Source of the DNA: Kangiella marina
GTDB taxonomy: Bacteria > Pseudomonadota > Gammaproteobacteria > Enterobacterales > Kangiellaceae
Direction: 5' to 3'
Length of the DNA: 64,000 bases
Assembly (NCBI RefSeq): GCF_039541235.1
Contig: NZ_BAABFV010000001.1
Coordinates: forward strand, 558,001-622,000
Shown in pieces: positions 1-64,000 of the stretch; within the stretch, counting starts at the first letter, position 1; every line of letters begins with the position of its first letter. The notes beneath the pieces were generated by a model. That model searched no databases. It was not told the DNA's origin and worked only from the letters and a program-made list of their open reading frames with translations. The position numbers and the translations under genes were made by a program.

Positions 1-3000
1 CACCAGCGACTTCACCGTTTAAAGTAACCGTGAAAGTTGCTATACCAGCATTTTCATCAACCGTCACATCAGCAACAGTCACGCTAGCCGAGTCGTTATC
101 TGAAATGGTTACCGTATCACTCGCAGTATTGATAGAGCCATTGCTAACCGCAGAGATCGTGGCTATGACGGTCTCATCACCTTCTAATACAAAGTCATCG
201 ATGACGTTAACCGTTACTGTCGCACTCGTGGCACCCGCAGGAATAACCACACTGGTTGTTCCTGCGCCTCCGCTAAGATTGTAATCATCAGTATCTGTTG
301 CAGTGCCTGTATAACCAATCGTTACGGTAGTATCAGTAGAGCTTGTGGTATTAAGGCTAATGGTGAACAAGCCATTAGCGCCGCCCTCAACGGCAGCCGA
401 AGTCGCAGCAACCGACACTTCCAAGGTATCATTGTCGGTGATGGTGCCAGTAGCGGTATCCGTATCGGTTATAGAAGCGTTAACTGCATCGATATTAACG
501 GTAAAGGTTTCCGCTTCTTCGACAATAGTGTCCTCATTGATAGTGACAACAAATGTTTGAGTCTCACCGGCGTTACCAACAAAGGTCACACTGCCAGCAG
601 TATTAACAAAATCATCGCCACCAGTAGCAGTACCATTGGTAAAGCTGTAGTTTACATCCGTTCCGCCAGCCACATCACTATCCAATGTCACCGTGAAGGT
701 AGCCGTCCCAGCAGCCTCGCTCACAGTCACATCATCAACCGTTACCGTCGCCGTATCATTATCGGTAATGGTAGCCGCACCTTGAGCATCACTAAAGCTC
801 ACGCTGGCGTTACTCAAATTGGTTAAATCTAGAGAAAAGCCTTCGTCACTTTCGACGATTGTATCGTTCGTAATCGGCACATTGATGGTAATGGTTTCAC
901 CACTATTACCAGTAAACGAGCCACTGCCAGAAGTCGCTGTATAATCACTACCCGCTGTCGCTGTACCGTCAGTTGTGGCGTAGTCAAAACTCACGCCACC
1001 ATCAACGTCACCCGTTAAGGTCACCGTGAAGACGGCATTAATTCCATCTTCTGCAACCGTCACGTTATTCACCGCAACCGAAGCGGTGTCATTATCCGTA
1101 ATCGTACCTGCGCCTTGAGCATCGCTGAAGCTGACGCTAGCATTACTTAAGCCGCTTAAATCAACGGTAAAGCCTTCATTGCCTTCAACGATGGCATCAT
1201 CGGTAATTGGCACCGTAATCGTTTGTGTCTCACCGTTCGTGCCGTTAAAGCTTAAACTGCCGCTCGCCGCAGTATAGTCACTGCCTGCCACCGCCGTACC
1301 ATCATTGGTGGCGTAATTGAGCGTGAAGCCATCTTGAACGTCGCCCGTTAACGTCACGGTAAAGGTCGCATTCGAGCCATCTTCGCCAATACTGACGTCG
1401 TCAATCGCCACCGTCGCCGTGTCGTTATCGGTAATGGTGCCTTGGCCTTGATTGTCCGAGAAGGTAACGCTCGTATTATCCAGATTACTTAAATCAAGGG
1501 TGAAGCCTTCATTGCCTTCAACCACCGCATCGTCAGTGATCGGCACATTAATCGTAATCGTCTCACCATTGGTACCGGTAAAGGTTTCCGTACCAGAAGT
1601 CGCGGTGTAATCGCTGCCCGCTACTGCAGTACCGTCGGTCGTGGTGTAGTTGAAACTCACCCCGCCTTGAACGTCGCCCGTTAACGTCACCGTAAAGACG
1701 GCGTTAATACCATCTTCCGCCACCGTGACATCATTCACCGCCACCGTCGCGCTGTCATTATCCGTGATCGTGCCCAAGCCTTGATCATCGGCAAAAGCCA
1801 CACCGGTGTTATCCAAGTTGCTTAAGTCCAGCGTGAAGGTTTCATTGCCCTCGACCACTGCATCATTGGTAATCGGCACATTAATCGTCACCGTCTCACC
1901 ATCGTTTCCGACAAAACTTCTAGTTCCTGAAACAGCAGTATAATCGTCACCCGCCGTCGCTGTGCCATCGGCTGTCGTAAAGTCTAGGTTGAAGCCATTC
2001 TGGACATCACCGCTTAGCGTGATGGTAAAGGTTGCGTTGGTACCATCTTCCGCAATGGTCACATCATCAATCGATATTGAAGCGCCATCATCGTCAATAA
2101 TCGTACCGGTCGCGGTATCAGTGTCAGTCACTAAAGCGTTGACCGCATCAAGATTAACCGTGAAAGTTTCGGTACCTTCAACTAGAGTGTCATCGGTAAT
2201 CGCTACGGCGAAGGTTTGAGTTTCACCATCAGCACCGGTGAAAGTTACGCTGCCAGCGGTACTGTTATAATCCGTGCCGCCTGTTGCTGAACCGTCAGTA
2301 AAACTGTAGTTAACGTCAGTGCCACCCTCGACCGCGCCATTCAAAGTAATGGTAAATGTGGCCGAGTTAGCGGCTTCATCCACACTAACATCGGCAACGG
2401 TGACGCTAGCCGAGTCGTTATCTGAAATGGTTACCGTATCACTTGCAGTACCGATAGAGCCGTTGCTAACCGCAGAGATAGTAGCAACAACGGTTTCATT
2501 ATTTTCCAATAAGTTATCATCAACCACGTTGACACTAACCACGGCTGTTGTTGAACCTGCAGGAATGGTTACAGAGGTAGTACCGCTGGCGCCTGTCAAA
2601 CCATAGTCATCAGGATCAATTGCCGTCCCGTTATAATCAATGGTAACCGTTGTATCCGTTGCGCTGGTCGTATTTAGGCTAACCGTAAACTGCCCATTAG
2701 CGACTCCTTCGGTAGCGGCAGCTGTAGTCGCAGCAACCGACACTTCCAGATTGTCATTATCCGTAATTGTGCCTTGGCCTTGATTATCCGTGAAGGTAAC
2801 GCTCGTATTATCCAGGTCACTTAAATCGAGGGTGAAGCCTTCACTGCCTTCAACCACCGCATCATCGGTGATCGGCACATTAATCGTAATCGTCTCACCA
2901 TTGGTACCGGTAAAGCTTTCCGTACCAGAAGTCGCGGTGTAATCGCTGCCTGCTACTGCGGTACCGTCGGTCGTGGTGTAGTTAAAACTCACCCCGCCTT

Positions 3001-6000
3001 GAACGTCGCCCGTTAACGTCACCGTAAAGACGGCGTTAATACCATCTTCCGCAACCGTGACATCATTCACCGCCACCGTCGCCGAGTCGTTGTCATTAAT
3101 AATACCAATGCCTTGCCCGTCAGCCAGTGTCACTGATGTATTACTAGTGTTTGATAAGTTGACGAAGTAACTTTCAGCGGTTTCTGCAACGGCATCGTCA
3201 GTGATAGTCACGATTATCGTTTGCTGCTCACCATTAGTACCAGTGAAATTTAACGTGCCTGTTGCTGTCGTGTAATCACTTCCCGCCAAAGCTGTGTTAT
3301 CAGCTGTTGCATAGTCAACTGAAACCCCATCTTGGACATCACCCGTTAAAGTTACGGTAAAAGTTACCGTGCCACCAGCTTCGCTAACCACTGTGTTATC
3401 AATAGCTAAACTGGCGGTGTCATTATCCGTAATCGTACCTGCGCCTTGAGCATCGCTGAAGCTGACGCTAGCATTACTTAAGCCGCTTAAATCAACGGTA
3501 AAGCCTTCATTGCCTTCAACGATGGCATCATCGGTAATTGGCACCGTAATCGTTTGTGTCTCACCGTTCGTGCCGTTAAAGCTTAAACTGCCGCTCGCCG
3601 CAGTATAGTCACTGCCTGCCACCGCCGTACCATCATTGGTGGCGTAATTGAGCGTGAAGCCATCTTGAACGTCGCCCGTTAACGTCACGGTAAAGGTCGC
3701 ATTCGAGCCATCTTCGCCAATACTGACGTCGTCAATCGCCACCGTCGCCGTGTCGTTATCGGTAATGGTGCCTTGGCCTTGATTGTCCGAGAAGGTAACG
3801 CTCGTATTATCCAGATTACTTAAATCAAGGGTGAAGCCTTCATTGCCTTCAACCACCGCATCGTCAGTGATCGGCACATTAATCGTAATCGTCTCACCAT
3901 TGGTACCGGTAAAGGTTTCCGTACCAGAAGTCGCGGTGTAATCGCTGCCCGCTACTGCAGTACCGTCGGTCGTGGTGTAGTTGAAACTCACCCCGCCTTG
4001 AACGTCGCCCGTTAACGTCACCGTAAAGACGGCGTTAATACCATCTTCCGCCACCGTGACATCATTCACCGCCACCGTCGCGCTGTCATTATCCGTGATC
4101 GTGCCCAAGCCTTGATCATCGGCAAAAGCCACACCGGTGTTATCCAAGTTGCTTAAGTCCAGCGTGAAGGTTTCATTGCCCTCGACCACTGCATCATTGG
4201 TAATCGGCACATTAATCGTCACCGTCTCACCATCGTTTCCGACAAAGCCTTGACTGCCACTAGTGGCGATGTAATCACTACCCGCTACAGCAGTACCGTC
4301 CGTGGTTGTGTAATCAAAATTCACACCACCTTGAACATTGCCACTCAAGGTTACGACGAACGACGCACTACCATCAGCTTCATTAACCGTAACGTTAGTT
4401 ACTGAAACAGAAGCAGCATCATCGTCGTTAATGTTAACCGTATCTGAGGCATTAGTGATGGTACCGTTCGACACCGAGTCGATGGTCGCGATGACCGTTT
4501 CGGTTGGCTCTACCACGTTATCGTCTAAAACTTCTACCGCCACGGTTGCAAAGGTGTCGCCAGCAGCAATGACTACCGAGGTAGTTCCATTAACACCATT
4601 TAAACCGTAATCAGCGGGATCAGTTGCTGTCCCTGAATAAGTCAAGGTCACTGTTGTATCGGTAGCGCTTTGGGTGTTTAGACTGATTGTAAACTCGCCA
4701 TTAGTGACCGGCTCACTTGCTGTGGCCACACTCGCAATAACTGAGACCTCTAAATTGTCATTATCAACAATGGTGCCAGTCGCGGTATCGGTATCATTGA
4801 CCTGCGGGTTGACCGCATTCAGGTTAACAGTAAAGGTTTCATTACCTTCAACCAAGCCATCATCCGTGATATTAATGGTGAAGGTTGCAGTTTCGCCCGC
4901 AGTACCCACAAATGCCACGGTACCACCCGTACTGTCATAATCCGTACCACCGCCCGTTGCTGTTCCATCAGTAAAGCTATAATTAACGTCAGTACCGCCA
5001 TCAACAGCATTGCTCAATGTGATGGTAAAGGTCGCGGTGCCCGCTCCCTCGTTCACGTTGACATCATCCACCGTTACCGAGGAATTATCATTATCGGCAA
5101 TAGTCACCGTACCGGTATCATTGCTAATAACACCATTACTGACACTGGTAATGGTCGCAATAACCGTTTCGCTTGATTCGACCAGATTATCATCAGTCAC
5201 ATCGACAGCGACCGTGGCTGAGGTATCGCCCGCAGGAATGGTTACCGTGGTGGTTCCTGAAGCGCCCGTCAATGCATAATCAGAACCGTCAACTGCCGTT
5301 CCGGTGTAGTCAATGGTAATGACGGTGTCGGTAGAGCTTTCAGCGCTTAGGCTAATGGTAAACTCTCCATCCGTCATAGGTTCTGAAGCATTAGAGACTG
5401 TCGCTAAAATCGAGGTTGTTAGCGGCGTGTCATCATCGCTAATAGTACCTGTTGCAATATCAGTAGCATCAACTAGCGTATTGCTTGCCGATAGATTGAC
5501 GGTAAAGGTTTCATCAAACTCTACGATAGCGTCATTGGTAATAGGCACAAGGATATCGATAAACTCACCGTTTGTGCCCACGAAGCTCACAGTATTGCCA
5601 GTACTATCATAATCCGTACCGCCACCTACTGCTGAACCGTCTGTGAAGCTGTAAGTAACATTGGTGCCGCCATCGACATCACCATTTAAGGTAATTCTAA
5701 AGGTTGCATTACCTGCATCTTCCGATACTGTCACATCTTCAACGGTGACAGAAGCTGTGTCATCTGACTCGATAGTAACAGTATCCGTAGAACCACTGAT
5801 CGTGCCGTTGTCCGTTGACGTAATGGTGGCTATCACCGTCTCATTAGCTTCGACAAGTGTGTCGTCAAGCACCTCGACGATCACAATCGCATCGGTTGAA
5901 CCTGCCGGAATGACAATAGTTGTCGTACCATCAACACCTGTTAAATTGTAATCGGATCCGCCTGTAGCAGTCCCCGTATAATCAAGCGTGATTGTCGTGT

Positions 6001-9000
6001 CTGTGGCGCTAGTCGTGCTCAGGCTGACCGTAAACTGACCGTCAGTCGCAGGTTCTTGTGCTGTTGGAATAGTCGCTACAACCGAAACCGTTAAGGCATC
6101 ATCATCGACAATGGTGCCGATGGCTGTGTCGGTATCAATAACGTTTGGATTAACCGCATCAAGGTTAACGGTAAAGGTTTCGTCACCTTCTACAGTCGCA
6201 TCATTGGTAATCGCAACAGTGAAGGTCCGAGTTTCACCAGCAGTACCTGCAAACGTTACTGTGCCGCCCGTACTGTCGTAATCCGTTCCACCACCGGTAG
6301 CCGTTCCATCAGTAAAGCTATAATTCACATCAGTACCGCCAGCAATGGCTTCTTCTAAGGTAATGGTGAAGGTTGCCGTACCATCCGCTTCATTAACGCT
6401 AACATCATCAACCCACACGCGAGAGTCATTATCGGCAATAGTCACCGTGTCTGTCGCTGTGCCAATACTGCCGTTGCTGACTGCGGTGATGGCGGCTTCG
6501 ACAGTTTCGCTGCCTTCCACAAGAGCATCATCAATGACGTCAACCGCTACTGTTGCACTAGTGCTGCCAGCAGGTATGGTCACGCTGGTGGTGCCTGAGG
6601 CGCCGATTAAATTATAATCCGAAGCCGTTGTCGCTGTTCCGGCATAATCAATAAATACGGTGGTGTCAGTGTCGCTTGGGTTACTGAGTGAGACCGTAAA
6701 CTCGCCATCTGTTGCTGGCTCAGAAGCAGCTGCAACACTCGCTGCAATACTCGCCGTTAATGCGTCATTGTCTTCAATCGTACCAGTCGCCGTATCCGTA
6801 TCGGTCACGCTTGGATTGTCAGCGCTTAAAGAGACCGTAAAGGTTTCATTACCTTCAGTAATATTATCGTCGGTGTAAGCGACGGTGAAGGTTTCCGTCT
6901 CGCCCGCGGTACCCGTAAAGGTAACAGTACCGCCAGTGCTGGCATAATCGGTACCTCCACCCGTTGCGGTGCCGTCAGTAAAGCTGTAGGTGACATTCGT
7001 ACCACCCGCAACATCGTTATCCAAAGTGATGGTAAAGGTAACGCTGCCAACACTTTCATTAGCTGACACATCTTCAACCGTTACCGTTGCCGCATCATTA
7101 TCAGCAATTTCTACCGTCGCTGAGGAGTTGGCAATGGTGCCCTCACTCACAGTGTTGATGGTTGCAATAACCGTTTCCGTTGGCTCGACGATCGTATCGT
7201 CAGCCACATTCACCGCGACAGTCACACTCGAAGTACCCGCCGGAATAACCACAGTCGTCGGATCTACAACTCCTGATAAACTATAATCCCCAGGGTTAGC
7301 AGCGGTTCCAGAGTAACTGAGATTAACCGTCGTATCTTCCGTGCTGACGTTATTCAGACTGATCGTGAACTCACCGTCAGTACCAGGCTCAGAAGCATTA
7401 GCAACACTGGCGAATACAGATACTTCCAATGTTTCATCATCAATAATTGTGCTCGCAGAATCACTGTCATTAATGACAGGATTAACAGCGTTTAAATTGA
7501 CTGTAAAAGTTTCATTGCCTTCGTAGATGGCATCATTAAAAATATCAACGGTGAAGGTTTGAGTCTCGCCCGCATTACCGATAAAAGTGACGCTACCATT
7601 GGTGTTATCATAATCAACACCGCCAGTTGCCGTTCCATCGGTAAAGGAGTAATTGACCACACTGCCACCTTGAACCGCATTATCCAAAGTCACTGTATAG
7701 GTTGCAGTACCGGCATCTTCGTCAATAGTCACGTTATTAATGGTTAAACTGGCAATATCGTTATCCGTGATGGTTCCTAAGCCTTGGTTATCGCTTAATG
7801 TCACGCCCGCCTGATTGACATTAGATAAGTCAACGAAATAGGTTTCGCTAGATTCCGCAACGGCATCATCGGTAATGGATACAGTTATCGTCTGCGTTTC
7901 ACCATTAGTGCCCGCGAAGTTTAGTGTGCCGGTATTTGCTGTGTAATCGCTGCCAGCATTAGCAGTATCGTCAGATGTCGCAAAATCAACAGAAACGCCA
8001 CCTTGCACCTCCCCCGTTAAGGTTACGGTAAAGATCGCGCTACCATCTAATTCATTCACTGAAACATCGTCAATCGCTAGGCTTGCATTATCGTTATCAT
8101 TAATAATGCCAATGCCTTGCCCGTCGGCCAATGTCACCACTGGATTACTGATACCTGATAAGTTCACAAAGTAACTTTCAGAACTTTCTACAACCGCATC
8201 ATCGGTGATCGTCACGGTTATTGTTTGCTGCTCACCATTAGTACCAGCGAAATTTAACGTACCGGTTGCGGCAGTGTAATCGCTCCCCGACAATGCCGTG
8301 TTATCAGCCGTTGCATAATCGACCGACACTCCACCTTGAACATCACCGGTTAAGGTTACGGTGAAAGTTGCCGTGCCATCAGCTTCGCTGACCGCTCTAT
8401 TATTAATGGCTAAACTGGCATTATCATTATCCGTGATCGTACCCACGCCTTGGGAGTCAGAAATAGTAACAAGACTGTTTGAAAGGTTTGATAGATTCGC
8501 AAAGAAAGTTTCGGTCGCCTCAGCAACACCATCATCCGTAATTAGCACCGTGAAGCTCTGCATTTCACCATTGTTGCCTGTGAAATTTAATGTCCCCGTA
8601 GTAGCCGTATAATCACTCGCTGCAACCGCAGAATTGTCGGCAGTCGCGTAATCAACGGTGAAGCTATCTTGTACATTTCCAGTTAGGGTCACGTCAAAAG
8701 TAGCCGTACCGTTTGCTTCATCAACAGTAACATCGCCTATCGCAATACTTGCCGTATCATTATCCGCGATATTAACGGTTGCACTGTTTTGGGCTCCAAT
8801 AGTTGCATTACCGCTACTGACCGTATCTAAAGTGACAACCACCGTTTCAGTTGGCTCAACTAACGAATCATCAATCACCAACACATTCACGTTAACTGAA
8901 GTTGTATTAGCAGGAATTGTGACGCTACTGACAAGAGTCGCATAATCTGTTCCCGCTACGGCGGTACCACCCGCAGTAATATTAACTACCGTATCGGTAT

Positions 9001-11494
9001 CAGACGGATTGCTTAGACTAAAAGTAAACTGCCCCGCAATACCACTTCCTTCAGCGGTATCAGCAGTTGCCGCGATTGTAACCTCAGTGGCATCATCATT
9101 ATTAATGGTGCCGTTCGCGCTTGCCGTGGTAATAGCAGCATTACGAGAGGGGTTTGAAATTGTTAAAGCAACAGTTTCATCTGACTCAACCTTTAAGTCA
9201 CCATTGACTGTTACTGAAATTGAAGTACTGGTACTGCCCGCTGCAATAGTGCCACTTCCGCTTGCAGCAACATAATCACTGTCCGCCGTTGTAGCCGTAC
9301 CATCTGAGGTAGCAAAATCAAACGTTACTTCGGACTCACTGGTCACCGCATTTGCGAATTGCACCGTGTAGTTCAAAGTCACTGTCCCGTTATTACCTTC
9401 AACAACACTTGTCGGCAACACTTCTAATTCAGCAGTATCATTGTCATCAATGGTCACGGTAGCTTCATTGCTACCGGCATCAATAGTTCCATCAGAAGTT
9501 GTGCTTAAAGTCACAACGACTGTTTCAGCGCCTTCAACTATCGTGTCGTCAGCTACTGTAACATCAACGGTTGCGCTGGTATCACCAGCCGGGATCGTCA
9601 CGGTACCTGAAAGAGCCGTATAATCGTCAGTAGCAGTAGCCGTACCAGAAACGGTATAGGTTACTGTAGTATCAACCGAACTAGGATTGCTTAAACTAAT
9701 GGTAAACTGGCCATTATTAATGGGCTCTGCAGCTAAAGCATCGTTCGCTGCAACGCTAACCGTAAACTCGTCATTATCCTGAATCGTGTATGTGTTTGTT
9801 GACTGAGCATTCGCATCGCCATTGGCATCACCAACAATTAATCGTGGATTGACGCTTTCCAAAACAAAGTCTATGGTTTCATCTGCTTCAAAAAGAGTAT
9901 CGTCAACTACCGATAAGTTAATTGGCACCGAAGTTCCAGCACCACCGCCATAAGTCCCCGCAGGTATAACAATTGTGACCACATTCGTATAGTCAACACC
10001 AGAGCCCGTCGCCGAACCGCCGGTAACGTTAATGTTGATGTCTGTGTCATTTGGTAATACCCCTAACAGTCTTAGCCTTGGTTGGACGGTAACGGACTCA
10101 TCAGCAGAATCAGTAGCAGAGTCAAACTCGATCAACACTACTGAGTCGTTATCCTGAATGGTGACAACCCCTGCACCATCATTGATCGTCGCTAGCCCAC
10201 CAGTAATATTAGAGAGTGTTAAGTTAAAGGTTTCATTATTCTCTATAGAGCTATCATCGTTGATAGTGACTGAAATTGACTGCACTTCACCATTATTACC
10301 TACAAAGCTTAACGTGCCAGAGTTAGCGATATAATCTTGAAGCATGCCTGCCTGAGCGGTGCCATTCGACGTTGCAAAGTCCACGTCAAAACCAGACGCC
10401 GTTGAACCAGTCAAAGTAACGTCGATAGTAGCCGTGCCTGCCGCTTCATTGACGGTAATATCAGCGATTGAGACACTAGCTGCATCATCATTTTCAATCA
10501 CTGTATTCGCGACAGCGTCTGACGCTGTCGCATTGGAAGAAATATTGCTTAAGGTAACGCTAAAGTTTTCATTAGGTTCTACTACCGTGTCGCCATTCAC
10601 TGTAACGCTGACCGTTGCACTACTAGTTCCTGCCAAAATCGTTCCAGTTACAGAACCATTTGCTACAGCGACGTAGTCTGAGCCTGCTAGCGCTGAGCCA
10701 TCGGTGGTAAAATAATCGAAAGTAATGTCATCACTGGTCGTGACAGCATTGGTGATGCTCACTGTATAAGTAAAGGTTGTGGTACCAGCATCAGTTTCTA
10801 GCTCTGACACATCAGCAATGCCGATTTGAGCTTGCGGGTTGACCACTAAGTCAGCAGACGCTGCTGGGCTTGCTCCCATTCCCGTGTCCAATGCTCCGGC
10901 TGGGATCTGGTTGGTATGAGTACCTGCCGAAGAACTGGTTACCTCGGCGGTGATGGTACAAGAACTATTTGCAGGGATAGTGGCGCCAGAGCCGAGCGTG
11001 ATTGATGAGCCGCCATCAGCCGCTGTTAAAACCCCAGTACCGCCACAGGAATCCGTAGCATTTGAAGGCGTTGCCAAAACAACTCCTGCAGGTAGATTAT
11101 CAACAAAATCGGCTTGAAGAGTGGCTTCAAAATCATTTGAATTACTCAACGTAAGGGTAAGGGTCGAAAGGCCATCAAAGTCTATGGTCGACGGTGAAAA
11201 AGACTTGGTCGGCTGAGGAATAACGACATTCAGTGAGCTTGAATCTGTCGAGCATGCTGCAATAGTCGGATCGGCAACAGTACAACCGCCATTTGTATTG
11301 TTAGCGGTATTATCATCAGTAACATTCGTAGGTAACGTTACGGTAACGGTATTCTCAATGGTTGAAGGGTAATCAACTGCTAAAGCTATGTTAGAAAACA
11401 GTACAACCGTTATTAAAAATAAATACTTAGAACACTTAACAGAAAACTTGGTAAAAGCACCCCAGTTAACCCAACTATTACTTAAAACTACCAT
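1..11494 (-). CDS. Giant secreted Calx-beta repeat protein, N-terminal part (C-terminus outside window)
   Basis: One uninterrupted minus-strand frame runs from the ATG at 11494 to the window edge, 3831 codons, with no stop seen. Residues 1-39 look like a Sec signal peptide ending SNIALA, followed by VDYPST. Next comes a domain beginning KSFSPSTIDFDG that resembles DUF7933/DUF11 modules, with paired cysteines, up to about residue 210. From about 10.85 kb down to base 1 there are about 32 Calx-beta-like units. Each carries a DND-type junction, a GSDY or GTAVAGSDY-type strand and a VTVxDDxxVE(G/P)NE-type strand. The units repeat every 333 bp (111 residues) over most of the length. Calx-beta arrays bind calcium and occur in large bacterial surface adhesins and matrix proteins; an adhesin role here is inference. 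The anchor or secretion signal at the C-terminus cannot be seen. The start has only a weak upstream AGG. All plus-strand open frames over it are shadows. Confidence 0.93.
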   Translation of the reverse strand, partial: MVVLSNSWVNWGAFTKFSVKCSKYLFLITVVLFSNIALAVDYPSTIENTVTVTLPTNVTDDNTANNTNGGCTVADPTIAACSTDSSSLNVVIPQPTKSFSPSTIDFDGLSTLTLTLSNSNDFEATLQADFVDNLPAGVVLATPSNATDSCGGTGVLTAADGGSSITLGSGATIPANSSCTITAEVTSSSAGTHTNQIPAGALDTGMGASPAASADLVVNPQAQIGIADVSELETDAGTTTFTYTVSITNAVTTSDDITFDYFTTDGSALAGSDYVAVANGSVTGTILAGTSSATVSVTVNGDTVVEPNENFSVTLSNISSNATASDAVANTVIENDDAASVSIADITVNEAAGTATIDVTLTGSTASGFDVDFATSNGTAQAGMLQDYIANSGTLSFVGNNGEVQSISVTINDDSSIENNETFNLTLSNITGGLATINDGAGVVTIQDNDSVVLIEFDSATDSADESVTVQPRLRLLGVLPNDTDININVTGGSATGSGVDYTNVVTIVIPAGTYGGGAGTSVPINLSVVDDTLFEADETIDFVLESVNPRLIVGDANGDANAQSTNTYTIQDNDEFTVSVAANDALAAEPINNGQFTISLSNPSSVDTTVTYTVSGTATATDDYTALSGTVTIPAGDTSATVDVTVADDTIVEGAETVVVTLSTTSDGTIDAGSNEATVTIDDNDTAELEVLPTSVVEGNNGTVTLNYTVQFANAVTSESEVTFDFATSDGTATTADSDYVAASGSGTIAAGSTSTSISVTVNGDLKVESDETVALTISNPSRNAAITTASANGTINNDDATEVTIAATADTAEGSGIAGQFTFSLSNPSDTDTVVNITAGGTAVAGTDYATLVSSVTIPANTTSVNVNVLVIDDSLVEPTETVVVTLDTVSSGNATIGAQNSATVNIADNDTASIAIGDVTVDEANGTATFDVTLTGNVQDSFTVDYATADNSAVAASDYTATTGTLNFTGNNGEMQSFTVLITDDGVAEATETFFANLSNLSNSLVTISDSQGVGTITDNDNASLAINNRAVSEADGTATFTVTLTGDVQGGVSVDYATADNTALSGSDYTAATGTLNFAGTNGEQQTITVTITDDAVVESSESYFVNLSGISNPVVTLADGQGIGIINDNDNASLAIDDVSVNELDGSAIFTVTLTGEVQGGVSVDFATSDDTANAGSDYTANTGTLNFAGTNGETQTITVSITDDAVAESSETYFVDLSNVNQAGVTLSDNQGLGTITDNDIASLTINNVTIDEDAGTATYTVTLDNAVQGGSVVNYSFTDGTATGGVDYDNTNGSVTFIGNAGETQTFTVDIFNDAIYEGNETFTVNLNAVNPVINDSDSASTIIDDETLEVSVFASVANASEPGTDGEFTISLNNVSTEDTTVNLSYSGTAANPGDYSLSGVVDPTTVVIPAGTSSVTVAVNVADDTIVEPTETVIATINTVSEGTIANSSATVEIADNDAATVTVEDVSANESVGSVTFTITLDNDVAGGTNVTYSFTDGTATGGGTDYASTGGTVTFTGTAGETETFTVAYTDDNITEGNETFTVSLSADNPSVTDTDTATGTIEDNDALTASIAASVAAASEPATDGEFTVSLSNPSDTDTTVFIDYAGTATTASDYNLIGASGTTSVTIPAGSTSATVAVDVIDDALVEGSETVEAAITAVSNGSIGTATDTVTIADNDSRVWVDDVSVNEADGTATFTITLEEAIAGGTDVNYSFTDGTATGGGTDYDSTGGTVTFAGTAGETRTFTVAITNDATVEGDETFTVNLDAVNPNVIDTDTAIGTIVDDDALTVSVVATIPTAQEPATDGQFTVSLSTTSATDTTITLDYTGTATGGSDYNLTGVDGTTTIVIPAGSTDAIVIVEVLDDTLVEANETVIATITSTDNGTISGSTDTVTIESDDTASVTVEDVTVSEDAGNATFRITLNGDVDGGTNVTYSFTDGSAVGGGTDYDSTGNTVSFVGTNGEFIDILVPITNDAIVEFDETFTVNLSASNTLVDATDIATGTISDDDTPLTTSILATVSNASEPMTDGEFTISLSAESSTDTVITIDYTGTAVDGSDYALTGASGTTTVTIPAGDTSATVAVDVTDDNLVESSETVIATITSVSNGVISNDTGTVTIADNDNSSVTVDDVNVNEGAGTATFTITLSNAVDGGTDVNYSFTDGTATGGGTDYDSTGGTVAFVGTAGETATFTINITDDGLVEGNETFTVNLNAVNPQVNDTDTATGTIVDNDNLEVSVIASVATASEPVTNGEFTISLNTQSATDTTVTLTYSGTATDPADYGLNGVNGTTSVVIAAGDTFATVAVEVLDDNVVEPTETVIATIDSVSNGTITNASDTVNINDDDAASVSVTNVTVNEADGSASFVVTLSGNVQGGVNFDYTTTDGTAVAGSDYIATSGSQGFVGNDGETVTINVPITNDAVVEGNETFTLDLSNLDNTGVAFADDQGLGTITDNDSATVAVNDVTVAEDGINAVFTVTLTGDVQGGVSFNYTTTDGTAVAGSDYTATSGTETFTGTNGETITINVPITDDAVVEGNEGFTLDLSNLDNTSVTFSDNQGQGTITDNDTATVAIDDVSIGEDGSNATFTVTLTGDVQDGFTLNYATNDGTAVAGSDYTAASGSLSFNGTNGETQTITVPITDDAIVEGNEGFTVDLSGLSNASVSFSDAQGAGTITDNDTASLAIDNTVVSEAGGTVTFTVTLTGDVQDGVSVDYATADNTALAGSDYTTATGTLNFTGTNGEQQTIIVTITDDAVAETAESYFVNLSNTSNTSVTLADGQGIGIINDNDSATVAVNDVTVAEDGINAVFTVTLTGDVQGGVSFNYTTTDGTAVAGSDYTATSGTESFTGTNGETITINVPITDDAVVEGSEGFTLDLSDLDNTSVTFTDNQGQGTITDNDNLEVSVAATTAAATEGVANGQFTVSLNTTSATDTTVTIDYNGTAIDPDDYGLTGASGTTSVTIPAGSTTAVVSVNVVDDNLLENNETVVATISAVSNGSIGTASDTVTISDNDSASVTVADVSVDEAANSATFTITLNGAVEGGTDVNYSFTDGSATGGTDYNSTAGSVTFTGADGETQTFAVAITDDTLVEGTETFTVNLDAVNALVTDTDTATGTIIDDDGASISIDDVTIAEDGTNATFTITLSGDVQNGFNLDFTTADGTATAGDDYTAVSGTRSFVGNDGETVTINVPITNDAVVEGNETFTLDLSNLDNTGVAFADDQGLGTITDNDSATVAVNDVTVAEDGINAVFTVTLTGDVQGGVSFNYTTTDGTAVAGSDYTATSGTETFTGTNGETITINVPITDDAVVEGNEGFTLDLSNLDNTSVTFSDNQGQGTITDNDTATVAIDDVSIGEDGSNATFTVTLTGDVQDGFTLNYATNDGTAVAGSDYTAASGSLSFNGTNGETQTITVPITDDAIVEGNEGFTVDLSGLSNASVSFSDAQGAGTITDNDTASVAVNNVTVAEDGINAVFTVTLTGDVDGGVSFDYATTDGTATAGSDYTATSGSGSFTGNSGETITINVPITNDTIVESDEGFSLDLTNLSNASVSFSDAQGAATITDNDTATVTVDDVTVSEAAGTATFTVTLDSDVAGGTDVNYSFTNGTATGGDDFVNTAGSVTFVGNAGETQTFVVTINEDTIVEEAETFTVNIDAVNASITDTDTATGTITDNDTLEVSVAATSAAVEGGANGLFTISLNTTSSTDTTVTIGYTGTATDTDDYNLSGGAGTTSVVIPAGATSATVTVNVIDDFVLEGDETVIATISAVSNGSINTASDTVTISDNDSASVTVADVTVDENAGIATFTVTLNGEVAG
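1083..1915. repeat. 833-bp perfect direct repeat, copy A
   Basis: Base-by-base comparison shows this block identical to 3414-4246, at an offset of 2331 bp (7 x 333). It spans about 2.5 Calx-beta units inside the giant gene and keeps the frame. Divergence resumes abruptly on both sides: ACCGAA versus CTAAACTG on the left, and ACAAAACTTC versus ACAAAGCCTT on the right. Confidence 0.95.
2771..3082. repeat. Third, slightly diverged copy of part of the 833-bp repeat
   Basis: This block matches 1439-1750 (offset 1332, or 4 x 333) and 3770-4081 (offset 999, or 3 x 333) with only scattered substitutions. It covers about one Calx-beta unit, and indicates repeated exchange between units of the array. 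Confidence 0.85.
3414..4246. repeat. 833-bp perfect direct repeat, copy B
   Basis: Identical to 1083-1915 in every line compared. Perfect identity over 833 bp, including synonymous positions, while neighbouring units differ at many bases, points to recent duplication or gene conversion. Confidence 0.95.
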
Positions 11495-12181
11495 TTAATT
11501 TAAGCCTACCCAACTTATAAAACGAACCAAAGCACCCTTGAGTGCTTTGGTTTTTCAATTCAAACAAGCTGCTTTGAGCAGCCACCTGTCACGCCAAAAG
11601 AAAACTCCAGTGGAAGTTTTGTGTAACAGTTCCTCAATACCCGATCTAACGACAGAAATAATCACTTCTCATCAAAACTCAGTGACGGAACTCTCAATAG
11701 TAGCCAATCTCTATCGTCTGAAATATTTACACTTGCGCTTTCTAATTGTTCGTTAGCTATAAATCAAGACTATTTCTAGTGAAAGTCTAATAGATTCAAT
11801 ATATTACAAAGACGGCTCTTTCACATTCTAGTGCCCTACCCTACAAGTTAGGTCACTCAATAAAAGAGTATATTGCGATTGCATCAATACGTAAAACTTC
11901 GACACAAGGATTTCACAATTTTTTATAATTACCCTTAAATCAATAAGTTATGAGTCGTTTCACTTGAAGTAATTATTAGCTGATTTTGATATATAATCTA
12001 AATTTGAAGTTAACTACCAACTGTCTGAATATTATACAACAAGTTAATGCAAATATGAGAGTCATTTCTGCAGTATTTACATAAGATTTATCTTGAGACT
12101 AGCAACCCATGTACGATTTTCAAACTAACAATTTGATATATGTAGAAAAACACTTAAGGAGGAAGAGAAATTTTAATAAAT
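11495..12181. other. Intergenic region between the giant gene and tRNA-Pro
   Basis: 687 bp, AT-rich. It holds the hairpin cluster at 11527-11620 and must carry the promoter of the giant gene (minus strand). Short open frames at 11538-11756 and 12109-12309 have no recognisable protein features and I do not call them. No riboswitch consensus was recognised. Confidence 0.6.
11527..11620 (-). promoter_or_regulatory. Three-hairpin untranslated leader candidate of the giant gene
   Basis: Three consecutive inverted repeats lie 33-126 bp upstream of the ATG: CCAAAGCAC/GTGCTTTGG (11527-11535/11542-11550), GCTGCT/AGCAGC (11568-11573/11577-11582) and AAAACT/AGTTTT (11601-11606/11615-11620). The first is followed by TTTTT on the plus strand, so it could instead stop antisense transcription. 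The third is followed by CTTTT in the minus direction and could act as a weak attenuator. The function is inference. Confidence 0.4.
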
Positions 12182-12258
12182 TGGTCGGAGCGAGAGGATT
12201 TGAACCTCCGACCCCTTGCACCCCATGCAAGTGCGCTACCAAGCTGCGCCACGCTCCG
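12182..12258 (-). tRNA. tRNA-Pro (anticodon GGG)
   Basis: On the minus strand a 77-nt cloverleaf is seen. The acceptor stem is CGGAGCG/CGCTCCG with discriminator A and an encoded CCA. The D arm has GCGCAGCTTGGTAGCGC, the anticodon stem is CTTGC/GCAAG with loop ATGGGGT (anticodon GGG, reads CCC), and the T arm has GGTTCAAATCC. It lies just downstream of the merR-like gene on the same strand. Confidence 0.96.
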
Positions 12259-12275
12259 ACAATAGAAAGGGAAAA

Positions 12276-12303
12276 TGAAAACGGCGTAATAGTACCGTTT
12301 TCA
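12276..12303 (-). terminator. Terminator-like hairpin after the ihfA/merR end
   Basis: The inverted repeat TGAAAACGG/CCGTTTTCA has a 10-nt loop and a TTTT run shortly after it in the minus direction. It lies between the MerR-like gene and tRNA-Pro and could end the pheST-ihfA transcript. The U-tract is weak, so read-through into the tRNA is possible. Confidence 0.45.
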
Positions 12304-12342
12304 CCATAAATTACAATATTAAAATTGGATTTTGTTTGAGAT

Positions 12343-12693
12343 TTAAATTGAAAGGAATCGCTTAATTTTTTCTAACTCTTCAATGATTTCATCGATTTGA
12401 GCTTTTTCAGCCGGAGAACCGTCCTCGCCACCCTCTTCTAAACACTGACGAGCACCACCAATGGTGTAGCCGTGTTCATAAAGTAATGAGCGAATTTGAC
12501 GGACAATTAACACATCTTCGCGCTGATAATAGCGACGGTTTCCACGTCTTACCGGATCTAGTTGTTCGAACTCCTGTTCCCAATAACGCAATACGTGCGG
12601 CTTTACCGCACATAAATCACTTACTTCACCAATGGTAAAATAACGCTTGCCTGGAATTGCTGGTAATTCGTTATTATTGCTCGGTTCCAACAT
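12343..12693 (-). CDS. MerR-family transcriptional regulator downstream of ihfA
   Basis: 116 residues. A MerR winged-helix occupies about residues 17-85 ([21 protein letters not shown], then RRGNRRYY for the wing), followed by a short acidic helix. It lacks the long effector-binding C-terminus of metal-sensing MerR proteins. The gene overlaps the 3' end of ihfA by 20 bp, the usual arrangement of the small MerR-like gene found after ihfA in many gammaproteobacteria. Its target is unknown. It is probably cotranscribed with pheST-ihfA. Confidence 0.88.
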
Positions 12694-12973
12694 AGTCCGC
12701 TACTTTCCCTCTAAGTTTTTGCCCTGGTTTAAACGTAACAACTCGACGCGCACTGATAGGAACTTCTTCCCCAGTTTTTGGGTTACGTCCAGGGCGCTGC
12801 GCTTTATCACGCAATTCAAAATTACCGAAGCCAGAGAGCTTGACATTATACCCCTGCTCTAAGGAATCGCGGATCTGCTCAAAAAAAGCTTCTACAATTT
12901 CTTTAGACTCACGCTTATTCAAGCCCAGCTCTTCATATAAACGTTCTGCCATATCAGCTTTTGTTAATGCCAT
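12674..12973 (-). CDS. ihfA: Integration host factor subunit alpha
   Basis: 99 residues starting [20 protein letters not shown]. The DNA-binding beta arm carries [12 protein letters not shown] with the helix-kinking proline region, and the C-terminus ends in the [11 protein letters not shown] segment typical of IHF/HU. The ATG at 12973 is chosen because GGAG sits 7 nt upstream; a TTG two codons earlier is not needed. IHF-alpha pairs with IHF-beta (not in the window) to bend DNA. It follows pheT by 44 bp, the conserved pheST-ihfA order. Confidence 0.97.
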
Positions 12974-13017
12974 AATCAATCTCCGCTATTTCACCTGTTA
13001 GGCTCTTGTATTCACAC

Positions 13018-15396
13018 TTAGTTTCTTAGGACCGCGCGGTACTCTTCTTCTAAGCCTGTGACAACTTTGTCCACAACAGAATTTATTTCCGCATCTTCTA
13101 ATGTCTTTTCGGGATGACGTAGGGTCATAGCCAAAGCGACACTTTTCTTTCCATGATCAAGATGCTCACCCTTGTATATATCAAAAATAAAGGCGTCTGT
13201 CAGTAAATTCCCACCAATTTTTACAATAAAATCAATTAATTCCCCACCTTTTACCGTTTCGTCTACAATCACAGCGAGATCCCGACGAATCGAAGGAAAC
13301 TTCAATAAAGGTGCGAATTTAGGCAATTCTCGCTCAGATAAGGCCTCTAAATCGATTTCAAAGACAAAAGCATCAAGGTCTAAATCCACTTTTTGTTGGA
13401 TTTCTGGGTGCAGTTTCCCCAAATAACCAACGACTTTTCCACCCAGTACAATATCAGCAGACTGTCCCGGATGAAGGATTTCTTTGCTCGATGGCTTGAA
13501 CTCAAACCGGCGCTTCGTGGTCGATAATAAAGCCTCTAAATCACCTTTGATGTCGTAGAAATCAACTTTTCGTGCATCACCATTCCATGACTCGGTGTAA
13601 CGACGACCTGCTAGCAAGCCGGCCAATGTTGGAATTTGTTGCAACTCATCGCCCGAAGTGTCAAAACGCAATCCCATCTCAAAGAAACGAATTCGGCTTT
13701 GCTGACGGTTGATATTGAACTTTGCCGCGCTCACTAACCCTGTTAATAGATTGGTGCGCATAACGCCCATTTCGCTTGAAATCGGGTTCATTAAAGCGAG
13801 TGGCTTTAACTCTGGCTCTAACACCGCTTGTAGTTTTGGTTCAACAAAGCTGTAAGTAATCGCTTCTTGGTAGCCACGATTGACCAGCAACTCACGCAGC
13901 AGATCCTTGAATATGCGGTTCTCGTTCTGCATAAACATAGCCATCTCCCCCTGCGGCTTACGAATCGGCAGGTTGTTATAGCCATAAACACGGACGAGTT
14001 CTTCAATTAAGCTTTCTTCGTTATCGATATCAAATCGGAAACTTGGAACAGAAACATCCCAACCTTCATCAGCTGGGGTTAACCCTAACCCCAAACGGGT
14101 CAAAATATCTTCAACCTGAGCATCATCAAAGCTCACGCCAACCACACGCTTAATTCGCTCACGACGCAACGTCAGGTGACGTTTTTCAGGCATAGCCGAT
14201 TGATCTTTAGCCTCGATAATCGCACCCGGCTGACCGCCCACAATTTCAAGCAGTAACTCAGTCGCTCGCTCCATCGCGGTACGTTGAAGCTCATAGTCCA
14301 CACCGCGCTCGTAGCGGTGTGATGCATCTGTATGCAGGCCATATTGACGCGCTTTACCGGCTATAGCGATAGCATCGAAATACGCGCTTTCTAAGAAAAT
14401 ATCTTTAGTTTCTGAATTAACGCCTGAATGCTCACCACCCATCACACCTGCAATAGCAAGCGGTTTCGAGCTATCTGCAATCATCAAAGTATCTTCAGTT
14501 AACTCAACTTCTTGCCCATCAAGCAGTGTTAACTTTTCATCTTTTTTAGCCATGCGCACGTCAATGGCACCATCGATTTTAGCCAAGTCGAATGCGTGCA
14601 TCGGGTGTCCCATCTCTAACAACACATAGTTCGTCACATCGACTACAGGATCAATCGAGCGAACGCCAGAACGTTCGATACGCTGCACCATCCATTGCGG
14701 TGTTTGCGCTTCAGGGTTAACCCCCTTAATCACTCGGCCTAGGTAGCGTGGGCACGCTTGTGGCGCGCTTAGCTTGATATCTAACTTATCACTGACTTCG
14801 CTAGCAACGGCTTTAGGTTCAACAAAGTTAACGTCTTCTTGAGTGAGTACGCCAACTTCGCGCGCGATACCGCGGACGCCTAAACAGTCGCCACGGTTTG
14901 GCGTTAAATCAACGTCAATCACATGGTCTTCTAAGTTTAGAAGTTGTTTTAAATCTTGTCCTAATGGTGCTTCAAGCGGTAATTCAACAATACCATCGCT
15001 GCCTTCACCGATATTAAGCTCAGTTTCCGAACACAACATACCGAAAGAGTGTACGCCACGAAGCTTCGCTTTCTTAATTTTAAAATCACCCGGTAAAACA
15101 GCGCCAATCATCGCCACCGCTACTTTGATACCCTTGCGAGCATTCGGTGCACCGCAGATGATTTGTAACTCTTCATCGCTGGCATCGCCCACATTGATCG
15201 AACAAACCTGTAATTTGTCCGCATCAGGATGCTGTTCAGCTGCAACGATCTCCCCGACGACCACGCCAGTGAAGCTATCACCTAAATACTCAAAACCATC
15301 GACTTCCAAACCCGCCATGGTCAACTTATCAACTAATTCTTGAGTGGAAATTTCAGGGTTAACCCACTCACGCAACCACTGTTCACTAAATTTCAT
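13018..15396 (-). CDS. pheT: Phenylalanine-tRNA ligase beta subunit
   Basis: 792 residues, the normal bacterial length. Near the N-terminus (residues 40-150) is the tRNA-binding OB domain with VVVGEIVAAEQHPDADKL. The B3/B4 editing region and B5 domain follow (RRERIKRVVGVSFDDAQVE at about 405-425), and the C-terminal 95 residues form the ferredoxin-fold anticodon-binding domain (FPSIRRDLAVIVDE). It assembles with PheS into an alpha2-beta2 enzyme charging tRNA-Phe. It is separated from pheS by 182 bp, longer than usual, with a structured repeat-like sequence in the gap. Confidence 0.98.
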   Translation of the reverse strand: MKFSEQWLREWVNPEISTQELVDKLTMAGLEVDGFEYLGDSFTGVVVGEIVAAEQHPDADKLQVCSINVGDASDEELQIICGAPNARKGIKVAVAMIGAVLPGDFKIKKAKLRGVHSFGMLCSETELNIGEGSDGIVELPLEAPLGQDLKQLLNLEDHVIDVDLTPNRGDCLGVRGIAREVGVLTQEDVNFVEPKAVASEVSDKLDIKLSAPQACPRYLGRVIKGVNPEAQTPQWMVQRIERSGVRSIDPVVDVTNYVLLEMGHPMHAFDLAKIDGAIDVRMAKKDEKLTLLDGQEVELTEDTLMIADSSKPLAIAGVMGGEHSGVNSETKDIFLESAYFDAIAIAGKARQYGLHTDASHRYERGVDYELQRTAMERATELLLEIVGGQPGAIIEAKDQSAMPEKRHLTLRRERIKRVVGVSFDDAQVEDILTRLGLGLTPADEGWDVSVPSFRFDIDNEESLIEELVRVYGYNNLPIRKPQGEMAMFMQNENRIFKDLLRELLVNRGYQEAITYSFVEPKLQAVLEPELKPLALMNPISSEMGVMRTNLLTGLVSAAKFNINRQQSRIRFFEMGLRFDTSGDELQQIPTLAGLLAGRRYTESWNGDARKVDFYDIKGDLEALLSTTKRRFEFKPSSKEILHPGQSADIVLGGKVVGYLGKLHPEIQQKVDLDLDAFVFEIDLEALSERELPKFAPLLKFPSIRRDLAVIVDETVKGGELIDFIVKIGGNLLTDAFIFDIYKGEHLDHGKKSVALAMTLRHPEKTLEDAEINSVVDKVVTGLEEEYRAVLRN

Positions 15397-15449
15397 AGCA
15401 TTTATCCAGTTTTAGCCAAATGTTATGGCCATAAAAATTCTTTTCATAA

Positions 15450-16604
<1,155 letters not shown>

Positions 16605-16649
16605 TCATCATTTGTCGTATAAAACTTTTCTTAACAAAAAGTGTGGCAT

Positions 16650-16680
16650 AAAAAAAGGAAGAGCATTTCTGCCCTTCCTT
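16650..16680 (-). terminator. Terminator or attenuator between rplT and pheS
   Basis: In the minus direction AAGGAAG...CTTCCTT, with an extra GC/GC pair inside, is followed by seven Ts. A second dyad (TTCTTTA.../...TAAAGAA, about 16735-16762) lies just upstream and could be an alternative structure. No Phe-rich leader peptide was seen, so a pheM-like mechanism is not supported; an L20-operon terminator is the simpler reading. Confidence 0.75.
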
Positions 16681-16777
16681 TAAGACTTTAATCGTTTGTC
16701 ATCGCAGTCGTAAAACAACCTTGGCAACAAATGCTATTCTTTAACTTAGTATCAAACTAAAGAACAGAGTGCTTAGA

Positions 16778-17137
16778 TTAAGCGTCTAGGACAGATTTAG
16801 CTTGGTCTGCAAAAGCAGCAAAAGCCACTTTATCAAAAACTGCCAATTCTGCTAGCATTTTACGATCAACTTCAATGTTTGATTTTTTCAAACCATTGAT
16901 AAAACGGCTATAAGACAAACCGTGTGTACGCGCCTCAGCGTTAATACGTGCAATCCATAAAGAACGGAATTGACGCTTACGTTGGCGACGGTCACGATAT
17001 GCATATTGACCCGCTTTAATTACAGCTTGTTTAGCTACACGATAAACACGACTACGTGCACCGTAATAACCTTTAGCTTGCTTTAAAACTTTTTTGTGAC
17101 GTGCGTGAGCTGTCACACCGCGTTTTACTCTTGCCAT
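16778..17137 (-). CDS. rplT: 50S ribosomal protein L20
   Basis: 119 residues, very basic, starting [16 protein letters not shown] with the family signature [18 protein letters not shown] at about residues 53-70. L20 binds 23S rRNA early in large-subunit assembly. In enterobacteria it also represses its own operon by binding the mRNA; whether that holds here is not visible. It lies 17 bp after rpmI, preceded by a GAGG ribosome-binding site. Confidence 0.98.
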
Positions 17138-17154
17138 TTCTTAATCCTCACCCA

Positions 17155-17352
17155 TTAACCGTTAGGAAGCATACGATCGATTTGCTTTGTATCCGCGGCA
17201 TCAACTAGCTTGCCGTGGCGCAAATGACGCTTACGCTTGGTGGATTTCTTGGTCAAGATGTGACGCAAGTGTGATTGCTTGTGCTTATAACGACCCGAAG
17301 CTGTTTTTTTGAAACGCTTCGAAGCACCGCTGTCAGTTTTCATCTTTGGCAT
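17155..17352 (-). CDS. rpmI: 50S ribosomal protein L35
   Basis: 65 residues starting [20 protein letters not shown], with the typical lysine-rich [14 protein letters not shown] tail region. The ATG at 17352 gives the standard family length; an upstream in-frame extension ([12 protein letters not shown]) is rejected as unlike L35. It is a component of the large ribosomal subunit in the infC-rpmI-rplT unit. Confidence 0.97.
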
Positions 17353-17530
17353 AATAATATACTCGCATTTGATTACTGTCATGGCCATTTCCCTCGCCGA
17401 AGCTTGGGCAATCGTTTGTTGCCATGATGAGTTACTAAAACGGATAATTCAGCTAACGCCGATTTATCCAACCTATTGAAGCAAAGTAAGCGCCTTTCGG
17501 ACTTCTATCCAGCTATTGCTGAAAGCTCAA

Positions 17531-18064
17531 TTACTTCTTCTTGTTGGGGGCAACCACCATCGTCATTTGACGACCTTCCATTGATGGACGTTGCTCAACT
17601 GAACCGTATTCTTCCAGGTCTTTTTCGACACGCTTCAATAACTCCATTCCGAGTTCTTGGTGCGCCATCTCACGACCACGGAAGCGGACAGTGATCTTCG
17701 TCTTGTCCCCATCTTCCAAGAAACGTATAAGGTTGCGTAGTTTTACCTTATAGTCCCCTATATCCGTCCCTGGGCGAAACTTAATTTCTTTGACTTGGGT
17801 AACTTTCTGCTTCTTTTTAGCAGCAGCTTTCGCTTTCTTCTGCTCAAACAAGTATTTACCAAAGTCCATAATTTTACAGACTGGAGGATTCGCATCCGGT
17901 GATACTTCTACTAAATCTAGCGACGCTTCTTGAGCTTGTGCTAGAGCATCCTTTGTATCAACCACACCAACATTTTCACCGTCGGCTTGAATTAAGCGAA
18001 CTTCTTTCGCTCGAATATTTTCATTTATGCGCTGTCTATCGTCGCGCTTTTGACCTTTTTTAAT
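17531..18064 (-). CDS. infC: Translation initiation factor IF-3, non-standard ATT start
   Basis: With an ATT start at 18064 the protein has 177 residues, beginning (M)[24 protein letters not shown]. This aligns with the E. coli IF-3 N-terminus, which also uses AUU. AGAGGA lies 8 nt upstream. Starting at the first ATG/GTG-type codon (17965) would cut off most of the N-terminal domain. The C-terminal domain contains [19 protein letters not shown] and [15 protein letters not shown]-3 blocks premature subunit joining and proof-reads start codons. In enterobacteria the AUU codon allows autoregulation, and the same is likely here. Confidence 0.95.
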
Positions 18065-18100
18065 GTGTCTAATCCTCTAATTGGTTAAAATTAAGTCAAA

Positions 18101-20020
18101 TTAATCAGCCTTTCTTGCTCGCTTAGCGACTTCCGCTTCAAGCAATTCAGCAAAGGCATCAATGCTCATGCTACCCAAATCCTCGCCTTCACGAGTTCTG
18201 ACAGCAACCTGACCATTTTCAACTTCACGATCCCCGACTACCAGTAAGAACGGAACACGTGCTAATGTCTGCTCGCGAATTTTAAATCCGATCTTCTCAT
18301 TTCTCAAGTCCGAATTTACCCTAAATCCTTTATTTTTCAAGGAATCGACCGTTTTTTGGCAAAAATCGGCCTGTTTATCGGTAATATTCATGATGACGGC
18401 CTGAGTTGGCGCTAACCAAGCCGGGAATTTTCCAGCGTATTCTTCGATTAAAATACCGATAAAACGCTCTAATGATCCCAAAATAGCACGGTGAAGCATC
18501 ACCGGAACTTCTCTTTCGCCGCTTTCGGCGACAAATTCAGCGCCTAAACGACCCGGCATTGAGAAATCTACTTGGATAGTACCACACTGCCAATGACGCT
18601 CTAAGCAATCTTTTAAAGTAAACTCAAGCTTTGGCCCATAAAACGCACCCTCGCCTGGCTGATATTCGAATTCAATATTGTTCGCTTTCAGTGCATCCGC
18701 CAGCGCAGCTTCCGCTTTATCCCAGACTTCATCCGAACCGACGCGCTGCTCTGGACGAGTCGACAGCTTTACGATGACGTCAGTGAAGCCGAAGTCACGA
18801 TACACGTCATACAGCATCTCAATAAACTTCGAGACTTCTTCTTGAATCTGGTTTTCTGTACAGAAAATATGCGCATCATCCTGTACAAAGTTACGCAAGC
18901 GCATGATGCCATGTAACGCGCCTGACGGCTCATTACGGTGACATGAACCAAATTCCGCCATGCGTAACGGCAAATCACGGTAGCTCTTTAAACCCGAGTT
19001 ATAAATCTGTACGTGACATGGGCAGTTCATCGGCTTAATCGCGTAGTCGCGCTGATCCGATTCAAGCGTAAACATGTCGTCGCCGAACTTATCCCAGTGA
19101 CCCGATTTTTCCCACAAGCTACGATCGACGATTTGAGGCGTCTTCACTTCTTGATAATCGTGCTCTTTTAAGCGATCACGAATGTACTGCTCAAGCGTTT
19201 TATAAATTGACCAGCCTTTGTCGTGCCAGAAAATCATGCCTGGCGCTTCTTCCTGTAGATGGAACAAGTCTAATGCTTTACCAATTTTACGGTGATCACG
19301 TTTTTCGGCCTCTTCAAGACGTCTCAAATAGGCTTTAAGCTCTTTCTTATTGGTCCAGGCCGTACCGTAAATACGTTGCAACATTTCATTGTTCGAATCG
19401 CCGCGCCAGTAAGCTCCAGCAACCTTCATCAACTTAAACGCTTTCAGTTTTGAAGTGCTAGGAACATGCGGGCCACGACACAAGTCGATAAAGTCACCTT
19501 GGCGATATAACGATAACGCCTCATCGCTTGGAATCGACTCGATAATTTCTGCCTTGTACTCTTCACCCATGTTACGGAAAAAGGCAACCGCTTCGTCACG
19601 CTCCATTTCCGTACGCTCGACTTGAAGATTTTCTTTTGAAATCTTCTCCATCTCTTTCTCGATAGCGCGCAGATCGTCTTCTGTAAACGGCTTTTCCGTC
19701 GCGAAGTCATAGTAGAAACCATGATCAATCACGGGGCCAATGGTGACTTGAACGTTATCAAACAAACGTTGAACTGCTTGTGCCAACAAGTGAGCCGTTG
19801 AGTGACGGATAATCTCTAAGCCATCTTCATCACGCTCAGTGATAATCGCCAGCTGAGCGTCGGAATCCATGACATAACTGGTATCAACCAGCTTTCCGTC
19901 CACTTTTCCAGCTAAAGCAGCTTTGGCTAAACCAGGGCCAATATCGTTCGCTACATCATGTACAGAAACGGCGTTATCAAACTCGCGTTGACTTCCATCG
20001 GGTAAAGTAATTACAGGCAT
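18101..20020 (-). CDS. thrS: Threonine-tRNA ligase
   Basis: 639 residues. A TGS domain ([14 protein letters not shown]) comes first, then the editing domain with the [12 protein letters not shown] metal-binding HxxxH at about 75-80. The class II core includes motif 2 ([19 protein letters not shown]) and the zinc-ligand Cys in MNCPCH. The C-terminal 100 residues form the anticodon-binding HGTP domain ([13 protein letters not shown]). It begins 6 nt after an AGAGAG site and is first of the translation cluster; infC starts 36 bp downstream. Confidence 0.98.
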
Positions 20021-20270
20021 TGCAAATCTCTCTGTTCGAATATAAGCCCTACGAATGGCCTATTATTCAATGAATGATTAAATAATTTGTATTTTATCGC
20101 CAAAAACCACGCTACCCAACGGTATTTCTGCGGTTTTGACAAAAAATTAAGGCAAGTGGTCGATTATGGTGGAATTAGTAAAATATGCAAGGGATCACGA
20201 GAAATATTCTTGCTTTTGAAGGCCTTTACGGTAACTTTGGATATTATTGGCAAACTATAACGGATTTACT

Positions 20271-20702
20271 ATGTCTACCATCAGTCTCAAAACCCAGTGC
20301 CTATGCAAAAAAGTCAGCATCAATGTCGCCGAAACCAAGCCTCACGTCGACTCCTGCCACTGCTCAATGTGCCGAAAGTGGTCAGGCGGCCCCTTCCTCG
20401 CCATCGATTGTGGAACGGAAGTGAATTTTGAAGGGCATGAGCACATTAAAGTCTTCAGTTCATCTGAATGGGCGGAACGAGGTTTCTGCTCAAACTGCGG
20501 TACTCACCTATTCTATCGACTCAAAGAAGCCAACCAATACATCATGCCAGCAGGTTTATTTGATAGCCTTGATGGCCTAGAGAGCGCTGAATTCACCACC
20601 CAAATATTTATTGACGAAAAACCCCGCTATTACGACTTCGTCAATAAAACCAAGATGATGACTGGTGAAGAAGTGTTTGCGGCGTTTGCTGGAGACAAAT
20701 AA
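20271..20702 (+). CDS. GFA-family (Mss4-fold) zinc-binding protein
   Basis: 143 residues from the ATG at 20271, which has GGA about 7 nt upstream; an earlier in-frame TTG at 20247 is less likely. The cysteines are in CLCKK, CHCSMCRKW and CSNCGTH, the zinc-binding pattern of the glutathione-dependent formaldehyde-activating enzyme (GFA) family. Most members are of unknown activity despite the family name, so no reaction is assigned. It is divergent from thrS across a 250-bp gap. Confidence 0.88.
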   Translation: MSTISLKTQCLCKKVSINVAETKPHVDSCHCSMCRKWSGGPFLAIDCGTEVNFEGHEHIKVFSSSEWAERGFCSNCGTHLFYRLKEANQYIMPAGLFDSLDGLESAEFTTQIFIDEKPRYYDFVNKTKMMTGEEVFAAFAGDK

Positions 20703-20712
20703 GCATCCTAGC

Positions 20713-21945
20713 CTAATTCTCTTTTAGCTCAGCTATGATCCAGTTTAAAGGTTTGTCCTGACCATTAATATAATCATCAATTGATAAAGGAATGGTCACG
20801 TCTGGGTACAACGCATCTTTGCCCTCATCTTTAAAGCGATAAAGGCGCTTTGAGTAGGTCACAACAAGGTTTGAGTTAGGTAGCGTAAACTGGCCCATAT
20901 CTTGATAACCAGATGGCTTAGCGCCTGTCGGTTCGCCTACCAGCTTAGCATTCAGTATCTGCGTGTATTGGGCAGCATTACTCATCGCGGCAGAAAAGGT
21001 CTCATTATCAATTAAGACGTAAACGCCTGACTTCCAGTCTATGCTATCCGCTAATACCAGGTGTTGGGCTAACTTGAGTCCAATAAAGAAGTCACCGCCG
21101 TAGTTCTCGCGCAGATCAATGATCAGGTTTTTGGACTGATTATCATTAATAAATGCTAATAACTTTTCTGCTAAAGACTCCATTTCTGACATAGATGGGT
21201 AGCGTCTGAATTTAAAATAAACTGCCTTACCATCAAGAGCTGAACCAAACCACACGTTAGAGTTAACCTTTTCTACAATATCAATACCTGTGGCACTGAT
21301 ACTTCTATAGCGCAAAGTTTTAAAATCATCATGCGAAGTGCTTGAATTTAACGGCACTTTGACTACTTCATCACCAATTAAAAACTCAAACTGAACCGAA
21401 AATACGTTATCGGTTACGCCGAGCCCCTCTAGAAGCTCTGCCCTATTTAAATAATATCCAGTATTAGACATTACTGAATAGTTGTTTTCTGAGAAAGGTA
21501 CAATTTGTGAAAATTTATTAGAAATAATCTCTTTTGAGGTTCCATTAATAGAATGTAACTTTGCGCCTAATAAATTGAAGTGTTCAAATGTTGCAGCGGT
21601 TACGTAAAAGTCACCCTTTATTGCTTTAAACTTTATAGGAAACTTTTTAAGCTTTTGATTCCAAAGCGGGACTGAAGTGTGCCCATCGTTAATCGTTCGG
21701 GTGATTTTCATCAACTCAACGATCACTTGGCTCCGGGACATGGATGGTAAGCGCTCTCTTAATCCACGAAGCTGTTGTCTAAAATCTTTAGCCGGTACTG
21801 AATGAAATATGTCGATGTGTAAGTGAGAAAGTTTATCCTCATAAACCTGTAGGTCATCCTTCCATTGCTTTACTTCTCTTGGCTCAAGAGAATAAGAGTC
21901 AAAAGAAAGCACACAAAGAATAGTAGCCAATAACAGTCTTATCAA
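20713..21945 (-). CDS. Secreted S41-like peptidase
   Basis: 410 residues with an N-terminal signal peptide (MIRLLLATILCVLSFDSYS). The C-terminal half (about 235-380) resembles the tail-specific protease/S41 core: KNLIIDLRENYGGD, then VYVLIDNETFSAAMSNAA with the candidate nucleophile Ser in TFSAA, then GEPTGAKPSGY. The 20-180 region is a helical N-terminal domain. No PDZ domain is obvious. Periplasmic proteolysis is inferred from the family; the substrate is unknown. It converges with the GFA gene 10 bp away. Confidence 0.8.
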   Translation of the reverse strand: MIRLLLATILCVLSFDSYSLEPREVKQWKDDLQVYEDKLSHLHIDIFHSVPAKDFRQQLRGLRERLPSMSRSQVIVELMKITRTINDGHTSVPLWNQKLKKFPIKFKAIKGDFYVTAATFEHFNLLGAKLHSINGTSKEIISNKFSQIVPFSENNYSVMSNTGYYLNRAELLEGLGVTDNVFSVQFEFLIGDEVVKVPLNSSTSHDDFKTLRYRSISATGIDIVEKVNSNVWFGSALDGKAVYFKFRRYPSMSEMESLAEKLLAFINDNQSKNLIIDLRENYGGDFFIGLKLAQHLVLADSIDWKSGVYVLIDNETFSAAMSNAAQYTQILNAKLVGEPTGAKPSGYQDMGQFTLPNSNLVVTYSKRLYRFKDEGKDALYPDVTIPLSIDDYINGQDKPLNWIIAELKEN

Positions 21946-22196
21946 GAGGTCATCCTTTTCAATTTCGTTCTTCCAAAGTGGATAGTTTAAGCCAGTGAAA
22001 ATATATCAGAGCTACTAAAGCTTGTCTAAACACTTACTCTTCGTCCCTTTACCGGGCTTAATAAACAAAGCTTTCGTCGGCGTATTATTTTTTCGATGTG
22101 TTAATATTTTTCGGTACTACTCTCTAATCAACTCGTGTCTTTGGGATAAATTCCTAAGCAAGACCAGTCTTAGCTAAAAGTATAAAGCGATATTCA

Positions 22197-22382
22197 CTAA
22201 AAGTCCGCGTTAACGGTGAGCTCAACATCCTCACCGTTAACCACAACACTAAACTCAATTGGCCGACAACACACCTGACAGTCCTCAATATACTCTTGAT
22301 ACGGCACTGAGTTATCAATCAACACCGTAATAACTTCACCGCAGTAAGGACAGGAAATGTCTTTTTCGATCTGCTGTAGCAT
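22197..22382 (-). CDS. CPXCG-motif cysteine-rich small protein
   Basis: 61 residues with CPYCG at 11-15 and CQVCCRPIEF at about 36-45, a two-knuckle zinc-ribbon-like pattern seen in the CPXCG protein family. The function is not established. It lies 7 bp after the small DUF2474-type gene of the oxidase cluster on the same strand, so cotranscription is plausible. Confidence 0.85.
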   Translation of the reverse strand: MLQQIEKDISCPYCGEVITVLIDNSVPYQEYIEDCQVCCRPIEFSVVVNGEDVELTVNADF

Positions 22383-22389
22383 ATTACTA

Positions 22390-22542
22390 CTAACCTAAAA
22401 CTAAACGGATTAAAAAACCAATGGTACCGAGAACCAACACGCCACCCAACCACAGTCCAACAAACCAGAGTCCTTTTTTCCACCCTGGTTTGTCGTCAGT
22501 CTCTTGTTTATCCACCTGCTTATCGTTTTTATCATCAACCAT
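22390..22542 (-). CDS. DUF2474-like small membrane protein of the cytochrome bd cluster
   Basis: 50 residues, one transmembrane helix: a hydrophilic N-terminus (MVDDKNDKQVDKQE), then PGWKKGLWFVGLWLGGVLVL and a GFLIRLVLG tail. Its ATG shares one base with the cydB stop (TAATG), so translation is probably coupled. Small single-helix proteins of this type (CydX, CydS and DUF2474 families) stabilise cytochrome bd oxidases; this one resembles the DUF2474 type linked to cyanide-insensitive oxidases. Confidence 0.85.
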   Translation of the reverse strand: MVDDKNDKQVDKQETDDKPGWKKGLWFVGLWLGGVLVLGTIGFLIRLVLG

Positions 22543-23543
22543 TAATGATACGCCTCGCCTTCTTTAACTTTGCCCCTAAACACCCAGTAAGCATAGGTGG
22601 TGTAAGCTAAGATAATCGGCAACAAAAATGCTGAGCCTACGAGTAGGAATTTCAAACTAGAGTCTGGCGCTGCAGCATCCCAGATACTGACCGAAGGTGG
22701 TACTAGGTTGGGGAAAAGACTAATCGCTAGACCAATATAACTCAGCAAGAATAAGGATATTGATAACAAGAATGGGCTAACGTCGCGCTCTCTTTTAAGC
22801 GTAATAAACAAACTCACACCAACAATAAACACCAACACAGGCACCACAAACAAATAGTAAATGTTGGGCGCATCAAACCAGCGGTGTAAATATTGCTGCT
22901 CAATAAAAATCATCCACAAACTTATCAAGCCAATAAAACCAAAGGTCGCGATGCCTGCGATTTTGGCGATGCCACGAGACTGCTTTTGTAAGCTACCAGT
23001 GGTTTTCATATTAAGCCAGGTCGAACCCAGCAAAACATACCCCACCACTAGCGCAATACCCGTAGTCATACTGAAAGGCGTTAGCCAATCCCACCAGCCG
23101 CCAGCGTACGCTCGACCTTCAACCGCGATGCCTTGGACTAATGCGCCTAAAGCGATACCTTGGCACAGTGCTGCAACCAAGGAGCCAATGGCAAAACCTT
23201 TGTCCCAAAGATGTTGCGACTTCCGCGCGCGCCAGTGAAACTCGAAGGCAACGCCACGGAAGATTAGTCCCATCAACATCAAAATAATTGGCATATAAAG
23301 CGCAGGAAGAATAATGGCGTAGGCTAAGGGGAAAACAGCAAACAAACCACCGCCACCAAGCACCAACCAGGTTTCGTTACCATCCCAAATCGGCGCAATA
23401 GTATTCATCGCCGTTTCTTTGTCTTCCTTCTTCTTGATGAAGGGAAACATGATACCAATGCCCAAATCAAAGCCATCAAGAATGATGTAGGCAAGAACCG
23501 AGAACGCGATGAGCCCAGCCCAGATTAGTGCATAATCAATCAT
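22542..23543 (-). CDS. cydB: Cytochrome bd-type quinol oxidase subunit II
   Basis: 333 residues and about eight hydrophobic helices, beginning MIDYALIWAGLIAFSVLAYI, with the conserved DGFDLG and WDGNETWLVLGGGGLFAVFP segments of CydB. The protein is shorter than E. coli CydB (379), in the range of CioB-like subunits. It works with subunit I in the inner membrane. The ATG overlaps the cydA 3' end by 8 bp. Confidence 0.94.
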   Translation of the reverse strand: MIDYALIWAGLIAFSVLAYIILDGFDLGIGIMFPFIKKKEDKETAMNTIAPIWDGNETWLVLGGGGLFAVFPLAYAIILPALYMPIILMLMGLIFRGVAFEFHWRARKSQHLWDKGFAIGSLVAALCQGIALGALVQGIAVEGRAYAGGWWDWLTPFSMTTGIALVVGYVLLGSTWLNMKTTGSLQKQSRGIAKIAGIATFGFIGLISLWMIFIEQQYLHRWFDAPNIYYLFVVPVLVFIVGVSLFITLKRERDVSPFLLSISLFLLSYIGLAISLFPNLVPPSVSIWDAAAPDSSLKFLLVGSAFLLPIILAYTTYAYWVFRGKVKEGEAYH

Positions 23544-24978
23544 GATTACTCTCCTCTTTATTCGCCCCTTTTTTGTCTGACTCGTGAGGCAAACGGTTAG
23601 ATAAGGTCACTGATGACTTCACCTTACTTTCCTCATCAGATAGTTCACCGCGGTCTCCAGGACGAACTTTCATCAAGCGCAGCGTATAAACAATACCGGC
23701 ACCAAACACCAATATGTAAACCAGAACAAAAATAGCAAGTGACGTGGCAACCGCCGGTGCATCGAGTGGTGAGTGTGAATCATACGTTCTAAGCAAGCCA
23801 TAGACGGTATACGGCTGACGACCTACCTCAGTGACAATCCAACCAGCAATGGTCGCGACCACGCCCGATGGCGCGAACCACACCGCTGTTTTGAGTAAGA
23901 AGCGATTGTCATAAAGTTTCTTACGCCAACGTAAAAACAGGCTAAACAAACCGATAGCAATCATACCCATACCAATAGCGACCATCAGGCGGAAACTGTA
24001 GAACACCCACTTAGTGTTGGGACGGTCTTCTTTCGCAAACTGATCAAGCCCCACCAGCTCACCATCCATGTCATGAGTTAAAATAAAGCTCGCCATTTTA
24101 GGAATCTCAATCGCGTAATCTACTCGCTCTTCTTCGTCATTCGGAATACCAAATAAAATCAGGGGCGCGCCTTTTTGCGTTTCATAGTTACCTTCCATCG
24201 CAGCGACTTTTGCGGGCTGATGCTCTAGCGTATTAAGACCATGCAAGTCACCGATAAACAACTGGATTGGCGCCACAATCGCAGCCATCCACATCGCCAT
24301 GGAAAACATCAGTCGAGCAGTTTCGTTTTTGATCTTTTCTTTGCGCTCTTTTAATAGATGCCAAGCAGCGACACCACCCACTAAAAACGCTGTGCTTAAG
24401 AAAGCCGCTGTCGTCATATGCGCCAAGCGATAAGGGAACGATGGATTGAACACCACCTCAAACCAGTCTTCAGCGATAAACTGCCCTACCTCGTTATACG
24501 CATAGCCTGTAGGCGTTTGCATCCAGCTGTTTACGCTTAAAATCCAGAACGCCGACATCAAAGTTCCGATAGACACCATCAGAGTTGCGAAAAAGTGAAG
24601 CTTCTTACCCACTTTCTCCATACCAAATAACATCACGCCCAAGAAACCAGCCTCAAGGAAGAATGCGGATAACACTTCATAGCCCATCAAAGGGCCAAGA
24701 ATCGGTCCGGTTTTGTCAGAAAACACGCTCCAATTAGTGCCGATCTGGTAGCTCATCACCACGCCTGAAACGACGCCCATACCGAAAATAATCGAGAAGA
24801 TTTTTAGCCAGTATTTAAAGGCAGTAAGATAAATTTTCTTATTGGTTTTAAGCCAAAGGGCTTCAAGAACAGCAAGATAAGCAGCGAGACCAATGGACAG
24901 GCCAGGAAAGACAATATGAAACGCGATTGTAAACGCAAACTGTATCCTCGCGAGGAGTACAGGATCGAGGAACTCCAT
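23536..24978 (-). CDS. cydA: Cytochrome bd-type quinol oxidase subunit I (CioA-like)
   Basis: 480 residues with nine or so membrane helices. The N-terminal RIQFAFTIAFHIVFPGLSIG carries the conserved heme-ligand His. GDLHGLNTLEHQPAKVAAMEG marks the start of the quinol loop, which is short as in the cyanide-insensitive (Cio) group rather than the long-loop E. coli enzyme. It oxidises quinol and reduces O2 to water without proton pumping. A good CCTCC-type Shine-Dalgarno (GGAGG on the minus strand) precedes it. It is first gene of a cydA-cydB-DUF2474 operon. Confidence 0.94.
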   Translation of the reverse strand: MEFLDPVLLARIQFAFTIAFHIVFPGLSIGLAAYLAVLEALWLKTNKKIYLTAFKYWLKIFSIIFGMGVVSGVVMSYQIGTNWSVFSDKTGPILGPLMGYEVLSAFFLEAGFLGVMLFGMEKVGKKLHFFATLMVSIGTLMSAFWILSVNSWMQTPTGYAYNEVGQFIAEDWFEVVFNPSFPYRLAHMTTAAFLSTAFLVGGVAAWHLLKERKEKIKNETARLMFSMAMWMAAIVAPIQLFIGDLHGLNTLEHQPAKVAAMEGNYETQKGAPLILFGIPNDEEERVDYAIEIPKMASFILTHDMDGELVGLDQFAKEDRPNTKWVFYSFRLMVAIGMGMIAIGLFSLFLRWRKKLYDNRFLLKTAVWFAPSGVVATIAGWIVTEVGRQPYTVYGLLRTYDSHSPLDAPAVATSLAIFVLVYILVFGAGIVYTLRLMKVRPGDRGELSDEESKVKSSVTLSNRLPHESDKKGANKEESNHD

Positions 24979-25322
24979 CGATTACCTCCTTTATTACAGG
25001 CGACTCTAAGTTATAAAGCGCTGCTCAGGAACGTCACAGCTACTGCATAACGAAGCATTAAGAGTTCATGACAAAACCATTACGAATGGTGTGTCTTTAT
25101 CCTAGCGTGGTCCGGCCTTTTATCAAGGGAAATTCGCAGGATATTTAGTATGGGAAGCAGGTGTTTTGATTAGATTTTGTAATCATAACTTTAAAGTTAC
25201 GACTAGGTTGATGGGTTACGCTATGCTAACCCATCCTATCGGTTAGGATTAAAGTTAATTTATACATAGGGTGCACCCAAAGGGGCAGGCCCGGTTAGGA
25301 TTTATCCGTAACCCACCATTAT
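24979..25322. other. Intergenic region upstream of cydA with a REP-like hairpin
   Basis: 344 bp carrying the cydA promoter region (minus) and the REP-like hairpin at 25210-25235. A short palindrome GGGTGCACCC follows at about 25270. I found no convincing FNR/ANR box (TTGAT-N4-ATCAA). No gene. Confidence 0.6.
25210..25235. repeat. REP-like hairpin, downstream copy
   Basis: GATGGGTTA and TAACCCATC form a 9-bp stem around CGCTATGC. It is followed by CTATCGGTTAGG. It matches the copy at 25896-25921 in the same orientation, and the two bracket the tyrosine transposase gene. Confidence 0.8.
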
Positions 25323-25859
25323 CTATCTCTCACCAAACTCAAGCATTTTCTCAAAACCTCCCTTAGTGCCACCCCAATCGCTTGTAAACAGTCCGCGCTT
25401 AACGTCACGATGAAAACTGGAATATGGCCAATCTCTAACACGCTCCACATAACCGTGCTTTACAGGATTGATATAACAATATTCGATGTGGCGATTGTAA
25501 TCATCCTCACTGGTAATCAGGTGTGTCCAGTAACGTCTCTGCCAAATGCCTCGCTCAGACTTGCTTACTCTTGATGCAGTTCGATGCTCACCTTTTGGTA
25601 ACGATTTAGAAAAGTATGATTTGATCAGACGAATAACGTCAGAGTAATTCGTAGCTTGACCAAACGTAACAACGCAATGAAGATGATCAGGAAGAATGGT
25701 TACCGCATCAATATGAAAGTCATGCTTAAGTTTAACTTTAGCAAAAGCAGCTCTTAACTTTGCAATTTCACTAATCAGTAGATTACTACTACGGTCTTGC
25801 AGATTTACCGTAAAGAAATAAGTTCCATTAGGTACATATATTCGTCTGTAATCAGCCAT
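25323..25859 (-). CDS. REP-associated tyrosine transposase (RAYT)
   Basis: 178 residues of the Y1 transposase fold. The HUH metal motif appears as PDHLHCVV at about residues 57-64, the candidate catalytic Tyr is in IKSYFSKSL at about 82-90, and the family signature YCYINPVKHGYV lies near 127-138. RAYTs are single-copy chromosomal genes thought to mobilise or maintain REP hairpins. Here GATGGGTTA...TAACCCATC hairpins lie on both sides. The gene appears intact and has no insertion-sequence ends of its own. Confidence 0.93.
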   Translation of the reverse strand: MADYRRIYVPNGTYFFTVNLQDRSSNLLISEIAKLRAAFAKVKLKHDFHIDAVTILPDHLHCVVTFGQATNYSDVIRLIKSYFSKSLPKGEHRTASRVSKSERGIWQRRYWTHLITSEDDYNRHIEYCYINPVKHGYVERVRDWPYSSFHRDVKRGLFTSDWGGTKGGFEKMLEFGER

Positions 25860-25895
25860 TCCTTTGACCTTAACTTATTTTATCAACAGTTTTTT

Positions 25896-25921
25896 GATGG
25901 GTTACACTGCGCTAACCCATC
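25896..25921. repeat. REP-like hairpin, upstream copy
   Basis: GATGGGTTA/TAACCCATC stem around CACTGCGC, then CTATAAATTAG. It differs from 25210-25235 only in the loop and flank. It sits 37 bp upstream of the transposase start. Confidence 0.8.
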
Positions 25922-25957
25922 CTATAAATTAGACTTAAAACTCATCAGTTTAAACAC

Positions 25958-26365
25958 TTATTGTCCAAACCATTCCTTAAAGCCGTCGCTGTTCAAATAG
26001 CCCCGCAAACCAATTAAATATATCACCACAAACAAAGAGCCAAAGAACGCTAATACACCCCACAGCGACAAAAAGTCTTTGGTCAGCACCATGGTGGTTA
26101 ATGCTTGTAACAGCGCGATGGTATAAATCAGCGCTCTCAACATGCCCCAGGCTTTACGCATTTTGCTCAACAATACGATTTCGCAAAAAACCAAAGTTCC
26201 GAACAGTGACCACGTGGCGAAAGCTATTAGAATCTCTGCGCCGGTTTCGGTGTACATGTTAAACAGCGCCCACGCGGCTACGGCGATGATGATGAGGTTA
26301 ATCAACAACACATTTTTCACGCCTTTTGGCATGCCAGCTTTACTTACGGTTTGTTCTTCGCTCAT
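25958..26365 (-). CDS. Four-helix membrane protein of unknown function
   Basis: 135 residues with about four hydrophobic segments (residues 19-37, 43-65, 73-92 and 97-121), starting MSEEQTVSKAG after an AGAGAAG site. I recognise no family. It lies between the REP-flanked transposase and gloA, on the same strand as both, with REP-type sequence on each side. Confidence 0.7.
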   Translation of the reverse strand: MSEEQTVSKAGMPKGVKNVLLINLIIIAVAAWALFNMYTETGAEILIAFATWSLFGTLVFCEIVLLSKMRKAWGMLRALIYTIALLQALTTMVLTKDFLSLWGVLAFFGSLFVVIYLIGLRGYLNSDGFKEWFGQ

Positions 26366-26392
26366 GGTCTTCTCTTTTCAATAACTTTATTC

Positions 26393-26418
26393 GTCACTCC
26401 CGCGAAGGCGGGAATGAC
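26393..26418. repeat. GTCATTCCCGC-type palindrome
   Basis: GTCACTCCCGC-GAA-GGCGGGAATGAC palindrome. Related units occur at 38071-38096 and, as a degenerate inverted pair, at 55078-55140. It is a dispersed repeat found between genes; it may serve as a weak bidirectional terminator of gloA and its neighbour. Confidence 0.8.
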
Positions 26419-26438
26419 AAGTGATACTCATAATTCTT

Positions 26439-26831
26439 CTAGGCGTTATGACGGTCTTCTAGCAGTTCAATTTTATAGCCATCGGGATCTTCGACAAAAG
26501 CCAAAACGGTGGTGCCGTGTTTCATCGGGCCAGGCTCTCGAACAATTGTCCCACCAGCGTCACGAATCTTCTCACACGCGGCATACACATCATCCACCGC
26601 AATGGCGATATGACCAAAACCTTCGCCTTTTTCATAGCTATCCGTGTCCCAGTTGTAAGTCAGCTCCAGTACCGTGTTATCTTTCTCAGGGCCATAACCG
26701 AGGAATGCCAGCGTAAAACGACCAGACTCATAGTCATGTTTACGGATAAGTTCCATCCCCATGATATCGCTATAAAAATGGATAGACTTCTCTAAATCAC
26801 CAACTCGAAGCATGGTATGTAATAATCTCAC
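26439..26831 (-). CDS. gloA: Lactoylglutathione lyase (glyoxalase I)
   Basis: 131 residues from the GTG at 26831, which has GGGAGG 4 nt upstream and gives the standard start (M)RLLHTMLRVGDL. Metal ligands are expected at His5 (LLHTML), the Glu of NTVLELTYN, the His of GFGHIAIAV and the Glu of GYKIELLED. It converts the methylglyoxal-glutathione hemithioacetal to S-lactoylglutathione. The earlier in-frame ATG (26846) is placed inside the ribosome-binding site and is rejected. Confidence 0.95.
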   Translation of the reverse strand: MRLLHTMLRVGDLEKSIHFYSDIMGMELIRKHDYESGRFTLAFLGYGPEKDNTVLELTYNWDTDSYEKGEGFGHIAIAVDDVYAACEKIRDAGGTIVREPGPMKHGTTVLAFVEDPDGYKIELLEDRHNA

Positions 26832-27021
26832 GGCGCCTCCCGACATCTTCTCTTACGAAACAGGGTTTAGTTACTGTATGGACTTGCGTATAATACCGCG
26901 CCATTAAACTAAATAAATAGTTTTAGGTAAACCCACTCTTCATTGGGTTGTCTAAATCACTACCCTCCAGAACATCGTGTTTTAGAGGTTGCACTGCTAA
27001 ACGAAGAAGCAGAGACCAATT

Positions 27022-28059
27022 ATGCAAACATTGACCATTACTCGTCCAGACGACTGGCACATTCACCTTCGCTCGGGCGCAGCCCTGCAGCACACGGTTA
27101 AAGACGCTGCCAAGCAATTTGCCCGCGCTATCGTGATGCCGAACCTGGTTCCGCCAGTCACTAACGTCGAACAGGCTGACGACTATCGCAACGCGATTAT
27201 GCGCCATACCACTGAAAGTATGGACTTCGAGCCGTTGATGACTTTGTATTTAACGGACAACACCAGTCCAGAAGATATTGAAGCCGCGGTCAAAAGTGGT
27301 TTTGTTAAGGCTTGCAAACTCTATCCTGCTGGCGCGACAACCAACTCTGACTCGGGCTTAACCAACATTGAAAACGCCTACCCGGTGTTTGAAAAGATGG
27401 CTGAGTTAGGCATGCCTTTATTGGTTCATGGCGAAGTCACTGACGCCGATATCGACATCTTCGACCGTGAAAAAGTCTTTATCGACACCAAACTGCGCCC
27501 CGTCGTCGAAAAGTTCACTGATTTGAAACTGGTACTTGAGCACATCACGACCAAAGACGCTGTAGACTTTGTCAATGAACAAGGGCCTAATGTTGCAGCA
27601 ACCATTACCGCGCACCACCTGCTTCTAAATCGTAATGATATGTTGGTTGGCGGTATTCGCCCACACTTGTACTGCTTACCGATTCTCAAGCGTCAAGAGC
27701 ACCAAGCGGCGCTTCTAGTCGCGGCGACATCTGGCTCACCGAAATTCTTCTTAGGCACAGACAGCGCCCCACACGCCAAGAGCAAAAAAGAAGCGGCTTG
27801 CGGTTGTGCTGGTGTTTATACAGCGTATGCAGCGATCGAGCTTTACGCTGAAGCATTCGAAATGATGGATAAACTGGACCGCCTAGAAGGTTTCGCCAGT
27901 TTCCATGGTCCTGACTTTTATGGTCTACCGCGCAACGAGCAACAAATCACGCTGGTCAAAGATGAATGGAAAGTTCCTAAACATCTTTGTTTAGGTAATG
28001 ATAAGCTAGTGCCTTTCTGTGCTGATGAAATGCTTCAGTGGAAGCTGAAAACTGACTAA
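27022..28059 (+). CDS. pyrC: Dihydroorotase (class II, PyrC type)
   Basis: 345 residues. HIHLR at about 13-17 gives the first metal-binding histidines, [11 protein letters not shown] carries the carboxylated-lysine region (K102-like), and LVHGE, EHITT and GTDSAPH supply the remaining ligands. It closes N-carbamoyl-aspartate to dihydroorotate in pyrimidine synthesis. It lies 31 bp upstream of rnt on the same strand. The 190-bp upstream gap presumably carries the promoter; no regulatory hairpin of the E. coli type was recognised. Confidence 0.97.
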
Positions 28060-28090
28060 CCGACGACTGATAAAAGGCTAAGGACTTTGC

Positions 28091-28744
28091 ATGCTCAATC
28101 TGCCGATTAAGGATCGTTTTCGCGGTTTTTATCCTGTGGTTGTAGACGTTGAGACGGGCGGTTTTAACGCCCAAACTGATGCCCTGCTTGAAATTGCAGC
28201 GGTCACCACTCGATACAATGACGATGGTCAGCTCGAAGTCCATAACAGCTATCACTTCAACGTCGAGCCGTTTGAGGGCGCCAATATTGAACAACGAGCC
28301 CTTGAGTTTACGGGTATCGACCCTGACAACCCGCTGCGGAATGCTGTGAGCGAAGCCGAAGCGTTAAAATCTATCTTCAAAGAACTGCGCAATGAACAAA
28401 AAGAAGCCGACTGTAACCGCTGTGTGTTAGTGGGCCACAACGCTTGGTTTGATCAAAGTTTTCTTAACGCCGCGGTCGAACGAGCCAACATCAAACGCAG
28501 CCCGTTCCACCCTTTTACCAGTTTTGATACCGCTTCCTTGTCGGCACTGATGCTAGGTCACACCGTACTAGCCCAAGCGTGTAAACGTGCGGAGATTACC
28601 TTTAGCCAAAAAGAGGCGCACTCAGCACTCTACGACGCGACCAAAACCGCTGAATTGTTTTGCCACTTGGTCAACCGCGCCAATCTGTCACAGGCTAACG
28701 AACCTTTTGTCGCAGAACTGGAAAGCTGCAAGGACGATGAGTAG
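28091..28744 (+). CDS. rnt: Ribonuclease T
   Basis: 217 residues of the DEDDh exonuclease fold: [11 protein letters not shown] (ExoI, D and E), [10 protein letters not shown] (ExoII) and [15 protein letters not shown] (ExoIII, His-Asp). RNase T trims 3' ends of tRNA and other stable RNAs as a dimer. It probably shares a transcript with pyrC. It converges with the 28751-28999 gene; only 6 bp separate the stops. Confidence 0.96.
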
Positions 28745-28750
28745 CCAACC

Positions 28751-28999
28751 TTAGCGCTGATAGAGACAACGTCCGCACAGTTCTTCGCACGTGACTTCCA
28801 ATATTAGCGCTTTTACCAATTTCTTGAGCTGGGCCTGGCTACTGGTCTGCAACTCCTGATAACTAATTAACCCTGAATTGAACAGTTCCTGTAAGCGGCA
28901 CCCTTGCCAGCGGCGAATCACCTGCCCACTGTCTTGCTCCACTAACTCTAAATGGGGCTGGCGTTTGTCTAACCATGCATTAATCACATAATTTATCAC
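28751..28999 (-). CDS. Small Cys-containing protein of unknown function behind a Fur-type box
   Basis: 82 residues from a GTG start with GGAG 7 nt upstream. I recognise no family. The C-terminus carries three cysteines in VTCEELCGRCLYQR (C-x3-C-x2-C), which could bind a metal or cluster. A perfect 7-1-7 Fur-type palindrome lies 64 bp upstream, suggesting iron control. It may belong to iron metabolism; this is inference from context. Confidence 0.65.
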   Translation of the reverse strand: MINYVINAWLDKRQPHLELVEQDSGQVIRRWQGCRLQELFNSGLISYQELQTSSQAQLKKLVKALILEVTCEELCGRCLYQR

Positions 29000-29062
29000 C
29001 GAGATTCTCCTTTATTTATCATTATTAGCGGTCTTACCTATGAAACGGCCAAAACTCACAAA

Positions 29063-29077
29063 TGAGAATAATTCTCA
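29063..29077. promoter_or_regulatory. Fur-box-like palindrome TGAGAAT-A-ATTCTCA
   Basis: A perfect 7-1-7 match to the TGAnAATnATTnTCA Fur core, in the gap between the 82-residue Cys protein (minus) and the isoaspartyl peptidase gene (plus). It could control either or both; it is nearer the minus-strand gene (64 bp versus 114 bp). Confidence 0.8.
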
Positions 29078-29190
29078 TGCGCATCGAAATCAAGCGTAAT
29101 TTACCCTAATCTTGTTGAGCATCACAGATCAGAGTTAACAACACGCCTACCATGTGATAGAACGTTAAAACTCCTCTAAGAAATTAGGTC

Positions 29191-30216
29191 ATGAAGATTA
29201 CAATGAAACTATTACAAGCACTGACCCTAACAACACTCGCCGCAATGAGCCTCAGTAGCCTAGCTATGCAAAAGCCTGAGCGCCCTTATGGCTTAGTCAT
29301 TCACGGCGGTGCCGGCACTATTCTTAAAAAGAACATGACGCCAGAAGCCGAAAAAGCTTACCGAGAAAAACTCGATGAAGCCTTAAACGCTGGTTATGCG
29401 GTTTTAGAGCAAGGCGGTAGCAGCATTGATGCCGTTAAAGCCTCGATTGTGATTATGGAAGACTCTCCCCTCTTTAACGCGGGAAAAGGCGCCGTCTTTA
29501 CCCATGAAGGGGTTAACGAATTGGATGCCTCAATCATGTACAGCGCAGATTTATCGGCAGGTGCTATCGCTGGCGTGAGTCATATCAAGAATCCCATCTT
29601 ATTAGCCGATAAAGTTCGCACCGACTCGGTTCATGTCATGATGGCGCGCGAAGGTGCCGAAGAGTTTGCCAAAGAACAAGGCTTTGAACTGGTCGACACA
29701 AAATACTTCTTCACCCAGAGACGCTGGGACCAGCTAGAAAAAGTCCTAAAACACACGCCAGAAAAGCCTAAGCTTTCTGAGGACGAAGCCAAGAACTCAA
29801 AGTTTGGCACAGTCGGCGCGGTAGCCCTCGACAAAAACGGCAACATCGCCGCAGCAACGTCGACAGGCGGCATGACCAACAAACGCTACGGTCGCATCGG
29901 TGACTCGCCAATAATCGGCGCAGGCACATATGCCGACAAAAACTGCGGCGTTTCCGCTACAGGCCACGGCGAATACTTTATCCGTGCTGCCGTAACTTAC
30001 GACATTTGCGCACGCGTGAAATACAAGCGCCAAGGCATTCAAGAATCCGCCGACGAAGTCATTCATGACAAGCTGGTCGAGATGGGTGGTGACGGCGGCG
30101 TTATCGGTTTAGACGCAGGCGCCAACATCATGGCAAGTTTCAACACCGAAGGCATGTACCATGGCTGGAAAACCAGCAACGGGCAAGCAGCGATTAAAAT
30201 TTACAAAGGCGAATAA
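29191..30216 (+). CDS. Exported isoaspartyl peptidase/L-asparaginase (Ntn hydrolase)
   Basis: 341 residues with a signal peptide (to about residue 25, SLSSLA). LVIHGGAGTI is the conserved N-terminal strand. The autoprocessing site is in KFGTVGAVALD, where Thr (about residue 209) becomes the N-terminal nucleophile after cleavage. GRIGDSPIIGAGTYAD and ATGHGEYFIR are typical of the plant-type asparaginase/isoaspartyl dipeptidase family. It degrades isoaspartyl dipeptides, probably in the periplasm. A lipoprotein gene starts 20 bp downstream. The alternative ATG at 29203 is possible. Confidence 0.92.
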   Translation: MKITMKLLQALTLTTLAAMSLSSLAMQKPERPYGLVIHGGAGTILKKNMTPEAEKAYREKLDEALNAGYAVLEQGGSSIDAVKASIVIMEDSPLFNAGKGAVFTHEGVNELDASIMYSADLSAGAIAGVSHIKNPILLADKVRTDSVHVMMAREGAEEFAKEQGFELVDTKYFFTQRRWDQLEKVLKHTPEKPKLSEDEAKNSKFGTVGAVALDKNGNIAAATSTGGMTNKRYGRIGDSPIIGAGTYADKNCGVSATGHGEYFIRAAVTYDICARVKYKRQGIQESADEVIHDKLVEMGGDGGVIGLDAGANIMASFNTEGMYHGWKTSNGQAAIKIYKGE

Positions 30217-30236
30217 TAAACAAGGTCATCATAGCT

Positions 30237-30719
30237 ATGATTCATACCAACATAAAAACCCTTTTAGCGATCACACTAGCTTCCAGTCTTCTGATCAGCT
30301 GTTCAGAAGACAACAAACCCCAGCAGCAAACTGAAAAACCTGTCGAGCAGGAAACATCTACTGAATCCAACGAACAAGAAAGCTCAATGGAAAGCCAAGA
30401 ATCAGAAACTGCTGAAAAAGAAGAAATTATCGACACCACAACCGAATCCATGGAATCGAAAAAAGGCCTCTACGTTTACTTTGAAGACAAAGCAACCTTC
30501 ACCGATTGCAGCAATGGCAAAACTTACCCCGTCGCCAAAGAAGGTAACTTTTACGAATTAGAAGCCACCTACTTAGCGCTGAAAGACGAGCCCCAACAAA
30601 AACTTATGTTTGACGTTAAAGGCGAATACGACATGCGCGCACCCGATGAAGGTGACGATGTTGATATGTTGATACCTTCTGAGCTAATCGGTGTGGTTCA
30701 TAAAGAAACTTGTCGGTAA
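30237..30719 (+). CDS. Lipoprotein with NlpE-like C-terminal half
   Basis: 160 residues. The signal ends in a lipobox-like LLISC (Cys about 22). Residues 25-75 are low-complexity and rich in Glu, Gln and Ser. The C-terminal half (GLYVYFEDKATFTDCSNGKTY onward) resembles the small beta-barrel domain of NlpE/copper-homeostasis lipoproteins, including the CxxG pair. That assignment is by eye and tentative. It is probably cotranscribed with the isoaspartyl peptidase. Confidence 0.72.
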   Translation: MIHTNIKTLLAITLASSLLISCSEDNKPQQQTEKPVEQETSTESNEQESSMESQESETAEKEEIIDTTTESMESKKGLYVYFEDKATFTDCSNGKTYPVAKEGNFYELEATYLALKDEPQQKLMFDVKGEYDMRAPDEGDDVDMLIPSELIGVVHKETCR

Positions 30720-30739
30720 ATACTACACCGACGCCCTAA

Positions 30740-30830
30740 GGTCAGAGTAATTGGTGAGTCGCCACGCAGGGGCTGCCCCATGGGGTACCCTACGTTTACT
30801 TATTAAGCTCACAAAAAATGTACTCTGACC
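30740..30830. repeat. 91-bp element with GGTCAGAGTA/TACTCTGACC ends
   Basis: Perfect 10-bp terminal inverted repeats (30740-30749 and 30821-30830) enclose GC-rich short dyads (GGGGCTGCCCC, CCCCATGGGG) and CCCTACGTTTACT. The last string recurs at 33562-33577. The right end continues CCATTTATT, a string repeated near 32772 and 33633. It is non-coding and looks like a miniature mobile element or an emptied cassette. Confidence 0.6.
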
Positions 30831-30979
30831 CCATTTATTCAAACAATACCGTGATAACAAATTTACCTTATTTAACAAAAAATGTGATCCTAGCTGTAGA
30901 TACCAATCGCCAAATCACGCAACCTTAGATGCATTCGTAACATCTTATCGTTAATCGATACATAGGGAGCAATCTATCA

Positions 30980-32209
30980 ATGTACCTGCTATTTCGTTCA
31001 GGGCTGCTATTCATTTCATTGTGCCTGCTAACCGTATTGACCGCCAAGGCCAAGCAGCCAAAAACGTATCAGTTGCAATACCACGCCACCATTAATCCTG
31101 ACACTGAGCAGGCAGAGGTCCAAATTACCCTGCCCGATGCCAAGCTTATCAATAGTATTAATTTCCGTCTCGACGAGGAATTTCATAGTAAGGTTCAGGG
31201 CAATGGCGAGCTAGAGCTAAAAGATGGCCGAGCTATTTGGCAACCACCGGAAAAGAACGCTCGCCTGAGTTACACAGTGAATCTTAATCATGAACGCTCC
31301 CCCGGCGAGTATGACTCTATCTATCAACAAGATTTTGCCATATTCCGTGGCGACGACCTTATTCCGCCCGCCACGGTACGTACCAAGCCAGGCGCCCATA
31401 GTAAGGCGAGTCTCACCTTTGAACTGCCTCAAGATTGGAACAGCATCAACAGCGGCTGGCCTAAAAAAGACGATCGACACTTTATTATTGACAACCCCGA
31501 ACGCCGCTTTGATCGCCCCATCGGCTGGTTTATCGCGGGTAAAATTGGCACCCGCCGAGAGAAATTAAATGGCACTCACGTCGCAGTCAGCGCGCCTCAA
31601 AACATGGGCGTCAAACGTATGGATTTAGTCAGTTTTATACTGATGAATTGGCCACAGCTTCGCGAATTGGTGGATGAGTTCCCCCCTAGAATACTGATTG
31701 TGACCGCACTCGATCCGATGTGGCGCGGAGGATTATCTGGCCCCAACTCACTATTTTTCCATGCCGACCGCCCCATGGTTAGTGAAAACGGTACTAGCAC
31801 CTTACTACACGAACTGTTCCACACCCTAACCGGTATTACCGATAAAGGTAACGACGACTGGGCAGTGGAAGGCCTAGCTGAATACTACGCCATTGAAATC
31901 CTTTACCGTAGCGGTGGCTTGAGCGAAAACAGACGCCAACGCGTTTTCGACTGGTTAGCTGACTGGAGTAAAGATATCACAAAACTACGAGGCCGCTCCT
32001 CAACGGGGCAACAAACTGCCCGCGCAGTCATTTTGCTGGAAGCACTGGCGCAAGAAATAAGCGAAAAGACCGAGGGCGAGAAATCTCTGGATGACCTTAC
32101 CCGAGCACTCATTAAAGAAAAGCACATTGACCTCGCCATGATAAAGCACATTGTGGAAGACCTTATCGGCACACCCGCCGACACCCTCGATTCACCACTA
32201 TTGAAATAA
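30980..32209 (+). CDS. Exported gluzincin-type zinc metallopeptidase (M61-like)
   Basis: 409 residues with a signal peptide ending near LTAKAKQ. The metal site is STLLHELFHTLTG (HExxH, about residue 278) with the third ligand Glu in WAVEGLAEYYA about 25 residues on, the spacing of gluzincins such as the M1/M61 families. The N-terminal half is beta-rich. A PDZ domain, usual in M61, is not seen. The substrate is unknown. A GGGAG site lies 10 nt upstream. Confidence 0.8.
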   Translation: MYLLFRSGLLFISLCLLTVLTAKAKQPKTYQLQYHATINPDTEQAEVQITLPDAKLINSINFRLDEEFHSKVQGNGELELKDGRAIWQPPEKNARLSYTVNLNHERSPGEYDSIYQQDFAIFRGDDLIPPATVRTKPGAHSKASLTFELPQDWNSINSGWPKKDDRHFIIDNPERRFDRPIGWFIAGKIGTRREKLNGTHVAVSAPQNMGVKRMDLVSFILMNWPQLRELVDEFPPRILIVTALDPMWRGGLSGPNSLFFHADRPMVSENGTSTLLHELFHTLTGITDKGNDDWAVEGLAEYYAIEILYRSGGLSENRRQRVFDWLADWSKDITKLRGRSSTGQQTARAVILLEALAQEISEKTEGEKSLDDLTRALIKEKHIDLAMIKHIVEDLIGTPADTLDSPLLK

Positions 32210-32271
32210 CACTGGTATATCTTTTACAGCTAAGGCCGTATTGTGGGGTTTTGAAGAATTGGGACAGAGTA

Positions 32272-32721
32272 TCATTTATTAATACGAATAAAATACTCTC
32301 TGGTATTAGTCATAAATTCAGGAGAGACCCAGTAAGTATCTTTGTTTATAAAGTTAGCGGTACTCTTTCGCTTACCCATTTGCGGGTGATTTGACTCAAT
32401 AGTCACAGAGTTTTCATCGCACTTTATCGTTTTATAAGAATACTCATTATATTGGTATTCAAAGTCATGAACCTTTCCATTCAACTCTACTTGAATAGTA
32501 GGAAGTTCATGCTCAATTATTTTATTATTTGTGATACTTATCTCCATATTGCCAAGTATCTGATTTAGAAGTTCTTCTTGTGCAGGCTCTAAATCTGCAT
32601 GTCTTTTGTTATATGCCATACTCAGCACTTTAGAGGACTTCCAAGTACCATTTACATTAGGACAAGATACCGCAGCTGAGCTAGCCAAAAGAAATATAAC
32701 TGTGATAAATAGTGGTTTCAT
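32272..32721 (-). CDS. Small secreted protein of unknown function
   Basis: 149 residues from the ATG at 32721 (MKPLFITVIFLLASSAAVSC), chosen because GGA lies 7 nt upstream; another ATG is four codons earlier. The signal may be of lipoprotein type (AVSC). The mature part contains NGTWKSSK at its start and an internal strand-rich region, reminiscent of lipocalin-like proteins but with no clear family match. It is bounded by degenerate inverted copies of GGGxCAGAGT (32261-32271) and ACTCTGCCCC (32762-32771). AT-rich relative to the core genes. Confidence 0.65.
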   Translation of the reverse strand: MKPLFITVIFLLASSAAVSCPNVNGTWKSSKVLSMAYNKRHADLEPAQEELLNQILGNMEISITNNKIIEHELPTIQVELNGKVHDFEYQYNEYSYKTIKCDENSVTIESNHPQMGKRKSTANFINKDTYWVSPEFMTNTREYFIRINK

Positions 32722-32793
32722 TAGAAATTCCATAGTGCGTTTACATGTTTATAATTAATCGACTCTGCCCCCATTTATTCCCCCTGACCCTAT

Positions 32794-33507
32794 TTAATTC
32801 GAGTTATAACCTTTTACTAGCCCCAGAATGTCGTTATACCCCCTAAGGCTAGAAATGTACTCCATATAATCTAGCAACTCCTTATCTTTATAAAAGTTGT
32901 CACTTTTTAGTAGTAGTTCGACCATTGCAAACTTATTTCTGTTGGAATGCATTATTATTGATGACACAAGGTTTTTTGAATCCCGCCTATTTAACTTCGT
33001 ATTCTTCAAGAGTAATTCAAATAACCCTAAATCTTTTTGTATAGCTATATCGATAGGCATTAAATTAAAATCAGACTTAACATTAGCATTACCGCCTAAC
33101 TCTATAATTCTTTCCACCAGCTTCATAGATCCTTTTTCAGTCGCAAAGTGAATTATGTATTCTTCCGTAGGAAGTTTTAGGTTGATATTATTAATAGACT
33201 CGATTACCTCTAGAACATAAGAGTCATCATCTGAATAGGCAACCAAATAAAAAATAGGTATGAACTCTTCATCGTTAGAAGTTTGACTCCTAAAGCAGCT
33301 AATCGTAGTAGAGTATCTTTTTAGATCCTTGGAACTATAACTATCCATTAACTTTTGAAAAAGTTCATCTTTAGAGTATTTGTCACAATTGCTCTCTACC
33401 TCACCTACCAATTCATTATTTCCTAAATTTTTATTTCCCTTCGAACAAACAGGTAAAGTAGCTAAACTTATAGCTGCCAGAATGACGATGTACATGATTT
33501 CTTTCAT
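32794..33507 (-). CDS. Exported ankyrin-repeat protein
   Basis: 237 residues with an N-terminal signal (MKEIMYIVILAAISLATLPVCS). Weak ankyrin repeats cover about residues 105-230: FATEKGSMKLVERIIELGGNANVKSDFNLMPIDIAI is the clearest, followed by LFELLLKNTKL and MVELLLKSDN. Ankyrin arrays bind other proteins; the partner is unknown. AT-rich, low similarity to anything I recognise, in the accessory stretch. Confidence 0.75.
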   Translation of the reverse strand: MKEIMYIVILAAISLATLPVCSKGNKNLGNNELVGEVESNCDKYSKDELFQKLMDSYSSKDLKRYSTTISCFRSQTSNDEEFIPIFYLVAYSDDDSYVLEVIESINNINLKLPTEEYIIHFATEKGSMKLVERIIELGGNANVKSDFNLMPIDIAIQKDLGLFELLLKNTKLNRRDSKNLVSSIIMHSNRNKFAMVELLLKSDNFYKDKELLDYMEYISSLRGYNDILGLVKGYNSN

Positions 33508-33646
33508 AAAGTGTTACTCAATGCCGCTTGGTTGATTACAAAACATCTGGTGCGTCACGACACACCCTACGTTTACTGATCATGTCCAACTTCAATGTGA
33601 GGCAAAATTTTCTTCATACCATTTATTTCGACCCCATTTATTTCAG

Positions 33647-34417
33647 TTACTTGCTCCACTCTCGTGTACCACTGATGTTTGACATTACATCGTCGAAGTC
33701 GAAGCTAGGGTCCGTATTGGCGTTGAACTTCCCTGTCTTTGTGCCGTAACTGAAGTTTGGGCAATCACAGTTATCCGCATATTCACCGCAATCCATACAT
33801 TCAGGGTTGCAATAATCGATCATCCTATCGATAGCATCGTGAGCTTCGTAGTCATAGTCAAAATTACCATACCCTGTGCTCCCACAGATGCGACCATTTA
33901 TGAAATCATCGATATCATTCGTATTTTTTAAGCCGCAATTAAATATAGTAGCAATAGGCCTTAGAACAACCCTTGAATAGTCAAACCTGTAAGAAGGCAT
34001 ATCAAAGAATATCTTTCCTTGATCAGGCTTAAGACAATGAAGTGAAAAATCACCATAATGATCAATCAGTTGTTTATATCTATTCCTATCTAATTCAACG
34101 TGCTTGAAAGAATTATTGACGGCATCCAAAAGGACAAACTTATTGTTAATGTGATTGCAACCATCGACTGCATATCGCTCATCGAAGCCCTTGATGAAGC
34201 TTGTTCTAGAGACGTTTGTCCTTTTCTTTGCAATGAACACCATATAGTCAACTGCATGAGCAAGAATAGAATTAAACGAGAAAACATGATGCAACCGCAG
34301 CTCGTTGTGGCTTAGCAGGTTGAAAAATTCTTCGGATGCCGGAATTAAGACATCATCTAAATAGGAAAGAAGGTACTTGGCGTCCTTCTCATCGGACTTT
34401 TCGTTGTATCGTTCCAT
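33647..34417 (-). CDS. Protein of unknown function with Cys-rich C-terminal cluster
   Basis: 256 residues, no signal peptide. The first half is predicted helical (LLSYLDDVLIPASEEFFNLLS, LAHAVDYMVFIAKKR) and has LLDAVNNSFKHVELDR. The last third carries CNPECMDCGEYADNCDCP, a possible zinc-binding knuckle (C-x3-C-x2-C-x6-C-x-C). I recognise no family. It lies 42 bp downstream of the coiled-coil membrane protein gene on the same strand, so the two may form a pair. AT-rich. Confidence 0.65.
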   Translation of the reverse strand: MERYNEKSDEKDAKYLLSYLDDVLIPASEEFFNLLSHNELRLHHVFSFNSILAHAVDYMVFIAKKRTNVSRTSFIKGFDERYAVDGCNHINNKFVLLDAVNNSFKHVELDRNRYKQLIDHYGDFSLHCLKPDQGKIFFDMPSYRFDYSRVVLRPIATIFNCGLKNTNDIDDFINGRICGSTGYGNFDYDYEAHDAIDRMIDYCNPECMDCGEYADNCDCPNFSYGTKTGKFNANTDPSFDFDDVMSNISGTREWSK

Positions 34418-34459
34418 ATACCTTATCTAAAAAATGTCCCTATGACAGCTTTGTTATAC

Positions 34460-35122
34460 CTAGATTTGTTTAAGGTCATTACGCATTTGCTCACGGAGTT
34501 CTTTAGCTTTACTTTTAGCTAGCCCACCTACTCTCGTAAGTTCAGTTTGATTCGCAGCCGCCAACTCTTGGTCGTTTTCAATAGTGATTTTGACCAAATC
34601 AGACATCATTTTTCCTGAGATAGTAAATAGCTGATCATATAACTCCTTTATTTCATCAAGAAGAACGGCAACTTCATCACTGGCTGTTAAACGCAAGCTA
34701 TTTGTCTCAGATTCTATAACACCAAGCTCTTGGAACCCATCGCGAGTTATTTTTGATACCTGCTCAGAAAACCGAATGGTGGCCTGAGTAGCTTCAACCT
34801 CATCATTGCGGTCACATGCTTGCAAGTAGGAGGACATAAATTCATTCATCATTGGGGTAAATACATCTTGGTAATCAGTTTGATGCTTATTATGTATAGC
34901 GTCAATGTGTCTAAAATATGACTCATATTGAGTAGCTTTCATTTCAAAAACTTTTTTACGCCTTTCCAGATCAAGATCAAAGGACTGCTTAACCCTGATC
35001 AGTTCGCGCTCATGTCTCTTCTTATTAAAGTATAAGAAAGCTAACCACAGCGCATTTATAAGGCCAAATGCCCAAGCGGCGTATTCTGGCTTTTCTGAAA
35101 TTACTTTGAATATTGCTTCCAT
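34460..35122 (-). CDS. Membrane-anchored coiled-coil protein of unknown function
   Basis: 220 residues. One transmembrane helix at about 14-32 (YAAWAFGLINALWLAFLYF) is followed by a KKRHERE stop-transfer and long helical, coiled-coil-like stretches to the end, so most of the protein is cytoplasmic. I recognise no family. The protein pairs with the 33647-34417 gene. Membrane-anchored helical proteins next to unknown partners are sometimes stress or phage-defence modules, but no effector motif is visible here. Confidence 0.65.
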   Translation of the reverse strand: MEAIFKVISEKPEYAAWAFGLINALWLAFLYFNKKRHERELIRVKQSFDLDLERRKKVFEMKATQYESYFRHIDAIHNKHQTDYQDVFTPMMNEFMSSYLQACDRNDEVEATQATIRFSEQVSKITRDGFQELGVIESETNSLRLTASDEVAVLLDEIKELYDQLFTISGKMMSDLVKITIENDQELAAANQTELTRVGGLAKSKAKELREQMRNDLKQI

Positions 35123-35340
35123 ACTCTATATTCGATTTTAGGTATAACACTATATTACCAGACAACGCCGGCAACCTTTTGACTTTTATATTATTTATTT
35201 TTAATGTCCGCTTTTATGGCTAAGACCCAGTAAACTGGACATCATTGTCGCGTTTGTTTTAATGAATAGTAGCAAAATCAATTTGTTAAGGGAAGTTGGT
35301 TGTAATTGAGCTCTTTATGAGATCCTGGCTTTCGTTAGGC

Positions 35341-35363
35341 AGAATTTGTTCCTAACAAATTCT
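35341..35363. repeat. Perfect inverted repeat AGAATTTGTT-CCT-AACAAATTCT
   Basis: A 10-bp stem with a 3-nt loop, AT-rich, without a T-run on either side. It could be a remnant of a repeat or a protein-binding dyad. Confidence 0.6.
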
Positions 35364-35483
35364 CTGCATTCCCTACATCCCTGTAGGTCAGATAACAGGT
35401 TTAAAAGACACTAGATTCCAGCCTTCGCGGGTGACCGTAGGGAATGCCCGTGGTGAATGACGGGTATTATTTATTGCGTAAAA

Positions 35484-35517
35484 AAAGCCCTAAGGCTTTC
35501 ACCTCAGGGCTTTAATC
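35484..35517 (-). terminator. Rho-independent terminator of the peroxiredoxin gene
   Basis: In the minus direction AAAGCCCTGAGG-TGAA-AGCCTTAGGGCTTT is followed by a run of Ts. It sits about 130 bp past the stop codon. Confidence 0.85.
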
Positions 35518-35558
35518 TTTAACGCTGATAGATTGATTGTTTCGAGTTCGCGGCAGAC

Positions 35559-35611
35559 GTTGTTTTAGGAGCGGAGATGACCAATTAGGTCATCGAGCAC
35601 CTCGGAACAAC
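35559..35611. repeat. 53-bp imperfect palindrome after the peroxiredoxin gene
   Basis: The outer GTTGTT/AACAAC and inner ATGACC/GGTCAT arms pair perfectly around AATTA; the middle segment pairs poorly. Cruciform or RNA-structure potential between the stop codon and the terminator. Confidence 0.5.
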
Positions 35612-35647
35612 TTCTAACAAAGAAATCGGACAATCTAGCTCGTTAAA

Positions 35648-36253
35648 TTATAGTTTGTCAGCTGACTCAGAAAGATACTTCGCTACGCCTTCCGGAGAAG
35701 CATCCATACCTTTATCACCTTGGTTCCAGCCTGCTGGGCATACTTCGCCGTGCTCTTCGTGGAACTGAAGCGCGTCTACCATGCGGATCATTTCGTCAAC
35801 GTTACGGCCTAGTGGTAGGTCGTTTACGACTTGGTGACGTACTGTGCCTTCTTTGTCGATTAGGAATGAACCACGGAATGCGACGCCTGCTTCTGGGTGC
35901 TCAACGTCGAACGCTTGGCAGATTTCGTGCTTTACGTCTGCAACTAGCGTGTAGCCTACTTGGCCGATACCGCCGTCGTTGATGGCTGTGTTACGCCATG
36001 CGTTATGTGTGAAGTGTGAGTCGATTGATACGCCGACTACTTCTACGCCACGCTTTTTGAATTCAGCTAGACGACGATCGAAAGCGATAAGCTCTGATGG
36101 GCATACGAATGTGAAGTCTAGTGGGTAGAAGAATACAACTGTTGGCTTCCCTTTTGTTGCTTCACCGAAGTTATAGTCTTCAACGATGTCGCCATTACCT
36201 AATACAGCTGCTGCAGTAAAATCTGGTGCCTTACGGCCTACTAATACTCCCAT
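35648..36253 (-). CDS. Typical 2-Cys peroxiredoxin
   Basis: 201 residues from the ATG at 36253 (MGVLVGRKAPDF), chosen because GGAGG lies 5 nt upstream. The peroxidatic Cys is in DFTFVCPSEL (about 49), the resolving Cys in HGEVCPAGW (about 170). It belongs to the AhpC/Prx1 group that reduces H2O2 and organic peroxides. No ahpF is adjacent, so thioredoxin is the likely reductant. A LysR gene lies 150 bp upstream on the same strand. Confidence 0.95.
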   Translation of the reverse strand: MGVLVGRKAPDFTAAAVLGNGDIVEDYNFGEATKGKPTVVFFYPLDFTFVCPSELIAFDRRLAEFKKRGVEVVGVSIDSHFTHNAWRNTAINDGGIGQVGYTLVADVKHEICQAFDVEHPEAGVAFRGSFLIDKEGTVRHQVVNDLPLGRNVDEMIRMVDALQFHEEHGEVCPAGWNQGDKGMDASPEGVAKYLSESADKL

Positions 36254-36403
36254 TATTTCCTCCAAGAGTTTTTGAATGTTTAAAATTTGTGGACGTATTA
36301 TACGCTTTTGTCCGTCGATGTCTTAAGCCTTTTCACAAAAGATTAACTTTAGCTATAACGCTATAGCTAATCCCTAATAAATAATCTCTAAATTGATTAT
36401 TTA

Positions 36404-37336
36404 TTAAGCGGTTATTGCTTCTTTTGTGCGCCTTACGCTATCACGCATGAGGCGTCTAAACCATCGATGAAGCGCCGTTTGATGTTGGCGCTCATGCCAA
36501 TACAGATATATGTCTAATAACGGCATTTTCAAGGGTAGTTCCTTAATCACTAGACCATAACGTTCGGCGTCTTTTTCAGCGACCAGCCGTGGCATGGCGA
36601 AGATAAGGTCGGTGCGACTACAGATATCGAGCGCTAAGTGGAAGGTTGGTACAAACAAGGCGACGTTTCGCGTTAAGCCTTCTTTATGCAATAACGTGTC
36701 GATAAAGCCCTGCCCTTTACCGGTTACCGTTACTAGGCCATGGCGTTGTTTGGCGTAGGTTGTGAGGTCAACTTTTTTGTTGCTTAACGGGTGGCTATCG
36801 GCCATGACCATGACAAAGTCGTGACGGACGAGGTGATAGTTATGATATTTGGTGCTTTCCAGAGATTTGTTTTCATCGCCAATTAAGAAGTCAATCTCAC
36901 CTTCTTCTAATAAAGTCACGGAGTCCGGACGATAACCAATCGAGCGCATGGTGACGTTGGGCGCTGCTTGCTGAAGATCTTGCCATAGGTTCGGCAAGAA
37001 TAAGCTGACTTCGGAGTCCATCGACATGATAGTCAATTCGCCTTTGGCTAATTCAGGCACAAACTCTTCCGGTTGCATCAGGCACATAAAATCCGCCAGC
37101 CAGCTTTTTAAACGCGGCTGGATCTGCAACGCTCGCTCAGTCAGTTGGTAACCACTACCCACACGCACCAATAAAGGGTCATCCAGCATATCTCTCAGTC
37201 GTTGTAACGATCGACTGACCGCTGGCTGGCTCATGTTAAGACGCAGCGCAGCATTAGAAATATGTTTCTCTTCCAGTATGACGTCAAGCAACAACAATAG
37301 GTTGAGATCCATATTTCTGAAATTCTCTATCTGCAT
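36404..37336 (-). CDS. LysR-family transcriptional regulator
   Basis: 310 residues. The winged helix (about 8-70) reads NMDLNLLLLLDVILEEKHISNAA, then LNMSQPAVSRSLQRLRDMLDDPLLVR. The C-terminal effector domain follows. The group resembles NodD/LeuO-like LysR proteins that start MDLNLL. It is transcribed away from the WrbA-like gene with an 83-bp gap, the classic LysR-target layout, so it probably controls that gene. The inducer is unknown. Confidence 0.93.
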   Translation of the reverse strand: MQIENFRNMDLNLLLLLDVILEEKHISNAALRLNMSQPAVSRSLQRLRDMLDDPLLVRVGSGYQLTERALQIQPRLKSWLADFMCLMQPEEFVPELAKGELTIMSMDSEVSLFLPNLWQDLQQAAPNVTMRSIGYRPDSVTLLEEGEIDFLIGDENKSLESTKYHNYHLVRHDFVMVMADSHPLSNKKVDLTTYAKQRHGLVTVTGKGQGFIDTLLHKEGLTRNVALFVPTFHLALDICSRTDLIFAMPRLVAEKDAERYGLVIKELPLKMPLLDIYLYWHERQHQTALHRWFRRLMRDSVRRTKEAITA

Positions 37337-37419
37337 AATGACTATCCGTTAAATTCATTTCATGCATAACTATAAACCCTATACATTAGGCTCATCAAGT
37401 AAATTTATTGGAGACAATC

Positions 37420-37983
37420 ATGAGCAACACTATCGCAGTCGTTTACCACAGTGGTTATGGCCACACTAAAGTTATCGCCGAAGCCGTGGCGCAAGGCGTG
37501 GAAGAAGCGAACGCACAGGTTCAGCTGATCTCGGTCGACGAGGTCGATAACCATTGGGACGACTTAGCCCAAGCGAAAGGCATTATTTTCGGTAGCCCCA
37601 CATACATGGGCAGCGTTAGCGCCGGCTTTAAAGGCTTTATGGATAAGTCCTCCAAGGTCTGGGCCGAGCAAGGCTGGAAAGATAAGTTGGCGGCGGGTTT
37701 CACCAACTCCGGTTCGCAAAGTGGCGATAAGCTGAACACGCTTATTCAAATGTCGGTCTTTGCCGCACAACAAAGCATGATTTGGGTCAGTTTAGGCCTG
37801 ATGCCTGGCAACAATAGCAGCAAAGGATCGCCTGAAGATTTAAACCGTATCGGTAGCTATTTAGGCGCAATGGCACAAAGTAATACCGATCAGGGGGCTG
37901 ATGAAACGCCGCCCAACACGGATAAGGAAACCGCGAAACTGCTTGGTAAGCGAATGGCTGAAACCGCTGCACGCTTCCACTAA
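37420..37983 (+). CDS. WrbA-like flavodoxin-fold NAD(P)H:quinone oxidoreductase
   Basis: 187 residues from the ATG at 37420 (MSNTIAVVYHSGYGHT), with GGAG 6 nt upstream. HSGYGHTKVIAEAV is the FMN phosphate-binding loop; GSPTYMGSVSAGFKGFMD and the GFTNSGSQSGDK strand are typical of the WrbA/flavodoxin family. It reduces quinones and azo or nitro compounds with a two-electron flavin step. It is divergent from the LysR gene and ends at the terminator at 38029-38050. Confidence 0.9.
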   Translation: MSNTIAVVYHSGYGHTKVIAEAVAQGVEEANAQVQLISVDEVDNHWDDLAQAKGIIFGSPTYMGSVSAGFKGFMDKSSKVWAEQGWKDKLAAGFTNSGSQSGDKLNTLIQMSVFAAQQSMIWVSLGLMPGNNSSKGSPEDLNRIGSYLGAMAQSNTDQGADETPPNTDKETAKLLGKRMAETAARFH

Positions 37984-38028
37984 CGGATTCGTTCACCGCA
38001 CCGACTTACTCCTAGTCGGCTTCCCCTT

Positions 38029-38050
38029 GGCCACGACAGTGGCCTTTTTT
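38029..38050 (+). terminator. Rho-independent terminator of the WrbA-like gene
   Basis: GGCCAC-GACA-GTGGCC followed by TTTTTT, 45 bp past the stop codon. Confidence 0.93.
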
Positions 38051-38070
38051 ATACCTGCCCAAGTTTAAAC

Positions 38071-38096
38071 GTCATTCCCGCCTTCGCGGGAATGAC
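38071..38096. repeat. GTCATTCCCGC-type palindrome
   Basis: GTCATTCCCGC-CTTC-GCGGGAATGAC, a perfect palindromic unit of the family also seen at 26393-26418. It directly follows the terminator. Confidence 0.85.
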
Positions 38097-38215
38097 TTAC
38101 TGTTAGCTCCTAAATCACTCATCAGATAACAGATTGCCTAGAGCGAGAGTTACTGTTTTGTCTTTACTCTGTAGAAAACCTACCAAAGACAATAATTCCC
38201 AAATAACAATACTAA

Positions 38216-38236
38216 AATGATTGACAATCATTCTCA
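38216..38236 (+). promoter_or_regulatory. Fur-box-like operator upstream of bfd
   Basis: TGACAAT-C-ATTCTCA at 38222-38236 is a 7-1-7 Fur core match. It overlaps the 17-bp palindrome AATGATTG-A-CAATCATT (38216-38232), so two phased Fur half-site sets may be present. Located 55 bp before the bfd start. Confidence 0.85.
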
Positions 38237-38291
38237 TTTGTAAGAAAATTTCATTTAGAAAGTTTAGTCATCGTTATTTTGGTACGAACCT

Positions 38292-38507
38292 ATGTATGTT
38301 TGCCTTTGTAAAGCAGTCACCGACAAACAAATTAAACAAGCAGCCTGTGAAGGCGCCTGCTCCATGCGTTGTTTAAACAAAATGGGCGTGGCAACTCAAT
38401 GCGGTAAATGTGCTCGTGATGCGAAACAAATCCTACGCAGTACGCGTGCGGAAATCGATATGCGTCTTAACGCTGACTCGGGCAGAATCGCGATTCAAGC
38501 TGCCTAA
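38292..38507 (+). CDS. bfd: Bacterioferritin-associated ferredoxin
   Basis: 71 residues. Cys4 and Cys6 (MYVCLCKAV) and Cys38 and Cys41 (QCGKC) bind the [2Fe-2S] cluster in the BFD fold. Bfd reduces bacterioferritin to release stored iron under iron starvation. It is preceded by a Fur-box-like site. bfr lies about 850 bp downstream on the same strand, with an unrelated-looking gene between on the opposite strand. Confidence 0.95.
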   Translation: MYVCLCKAVTDKQIKQAACEGACSMRCLNKMGVATQCGKCARDAKQILRSTRAEIDMRLNADSGRIAIQAA

Positions 38508-38527
38508 CCCCTCCCTCTATTTACCAC

Positions 38528-39115
38528 TTAAAAGTAAAGTTCATACAAGTTTTCATAGTTTTCAGGGCTTCGACGGGCTTTTTTCGAGTCTGAACGCGCT
38601 AAAGCCAAAGCTTCACCTGGTGTCGTTGTGCCTTCAGGATGTGCGAAACCCAACTCATGCACCAATTCATGGATAAGGATCGCTGCTCTTCTTGACTCTC
38701 CGCGCGTAAACCATGGTGGACAAAGATGAACCTTGAGTGGGCGGCGAGGAATCACGGCATAAGCATTTCGCCCTGCTACGCTGCATCCACGATCACCACC
38801 ATCATGAGCCAATACCACAATTCGTCCTCGGTCCAGCCACTTTCTTAGCTTGATGATCCGTCGCCGCACCCTTCTCAGTAGGATATGCCTTCGACTGGTA
38901 CCAAACCAACGGGTAAAGTTTGCGTGAGCACTCCAAGCATTTCGGCGGCGTGAACGTCGTTGTCGAACACGGCCAGGCTGATTCCACACCGAATTGATTT
39001 CATTCTCGACGCGGCGAGCCATTCTTAGGGCATCTAGGAAGGCATTATTGATTGCAGTGCGATCGGCACTGGTGAGGTTTCGTCCCTTTTCACGTATTAC
39101 GATTCTTGCTGGCAT
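38528..39115 (-). CDS. Aspzincin (M35)-like zinc metalloprotease, arginine-rich, no signal peptide
   Basis: 195 residues. The metal site is ILIHELVHELGFAH (HExxH plus a further His). The later GTTTPGEALALARSD carries a candidate Asp ligand, and the C-terminus SPENYENLYELYF resembles the NADNYxxF end of M35/lysine-specific metallo-endopeptidases. The N-terminal 120 residues are unusually Arg-rich (RQRRSRRR, LRRVRRRIIK) with no signal peptide. The substrate is unknown; possible roles include an effector domain or DNA-bound protease. It is opposite bfd and bfr, with a strong AAGGAGG site. Confidence 0.7.
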   Translation of the reverse strand: MPARIVIREKGRNLTSADRTAINNAFLDALRMARRVENEINSVWNQPGRVRQRRSRRRNAWSAHANFTRWFGTSRRHILLRRVRRRIIKLRKWLDRGRIVVLAHDGGDRGCSVAGRNAYAVIPRRPLKVHLCPPWFTRGESRRAAILIHELVHELGFAHPEGTTTPGEALALARSDSKKARRSPENYENLYELYF

Positions 39116-39354
39116 ATCAATCCTCCTTAATTGATAAGAGAACTCAATATAGCAAGCTGCTTGGTTAAATTATGTGCGTTAATTCATAAAAGCCTCCGAA
39201 TCAGAGTGATAAACATCCTCAAACAAGAATCCTTGTTAATTGATAACGTTTCTAATTTCCATTGTATTTCAATAGGTTATAAAACATAAACCTTGATAAT
39301 CCGTGCCCAGCTTCCTACAATGAAGGGATAGTAATTCACCAATTGGAGAAAGCC

Positions 39355-39834
39355 ATGAAAGGCGACGCGAAAGTTATTGAAACATTGAATAAGGTATTGG
39401 GTAATGAGCTTGTAGCCATTAATCAGTACTTCCTTCACGCCCGTATGTACAAAGACTGGGGCTTAAAGGAGCTAGCCGATCACGAATATGAAGAGTCGAT
39501 TGATGAGATGAAGCATGCTGATTGGTTGATTGAACGAATTCTTTTCTTAGAAGGCTTACCAAACTTACAAGATCTCGGTCGTTTACGCATCGGCGAAAAC
39601 ACCAAAGAAATGCTGGAGTGCGATTTGGCGCTCGAGTTGGATGCACTTCCTGACTTAAAAGACGGTATTGTCTACTGTGAAAAAGTACGCGATTTCGTTA
39701 GCCGCGATTTACTCCAAGAAATCTTAGAAAGTGAAGAAGAACACGTTGATTGGTTAGAAACGCAACTTGATCTAATCGAGCGAATTGGTCTTCAGAATTA
39801 TCAAGCTGAAAAGATGAAAGAACACGGTAATTAA
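39355..39834 (+). CDS. bfr: Bacterioferritin
   Basis: 159 residues starting [26 protein letters not shown] at the ATG 39355, with GGAG 6 nt upstream. The in-frame TTG at 39343 lies inside that ribosome-binding site and is rejected. Ferroxidase ligands are seen in ELVAINQYF and HYE-type segments ([14 protein letters not shown]); the Met of DEMKHAD is the heme ligand position. It forms a 24-mer that oxidises and stores iron. Pairs functionally with Bfd. Confidence 0.96.
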
Positions 39835-39846
39835 CAGTTTGAGTCC

Positions 39847-39901
39847 GCTGCCTTGCCATACTTAGGGCAGCAGTTTTTAGGCGCTTTTTAGCGCCTTTTT
39901 T
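39847..39901 (+). terminator. Tandem terminators after bfr
   Basis: GCTGCC...GGCAGC followed by AGTTTTT, then GGCGC-TTTTTA-GCGCC followed by TTTTTT (39880-39901). Double hairpins end the bfr transcript. Confidence 0.88.
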
Positions 39902-39919
39902 GTGTCTGCTTTTTTCGAT

Positions 39920-40624
39920 CTAAGCTGACTGATTCAAAAACTCAATGACCCGATCTGGATAATCGGTAAAAACACCATCAACGTCCATCGCTTGTGACTG
40001 TTGAATCTTTTCTAAATCATTGACGGTATGGACGTAAACTTTCATTCCAGCGTCATGGGCATCTTGCACCAAGTCCTTATCTAGAATCGAGTAACTTGGG
40101 TGAAAGCTATAAGCATCTACTTCGTCCGCAAAGTCCAACGCGATGACGGGATGTTCATCGGCGATGACCCCAATCTTAATCTCGGGATCGAGCTCATGGA
40201 TAAGGTATAACTCTGAAAATAAATACGATGAAATGATAAATTGCTCTTTTTTAAAGCGCTTCTTATCCAGCAAGTGAACTAGCTTGACCACCAAGCTCGC
40301 AGTATCAAAACCTTTAAGCTCAATATTAATAAAGGCTCGATCGCCAATTAACTCGACCACTTCCGCCAGGGTCGGAATCGGCTCCCCCTGCCCTGCGTCA
40401 AGCGACCGTAAGTACTCCACAGAATGGTCTAAGAGGCTGCCTTTACCATCGGTGGTTCGATCCAGCGTTTCGTCATGAAAGATCAGCAGTTCACCATGGA
40501 TATTTTGCACATCAAATTCCACACCATCCACACCAAACTCTAAAGCTTTGCGAAATGATCGAAGTGTATTTTCTGGCTCCAAACCCATCGCCCCACGGTG
40601 GCCAATGACATCAAACCGTCGCAT
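39920..40624 (-). CDS. Glycerophosphodiester phosphodiesterase
   Basis: 234 residues, cytoplasmic. Catalytic signature GHRGAMGLEPENT at about 8-20, ExD in GVEFDV, the catalytic His in LLIFHDETLDRTTDGKG, then NIELKG for metal binding. It hydrolyses glycerophosphodiesters to glycerol-3-phosphate and an alcohol (UgpQ-like short form). Single gene between bfr and grxD. Confidence 0.94.
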   Translation of the reverse strand: MRRFDVIGHRGAMGLEPENTLRSFRKALEFGVDGVEFDVQNIHGELLIFHDETLDRTTDGKGSLLDHSVEYLRSLDAGQGEPIPTLAEVVELIGDRAFINIELKGFDTASLVVKLVHLLDKKRFKKEQFIISSYLFSELYLIHELDPEIKIGVIADEHPVIALDFADEVDAYSFHPSYSILDKDLVQDAHDAGMKVYVHTVNDLEKIQQSQAMDVDGVFTDYPDRVIEFLNQSA

Positions 40625-40680
40625 GTTTGCTCACTTAATTCATCAAGTTCACTTTATATTAGCGAATATCGCACGCACAA

Positions 40681-40707
40681 AAAAGCCGCTTAAAGAAGCG
40701 GCTTTTT
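40681..40707 (-). terminator. Bidirectional terminator between grxD and the phosphodiesterase gene
   Basis: AAAAGCCGCTT-AAAG-AAGCGGCTTTTT with T-runs on both strands. Primarily ends grxD (minus strand). Confidence 0.88.
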
Positions 40708-40723
40708 CAAATCTGACGGATAG

Positions 40724-41053
40724 CTACTCAGGCTTCTTACCATAAGATTCGTCAAGTACTTGCTGTAATTCGCCTTGTTGGAACATTTCTAAAATAATGT
40801 CACAACCGCCAACTAACTCGCCATCAACCCATAATTGTGGGAACGTTGGCCAGTTCGCGTACTTTGGTAATTCCGCACGAATATCAGGGTTTTGTAAAAT
40901 GTCCACGTAAGCAAACTCGTGACCACACTCCATTAGCGCCTGAACTGCCTGGGCAGAAAAGCCGCACATAGGAAGTTTTGGCGAACCCTTCATATACATC
41001 ACAACTTTGTTGTCGGCGATTTGCTGCTTAATCTGCTCAATCGTTTCGCTCAT
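40724..41053 (-). CDS. grxD: Monothiol glutaredoxin
   Basis: 109 residues from the ATG at 41053 (MSETIEQIKQQI), with GAGG 5 nt upstream. The active site is CGFS in PMCGFSAQAVQ (about 31-34). WPTFPQLWVDGELVGGCDI holds the glutathione-binding TFPQ and GG motifs. CGFS glutaredoxins carry [2Fe-2S] clusters for transfer. A longer frame from 41113 is not needed. Confidence 0.95.
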   Translation of the reverse strand: MSETIEQIKQQIADNKVVMYMKGSPKLPMCGFSAQAVQALMECGHEFAYVDILQNPDIRAELPKYANWPTFPQLWVDGELVGGCDIILEMFQQGELQQVLDESYGKKPE

Positions 41054-41384
41054 GAGATCCTCAATACAATTTATCAGTAGGTCTAAATTGCGGGCGATTA
41101 TAACGCTTTTCAAGGCGTATTAGCACCCCCAATCTAAAATTGTCGCTCACAACTGACTTACTCTGCCTATAAACTTTGAGGTAATCTGAAGTATCCGCTA
41201 AGCCTAGTCCTCTCGTGAGTATGCTCATAATGCCCTTTTCCACCGGCCGTGCCTAATGGATGAGATTAACGCGTTCTTGTCTGGTAAATACACCTCATTA
41301 TCATATATATCTTGAATAAGTATTTGTTTACCTACGCAAAGGTACGCTATAGTCAAGAATAAGTATTTCTAATCAAGGGCTTGT

Positions 41385-44300
41385 ATGCAATCGACACAAT
41401 CGTGCAAAACCAACAAGTACTTTTTGTCGACATTTAGCGTCCTGCTAAATTCTCTCAAAAATATCAGCTCAAGCCCTCTGCATTACTTAGTACTTTTATT
41501 CGCTCTTACGGTATTTAGTGAAAAACTTTACTCTAAAACTAAACATACTTACCTTTTTGACCAACTATCGGTAGAGGATGGTCTATCGCAACTAACGATC
41601 ACCTCTATCGCCCAAGATGATTTTGGGTTTATGTGGTTTGGCACTCAAAATGGTCTTAACCGATATGATGGTTACAACTTTAAAATTTATAAGTCTGATA
41701 TTGATAACCCTAACACTTCTCTGACCTCAAATTTTGTTCGAGCTTTGGCTGTCGATAAGCCCACAGGAAAGCTTTGGATAGGCACAAACAATGGAGGAAT
41801 TAGTCTATTTAATCCTGAAACAGAAACTTTCGAAAATTATCGACATGATCCCAAGGATCATCTTAGCCTTCCCCATGATATGGTTAGGAGTATTTTCATC
41901 GATCATAGCGACACGGTATGGGTCGGTACGGGTAACGGTTTAGCTCGGTATGATAGAAAAGACAAGCGATTCCAGCAGGTGAGTATACCGGTAACATTAA
42001 CCCCTTCATCACCATTAGTCATTAGAAGTATAGTTGAAGATAAAAACAAGACCCTTTGGATCGGCACAACCTACGGGGTATTTAAGCGTACAATAAACTC
42101 AGAAACGTTCGAGAAACATTCTTTATTATCAAGCACCAGCAGCCAAGATATCTCCACGCTTTTTGTCGACAATGAATCCCAGCACTTATGGATAGGAACC
42201 ATTAGTGATGGCATTATCCGACTGAACCTTTCGGAGAATACAACCACTCGTTTTGCCCATGACGAAAGTGACCCATTTAGCTTATCCCACAATGCAGTAT
42301 TAGATATCATCCAAATAGATAACAACGAAATATGGGTAGGAACTTCAAGGGGCTTGAACATTTATTCTCCCGAGGACAATAACACATTCATTAGATATTT
42401 ACCGGATCCAGCAGACAACAAAAGCCTGTCGTCTAGTAATATTGAAACACTGCTCCAGGACGAGGCCGGTGTGGTTTGGGTAGGCAGCTGGACTGATGGA
42501 CTTAATAAGACAGATCCTTACTCTACCCTATTCAAAACCATTAACCCTGATAATAAGCGGGGCAACCCAGGGTTAGCAGAAGATTTAAACGGCAACGTGT
42601 GGTTCGCCACTCATAATGGATTATACTGGCTTAGTAGCGACAACAAAGTGTCTGAAGGACTGTATCACCACCCAGATACGGTTCAAGCCAAAGTGCGTAA
42701 CGAAATTATAGGCGTTTCCGCATCTAAAATAGAGCCAGTTATATGGCTAGGGACTAGACGAGGCTTGAGTCGTTATCGTGTCGGAGAACAATGGATAGAA
42801 CCTGTCGCGTTAGATGGCTACTTGGTGTATAGCGTCTTTGAAGCCAATGATGGTACAGTTTGGGCAGGAACCTATAACAATGGGTTGTTTCAACTTGATA
42901 GAAATACTTTTAAAGAAATCAGACGTATCCCATCGTCTCTAGTTCCAGATATTTATCAGGACGATAATGGTGTCATATGGGCCGGTTCAACGAATGGGTT
43001 GTACCGAATTGAAGGCGATAGCCCCATACAAATATTCAGACATCAAGAAACGACTCAAAATTCACTAAGCCATAATACCGTTACCTGGATATCAAAAGAC
43101 AGTAAGTCTAACTATTGGATTGGTACGCAGGGTGGCGGCATCAATAAAATGACGTTCCCGGATGATGACTATACATCACCGGACTTTACACACTACTCGA
43201 TAAAGGATGGCTTTGACTCTGAAGCCATTGGCAGCATTATAGAAGATAAAAGCGGTACCTTTTGGGTTAGTACGACTAGTGGCATTTCGCGCTTTAATCC
43301 TGAATCTATGGATGTTGATAACTTTAGTGACAGCGAGGGGGCAAATAAGGGCGGCTATTATGTGGGCTCAGGTATATTATCCTCGAACGGTAATATTTAT
43401 TTTGGTGGGCCACACGGGCTGACCGAGTTTGACCCAAATCAAGTACAGCTTAATCAGTACAAACCTTCAACGCGTATCGTCTCGTTCCGTCTTTTTAACC
43501 AACCCATGACCATTAGCGCCAATGATGACAGTTCGCCGCTAACAAAACCAATTTATTTGACGGAAACACTCAATCTATCATCGAAAGATAGCGTGATTTC
43601 ATTTGAATTTAGTTCGTCACATTATTCAGCACCTAAAAATAACCGATATGCTTATATGCTAGACGGGTTTGATCATCAGTGGAACCATGTTTCATCTAAC
43701 CGACGCTTTGCGACTTATACTAATTTGTCTCCTGGGCAGTACACTCTCAAGGTAAAAGGTACCAATAAAGATGGTATATGGGGCGAACCAACCGAATTAA
43801 CATTGGTTATTAATCCTCAGTGGTGGCAAACCAAAACGTTCATACTCATGGTTGTGGTGAGTTGCATTTTAATCATGCTAACTATTTATCGGTGGCGGGT
43901 ACAATGGCTTCGTCAGCAGTCTATAAACCTGAGGAAAATGGTAAAAGAGCAAACCGAAGAGTTGAGGATTGTTAACCGTCGATTAGAGAAAACATCTAAA
44001 CGAGACTTTCTGACTAAGCTAAGTAACCGTCGTGACTTTATTGATTTAGCCTCAAAAGAATTCTTTAGATATAAGCGGCACGGAAATCCATTTTGCATCA
44101 TTCTTTTTGACATTGATTACTTTAAAAAAGTTAATGATGAATATGGTCATGATGCTGGTGACCAAGCCCTTATTGAGATTTCAAAAATCACAAAAACCAT
44201 CTTTAGGAGTGAAGATATTATTGCTCGCTGGGGAGGAGAAGAGTTTATCATTTTGCTGCCTGAGACGCCTTACCAGGGGGGGCTTGTAGCAGCTGAAAAG

Positions 44301-44474
44301 ATAAGAGCTAAGGTAGAATCACTCGACTTTTATTATCAAGAGACGAAAATTCCTTTGAACATAACAGTAGGTGTTTCAGTAGTCAGTGAATGTGAATCAT
44401 TAAAAGCCTGCATAGTAAAAGCTGATGAAGCCCTTTATGAGGGAAAAAGTAAAGGTAGAAACTGTGTCGTTTAA
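41385..44474 (+). CDS. Two-propeller sensor diguanylate cyclase (Reg_prop / Y_Y_Y / GGDEF)
   Basis: 1029 residues. An N-terminal hydrophobic segment (about 25-50) is followed by about 13 Reg_prop repeats of the (I/V/L)WxGT-x-GL form at 60-650. A Y_Y_Y domain follows (YAYMLDGFDHQWNHVSSNRR, then YTNLSPGQYTLKVKGTNKDG, about 755-800). A transmembrane helix is at about 815-835, then a short helix to the GGDEF domain. The active-site GGEEF is at 950-954 and the product-inhibition I-site RSED at 941-944, five residues upstream, so a feedback-inhibited cyclase is expected. There is no histidine kinase domain, unlike most propeller/Y_Y_Y hybrids. It would sense periplasmic ligand and make c-di-GMP. 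AGGG lies 5 nt before the ATG. Confidence 0.93.
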   Translation: MQSTQSCKTNKYFLSTFSVLLNSLKNISSSPLHYLVLLFALTVFSEKLYSKTKHTYLFDQLSVEDGLSQLTITSIAQDDFGFMWFGTQNGLNRYDGYNFKIYKSDIDNPNTSLTSNFVRALAVDKPTGKLWIGTNNGGISLFNPETETFENYRHDPKDHLSLPHDMVRSIFIDHSDTVWVGTGNGLARYDRKDKRFQQVSIPVTLTPSSPLVIRSIVEDKNKTLWIGTTYGVFKRTINSETFEKHSLLSSTSSQDISTLFVDNESQHLWIGTISDGIIRLNLSENTTTRFAHDESDPFSLSHNAVLDIIQIDNNEIWVGTSRGLNIYSPEDNNTFIRYLPDPADNKSLSSSNIETLLQDEAGVVWVGSWTDGLNKTDPYSTLFKTINPDNKRGNPGLAEDLNGNVWFATHNGLYWLSSDNKVSEGLYHHPDTVQAKVRNEIIGVSASKIEPVIWLGTRRGLSRYRVGEQWIEPVALDGYLVYSVFEANDGTVWAGTYNNGLFQLDRNTFKEIRRIPSSLVPDIYQDDNGVIWAGSTNGLYRIEGDSPIQIFRHQETTQNSLSHNTVTWISKDSKSNYWIGTQGGGINKMTFPDDDYTSPDFTHYSIKDGFDSEAIGSIIEDKSGTFWVSTTSGISRFNPESMDVDNFSDSEGANKGGYYVGSGILSSNGNIYFGGPHGLTEFDPNQVQLNQYKPSTRIVSFRLFNQPMTISANDDSSPLTKPIYLTETLNLSSKDSVISFEFSSSHYSAPKNNRYAYMLDGFDHQWNHVSSNRRFATYTNLSPGQYTLKVKGTNKDGIWGEPTELTLVINPQWWQTKTFILMVVVSCILIMLTIYRWRVQWLRQQSINLRKMVKEQTEELRIVNRRLEKTSKRDFLTKLSNRRDFIDLASKEFFRYKRHGNPFCIILFDIDYFKKVNDEYGHDAGDQALIEISKITKTIFRSEDIIARWGGEEFIILLPETPYQGGLVAAEKIRAKVESLDFYYQETKIPLNITVGVSVVSECESLKACIVKADEALYEGKSKGRNCVV

Positions 44475-44723
44475 GTATTGCCGCAAATACTCACTAGCGA
44501 TCACTGCGACTTATCTTAGCTTAAGCGTTACAGACAAGGTTTTGGCAAATAATCCCCTACACGCCTGATTATTTAATGTTTCGACCGCTAGCTGGTTCTA
44601 ACTCCATATGAAAGTGGCTAATCACTCTTTTATAGCAATAAATCAGAACAATAGCTGGGCATCTGAGCTGATGATGGTTACAATGCCAAGCTTAATGAGA
44701 ATGAATACCACTTCAATTAGCGC

Positions 44724-45791
44724 ATGAGTGAGCAGTACCCACTACTCAAACTGAATCAAGTTGAATGTCGATATGGCGATCAGGTGATCGTTAAAGACAT
44801 TAATTTCTCATTGAAGCAAGGGGATAGCGCCTGTTTATTGGGTGCCAGTGGTTGCGGTAAAACAACTCTGCTCAGAGCCATTGCTGGCTTAGAGCCAATT
44901 TATGATGGCTCCATTAGCATTCATGGCAAGATTTGCTCTACGGCAAATCACATGCTTCCCCCTGAAAAGCGCGACCTCGGTCTAGTCTTTCAAGATCACG
45001 CCCTCTTCCCCCATTTAAGCATTTTCGATAACGTCGCTTTTGGCCTGCGTAAAATGAAGCGCAAAGACAAAATTGCACGCGTCAATCAATGCCTTGAATT
45101 GGTTGGGTTAGGCGGTATGGGGCAGCGCTTTCCGCACCAGCTTTCAGGCGGCCAGCAACAGCGCGTGGCATTGGCCCGAACGATTGCGCCTAAACCGAAA
45201 CTGGTCTTGATGGACGAACCCTTCTCTAGCCTTGATACGCATTTGCGACGTTCGCTGGCTCGTGAATTAAAAGCGGTCTTAGCGGATCAAAATATTGCTC
45301 ACTTACTGGTCACTCACGATCAGCAAGAAGCGTTCGCCATGGCGGATTATATTGGCGTGATGCACGAAGGAAACTTACTGCAATGGGACAGCCCGTATAA
45401 TCTGTACCACAAGCCGCAAGATGCCCAGATAGCGACCTTTATTGGCGAAGGTTACTTCATCGCAGGCAAGGTATGCGATCAGAATGATATCGTTTCTACC
45501 GTGCTCGGTGACTTCACTATCGCCAATGGCACACATTTTAAGCCAAACCAAGACGTCTTAGTCTTGATGCGCCCCGATGATTTAAAGCCAAACTCGAACT
45601 CAAAACACCGCGCTAAGGTCAGCCACAAGGTCTTTAAAGGTGCGATTATTGAGTATGAACTGGAGTTACCCAATAAAGAACGTCTAAAAGCGATTTTCCC
45701 GAGTCACCATGACTATGCGCTATCACAAGATATAGGGTTCGATTTAGACATCCAACACCTTATCGTCTATCCGAACTTAATTTCTGTCTAA
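44724..45791 (+). CDS. Lone ABC transporter ATPase, FbpC/PotA type
   Basis: 355 residues. Walker [10 protein letters not shown] (about 40-48), signature LSGGQQQR, Walker B LVLMDEP and switch His in VTHD. A C-terminal TOBE-like region (about 265-355) is typical of ferric, spermidine or molybdate importer ATPases. No permease or binding protein is adjacent. The start has no clear ribosome-binding site. Substrate unknown; ferric ion is the closest match by feel, not proven. Confidence 0.88.
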
Positions 45792-46125
45792 AACTTCAAA
45801 AAATTAAAAATTCATAAAAGTGCTTGATCACGCGCAAAAGCCGGTGGAATAAGGGCTGCAAAGTTACTCCCCTGTTTCTCACAAGTTATCCACAGTAAAT
45901 TACACAAGATATGCTCTTGCTTCTCATCTAAAAACGCACTATCTTGTATCTATTGGCTTTTAGCATACTATATATGGTAAGTGAACAAGTTGTTCTAACT
46001 TGTTGATTTATTGCAAAAGCGCATTAGATTTGTACAAAAAACAATCAAAATAACGGTAATTATCAACTAACGATTCAATCTCTCGGACGAAAGAATCGTT
46101 ACAAAGCATCAAGAGGTCTGGCAAG
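45792..46125 (+). promoter_or_regulatory. nrdAB upstream region with NrdR-like boxes and a DnaA box
   Basis: 334 bp, no gene. A DnaA box (TTATCCACA, 45886-45894) and two 16-bp NrdR-like boxes, 45934-45949 (12 of 16 consensus positions) and 45965-45980 (ATACTATATATGGTAA), whose starts are 31 bp apart, as in known nrd promoters. NrdR represses ribonucleotide reductase genes when nucleotides are plentiful. AT-rich DNA follows to the nrdA start. Confidence 0.72.
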
Positions 46126-48996
46126 ATGGAAACCGAAGTCGGCAAAGCACAACAAGCAGCTGCACCAACCCCAACTCAACGTTCTGACGCAAGCCCAGAA
46201 ATTAAAGCAAATAAACCCGGTGAAGTCCGCGTCATTCGACGTAATGGCAAGGTCACGCCGTATGATGACAGCAAAATTGAAGTGGCAATGACAAAAGCTT
46301 TTCTTGCTGTTGAAGGTGGTAATGCGGCAGCGTCTTCTCGCGTTCATGAGACGGTTCGTCAGCTAACTAAGCAAATCACCGAAGCATTCAAGCGTCGTAT
46401 GCCAGGTGGCGGCACCATTCACATTGAAGACATTCAGGATCAGGTTGAACTGGCTCTAATGCGCAATAGTGAACAGAAAGTGGCTCGCGCTTATGTTCTG
46501 TATCGTAACGAACGCGCACAAGAGCGTGCGGCTCGTGACAATGACAAGCTTGACGCTATCGTTGGCGACAACGCGGTAACAGTAACTGGCGCTGATGGTC
46601 AGAAAAAACCTCTCGATGTTCAACGCCTACATACTGTGGTGGTTGAAGCTTGTAAAAACTTAGAAGACGTCGATGGCGACCAAATCATCAAAGAAACGAT
46701 GCGTAACCTGTACGATGGCGTGGCTTTGAGCGACGTCTATCAAGCACTAGTGATGACTGCTCGTACTATGATTGAGGTCGAACCAAACTACTCATACGTA
46801 ACAGCCCGCTTATTGCTCGACAATGTTCGTACAGAAGCATTGCGTGAGCTGGGCGTTGGTAAACGTGCGACGCAAAGCGAAATGGCAGCGATTTATCCGC
46901 AAGCCTTCAAAGCTTATTTAGAGCTTGGCGTAGAGCACGAATTATTAAGCCCTGAATTACTATCATTCGATCTTGAAAAGCTGGGCAACGCGATTCAAGC
47001 AGATCGCGACTTACTGTTTACCTACCTTGGTATTCAGACGCTTTACGATCGCTATTTCATTCATAAAGACGAAATTCGTATCGAATTACCGCAGGTATTC
47101 TGGATGCGCGTCTCGATGGGCTTAGCGGTGAACGAAGAGAACCGTGAAGAGCGCGCGATTGAGTTCTATAACATTCTTTCGACGTTCCACTACATGAGCT
47201 CAACACCAACGCTATTTAACTCAGGCACGTTACGCCCACAGCTTTCTAGCTGCTACTTGACGAACGTTCCCGATGACCTAGACGGCATTTATGGTGCGAT
47301 TAAAGATAACGCCCTACTGTCTAAGTTCGCCGGCGGTTTAGGTAACGACTGGACGCCAGTACGTGGTCTTGGCGCTTACATCAAAGGCACCAACGGTAAA
47401 TCACAAGGTGTTGTACCATTCTTGAAAGTAGCCAACGATACTGCGGTTGCGGTTAACCAGGGTGGTAAACGTAAAGGTGCGGTTTGTGCTTACTTAGAAA
47501 CATGGCACATCGACATCGAAGAGTTCCTAGAGCTGCGTAAGAATACGGGTGATGACCGTCGTCGTACGCATGATATGAACTCTGCGAACTGGGTGCCAGA
47601 CTTATTCTTAAAGCGTGTTAGCACCGATGGCGAGTGGACTCTATTCAGCCCGAACGAAGTACCCGATCTGCATGACTTGTACGGTAAAGCGTTTGAAGAG
47701 CGCTATGAGTACTACGAAGAGATGGCTAAGTACGGCAAGATGAAAACCGCCAAAACCATGCAAGCGAAAGATTTGTGGCGCAAAATGTTATCGATGTTAT
47801 TCGAAACAGGCCACCCATGGATTACGTTTAAAGATCCATGTAACTTGCGTTCGCCACAGCAACACGCAGGCGTTGTGCACAGCTCAAACCTTTGTACTGA
47901 AATTACGCTGAACACTAAAGCTGGCGAAGAAATTGCGGTATGTAACTTAGGCTCGGTTAACCTTCCTAAGCACATGGTTGACGGCAAGTTGGATACAGAG
48001 CAACTTGAGAAAACCGTTACAACAGCTATCCGCATGCTGGATAACGTGATTGACATTAACTTCTACCCAGTAGAAACAGCGCGTCAGTCAAACATGCGTC
48101 ACCGCCCTGTTGGCCTTGGCATGATGGGCTTCCAAGATGCCTTGTACGTACAGAATATTCCTTATACATCAGAAGAAGCAGTAACCTTCGCTGATAACGC
48201 GATGGAAGCGATTTCCTACTACGCGATTAAAGCGTCGACTGACCTTGCTGAAGAGCGTGGCTCTTACGGAAGCTTCGCAGGCTCATTATGGTCACAAGGT
48301 ATTTTACCAATCGATTCCATTCAAAAGTTAATCGAAGAACGTGGCGAAGAATTTGTTGAAGTTGATACCAGCAGCACTATGGACTGGGATACGTTACGTG
48401 ACCGCGTGAAAAACGTCGGCATGCGTAACTCTAACGTGATGGCGATTGCGCCGACGGCTACGATTTCGAACATCACGGGTGTGTCGCAATCTATCGAACC
48501 GACGTATCAGAACCTTTACGTGAAATCGAACCTTTCTGGCGAGTTCACCGTGGTTAACCCTTACATGGTTCGCGAGTTGAAGAAACGCAACTTGTGGGAC
48601 AACGTGATGGTTAATGACCTTAAGTACTACGAAGGCAGCTTGAAACCGATCGAACGTATACCACAAGAGTTGAAAGACTTGTTCGCCAACGCTTTTGAAG
48701 TTGAGCCTAAGTGGTTAGTCGAAGCAGCGAGCCGTCGCCAAAAATGGATCGACCAAGCGCAGTCACTGAACCTTTACATGAGCGAACCGTCTGGTAAGAA
48801 ACTCGATATGGTTTACCGCATGGCTTGGTTCCGTGGTCTTAAAACGACTTATTACTTGCGCTCAATGGGCGCGACAAGCACTGAGAAGTCAACCATCAGT
48901 GATGGCAAGTTAAACGCCGTATCGTCAGCGCCAGTAGGCTCTGCGGCGCCACAAGCTTGCTCCATTGACGACCCTGACTGCGAAGCTTGTCAGTAA
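46126..48996 (+). CDS. nrdA: Class Ia ribonucleotide reductase alpha subunit
   Basis: 956 residues, long for class Ia. Two ATP-cone regions open the protein: VRVIRRNGKVTPYDDSKIEVA (about 36-120) and a second, diverged, from about 160 (VTGADGQKKPLDVQRLHTVVV). The catalytic barrel has SSTPTLFNSGT, LSSCYLTN and NLCTEI with the active-site cysteines. The C-terminus ends CSIDDPDCEACQ with the reducing cysteine pair. It makes deoxyribonucleotides with NrdB. AGAGG lies 9 nt upstream; nrdB starts 82 bp downstream. Confidence 0.96.
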   Translation: METEVGKAQQAAAPTPTQRSDASPEIKANKPGEVRVIRRNGKVTPYDDSKIEVAMTKAFLAVEGGNAAASSRVHETVRQLTKQITEAFKRRMPGGGTIHIEDIQDQVELALMRNSEQKVARAYVLYRNERAQERAARDNDKLDAIVGDNAVTVTGADGQKKPLDVQRLHTVVVEACKNLEDVDGDQIIKETMRNLYDGVALSDVYQALVMTARTMIEVEPNYSYVTARLLLDNVRTEALRELGVGKRATQSEMAAIYPQAFKAYLELGVEHELLSPELLSFDLEKLGNAIQADRDLLFTYLGIQTLYDRYFIHKDEIRIELPQVFWMRVSMGLAVNEENREERAIEFYNILSTFHYMSSTPTLFNSGTLRPQLSSCYLTNVPDDLDGIYGAIKDNALLSKFAGGLGNDWTPVRGLGAYIKGTNGKSQGVVPFLKVANDTAVAVNQGGKRKGAVCAYLETWHIDIEEFLELRKNTGDDRRRTHDMNSANWVPDLFLKRVSTDGEWTLFSPNEVPDLHDLYGKAFEERYEYYEEMAKYGKMKTAKTMQAKDLWRKMLSMLFETGHPWITFKDPCNLRSPQQHAGVVHSSNLCTEITLNTKAGEEIAVCNLGSVNLPKHMVDGKLDTEQLEKTVTTAIRMLDNVIDINFYPVETARQSNMRHRPVGLGMMGFQDALYVQNIPYTSEEAVTFADNAMEAISYYAIKASTDLAEERGSYGSFAGSLWSQGILPIDSIQKLIEERGEEFVEVDTSSTMDWDTLRDRVKNVGMRNSNVMAIAPTATISNITGVSQSIEPTYQNLYVKSNLSGEFTVVNPYMVRELKKRNLWDNVMVNDLKYYEGSLKPIERIPQELKDLFANAFEVEPKWLVEAASRRQKWIDQAQSLNLYMSEPSGKKLDMVYRMAWFRGLKTTYYLRSMGATSTEKSTISDGKLNAVSSAPVGSAAPQACSIDDPDCEACQ

Positions 48997-49078
48997 CACT
49001 ATTCGGGGAGCTTTTTAGCTCCCCTTTTAGACATTAAGAACGAATTAGCAACACAGCAAAAATTAATGAGGTAGAGAT

Positions 49079-50341
49079 ATGTTCAACTGGGACGACTACG
49101 AAAAAGAAGAAAAAGCGGAACAAAAACAACCGCCGCAACAGCCTAAAGCTGAACCAGCGGTAAAACCAGAACCAGCTCCACAAACCGCAGAAGCGGCAAA
49201 ACCAGCGGCTCCGACAACCGAAGAATATGTTGAACCTGAAGCTTTAGACAATGTCGCCAAGGCTCAAGCATCGTTAGAAAGCCTCGACGTCGCTCCAGGC
49301 CTAGAAGAGCTCGAAATGGGTGCTGAGCGTATTGAAGTAGACGACAAGAAAATGATCAACTGTCGTGCAGACTTAAATCAGTTAGTTCCTTTTAAATACG
49401 ACTGGGCTTGGCAAAAATACCTCGATGGTTGCTCAAACCACTGGATGCCTCAAGAAGTTAACATGACTAAAGACGTGGCGACGTGGAAAGATCCAAACGG
49501 CTTAAGCGATGACGAACGTCGTATCGTGATGCGTTCACTGGGTTACTTCTCTACCGCTGACTCTTTAGTGGCTAACAACCTCGTTTTAGCCATCTATCGC
49601 TTGATTACTAACCCTGAATGTCGCCAGTATATTTTGCGCCAAGCGTTTGAAGAAGCGATCCACACTCACGCGTATCAGTACTGCATTGAGTCACTGGGTA
49701 TGGACGAAGCGGAAGTCTTTAACATGTACCGCGAAGTGCCGAGCATCGCTAAGAAAGCCGCTTGGAGTATTAAACATACTCAGGGCATTTCAAACCCAGC
49801 ATTCACCACAGGCACGCCAGAGTCCGACCAAGAATTACTGCGTAACTTGATTGGCTTCTACTGCGTCACCGAAGGTGTTTTCTTCTACTGTGGCTTCACT
49901 CAGATCCTATCGATGGGTCGCCGTAACAAAATGACCGGTGTTGCTGAGCAGTTCCAATACATTTTGCGTGATGAATCAATGCACCTAAACTTCGGTGTTG
50001 ACGTCATTAACCAGATCAAATTGGAAAACCCACACCTGTGGACCGAAGAGTTCCAACAAGAAGTGATTCAAATGATTCTTGAAGGTACACAGCTCGAAAT
50101 CGAATATGCACGTGACACTATGCCACGTGGCGTATTAGGCATGAACGCCAACATGATGGAAGAGTACTTACAGTTTATCTGTAACCGCCGTCTGGCTCAG
50201 CTAGGCCTTCCTGCACAGTTCAAAAACGTCTCAAACCCATTCCCATGGATGAGCGAAATTATGGACTTGAAGAAAGAGAAAAACTTCTTCGAAACTCGTG
50301 TTATTGAATACCAAACAGGTGGCGCCCTTTCTTGGGACTAA
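49079..50341 (+). CDS. nrdB: Class Ia ribonucleotide reductase beta subunit with N-terminal low-complexity extension
   Basis: 420 residues. The first 80 or so are rich in Glu, Lys, Pro, Ala and Gln, unlike E. coli NrdB (376 residues). The iron-binding core follows: [15 protein letters not shown] aligns with the EAIHSRSYTHII segment, so the radical Tyr is present. Further ligands are in [12 protein letters not shown] and DESMHLNFG. It supplies the tyrosyl radical to NrdA. The C-terminus ends in the NrdA-binding tail. Terminator at 50403-50432. Confidence 0.95.
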
Positions 50342-50402
50342 CCTGAAGTTTCCAAAGTACCATTTGGGGGAACGGAGAAGCTCTAGTAGCTTCTCATCCA
50401 GA

Positions 50403-50432
50403 AGCCTGACAAGAAATTGTCAGGCTTTTTTT
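50403..50432 (+). terminator. Rho-independent terminator of nrdAB
   Basis: AGCCTGACAA-GAAA-TTGTCAGGCT followed by seven Ts, 62 bp after the nrdB stop. Confidence 0.92.
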
Positions 50433-50452
50433 CGCTTAAAATTAAAGACGTT

Positions 50453-51214
50453 CTACTTCTTATTTTTTCGACGTCTCCACGTAATAAAGCCGCTGGCAAC
50501 CAACCAAATTATAATGAAGGCGGTAATGTCGTGAGTTATTTTCCCACTCAAGCCAATAATACTTCCGCTATGTAAGTCTTGTACAAATTGTAAATGTGTA
50601 ATCTGGCGCTGGCGATATTTATCGCCGAGTTCGCTCTGTGTTTTTTTATCTGCAGGAGTAGCGCTTTGGTTATTTATCGTTAACGCCTCTGTCGGCTTCC
50701 AAGCGTAGGTCATCATGTCAAAGCGGTAATGGGCATCTTGGCTAGTCTTGATAAGTAACTGGTTGTCTAGCACACCTATAGACTCGACAATACCGTCAAC
50801 CTGTCCAGAAAAAGAAGCCACCTCGATTAACTTAAAGTCATCTGTTAACCAGTAAACATTTGCTGAAGTAGCAAGTAGTACATCCTCTTTCCACCAACCA
50901 AAAAAAAGAATGCTTCCTTGTATATCTTCCCAGTAAGCATCATCAAGATATACCTGCTTACCAACTTGGCACGCACTCTTAGATTTGGACTCCAAGCAAC
51001 GTACATTTTTTGGTAAGCTTACACCATACCAGTCGAGTAGCCAGCCTGTCGTGATATAAGACTGGTGAAGCTTTAATCCTTCGTAATGATTGAGTAAAAC
51101 ACCTGTAATCGCTAAATTTAGTAGAAAGATTGAAGCGATCATACCAAAGCGACGATGCCACTTTCGGAAGTGAAGTTTATGGTTACTGGAAGAAGACTTG
51201 CGATTTTGTTTCAT
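50453..51214 (-). CDS. PepSY-like membrane protein, last gene of the porin/flavoprotein operon
   Basis: 253 residues. One helix near the N-terminus (about 23-43, GMIASIFLLNLAITGVLLNHY) and one near the C-terminus (about 230-247, HDITAFIIIWLVASGFITW) enclose a periplasmic domain. The LHFRKWHRRFG and LQFVQDLHSG histidines resemble the PepSY_TM heme or metal sites. Such proteins pass electrons across the inner membrane to extracytoplasmic flavoproteins. The start overlaps the FMN-binding gene's end by 4 bp (ATGA). Confidence 0.8.
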   Translation of the reverse strand: MKQNRKSSSSNHKLHFRKWHRRFGMIASIFLLNLAITGVLLNHYEGLKLHQSYITTGWLLDWYGVSLPKNVRCLESKSKSACQVGKQVYLDDAYWEDIQGSILFFGWWKEDVLLATSANVYWLTDDFKLIEVASFSGQVDGIVESIGVLDNQLLIKTSQDAHYRFDMMTYAWKPTEALTINNQSATPADKKTQSELGDKYRQRQITHLQFVQDLHSGSIIGLSGKITHDITAFIIIWLVASGFITWRRRKNKK

Positions 51215-51738
51215 TGCACAATTTCATTTAACATCAAAGCTACGCGAGCGATCTTTTTCATCGCGCTAACTGACATAGTTGCACCTGTTATTCCATCGAT
51301 ATGCCTATCTAATTCATTATCTTCAGTCAGCTTGATTTGTTCAAACTGCTCTGTAAAAGCCTGCATATGGATTTCATCTCCGCGACTTTCTCGGAACTCA
51401 AGTACTCTTATAGCGCTGATTTGTTGACCCTTTACGCTAACACCAAAACTGATAGGTTTTTCTTTACCAATTTCATCCAAAAACCACACAGACTGATCAC
51501 TATGCTGCCAATAACGCAATCGTAACTTAGGGTAAGAGTGGTCAAGAATTTCAGTGATTTTTTCTTGCACTTCATCATCCAGCCAGAGCGTTTTCATTTT
51601 AGGTCTTACGCCTTCTTCTAAAGGAGCAAATGCTTGATGGATAAACTGCTGCTTAGTCATATACTGCTGAGCTTGGCTAGTGGTCATAGTTGCCAACAAC
51701 ACAATTGAAAAGCTTATTTTCAAGAAATTAGTTATCAC
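51211..51738 (-). CDS. Exported FMN-binding protein with an ApbE flavinylation motif
   Basis: 175 residues from the GTG at 51738, with GAGAG about 9 nt upstream; a TTG three codons earlier is also open. A signal peptide precedes QAQQYMTKQQF. The FMN_bind domain ends with DGITGATMS, an exact D-x-x-(S/T)-G-A-(S/T) match, so FMN should be attached to Thr154. It is likely to be periplasmic and an electron carrier to ferric iron or another acceptor, between the PepSY protein and the porin genes. Confidence 0.88.
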   Translation of the reverse strand: MITNFLKISFSIVLLATMTTSQAQQYMTKQQFIHQAFAPLEEGVRPKMKTLWLDDEVQEKITEILDHSYPKLRLRYWQHSDQSVWFLDEIGKEKPISFGVSVKGQQISAIRVLEFRESRGDEIHMQAFTEQFEQIKLTEDNELDRHIDGITGATMSVSAMKKIARVALMLNEIVQ

Positions 51739-51813
51739 AATAATCAACTCTCAAAACGAGTAAAGGCAGGCTCTCAGGCCTGCCTTTATTACCAACTTAA
51801 AAAGCAGTCTTTA

Positions 51814-52980
51814 TTAGAACTGGTAACCTACACCTAGGTTGAAACCGTTGCCATCTTGAGCACCAGAACGATTTTCTAGGTCAAATTTAAACACAACGTT
51901 TTCATGTGGCCAGTAGTTGAAGCCGACATTAGATTGCTTCATTTCTGTATTAATACTGCTGTTACCAGCGGCATTGTCCCACACACTATAACGTGCAAAG
52001 ATACCGAACTCGTCGTTGAAGCGATAGCTTGGTTCAACGAAGAAGCCGTCTTGCTTGTCTTGACCGTTCATTTCAGCTTCTGCGCTATCGATATCCCAAC
52101 CTGCATACAAGGCACGGATACCAAAACCATCTACGTTATAGATAGCGTGAGCGGTGTATAGGTTTGCATCAGCATTCAAAACGCCTTGTGTTAAATCTGT
52201 TTGGTGCTGAACCGATGCTGCTAACTCTAAACCTGGAATAGCAGTGTACTTGATGCGTGCTGTGTAAGCAAAGCTGTCTGCATTTGCTTTCGCAACCTTC
52301 TGGCGACCGCTACGAATGCTGAAATCATAAACACCCGCGTCGTTTGGTACTTCGAGACCAGAGTGTATAGCAAAGTCTGCTGTTAAACCTTCAGCCAACT
52401 TACTTGTCACACCTGCACCAGCTTCCCACCAAGTGGTAGGTATAATGTTTTTTTCAATTGGGTTTCTTTCTACACCGTAAAATGTTGGTGGCTCATGAGT
52501 TTCGTTCAAAATACCGACCGGCACTAAGAATAAACCTGACTTGATAGAAGTAGCATCAGTAACATCAATTTCGACATAAGCCTGCTCAAGCTCAACCTCG
52601 CCAGGTTTTCCGTCGCCAGATAGTGAGTGCTCAAGTTCAAGTTCAGAGAAAAAACGAATACTATCAGTGAACTGATAGCCCATGAAAGTTACGAAGCGGT
52701 GGAAATCGATAGACTCTTTGTCTTCGATATTGTTGTAATGTAACTCACCATAACCACCAAAAGATAACTTTGAGCTCGCCGAATTGTTCATGCTTTTTTC
52801 TGCAGCTTCAACCGAAGCTTCCGCTTTTTTATCAGCTTTCTTTACCGACTCTTTAAGCTCATTGATTTCTTTTTGTTGAGCATCGATAAGTTGACGTAAT
52901 TCTTCATTTGTTGGTTCTGCCGCATTTGCCGTAATGCATGACATTAGTGCTGCAGACACTAGCGCAAGTTTAAATTTCAC
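51814..52980 (-). CDS. Outer-membrane porin-like protein with coiled-coil N-terminus
   Basis: 388 residues. The signal peptide ends ...CITANA|AEPTNEE. A short coiled coil (about 22-65, LRQLIDAQQKEINELKESVKK) precedes a beta-barrel that starts KLSFGGYGELHYN and finishes with a terminal aromatic, GVGYQF, as usual for porins. Other porins of this type pass phosphate, organic acids or chelates; its substrate is unknown. A Fur-like site lies 62-76 bp upstream, and the flavoprotein genes follow. Confidence 0.87.
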   Translation of the reverse strand: MKFKLALVSAALMSCITANAAEPTNEELRQLIDAQQKEINELKESVKKADKKAEASVEAAEKSMNNSASSKLSFGGYGELHYNNIEDKESIDFHRFVTFMGYQFTDSIRFFSELELEHSLSGDGKPGEVELEQAYVEIDVTDATSIKSGLFLVPVGILNETHEPPTFYGVERNPIEKNIIPTTWWEAGAGVTSKLAEGLTADFAIHSGLEVPNDAGVYDFSIRSGRQKVAKANADSFAYTARIKYTAIPGLELAASVQHQTDLTQGVLNADANLYTAHAIYNVDGFGIRALYAGWDIDSAEAEMNGQDKQDGFFVEPSYRFNDEFGIFARYSVWDNAAGNSSINTEMKQSNVGFNYWPHENVVFKFDLENRSGAQDGNGFNLGVGYQF

Positions 52981-53296
52981 AATATTCCCCTAAACGAAAG
53001 TAGTTAAAAACGTGCGCACTATATACAAACCTTCACCGTAATGCAAATCATTCTTATTACTACTTGGATATAGTTTAGCGACCCGCTATTAACATAATTA
53101 ACGATTCACTAGGCTTTTTTATAATACTCAGCTATATCATCGCTTTAATTTTACGGTAGGTTTTAATGTTTCAGAAGTTATTCACTTGCTCAAACTCTTA
53201 TGGCTGGGATAAACCCACTATTATTTGAGGTGTATATACATACTTAGTAAAAAGCGGCAAATGGATTAAAGGCAGCACATCAAGCAAAAAAGCTGC
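52981..53296. other. Intergenic region upstream of the porin gene
   Basis: 316 bp, AT-rich, containing the Fur-like site at 53042-53056 and the porin promoter region. Nothing else recognised. Confidence 0.6.
53042..53056 (-). promoter_or_regulatory. Fur-box-like site upstream of the porin operon
   Basis: On the minus strand TAAGAAT-G-ATTTGCA, two mismatches from the TGAnAATnATTnTCA core and flanked by further AATGATT-type sequence. Placed 62-76 bp before the porin start. Confidence 0.6.
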
Positions 53297-53623
53297 TTAG
53301 TCAGTATGGTTACTTCTAGGAGGATTCTTTAAATACAAGTAAACGAAGGTTAAAGCTCTGTATGGCGTACGGCCTTTAGCAATGTGTAGATCGAGAATCT
53401 CCGTCACTTTAGGATTCTGTTGCGGTAGATAATTAAGGATTTCTTCTCGCGATAGGTTCGCTGGAGAGCGGATAATTTCATAAGATTTTTGTTTAAAGTT
53501 ATACAGTCTTGTAGCTTCAGGGGCTTGTGGAATTTTTATGGTGACCTTTACAGTGGCGCTAGCACCGTATGTGGAGGCTGAAAAGAGGTAAAAAACGAGG
53601 CAGAGCATTAATGTCTTAAGCAT
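53297..53623 (-). CDS. Small exported protein of unknown function
   Basis: 108 residues with a signal peptide (MLKTLMLCLVFYLFSASTYG) and a good GGAG-TTGCA-ATG start. The mature part contains TVKVTIKIPQAPEATRLYN and an EEILNYLPQQNPKVTEILD helix. No family recognised. The gene immediately upstream of the start, on the same strand, has no convincing coding signal. Confidence 0.6.
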   Translation of the reverse strand: MLKTLMLCLVFYLFSASTYGASATVKVTIKIPQAPEATRLYNFKQKSYEIIRSPANLSREEILNYLPQQNPKVTEILDLHIAKGRTPYRALTFVYLYLKNPPRSNHTD

Positions 53624-54352
53624 TGCAACTCCAAGTGTCGTTTTAGCATGCTAAGCTTAAACCGCACCAAGCCTGATGTTTCACTGACTTTATCTGGGGG
53701 CTTTAAGACAGATGTTACTAAGGCGCATGAATTAAAGGTTGAGTTCGAGCAACTCACATCGGAAGCCGTGAGTTCGACGGGGTAATTCCTTGTTTTTACA
53801 TAAATTCCGCTTTTTATATTCATAGTTGTATCTTGCATACAACTTTAGATTATCTAATCCGATACCTTAATTCAAGTAATCCGACACGGGTCACATAGTG
53901 GAAATTGTAAAAAAATGTGACACACAATCTTAAGATGCTGATATTTATAACAATATTATTAATGTTAACGTTTTATGACACTGTTGTTTATCCTGTTTTC
54001 ACACTTTAGACGGGGTTTGGCGCGCTCCTTGTCATAAGTTTTTTCAATCAGTCGTTTGTTTGCAATGCGCTACCAGCTACTTCTTTGTCGCTATTAGCTG
54101 GTTTCTTAATGACTATTAAGTAAACAGTGCCGTGTTTTATGTCAGTGAAGGCTACACGCTATAAGTCCACAGTGGAAAGGCTTTTAAGGTTAGATCTAGG
54201 TCGGACCAAGCTGCTTCGCCGAGGCCCTTTCATGGCAAGATCACTTTATCATCACCATTAATAATAGACAGTTTAAGAAAAAGCCCAGCGAATGCTGGGC
54301 TTTTTCTGAGCTTAACTTGTTAAGTTAACTAAGTTAGCGTTAGCTGTAACAT
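53624..54352. other. Region without a convincing gene between the small exported protein and sodB
   Basis: About 730 bp. An open frame at 53608-53838 (minus) has no ribosome-binding site or recognisable fold and is not called. Otherwise AT-rich stretches around 53940-54020 and the sodB terminator at 54278-54305. No other structure recognised. Confidence 0.55.
54278..54305 (-). terminator. Bidirectional terminator after sodB
   Basis: AAAAAGCCCAGC-GAAT-GCTGGGCTTTTT, a strong stem with T-runs on both strands, 48 bp past the sodB stop. Confidence 0.9.
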
Positions 54353-54934
54353 TTACGCGAAGTTTTTCGCTGCAAAGTCCCAGTTAACAAGCTCCCAGAA
54401 GTTTTTCAAGTATTCTGGACGAGCGTTGCGGTAATCCACATAGTAAGCATGCTCCCAAACGTCAACCGTTAGCAATGGTGTCACACCCGCGTCAGTGATT
54501 GGCGTATCAGCGTTGCTTGTATTAACGATTTCAAGTGAACCTGCAGAGTTTTTAACTAACCATGTCCAACCTGAACCGAAGTTACCCGCTGCGCTTGCTG
54601 TGAACTTCTCTTTAAAGTCTGCGAATGAACCGAACGCTGAGTTAATTGCGTCAGCTAGAGAACCTGAAGGCTCTCCACCGCCGTTAGGGCTTAGGCTGTT
54701 CCAGTAGAAAGTGTGGTTCCAAACTTGTGCAGCATTGTTGAACACACCACCTTCAGAAGTACGGATGATGTCTTCTAGCGACTTACCTGCGAAATCAGTA
54801 CCTTCAATCATCTTGTTCAAGTTAGTCACGTAAGCATTGTGGTGCTTGCCGTAGTGGTAATTGATGGTTTCTTCCGAGATATGTGGTGCTAGTGCATCAC
54901 GACCATAAGGTAATTCTGGTAGTTCAATTGCCAT
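54353..54934 (-). CDS. sodB: Superoxide dismutase, iron type
   Basis: 193 residues. [10 protein letters not shown] near 27-36, [19 protein letters not shown] and [19 protein letters not shown] give the His, His, Asp and His metal ligands. The [12 protein letters not shown] and AAQ patterns place it in the Fe-SOD group. It dismutates superoxide in the cytoplasm. A clear GGAGAT-type site precedes the start. Confidence 0.96.
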
Positions 54935-55077
54935 GTTAATCTCCTGATTAATTCACGCTATAAATATAAAGTCCCCATTCTAACACGATCATTTTACCGA
55001 CCCAATAGAATATAAATATAAGGATATTAATGGTTTATATAGTCGTAACACGTCGCTCACCAAGGGCATTCTTTTCA

Positions 55078-55140
55078 ATTCCCTCGAAGGCGGGAATCTA
55101 TAATACTGTCCAATCAAGAAATTCTCGCCTTCGCCGGAAT
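55078..55140. repeat. Degenerate inverted pair of the GCCTTCGCGGGAAT element
   Basis: ATTCCCTCGAAGGCGGGAAT (55078-55097) and ATTCTCGCCTTCGCCGGAAT (55121-55140) face each other around a 23-bp AT-rich spacer, giving one long hairpin and two short ones. They belong to the repeat family at 26393-26418 and 38071-38096. Confidence 0.7.
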
Positions 55141-55224
55141 GAAATGCTTTATTTCACACCTGTTTTGACATTTATCCTCATTCGCTTATTATCAGGTGAA
55201 CCAATAAATTCTATAAGCTAATCT

Positions 55225-55845
55225 ATGAATACTCTTGTTTTGCTCTGCGCCTTTATTATGGGCTTTTCCATCATGACCGTAGAGTTGCTCGGCGGTAAAA
55301 TTCTTTCGCCTTACTTCGGCGGTAGCGTCTATGTCTGGGGAAGCATTATTACGGTTTTCATGCTCGCGCTCTCTATTGGCTACCTTGTAGGCGGCAAACT
55401 GTCTTTAAAAGAACCCAATACGCGAAAGTACGGCGTTATCTTTATAGTTGCCGCGCTAACCAACCTGCCGCTAGTCTTGTGGCACGCAGAGCTTTCGGAC
55501 TGGGTGTTTATGCAGATTGAAGACCCCCGCTACGGTTCTTTAGTCAGCTCAATTATCTTATTCCTGATACCGACGACGATCATGGGAATGGTCGCCCCCT
55601 ACTCTGTGCGATTACTCGTCGCCAATGCTGAAAGTAGCGGTCAAACCGCCGGGTTTCTATACTTTGTGTCGACCCTTGGCAGCGCTTTAGGAACCATTAT
55701 GACGTCCTTCTACCTGGTGCTTTGGTTTGAGATTGATTCAATTCTGTATGGCGTGACCATCGTCTTAGCAATTGTCGGTATCGTTGCTATGCTATTCCCG
55801 AAACCTCTACCAAAAGCCGAGAAAGCGGAGCTTATTAATGAATAA
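55225..55845 (+). CDS. Membrane half of a spermidine synthase-like fused protein (split)
   Basis: 206 residues, about six or seven hydrophobic helices. MGFSIMTVELLGGKILSPYFGGSVYVWGSII is the start typical of membrane-spermidine synthase fusion proteins. The catalytic half is a separate downstream gene whose ATG overlaps this stop by 8 bp. The intact-looking boundary suggests a genuine split rather than a frameshift. Its transport or scaffolding role is unknown. Confidence 0.85.
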   Translation: MNTLVLLCAFIMGFSIMTVELLGGKILSPYFGGSVYVWGSIITVFMLALSIGYLVGGKLSLKEPNTRKYGVIFIVAALTNLPLVLWHAELSDWVFMQIEDPRYGSLVSSIILFLIPTTIMGMVAPYSVRLLVANAESSGQTAGFLYFVSTLGSALGTIMTSFYLVLWFEIDSILYGVTIVLAIVGIVAMLFPKPLPKAEKAELINE

Positions 55846-56740
55846 ATACTTATGGGGCCTGTTGTCAGCAGCTTTCTTCCTATTACTTCTGACGCCCACT
55901 TCAAGCAGCGCTAAAATTGTTGAAGAAGAGCGCTCACTGTACCAGAACGTTTATATCGTGAAAGAAGTTGGCATGACCTGCATGCGCTTCCGTAAAAAAA
56001 GCCATAACGACCTCAGTCAGTCATGTATTTTCGACAAACACCCGAAAGAGCTGGTGTTTGATTATTACAAGCTCGCCATGGGCGCGACTTTCTTCTTAGA
56101 CAATCCCGAAGACATGCTGATTATTGGCCTAGGCGGCGGTGTCCTCGTGAATCACTACAAAGAAATCTACCCACAAGCGAACATTACTTCCGTTGAAATT
56201 GACGGTGTTGTTGCTGAGATGGCCAAAAAGTACTTTGGCTATACTGATGATGGCGAGCAGTACGATACCCACGTTCGTGATGGGCGCGTTTTTGTTAAGC
56301 GTGCATTGCGCAAAGACAGGCGCTATGACTTTATCCTTTTGGATGCTTTTAATAGCGACTATATTCCTGAGCATATGATGACTCAAGAGTACCTAGAAGA
56401 AGTTAAAGCTCTACTCAAGCCCGGCGGCATCATCATGGCCAATACTTTCAGCTCTAGCGCGCTGTTCCACCACGAGTCAGCGACTTACCACAAAGTTTTT
56501 GGCGACTTATACCAGATCCACTTTGAAGACGAAAAGACCAATCGCGTCATCGTGGTCAGCAACCAATCTCTACCGGAGAAAGAAACATTGCTGCAAAAAG
56601 CGAATGATTACAAACCACTACTGTCTCAATACGGCGTTGATACTTTGCGGGTGTTCGATGCGATAAGCGACGAGATCAACTGGGACACTGAAGCAAAAAT
56701 TCTAACGGATCAATACTCTCCAGCGAACCTTCTCAAGTAA
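55838..56740 (+). CDS. Spermidine synthase-like methyltransferase-fold protein with signal or anchor peptide
   Basis: 300 residues from the ATG at 55838 (MNKYLWGLLSAAFFLLLLTP), overlapping the upstream gene by 8 bp. Residues 1-25 look like a signal peptide or anchor. The Rossmann core has LIIGLGGGVLVNHYKEIYP and SVEIDGVVAEMAKKYF, then DFILLDAFNSDYIPEHM. The family transfers aminopropyl groups, but a protein exported to the periplasm would lack decarboxylated SAM, so another activity or membrane-bound cytoplasmic placement is possible. Confidence 0.85.
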   Translation: MNKYLWGLLSAAFFLLLLTPTSSSAKIVEEERSLYQNVYIVKEVGMTCMRFRKKSHNDLSQSCIFDKHPKELVFDYYKLAMGATFFLDNPEDMLIIGLGGGVLVNHYKEIYPQANITSVEIDGVVAEMAKKYFGYTDDGEQYDTHVRDGRVFVKRALRKDRRYDFILLDAFNSDYIPEHMMTQEYLEEVKALLKPGGIIMANTFSSSALFHHESATYHKVFGDLYQIHFEDEKTNRVIVVSNQSLPEKETLLQKANDYKPLLSQYGVDTLRVFDAISDEINWDTEAKILTDQYSPANLLK

Positions 56741-56847
56741 TACAATGATTTATAGCGCTTGTCACCCCACTGGCGGGCGCTTGTCGTCACCGTCAATAGC
56801 CGGTTTATGGATAATTATCTCCTGAAACAACGACTAGAGAGAAACTC

Positions 56848-57276
56848 ATGATTGTAAAAAAACTACGCGAAAAGAAACAATGGTCACAAGAACAACTTTC
56901 AATACTCAGCGGTATTAGTATTCGTACTATTCAACGTATCGAAAGTGGTAACCGCGCCAGTTTAGAATCATTAAAGTCTCTAGCTGCTGTTTTCGAAACT
57001 GATATCGAAACATTACAAAAGGAGATTATCGTGATAGATAAAAATACAGAAGAGTGGAAGGCTAAACCTTGGTGGTTAAGATTTAACCTGGTGGGGATCC
57101 GAAAGCGTAGCGAGTTAGTTTTTATCGAAAACTTTTGTATTGTATCAGCTCTTTTTAACTGGTTAATTGGGACATTTTCAGAACCAAAATTTTTGCACTT
57201 TGCACCAGTACTGTTCATATGTGCTTATTTGTGCACTTGGTTGATACGTAAGGCTGATAAATACAAAGTTTGGTAA
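56848..57276 (+). CDS. XRE-type regulator with two membrane helices
   Basis: 142 residues. The helix-turn-helix (about 3-55) reads KLREKKQWSQEQLSILSGISIRTIQRIESG. The C-terminal 70 residues contain two hydrophobic segments (about 89-107 and 113-131), the HTH-2TM layout of a membrane-tethered regulator. Target unknown. A clear AGAGAG site lies upstream. Confidence 0.83.
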   Translation: MIVKKLREKKQWSQEQLSILSGISIRTIQRIESGNRASLESLKSLAAVFETDIETLQKEIIVIDKNTEEWKAKPWWLRFNLVGIRKRSELVFIENFCIVSALFNWLIGTFSEPKFLHFAPVLFICAYLCTWLIRKADKYKVW

Positions 57277-57293
57277 ATCACTACTCGCAATCA

Positions 57294-57318
57294 AAAAAGG
57301 CGCCTAACCAGCGCCTTT
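57294..57318 (-). terminator. Terminator between the XRE gene and the cystathionine lyase gene
   Basis: AAAGGCGC-CTAACCA-GCGCCTTT with a run of Ts in the minus direction; it can also serve the XRE gene on the plus strand. Confidence 0.75.
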
Positions 57319-57399
57319 CTTGTCTTGTTTTGCCGAACCATTCCTTATTGAAATAAGTTTTTTTATTTCTAGGCGAGGCGCAGCAAAGGGATGAAAAGA

Positions 57400-58575
57400 C
57401 TATTTCTTTAGAGCTTGGTCGAGATCTTCAAGAATATCATCAATATCCTCAACTCCTACTGACAAGCGCACTAAATTATCCAGAATACCAATCTCTTGGC
57501 GAATCTCGTGCGGTACAGCGGCGTGAGTCATGATCGCTGGGTGATTCGATAGGCTTTCGATACCACCTAAGCTTTCTGCTAGCGTGAAGACTTTTAGTTT
57601 CTTCATGAACTCATGCGAGTTTTTCGCTGCCTCTTCTTCAGTATCACCTTTAACCAGCACTGACACCATGCCACTGAAGCCTTTCATCTGGCTTTTCGCG
57701 AGTTCGTGCTGTGGGTGTGACTCTAGGCCTGGGTAGTAGACTTTGTCGATCTGTGGATGGTTGCTTAGGAACTCAGCCACTTTTTGACCGTTTTCGTTAT
57801 GCTGACGCATACGCAGCGCCAATGTCTTCAAGCCACGAAGCGCTAAATAGCTGTCAAATGGACCTTGAATCGCGCCTGCTGAATTGTGTAAGAACGCCAT
57901 TTGCTCACGTAATTCATCATTATCACCAACAACCGCAACACCACCAACGATGTCTGAGTGACCGTTTAGGTATTTTGTCGCTGAGTGCATGACGATATCG
58001 AAACCAAAATCTAATGGCGTTTGGTTAAATGGTGTGGCGAATGTGTTATCCGCGATAGCGATCAGGTTGTGCTTCTTAGCGAAGTCAGCAATCGCTTTCA
58101 TATCAACCACTTTCAGCATGGGGTTGGTCGGACTTTCGACCCAAATCATTTTAGTGTTTGGCTTTAGTGCTTTCTCAAGATTGCTTAAGTCAGACAAGTT
58201 CTCAAAGCTGAACTCTAGATTTGCCGTACGCTTACGAACCTTGTCGAATAAACGGAAAGTCCCGCCATACAGGTCATCCATGGCGATAACGTGTGAACCC
58301 GCATCAAGAAGCTCAAGGATGGTGCTAGTCGCCGCCATACCAGAAGCAAACGCATAACCCTGCTTACCGTTTTCGAGATCAGCGATACAGCGCTCATACG
58401 CCATACGCGTTGGGTTCTGACTGCGCGAGTACTCATAGCCTGTATGCTCGCCTGGAGCGGGCTGTGCGTAGGTTGAGGTGGTAAAAATCGGTGGCATCAC
58501 CGCGCCCGTGATTGGTTCAGGCTTTTGCCCAGCATGAATCACACGGCTGGCAAACTTAAATTTCTTGTCTGACAT
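57400..58575 (-). CDS. Cystathionine gamma-lyase/synthase-family PLP enzyme
   Basis: 391 residues. YSRSQNPTR and FASGMAA near the N-terminus bind substrate and PLP phosphate; the PLP lysine is in MHSATKYLNGHSD (about 209). The pairing with a cystathionine beta-synthase-type gene upstream on the same strand points to reverse transsulfuration (cystathionine to cysteine), though gamma-synthase cannot be excluded. It is last of a three-gene unit. Confidence 0.9.
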   Translation of the reverse strand: MSDKKFKFASRVIHAGQKPEPITGAVMPPIFTTSTYAQPAPGEHTGYEYSRSQNPTRMAYERCIADLENGKQGYAFASGMAATSTILELLDAGSHVIAMDDLYGGTFRLFDKVRKRTANLEFSFENLSDLSNLEKALKPNTKMIWVESPTNPMLKVVDMKAIADFAKKHNLIAIADNTFATPFNQTPLDFGFDIVMHSATKYLNGHSDIVGGVAVVGDNDELREQMAFLHNSAGAIQGPFDSYLALRGLKTLALRMRQHNENGQKVAEFLSNHPQIDKVYYPGLESHPQHELAKSQMKGFSGMVSVLVKGDTEEEAAKNSHEFMKKLKVFTLAESLGGIESLSNHPAIMTHAAVPHEIRQEIGILDNLVRLSVGVEDIDDILEDLDQALKK

Positions 58576-58698
58576 AAAATACCTATTGGTTATATCGTTT
58601 AGCTCTGATTAGCTCGATAATGACTAGATGCATATAACATCTAGTCATTACAGCAAATTTCAAGGGTATGGAGCTTTTATTTCAACGAATAGTGCCCT

Positions 58699-58992
58699 TT
58701 AGAAATCAGGACGATTCTTTTTGGCGAGCTCTTTCTGATATTGCTTAACCTTTCTGAACAAGCTAAATACCTGTTTGTGGAAAGGAATCATCAGTAACAC
58801 ACCGAACCCCATGATAATCCATGGATAATGCGGCCAACTAAAATGTTCAGCCAGCAAGCCAGCGTTCTTCTCATTAATTAAATAGATTTCATAGCCGGCA
58901 AACACCACCAGCGCCATGCCTAAAATATCTAATAATAACAACCAGATAGAGATATTAGCAGTGGGTGGTGTTAACGGCTTATCTTGACTCAT
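58699..58992 (-). CDS. Small two-helix membrane protein between the transsulfuration genes
   Basis: 97 residues from the ATG at 58992, which overlaps the cystathionine synthase stop (ATGA, 4 bp), so translation is coupled. Two hydrophobic helices at about 13-37 and 57-72 and a basic Lys/Arg-rich C-terminus. I recognise no family. Confidence 0.75.
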   Translation of the reverse strand: MSQDKPLTPPTANISIWLLLLDILGMALVVFAGYEIYLINEKNAGLLAEHFSWPHYPWIIMGFGVLLMIPFHKQVFSLFRKVKQYQKELAKKNRPDF

Positions 58993-59957
58993 GATAGAAA
59001 ACCCTGCTCTTTCATCCACTCATCGTTATACATTTTCGACAAGTAGCGGTTACCCGTATCACAGACAAAAGTCACAACATTCTTCGGTTCCGTTTGATCC
59101 TGACAATACTTAAGCGCTGCAGCGACTAGCGTGCCGGTCGAAGAACCGCCCATAATCGACTCTTTCAACATCAACTCACGCGCGGTATTTAGAGATTCTT
59201 TATCCGTGACCGTATAAGCTTTTGTAAACAAGCTCATGTCGCAGATATCTGGAATGAAGTCTTCACCAATACCTTCGATCACCCAACTACCCGCTTCCGA
59301 CATCTCGCCAGTCTCGTGATAATGGGTCAAGATGGAACCGTCAGGATCAGCCAAAACGATGTCCACATTAGGGTTTTGTTCTTTTAAATAGCGGCCGATA
59401 CCGGTAACGGTACCGCCGGAACCCACGCCAAGAACGATCGCATCAACCTTACCGTCTAATTGATCCCAAATTTCAGGGCCGGTAGTCATGTAATGAGCAG
59501 CGATATTTGAAGGATTCGAAAATTGATTAATAAAATACCAGCCATTTTCCTCAGACAATCTTTTGGCGACGTCTTGATAATATTCTGGGTGGCCTTTACC
59601 AACATCAGAGCGAGTGCGCATCACTTCCGCGCCAAACGCACGAAGGTTATACTCTTTTTCCATGCTCATTTTATCAGGCATGACAATTTTCAGTTTATAA
59701 CCTTTCTGCGCTGCAACCATTGCTAAGCCTAGGCCAGTATTACCCGCCGTTGCTTCGATCAAGGTATCGCCAGGCTTAATCCAACCTTCTTTTTCCGCAG
59801 TCTCAACCATGGTGATAGCGATGCGGTCTTTAATCGATGCGCCTGGATTTTGTGACTCCAGCTTGCCAAATAATTGGCACTTGCCAGTGTTCATCTTCTG
59901 GAATTTGACCATTGGCGTATTGCCAACCATTTCTAGAACATTGTTGTAAACTTTCAT
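58989..59957 (-). CDS. Cystathionine beta-synthase/cysteine synthase-family PLP enzyme
   Basis: 322 residues. NPGASIKDRIA contains the PLP lysine (about 42), EATAGNTGLG the substrate loop, GSGGTVTG the phosphate loop, and EGIGEDFIPD the segment favouring the CBS/O-acetylserine-type group. There is no C-terminal CBS-pair domain. Next to the gamma-lyase gene it suggests homocysteine-to-cysteine conversion. First gene of the unit. Confidence 0.88.
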   Translation of the reverse strand: MKVYNNVLEMVGNTPMVKFQKMNTGKCQLFGKLESQNPGASIKDRIAITMVETAEKEGWIKPGDTLIEATAGNTGLGLAMVAAQKGYKLKIVMPDKMSMEKEYNLRAFGAEVMRTRSDVGKGHPEYYQDVAKRLSEENGWYFINQFSNPSNIAAHYMTTGPEIWDQLDGKVDAIVLGVGSGGTVTGIGRYLKEQNPNVDIVLADPDGSILTHYHETGEMSEAGSWVIEGIGEDFIPDICDMSLFTKAYTVTDKESLNTARELMLKESIMGGSSTGTLVAAALKYCQDQTEPKNVVTFVCDTGNRYLSKMYNDEWMKEQGFLS

Positions 59958-60148
59958 ACCCTTTCGATATAACCTAACCTGATATTATGTTGGCGCTACT
60001 TTAACACATTCGCCGTTTCAATGAACCTATACAAAACGGATCGGTGGCTCCTATTCACTATCTGATCCAACCAGTTGTGCTGAAAGTGACATCCTTATAG
60101 CCATAAAGCATACTAATCCCCAACTTAAAATCACATAAAATTATTACA

Positions 60149-62362
60149 ATGCTCGACCGTGCCAGTGTCATCGATCAAAACTTCCTAATCGCACTAAAAA
60201 CCGCCAAATTTCCGAGTAAACTCAGTAATATACAACCCAGCGTGACGCAGCTGTCACCGCAGGAATTTGTACAACTCTTTGAGTCACAGCTGATCAGTCG
60301 TCACCTCGATCTTCGAGCGCGCATTTTAAAAGATCAGGGCATTGGTTTTTATACTATTGGCAGTAGCGGGCACGAAGGTAACGCGGTTCTAGGCAAAGCA
60401 TTTCGTCATAACGACATGGCTTTCTTGCACTATCGTTCTGGTGCTTTAATGGCAGAACGCTCACGGCAAATACCGAATATTGATCCGATTAGGGACCAAA
60501 TTCTATCTTTAGTCGCGGCTAAGGATGACCCCATTTCTCAAGGTCGTCATAAAGTTTTCGGCTCGGCCAAACTGTTCGTGCCACCACAAACCAGTACCAT
60601 CGCCTCTCACTTACCAAAAGCCATGGGCGCGGCTTGGTCGCTAGGTCGAGCACACCGTACTGGTTTTAACGCCACCATCCCAAGTGATGGTGTGATTTTG
60701 TGTAACTTTGGTGATGCCAGCTTTAACCACGCTACTTCGCAATCTGCATTTAATGCCGCGCAATACTTAGCGTATAAAGGCGAGCCATTGCCGCTGGTTT
60801 ACATCTGTGAAGATAATGGCATCGGTATTTCGGTCTCGACTCCGGATAACTGGATTGAAAATAACGTCAAAAATCGACAAAGCATTGAATACATTCAATG
60901 TAATGGCTTACATCTTCCGGATGCCTATTTAGCAGCTCAAGAAGCTGAAGAGATTGCGCGTTATGAACGTCGCCCTGTGTTCTTACACATGAAAACGGTT
61001 CGCCTCATGGGCCACGCGGGTAACGATACCGAAAGCATGTATCACACCGTTGAGCATATTGAGGCGACTGAAGCCCAAGATCCTTTATTGCATACGGCTC
61101 GACTGTGCATAGAAGCGGGTTACCTTTCGACCGATGATATTCTGACGATGTATGAAAGCACGCGCCAAAAAGTCGAAAAAACCGCTGAAGAAGCGATTAA
61201 ACTGCCTAAGCTCTCCAACGCCGAAGAAGTCTGTGCTTCAGTGGCTCCAGAGCTTCCTCGCGCCGACAAGCCAGCCCTTCCGACACTGAGCAAACGGCAT
61301 GAACTGTTTGATATAGGTCGTCAGTTCAAGTTTTTAGATAAGCCACGCAGTATGGCGCAACTGATTAACTACGCCCTGACCGACTTGATGGAGCAATACC
61401 CGAATATCATCATGTTTGGCGAAGATGTCGGCAAGAAAGGGGGCGTTTATAGCGTCTCGACCAATTTACAAAAGCGTTTTAGCGACAATCGTGTCTTCGA
61501 CACCATGCTCGATGAAACCAGCATTTTAGGCAATGCTATCGGCGCCGCGCATCTCGGCTATTTGCCGATACCAGAAATTCAGTTTCTAGCTTATACGCAC
61601 AATGCGGTTGACCAAATTCGTGGTGAAGCTTCGACCTTATCGTTCTTCTCCAACAACCAGTTCACCAACCCAATGGTCATTCGTATCGCTGGCTTAGCGT
61701 ATCAAAAAGGATTCGGTGGTCACTTTCACAACGACAACTCGATTGCTTTCTTGCGCGAGATTCCCGGCGTTATCTTAGCCTGCCCCTCTCACGGTCAAGA
61801 TGCTGCGAAAATGCTGCGTGAAGCAGTTCGCTTAGCCGATGAACAGAAACGCGTGGTGATCTTCCTTGAGCCGATTGCGCTCTATCACGCCAAGGACTTG
61901 CACGAGACTGGTGATAATGGCTGGCTAGGCATTTACCCCGAGCCCGATCAGGTTATTGATTTTGGCGAACCGGCGCTCTATCCAGCAGAGGGTAAAAAGT
62001 CGAGCAAAACCTTAATCATCAGTTACGGCAATGGTCATTACCTGTCACAGCAAGCGCAGAAGATTTTAAAAGACAAATACAAAACTGCGGTAGATGTTAT
62101 GGATATCCGCTGGTTAGCGCCACTCAATCACCCAGCGATCGCTGACGTTGCAAAGAACTACCAAAACGTTCTAGTGGTCGATGAATGCCGTAAAACCGGC
62201 TCCCTAAGCGAAGAACTGATTACTGGCTTAGTCGAGAACATTGATAAAATGCCGAATATTAAACGCATCACTGGACACGATACCTTTATTCCAATTGGCA
62301 CCTCATGGGAGTTTGTACTTCCTGGGAAAGATGACATCGTCAAGGCTGTAAGAGATTTATAG
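60149..62362 (+). CDS. Fused E1 alpha-beta subunit of a branched-chain 2-oxo acid dehydrogenase-type enzyme
   Basis: 737 residues. The alpha half (about 30-345) binds thiamine diphosphate, with the GDASFNHATSQ segment at 188-198 and the ICEDNGIGIS end. The beta half (about 395-737) begins SMAQLINYALTDLMEQYPN, with FGEDVGKKGGVY and QFLAYTHNAVDQI. These are usually two separate proteins. The family decarboxylates branched-chain 2-oxo acids; the fused, single-gene form has no E2 or E3 nearby. The products could prime iso-branched fatty acids. Confidence 0.9.
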   Translation: MLDRASVIDQNFLIALKTAKFPSKLSNIQPSVTQLSPQEFVQLFESQLISRHLDLRARILKDQGIGFYTIGSSGHEGNAVLGKAFRHNDMAFLHYRSGALMAERSRQIPNIDPIRDQILSLVAAKDDPISQGRHKVFGSAKLFVPPQTSTIASHLPKAMGAAWSLGRAHRTGFNATIPSDGVILCNFGDASFNHATSQSAFNAAQYLAYKGEPLPLVYICEDNGIGISVSTPDNWIENNVKNRQSIEYIQCNGLHLPDAYLAAQEAEEIARYERRPVFLHMKTVRLMGHAGNDTESMYHTVEHIEATEAQDPLLHTARLCIEAGYLSTDDILTMYESTRQKVEKTAEEAIKLPKLSNAEEVCASVAPELPRADKPALPTLSKRHELFDIGRQFKFLDKPRSMAQLINYALTDLMEQYPNIIMFGEDVGKKGGVYSVSTNLQKRFSDNRVFDTMLDETSILGNAIGAAHLGYLPIPEIQFLAYTHNAVDQIRGEASTLSFFSNNQFTNPMVIRIAGLAYQKGFGGHFHNDNSIAFLREIPGVILACPSHGQDAAKMLREAVRLADEQKRVVIFLEPIALYHAKDLHETGDNGWLGIYPEPDQVIDFGEPALYPAEGKKSSKTLIISYGNGHYLSQQAQKILKDKYKTAVDVMDIRWLAPLNHPAIADVAKNYQNVLVVDECRKTGSLSEELITGLVENIDKMPNIKRITGHDTFIPIGTSWEFVLPGKDDIVKAVRDL

Positions 62363-62377
62363 TATCGACACTGACAT

Positions 62378-62406
62378 AAAAAAGGAGCCGAACGGCTCCT
62401 TTTTTA
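62378..62406. terminator. Bidirectional terminator between the E1 gene and abgT
   Basis: AAAAAAGGAGCC-GAAC-GGCTCCTTTTTT, with T-runs on both strands. It serves both converging genes. Confidence 0.92.
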
Positions 62407-62435
62407 TTTTTGAATCATCAGGATTCTAGTGGCTG

Positions 62436-63974
62436 CTAACCAAAGGTGTAGCTTGATTGAACACCTAAAGGAATACCCAATCCCCAGTACGCCAATAAGA
62501 ACAAGCTCCAACCAATAAGGAAGGCAATCGAGAACGGTAGCATCATCGCAACCAAAGTTCCGATCCCTGTGTCTTTAACGTATTTCTGGCAATAGACCAC
62601 AACCAGCGGGAAGTACGGCATAAGTGGTGTAATAATGTTTGAGCTTGAATCACCCACACGGTACGCGGCCTGCGTTAAGTCTGGCGAGATACCCAGTTGC
62701 ATCAACATTGGGACAAAGATAGGAGCTAACAGCGCCCACTTCGCTGATGACGACCCCACAAACAGGTTGACGAATGCGGTTAGGAAGATAATACCCACAA
62801 TGGTCACGCCGCTTGGTAATGCCAAAGCTTTCAACACTTGAGCGCCTTCAATCGCCAGTAGCGCGCCAAGGTTTGACTGAGCAAACGCCGCAATAAACAA
62901 GGCACAGAAGAATGCCATAACAACGTAATAAGCCATACCTTCCATTGCTTTGGTCATGGCGTCGATCATATCTTTAGACTTCTTAAAAGTGCCTGAAGTA
63001 AAACCATAGATGGCGCCAGGAATCCAGAATAGCAAGAAAATCAGTGGCACGATGGATTGCATCAATGGTGCACTAAAATTGGTCAAAGAACCTTCATGAC
63101 TTAATGGTGAATCTTCAATCAACGATGCCCATGCCAATAAACCTAAACCAGCAATCATGACAGTGGTTGCGATGATGAATGAACGCTTCTCTTCTTTAGT
63201 CACAATATCAAACTGAGGCAGATCTTCGGTTTCACCATCAACTTTTGTCTTTTGTAGACGTGGCTCAATGATTTTATCAGTGATATACCAACCGACTAAG
63301 ATAATGAAAATACTCGATACCGAAGTGAAGAAGTAGTTGTTTAGCGGGTTAACCTGCATCCCTTCTTCGATGATTTGTGCGGAGCTTTGCGTAAAGCTTT
63401 GCAACAATGGGTCAATGCCTGAAGGGATAAAGTTTGCACTGAAGCCACCACTTACGCCCGCAAACGCCGCTGCGATACCGGCTAATGGATGACGCCCCAT
63501 GGCGTAGAAAATCACACCCGCTAACGGAATCACTAACACGTAACCGGCATCAGTAGCCGTGTGGCTGACAATACCCACAAGGATAATCATTGGTGTGAGC
63601 AGTGCTTTGGGGGTTCTTTTGAGCATCAACTTGATGCCAGTATTGATATACCCTGAATGCTCTGCAACGCCGACACCGAGCATAGCGACCAAAACCACTC
63701 CTAACGGCGCGAAACCTGTAAAGGTCTTAACCATGCTCGATAAGAAGTTGGCTAAAGAGTCGCCTGTTAGTAGGTTTTTCACAACAATCGGATCGCCAGT
63801 TCGCGGATCGATGGCTGAAAAGTCTACCCCAGAAAATAGCCACGATAAGATCCATATCGTTATCATAGCCACTAAGAAAATAATGGCTGGGTCAGGAAGC
63901 TTGTTCCCAACGCGCTCAATGCCATTCAAAAAACGGGCAATAGCGCCCGTCGGTTGCGCATTATCGTTATTCAT
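62436..63974 (-). CDS. AbgT-family transporter
   Basis: 512 residues, about 12 hydrophobic segments, with the conserved VSHTATDAGYVLVIPL, FVGSSSAKWALLAPIFVPM and YRVGDSSSNIITPLMPY stretches. The family imports p-aminobenzoyl-glutamate or exports sulfonamides. The GGGGAT site lies just upstream of the start. The substrate cannot be decided from sequence. Confidence 0.93.
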   Translation of the reverse strand: MNNDNAQPTGAIARFLNGIERVGNKLPDPAIIFLVAMITIWILSWLFSGVDFSAIDPRTGDPIVVKNLLTGDSLANFLSSMVKTFTGFAPLGVVLVAMLGVGVAEHSGYINTGIKLMLKRTPKALLTPMIILVGIVSHTATDAGYVLVIPLAGVIFYAMGRHPLAGIAAAFAGVSGGFSANFIPSGIDPLLQSFTQSSAQIIEEGMQVNPLNNYFFTSVSSIFIILVGWYITDKIIEPRLQKTKVDGETEDLPQFDIVTKEEKRSFIIATTVMIAGLGLLAWASLIEDSPLSHEGSLTNFSAPLMQSIVPLIFLLFWIPGAIYGFTSGTFKKSKDMIDAMTKAMEGMAYYVVMAFFCALFIAAFAQSNLGALLAIEGAQVLKALALPSGVTIVGIIFLTAFVNLFVGSSSAKWALLAPIFVPMLMQLGISPDLTQAAYRVGDSSSNIITPLMPYFPLVVVYCQKYVKDTGIGTLVAMMLPFSIAFLIGWSLFLLAYWGLGIPLGVQSSYTFG

Positions 63975-64000
63975 TGATTATCCCCAAAATACGTAAACCT

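Follow-up and report, generated by a model that had tools for sequence, protein, structure and literature searches.

Gene conversion as the likely source of a perfect 833-bp internal repeat in a giant Calx-beta gene of Kangiella marina

A giant Calx-beta gene in Kangiella marina

The window, the 64-kb stretch of the Kangiella marina genome analyzed here, opens inside a giant gene on the minus strand (G000:C1:553346-569494) that encodes a protein of 5382 amino acids. The open frame extends past the window edge. Positions 2..11494 (-) hold the first 3831 of the 5382 residues, and the remainder is encoded beyond window base 1, down to G000:C1:553346. A Pfam scan of the giant protein detected the Calx-beta family (PF03160) with a score of 1268.7 bits against a curated cut-off of 27. 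Using an HMM built on a single Calx-beta unit, from which the unit boundaries and counts were taken, we identified 34 Calx-beta units in the array. The C-terminal 1617 residues contain bacterial Ig-like, cadherin, Calx-beta, and OmpA domains according to Pfam, and NCBIfam reported a Ca2+-stabilised adhesin repeat in the protein (60.2 bits, cut-off 50). The related solved structures that were found for the Calx-beta domains are Na/Ca-exchanger chains (12 sequences). Judging from its domains, the product is probably a Ca2+-binding envelope or surface protein anchored via its C-terminal OmpA-like domain. The neighboring open reading frames were listed, and the family-model search covered nine genes besides the giant one; the 1241-aa gene located downstream of the giant gene matched no NCBIfam family.

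Tandem Calx-beta and Ig-like units are also found in BapP of Pseudoalteromonas tunicata and in LapA, and a Calx-beta adhesin with a role in biofilms is known, according to the available excerpt of the source (PMC12153261). By analogy with BapP and LapA as they are portrayed there, the Kangiella product may likewise be a Ca2+-dependent surface protein (PMC12153261). Unlike these two proteins, as far as the excerpt describes them, it ends in an OmpA-like C-terminus, has no RTX family in the Pfam scans, and carries a far longer array (PMC12153261).

A perfect 833-bp repeat at a seven-unit offset

An earlier note on this DNA had described a perfect 833-bp internal duplication with sharp boundaries, identical even at silent sites, whose copies are offset by 2331 bp or 7 x 333. 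Direct comparison reproduced each of these points. Positions 1083-1915 and 3414-4246 were identical at 833 of 833 bases, the match could be extended by 0 bases to the left and 0 to the right, and the spacing between the copies was 2331 bases, exactly seven times 333. There were 0 changes at the approximately 157 silent sites of the unit pairs 21/28 and 22/29. In a listing of exact direct repeats of at least 40 bp, the 833-bp block was the longest in the 64-kb window, the runner-up being 68 bp long. A DNA search of the K. marina genome found the block confined to the giant gene, with two perfect and three weaker places.

Since the gene lies on the minus strand, 3414..4246 (-) is the upstream copy, denoted A, and 1083..1915 (-) is the downstream copy, denoted B. 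In gene coordinates, copy A (nt 7249-8081) takes in the latter half of unit 20 plus units 21-22, and copy B (nt 9580-10412) takes in the latter half of unit 27 plus units 28-29. Identity at offset 2331 drops to approximately 0.5-0.6 right beyond both block ends (0.53 and 0.56 in the 90-base flanks). With identity this low outside the ends, a run of 833 identical bases by chance is out of the question.

Units near the block carry signs of other exchanges. Unit 23 (3086..3415, minus strand) was 83% identical to unit 8 and 56% identical to unit 30 in K. marina, and looks overwritten. Unit 24 (2753..3082, minus strand) was 95% identical to units 21 and 28, which points to a second, older tract at three- and four-unit offsets; its best core spans 215 bp with 5 mismatches. 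Units 1-19 (4418..10828, minus strand) belong to the same repeat family and showed no sign of homogenisation, their longest internal exact repeat being 23 bp.

The Chi octamer of E. coli is GCTGGTGG. Chi-like octamers occur in the gene at nt 8116 and nt 11488 and in reverse orientation at nt 4904, although the E. coli motif may not be that of Kangiella. One of them is located 35 bp beyond copy A, but one site on its own is no proof.

Two simple origins of the block were considered and rejected. After a fresh tandem duplication of 2331 bp, the 1498 bp following each block should also match, yet identity there is approximately 0.5-0.65 at that offset. The best gapped match beyond the block was 72% over 689 bp at an offset of 2325. 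An insertion of 833 bp as a new piece was rejected because this length, not being divisible by 3, would have shifted the register, which is intact; the event would therefore have to be a replacement.

Paired blocks at the same units in other Kangiella species

We searched 41 genomes, one per species, with the C-terminal 583 residues of the giant protein. Full-length matches were found in 12 of them, namely K. marina itself and 11 relatives, all of the genus Kangiella, and the other 29 gave short matches only, to the OmpA-like end of the query. The Calx-beta array was present (E <= 1e-30) in 5 of 20 Kangiella genomes, those of K. marina (G000), K. spongicola (G008), K. taiwanensis (G001), and two other Kangiella, G006 and G014. 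Units 1-34 were colinear in all five species, with 0-4 additional units after unit 34; the K. taiwanensis array was pieced together from two contigs.

Four of the five species (K. marina, G014, K. spongicola, and K. taiwanensis) each carry a long, near-identical pair of their own, located at matching units and again seven units apart. The pair spans 1343 bp with 1 mismatch at offset 2337 in G014, and 870 bp with 7 mismatches at offset 2331 in K. spongicola, where it contains a perfect stretch of 674 bp. In K. taiwanensis it spans 443 bp with 10 mismatches at offset 2331, and another, overlapping stretch matched at 686 of 735 bases. The pair edges were sharp in K. marina and G014. In K. spongicola and K. 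taiwanensis, some edges were softer, with a flank identity of 0.84-0.91 on at least one side, as would be expected of older tracts. G006 has no seven-unit pair at units 20-22/27-29, which are 61-72% identical there. Instead, its units 23-30, 33, and 34 were mutually alike at several offsets: the pairs 23/27 and 24/28, four units apart, were 98.5-98.8% identical, and the pair 25/34, nine units apart, 99.4%.

These comparisons bear on whether the block could be an assembly artefact, with one copy inserted in error or two near-identical copies collapsed into a single consensus. Assembling this gene is difficult: among the 11 relatives sharing the C-terminus, the reading frame hits a contig end in 7, an eighth contains an N-run, and the K. 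taiwanensis contig break falls inside copy B, where the terminal 735 bp of one contig reappear unchanged at the start of another. However, the K. marina frame is open for 5382 aa, and it matches the separately assembled species in both unit count and register, while a wrong insertion would have added units. This agreement makes an artefact highly improbable; a few differences between A and B could have been smoothed away in assembly.

If each species had recently and independently duplicated the same stretch, the very high identity within the four species would be accounted for. This explanation has next to nothing to recommend it otherwise: the units are the same and the offset is 2331 or 2337 in all four, the unit number is constant, and the flanks are unlike each other. 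The earlier note had left the choice between a very recent duplication and gene conversion. The evidence supports the latter and not the former, since four of the five array-bearing species share the position and offset of the paired blocks. This sharing also suggests that the duplication most likely predates the species and that the identity alone is young.

In most species the paired units are more alike than their orthologs

We compared units within and between species. For the pairs 20/27, 21/28, 22/29, and 23/30, in this order, identity was 76.1, 100, 100, and 56.1% in K. marina; 99.7, 100, 100, and 98.2% in G014; 96.4, 97.6, 100, and 96.4% in K. spongicola; 97.3, 92.8, 92.1, and 93.6% in K. 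taiwanensis; and 71.5, 62.4, 61.4, and 90.0% in G006. In-tract units within a species were thus 92-100% identical. Mean identity between species was 67-76% for units 20-23 and 27-30, and 68-76% for units 21, 22, 28, and 29. Over the block region, identity between species was 71-82% when copy B of G006 was left out and 61-63% in comparisons with it. Paralogs were more alike than orthologs at units 20-23/27-30 in four of the five species, in K. marina at 20b-22/27b-29 only. In G006 this was the case at other unit pairs and failed at 20-22/27-29.

Silent sites gave the same picture. Silent divergence for the pairs 21/28 and 22/29 was 0 in K. marina and G014, 0-0.08 in K. spongicola, and 0.30-0.34 in K. 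taiwanensis; across the pairs of units 20-23 it was 0 in K. marina (units 21 and 22), 0-0.05 in G014, 0-0.14 in K. spongicola, and 0.10-0.34 in K. taiwanensis. Between species, silent divergence in units 21-22 and 28-29 ranged from 0.78 to 3.1 in 16 of 20 comparisons; the remaining 4 were too diverged to correct (pS of at least 0.74). The lowest of these values, 0.78 between G014 and K. taiwanensis at units 28-29, is about twice that within K. taiwanensis. For units 1-19, silent divergence between species was beyond correction in 7 of 10 comparisons.

In trees, block copies mostly group by species and control units by position

In a tree of the block region, copies A and B were sisters in each of K. 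marina, G014, K. spongicola, and K. taiwanensis. Copy A of G006 joined the G014 pair, and copy B of G006 formed a long separate branch. A single clade of all A copies was rejected at a cost of 348 log units (p-AU 6.5e-6), a test that rests on the remaining species because the identical rows of K. marina and G014 were left free. Control units 9-11 and 16-18 were split by position (100/100), an easy control because these are unlike unit types. The like-typed controls 12-13, 14-15, and 18-19 also gave one clade per position (100/100, 100/100, and 94/94); these pairs were 62-71% identical within species and, on average, 73-79% between species.

Units 1-19 at the seven-unit offset were 35-60% identical in all five species, a comparison of unlike unit types. 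Of the 855 pairs drawn entirely from units 1-19, none was closer within a species than either unit was to any ortholog. Such pairs numbered 44 of 2805 over the five species, each with at least one unit from 20-34. The longest exact repeat was 18-34 bp in units 1-19 versus 158-1271 bp in units 20 onward across the five species, the K. taiwanensis figure for units 20 onward covering the part on its first contig only.

A probable old seven-unit duplication with young identity

Units 20-26 (2084..4414, minus strand) would be the first segment of an old seven-unit duplication, well supported for units 20-23 and moderately for units 24-26. Units 27 onward (1..2083, minus strand) would belong to the second segment (27-33), whose last units lie beyond the window. 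Across species, the unit seven positions downstream was the best paralog for units 21, 22, 23, 25, and 26, the second best for unit 20, and the fourth best for unit 24, with margins of less than 1 point for units 23, 25, and 26. We repeated this ranking without K. marina and G006, since some of their units look overwritten, and the +7 partner then ranked first for units 20-25 and second for unit 26. From these rankings, it is well supported that the core of the segments is an old pair, and moderately supported that the duplication covered the full seven units. The duplication of units 20-26/27-33 is most likely older than the divergence of the five Kangiella species.

We therefore read the 833-bp identity as intragenic gene conversion acting on an old repeat pair and seen as concerted evolution, with a probability of roughly 0.85. 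Seven Calx-beta units would have been duplicated in tandem long ago (20-26 giving 27-33), and homologous recombination within the gene would since have repeatedly copied approximately 0.4-1.3 kb between the segments while the unit number stayed constant. The 833-bp identity would be the newest conversion tract in K. marina, copied from A to B or from B to A, with its edges falling where the segments have diverged. A comparison of the first halves of units 20 and 27 with the relatives favored neither direction in the rows examined. Since the segments are offset by whole units, the reading frame would be preserved. The copying step may be of the RecA type and non-reciprocal.

Two rounds of unequal crossing over could leave the same final sequence pattern: mispairing would first add seven units, and a further exchange would then take seven away, with a patch of identity remaining at an unchanged unit number. 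The numbers of cadherin-like and Ig-like units vary between species, so repeat number does change by some process in this gene. We consider this route unlikely, as none of the five species had an array longer or shorter by seven units and all five are colinear to unit 34.

Recombination usually needs an identical stretch at least some tens of bases long. The exact repeats of 18-34 bp in units 1-19 versus 158-1271 bp in units 20 onward are consistent with such a minimum. Under gene conversion, units 20-34 may remain similar enough for further recombination, making the process self-sustaining, and units 1-19 may have dropped out of exchange because they share no exact stretch longer than 34 bp. 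The chances appear about even that units 20-34 form a self-sustaining recombination island, recopied at distances of 3, 4, 7, 9, and 15 units, while units 1-19 fell below the needed similarity and froze. If so, a single reading frame would join units that are frozen, units that still convert, and a third region with a species-variable repeat number. Because the homogenised and the frozen units share gene, genome, and history, the similarity limit for repeat recombination could be measured here with an internal control.

Relation to known cases of concerted evolution

For the Salmonella tuf genes in the absence of mismatch repair, the available part of one study gives a fitted mean unrestricted conversion tract of approximately 1000 nt (PMC5485169), which the putative Kangiella tracts of 0.4-1.3 kb would fit. 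Long-lasting concerted evolution in prokaryotes has been documented for 26 genes, as stated in the accessible text of another (PMC6053082). As in tufA and tufB of Gammaproteobacteria, where the excerpts at hand describe same-genome copies kept alike by conversion in contiguous tracts (PMC5485169, PMC6053082), the K. marina segments appear to be kept alike by conversion. Whereas tufA and tufB are, in those excerpts, two separate genes, the Kangiella copies are two segments of one frame, seven domain units apart. Homogenisation of repeats inside one gene has a parallel in the Argiope spidroins, in what is available of that report (PMC3933166). Unlike the spidroin, a eukaryotic silk gene, the Kangiella array is bacterial, has a fixed register, and appears homogenised in one part (PMC3933166). 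In one open literature collection, Calx-beta and gene conversion came together in a sea anemone tandem-repeat paper, going by its available text (PMC2805694); conversion within a bacterial Calx-beta array was absent from the matches listed in that collection, and it returned no paper on Kangiella and Calx-beta.

The Kangiella array clearly adds a new case to a known process. A single bacterial gene here shows how repeat domains can remain identical over the long term with no change in array length, and where that ends. It also serves as a warning that identical blocks need not be recent duplications but can go back to old pairs that exchanged sequence recently, and that identical repeat blocks break assemblies.

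Protein length differs through other repeats

The earlier note suggested a protein length that varies among strains; with one genome per species, the comparison here is between species. The intact proteins were 5382 aa in K. marina, 5536 aa in G014, and 8155 aa in G006. They contain 34, 37, and 38 Calx-beta units, 3, 3, and 19 cadherin-like units, and 5, 3, and 12 Ig-like units, respectively; the cadherin-like and Ig-like counts came from single-sequence HMMs, which possibly missed diverged units. The excess of G006 (+16 cadherin-like, +7 Ig-like, and +4 Calx-beta units) explains 2759 of 2773 aa, and that of G014 (+3 Calx-beta and -2 Ig-like units) 147 of 154 aa. As the unit sums explain nearly all of these differences, few diverged units seem to have been missed. 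The largest difference in length between species stems mainly from the cadherin-like and Ig-like arrays. None of the changes in unit number in G006 and G014 alters the 833-bp block.

G006 and K. taiwanensis each carry four extra Calx-beta units behind unit 34. Over its first 1.05 kb, this four-unit stretch matches units 2-5 of the respective gene at 72-73%, and it is 78.9% identical between the two species. These values identify the stretch as an apparent old copy that has not been homogenised, and it provides a useful contrast to units 20-34.

Variation in repeat content between Kangiella species

The part of the giant Calx-beta gene with the greatest difference in repeat number between species was found to be the cadherin-like array, which has 3 units in K. 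marina and 19 units of 312 bp in the relative G006 (gene nt about 13447-19371, on stretches L028/L029 of that genome). The G006 array contains exact repeats of up to 777 bp, spaced at multiples of 312.

At the end of the Calx-beta array, we found four extra units that are common to two species, G006 (residues 4021-4481) and K. taiwanensis (residues 835-1295 of the ORF on its stretch L056). These terminal units are similar to units 2-5 within the gene that carries them and are without homogenisation.

The repeats preceding the shared OmpA-like C-terminus are unlike between species. In the relative G016, the same C-terminus was found with repeats of another kind. Exact repeats in this region (nt 523-4849 of the longest reverse-strand ORF of stretch L035) reach 1182 bp, and among the repeats listed, most lie at multiples of 372 bp.

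Other genes, downstream of the giant gene and in the window

Directly downstream of the K. marina giant gene, and overlapping its end by 17 bases, is an ORF of 1241 aa on the minus strand (L006:11437-15162, L006 being the stretch with the giant gene's end and downstream genes). A search of its product against NCBIfam models gave zero matches. Judged by eye, the product looks like an outer-membrane barrel protein, and it is possibly a partner of the giant protein. On inspection of their translations by eye, the minus-strand genes at L006:3967-10921, also downstream, have the appearance of a type I restriction-modification system. In the window, a plus-strand gene (41385-44474) encodes a protein of 1029 aa that has a two-component regulator propeller together with Y_Y_Y and GGDEF domains.
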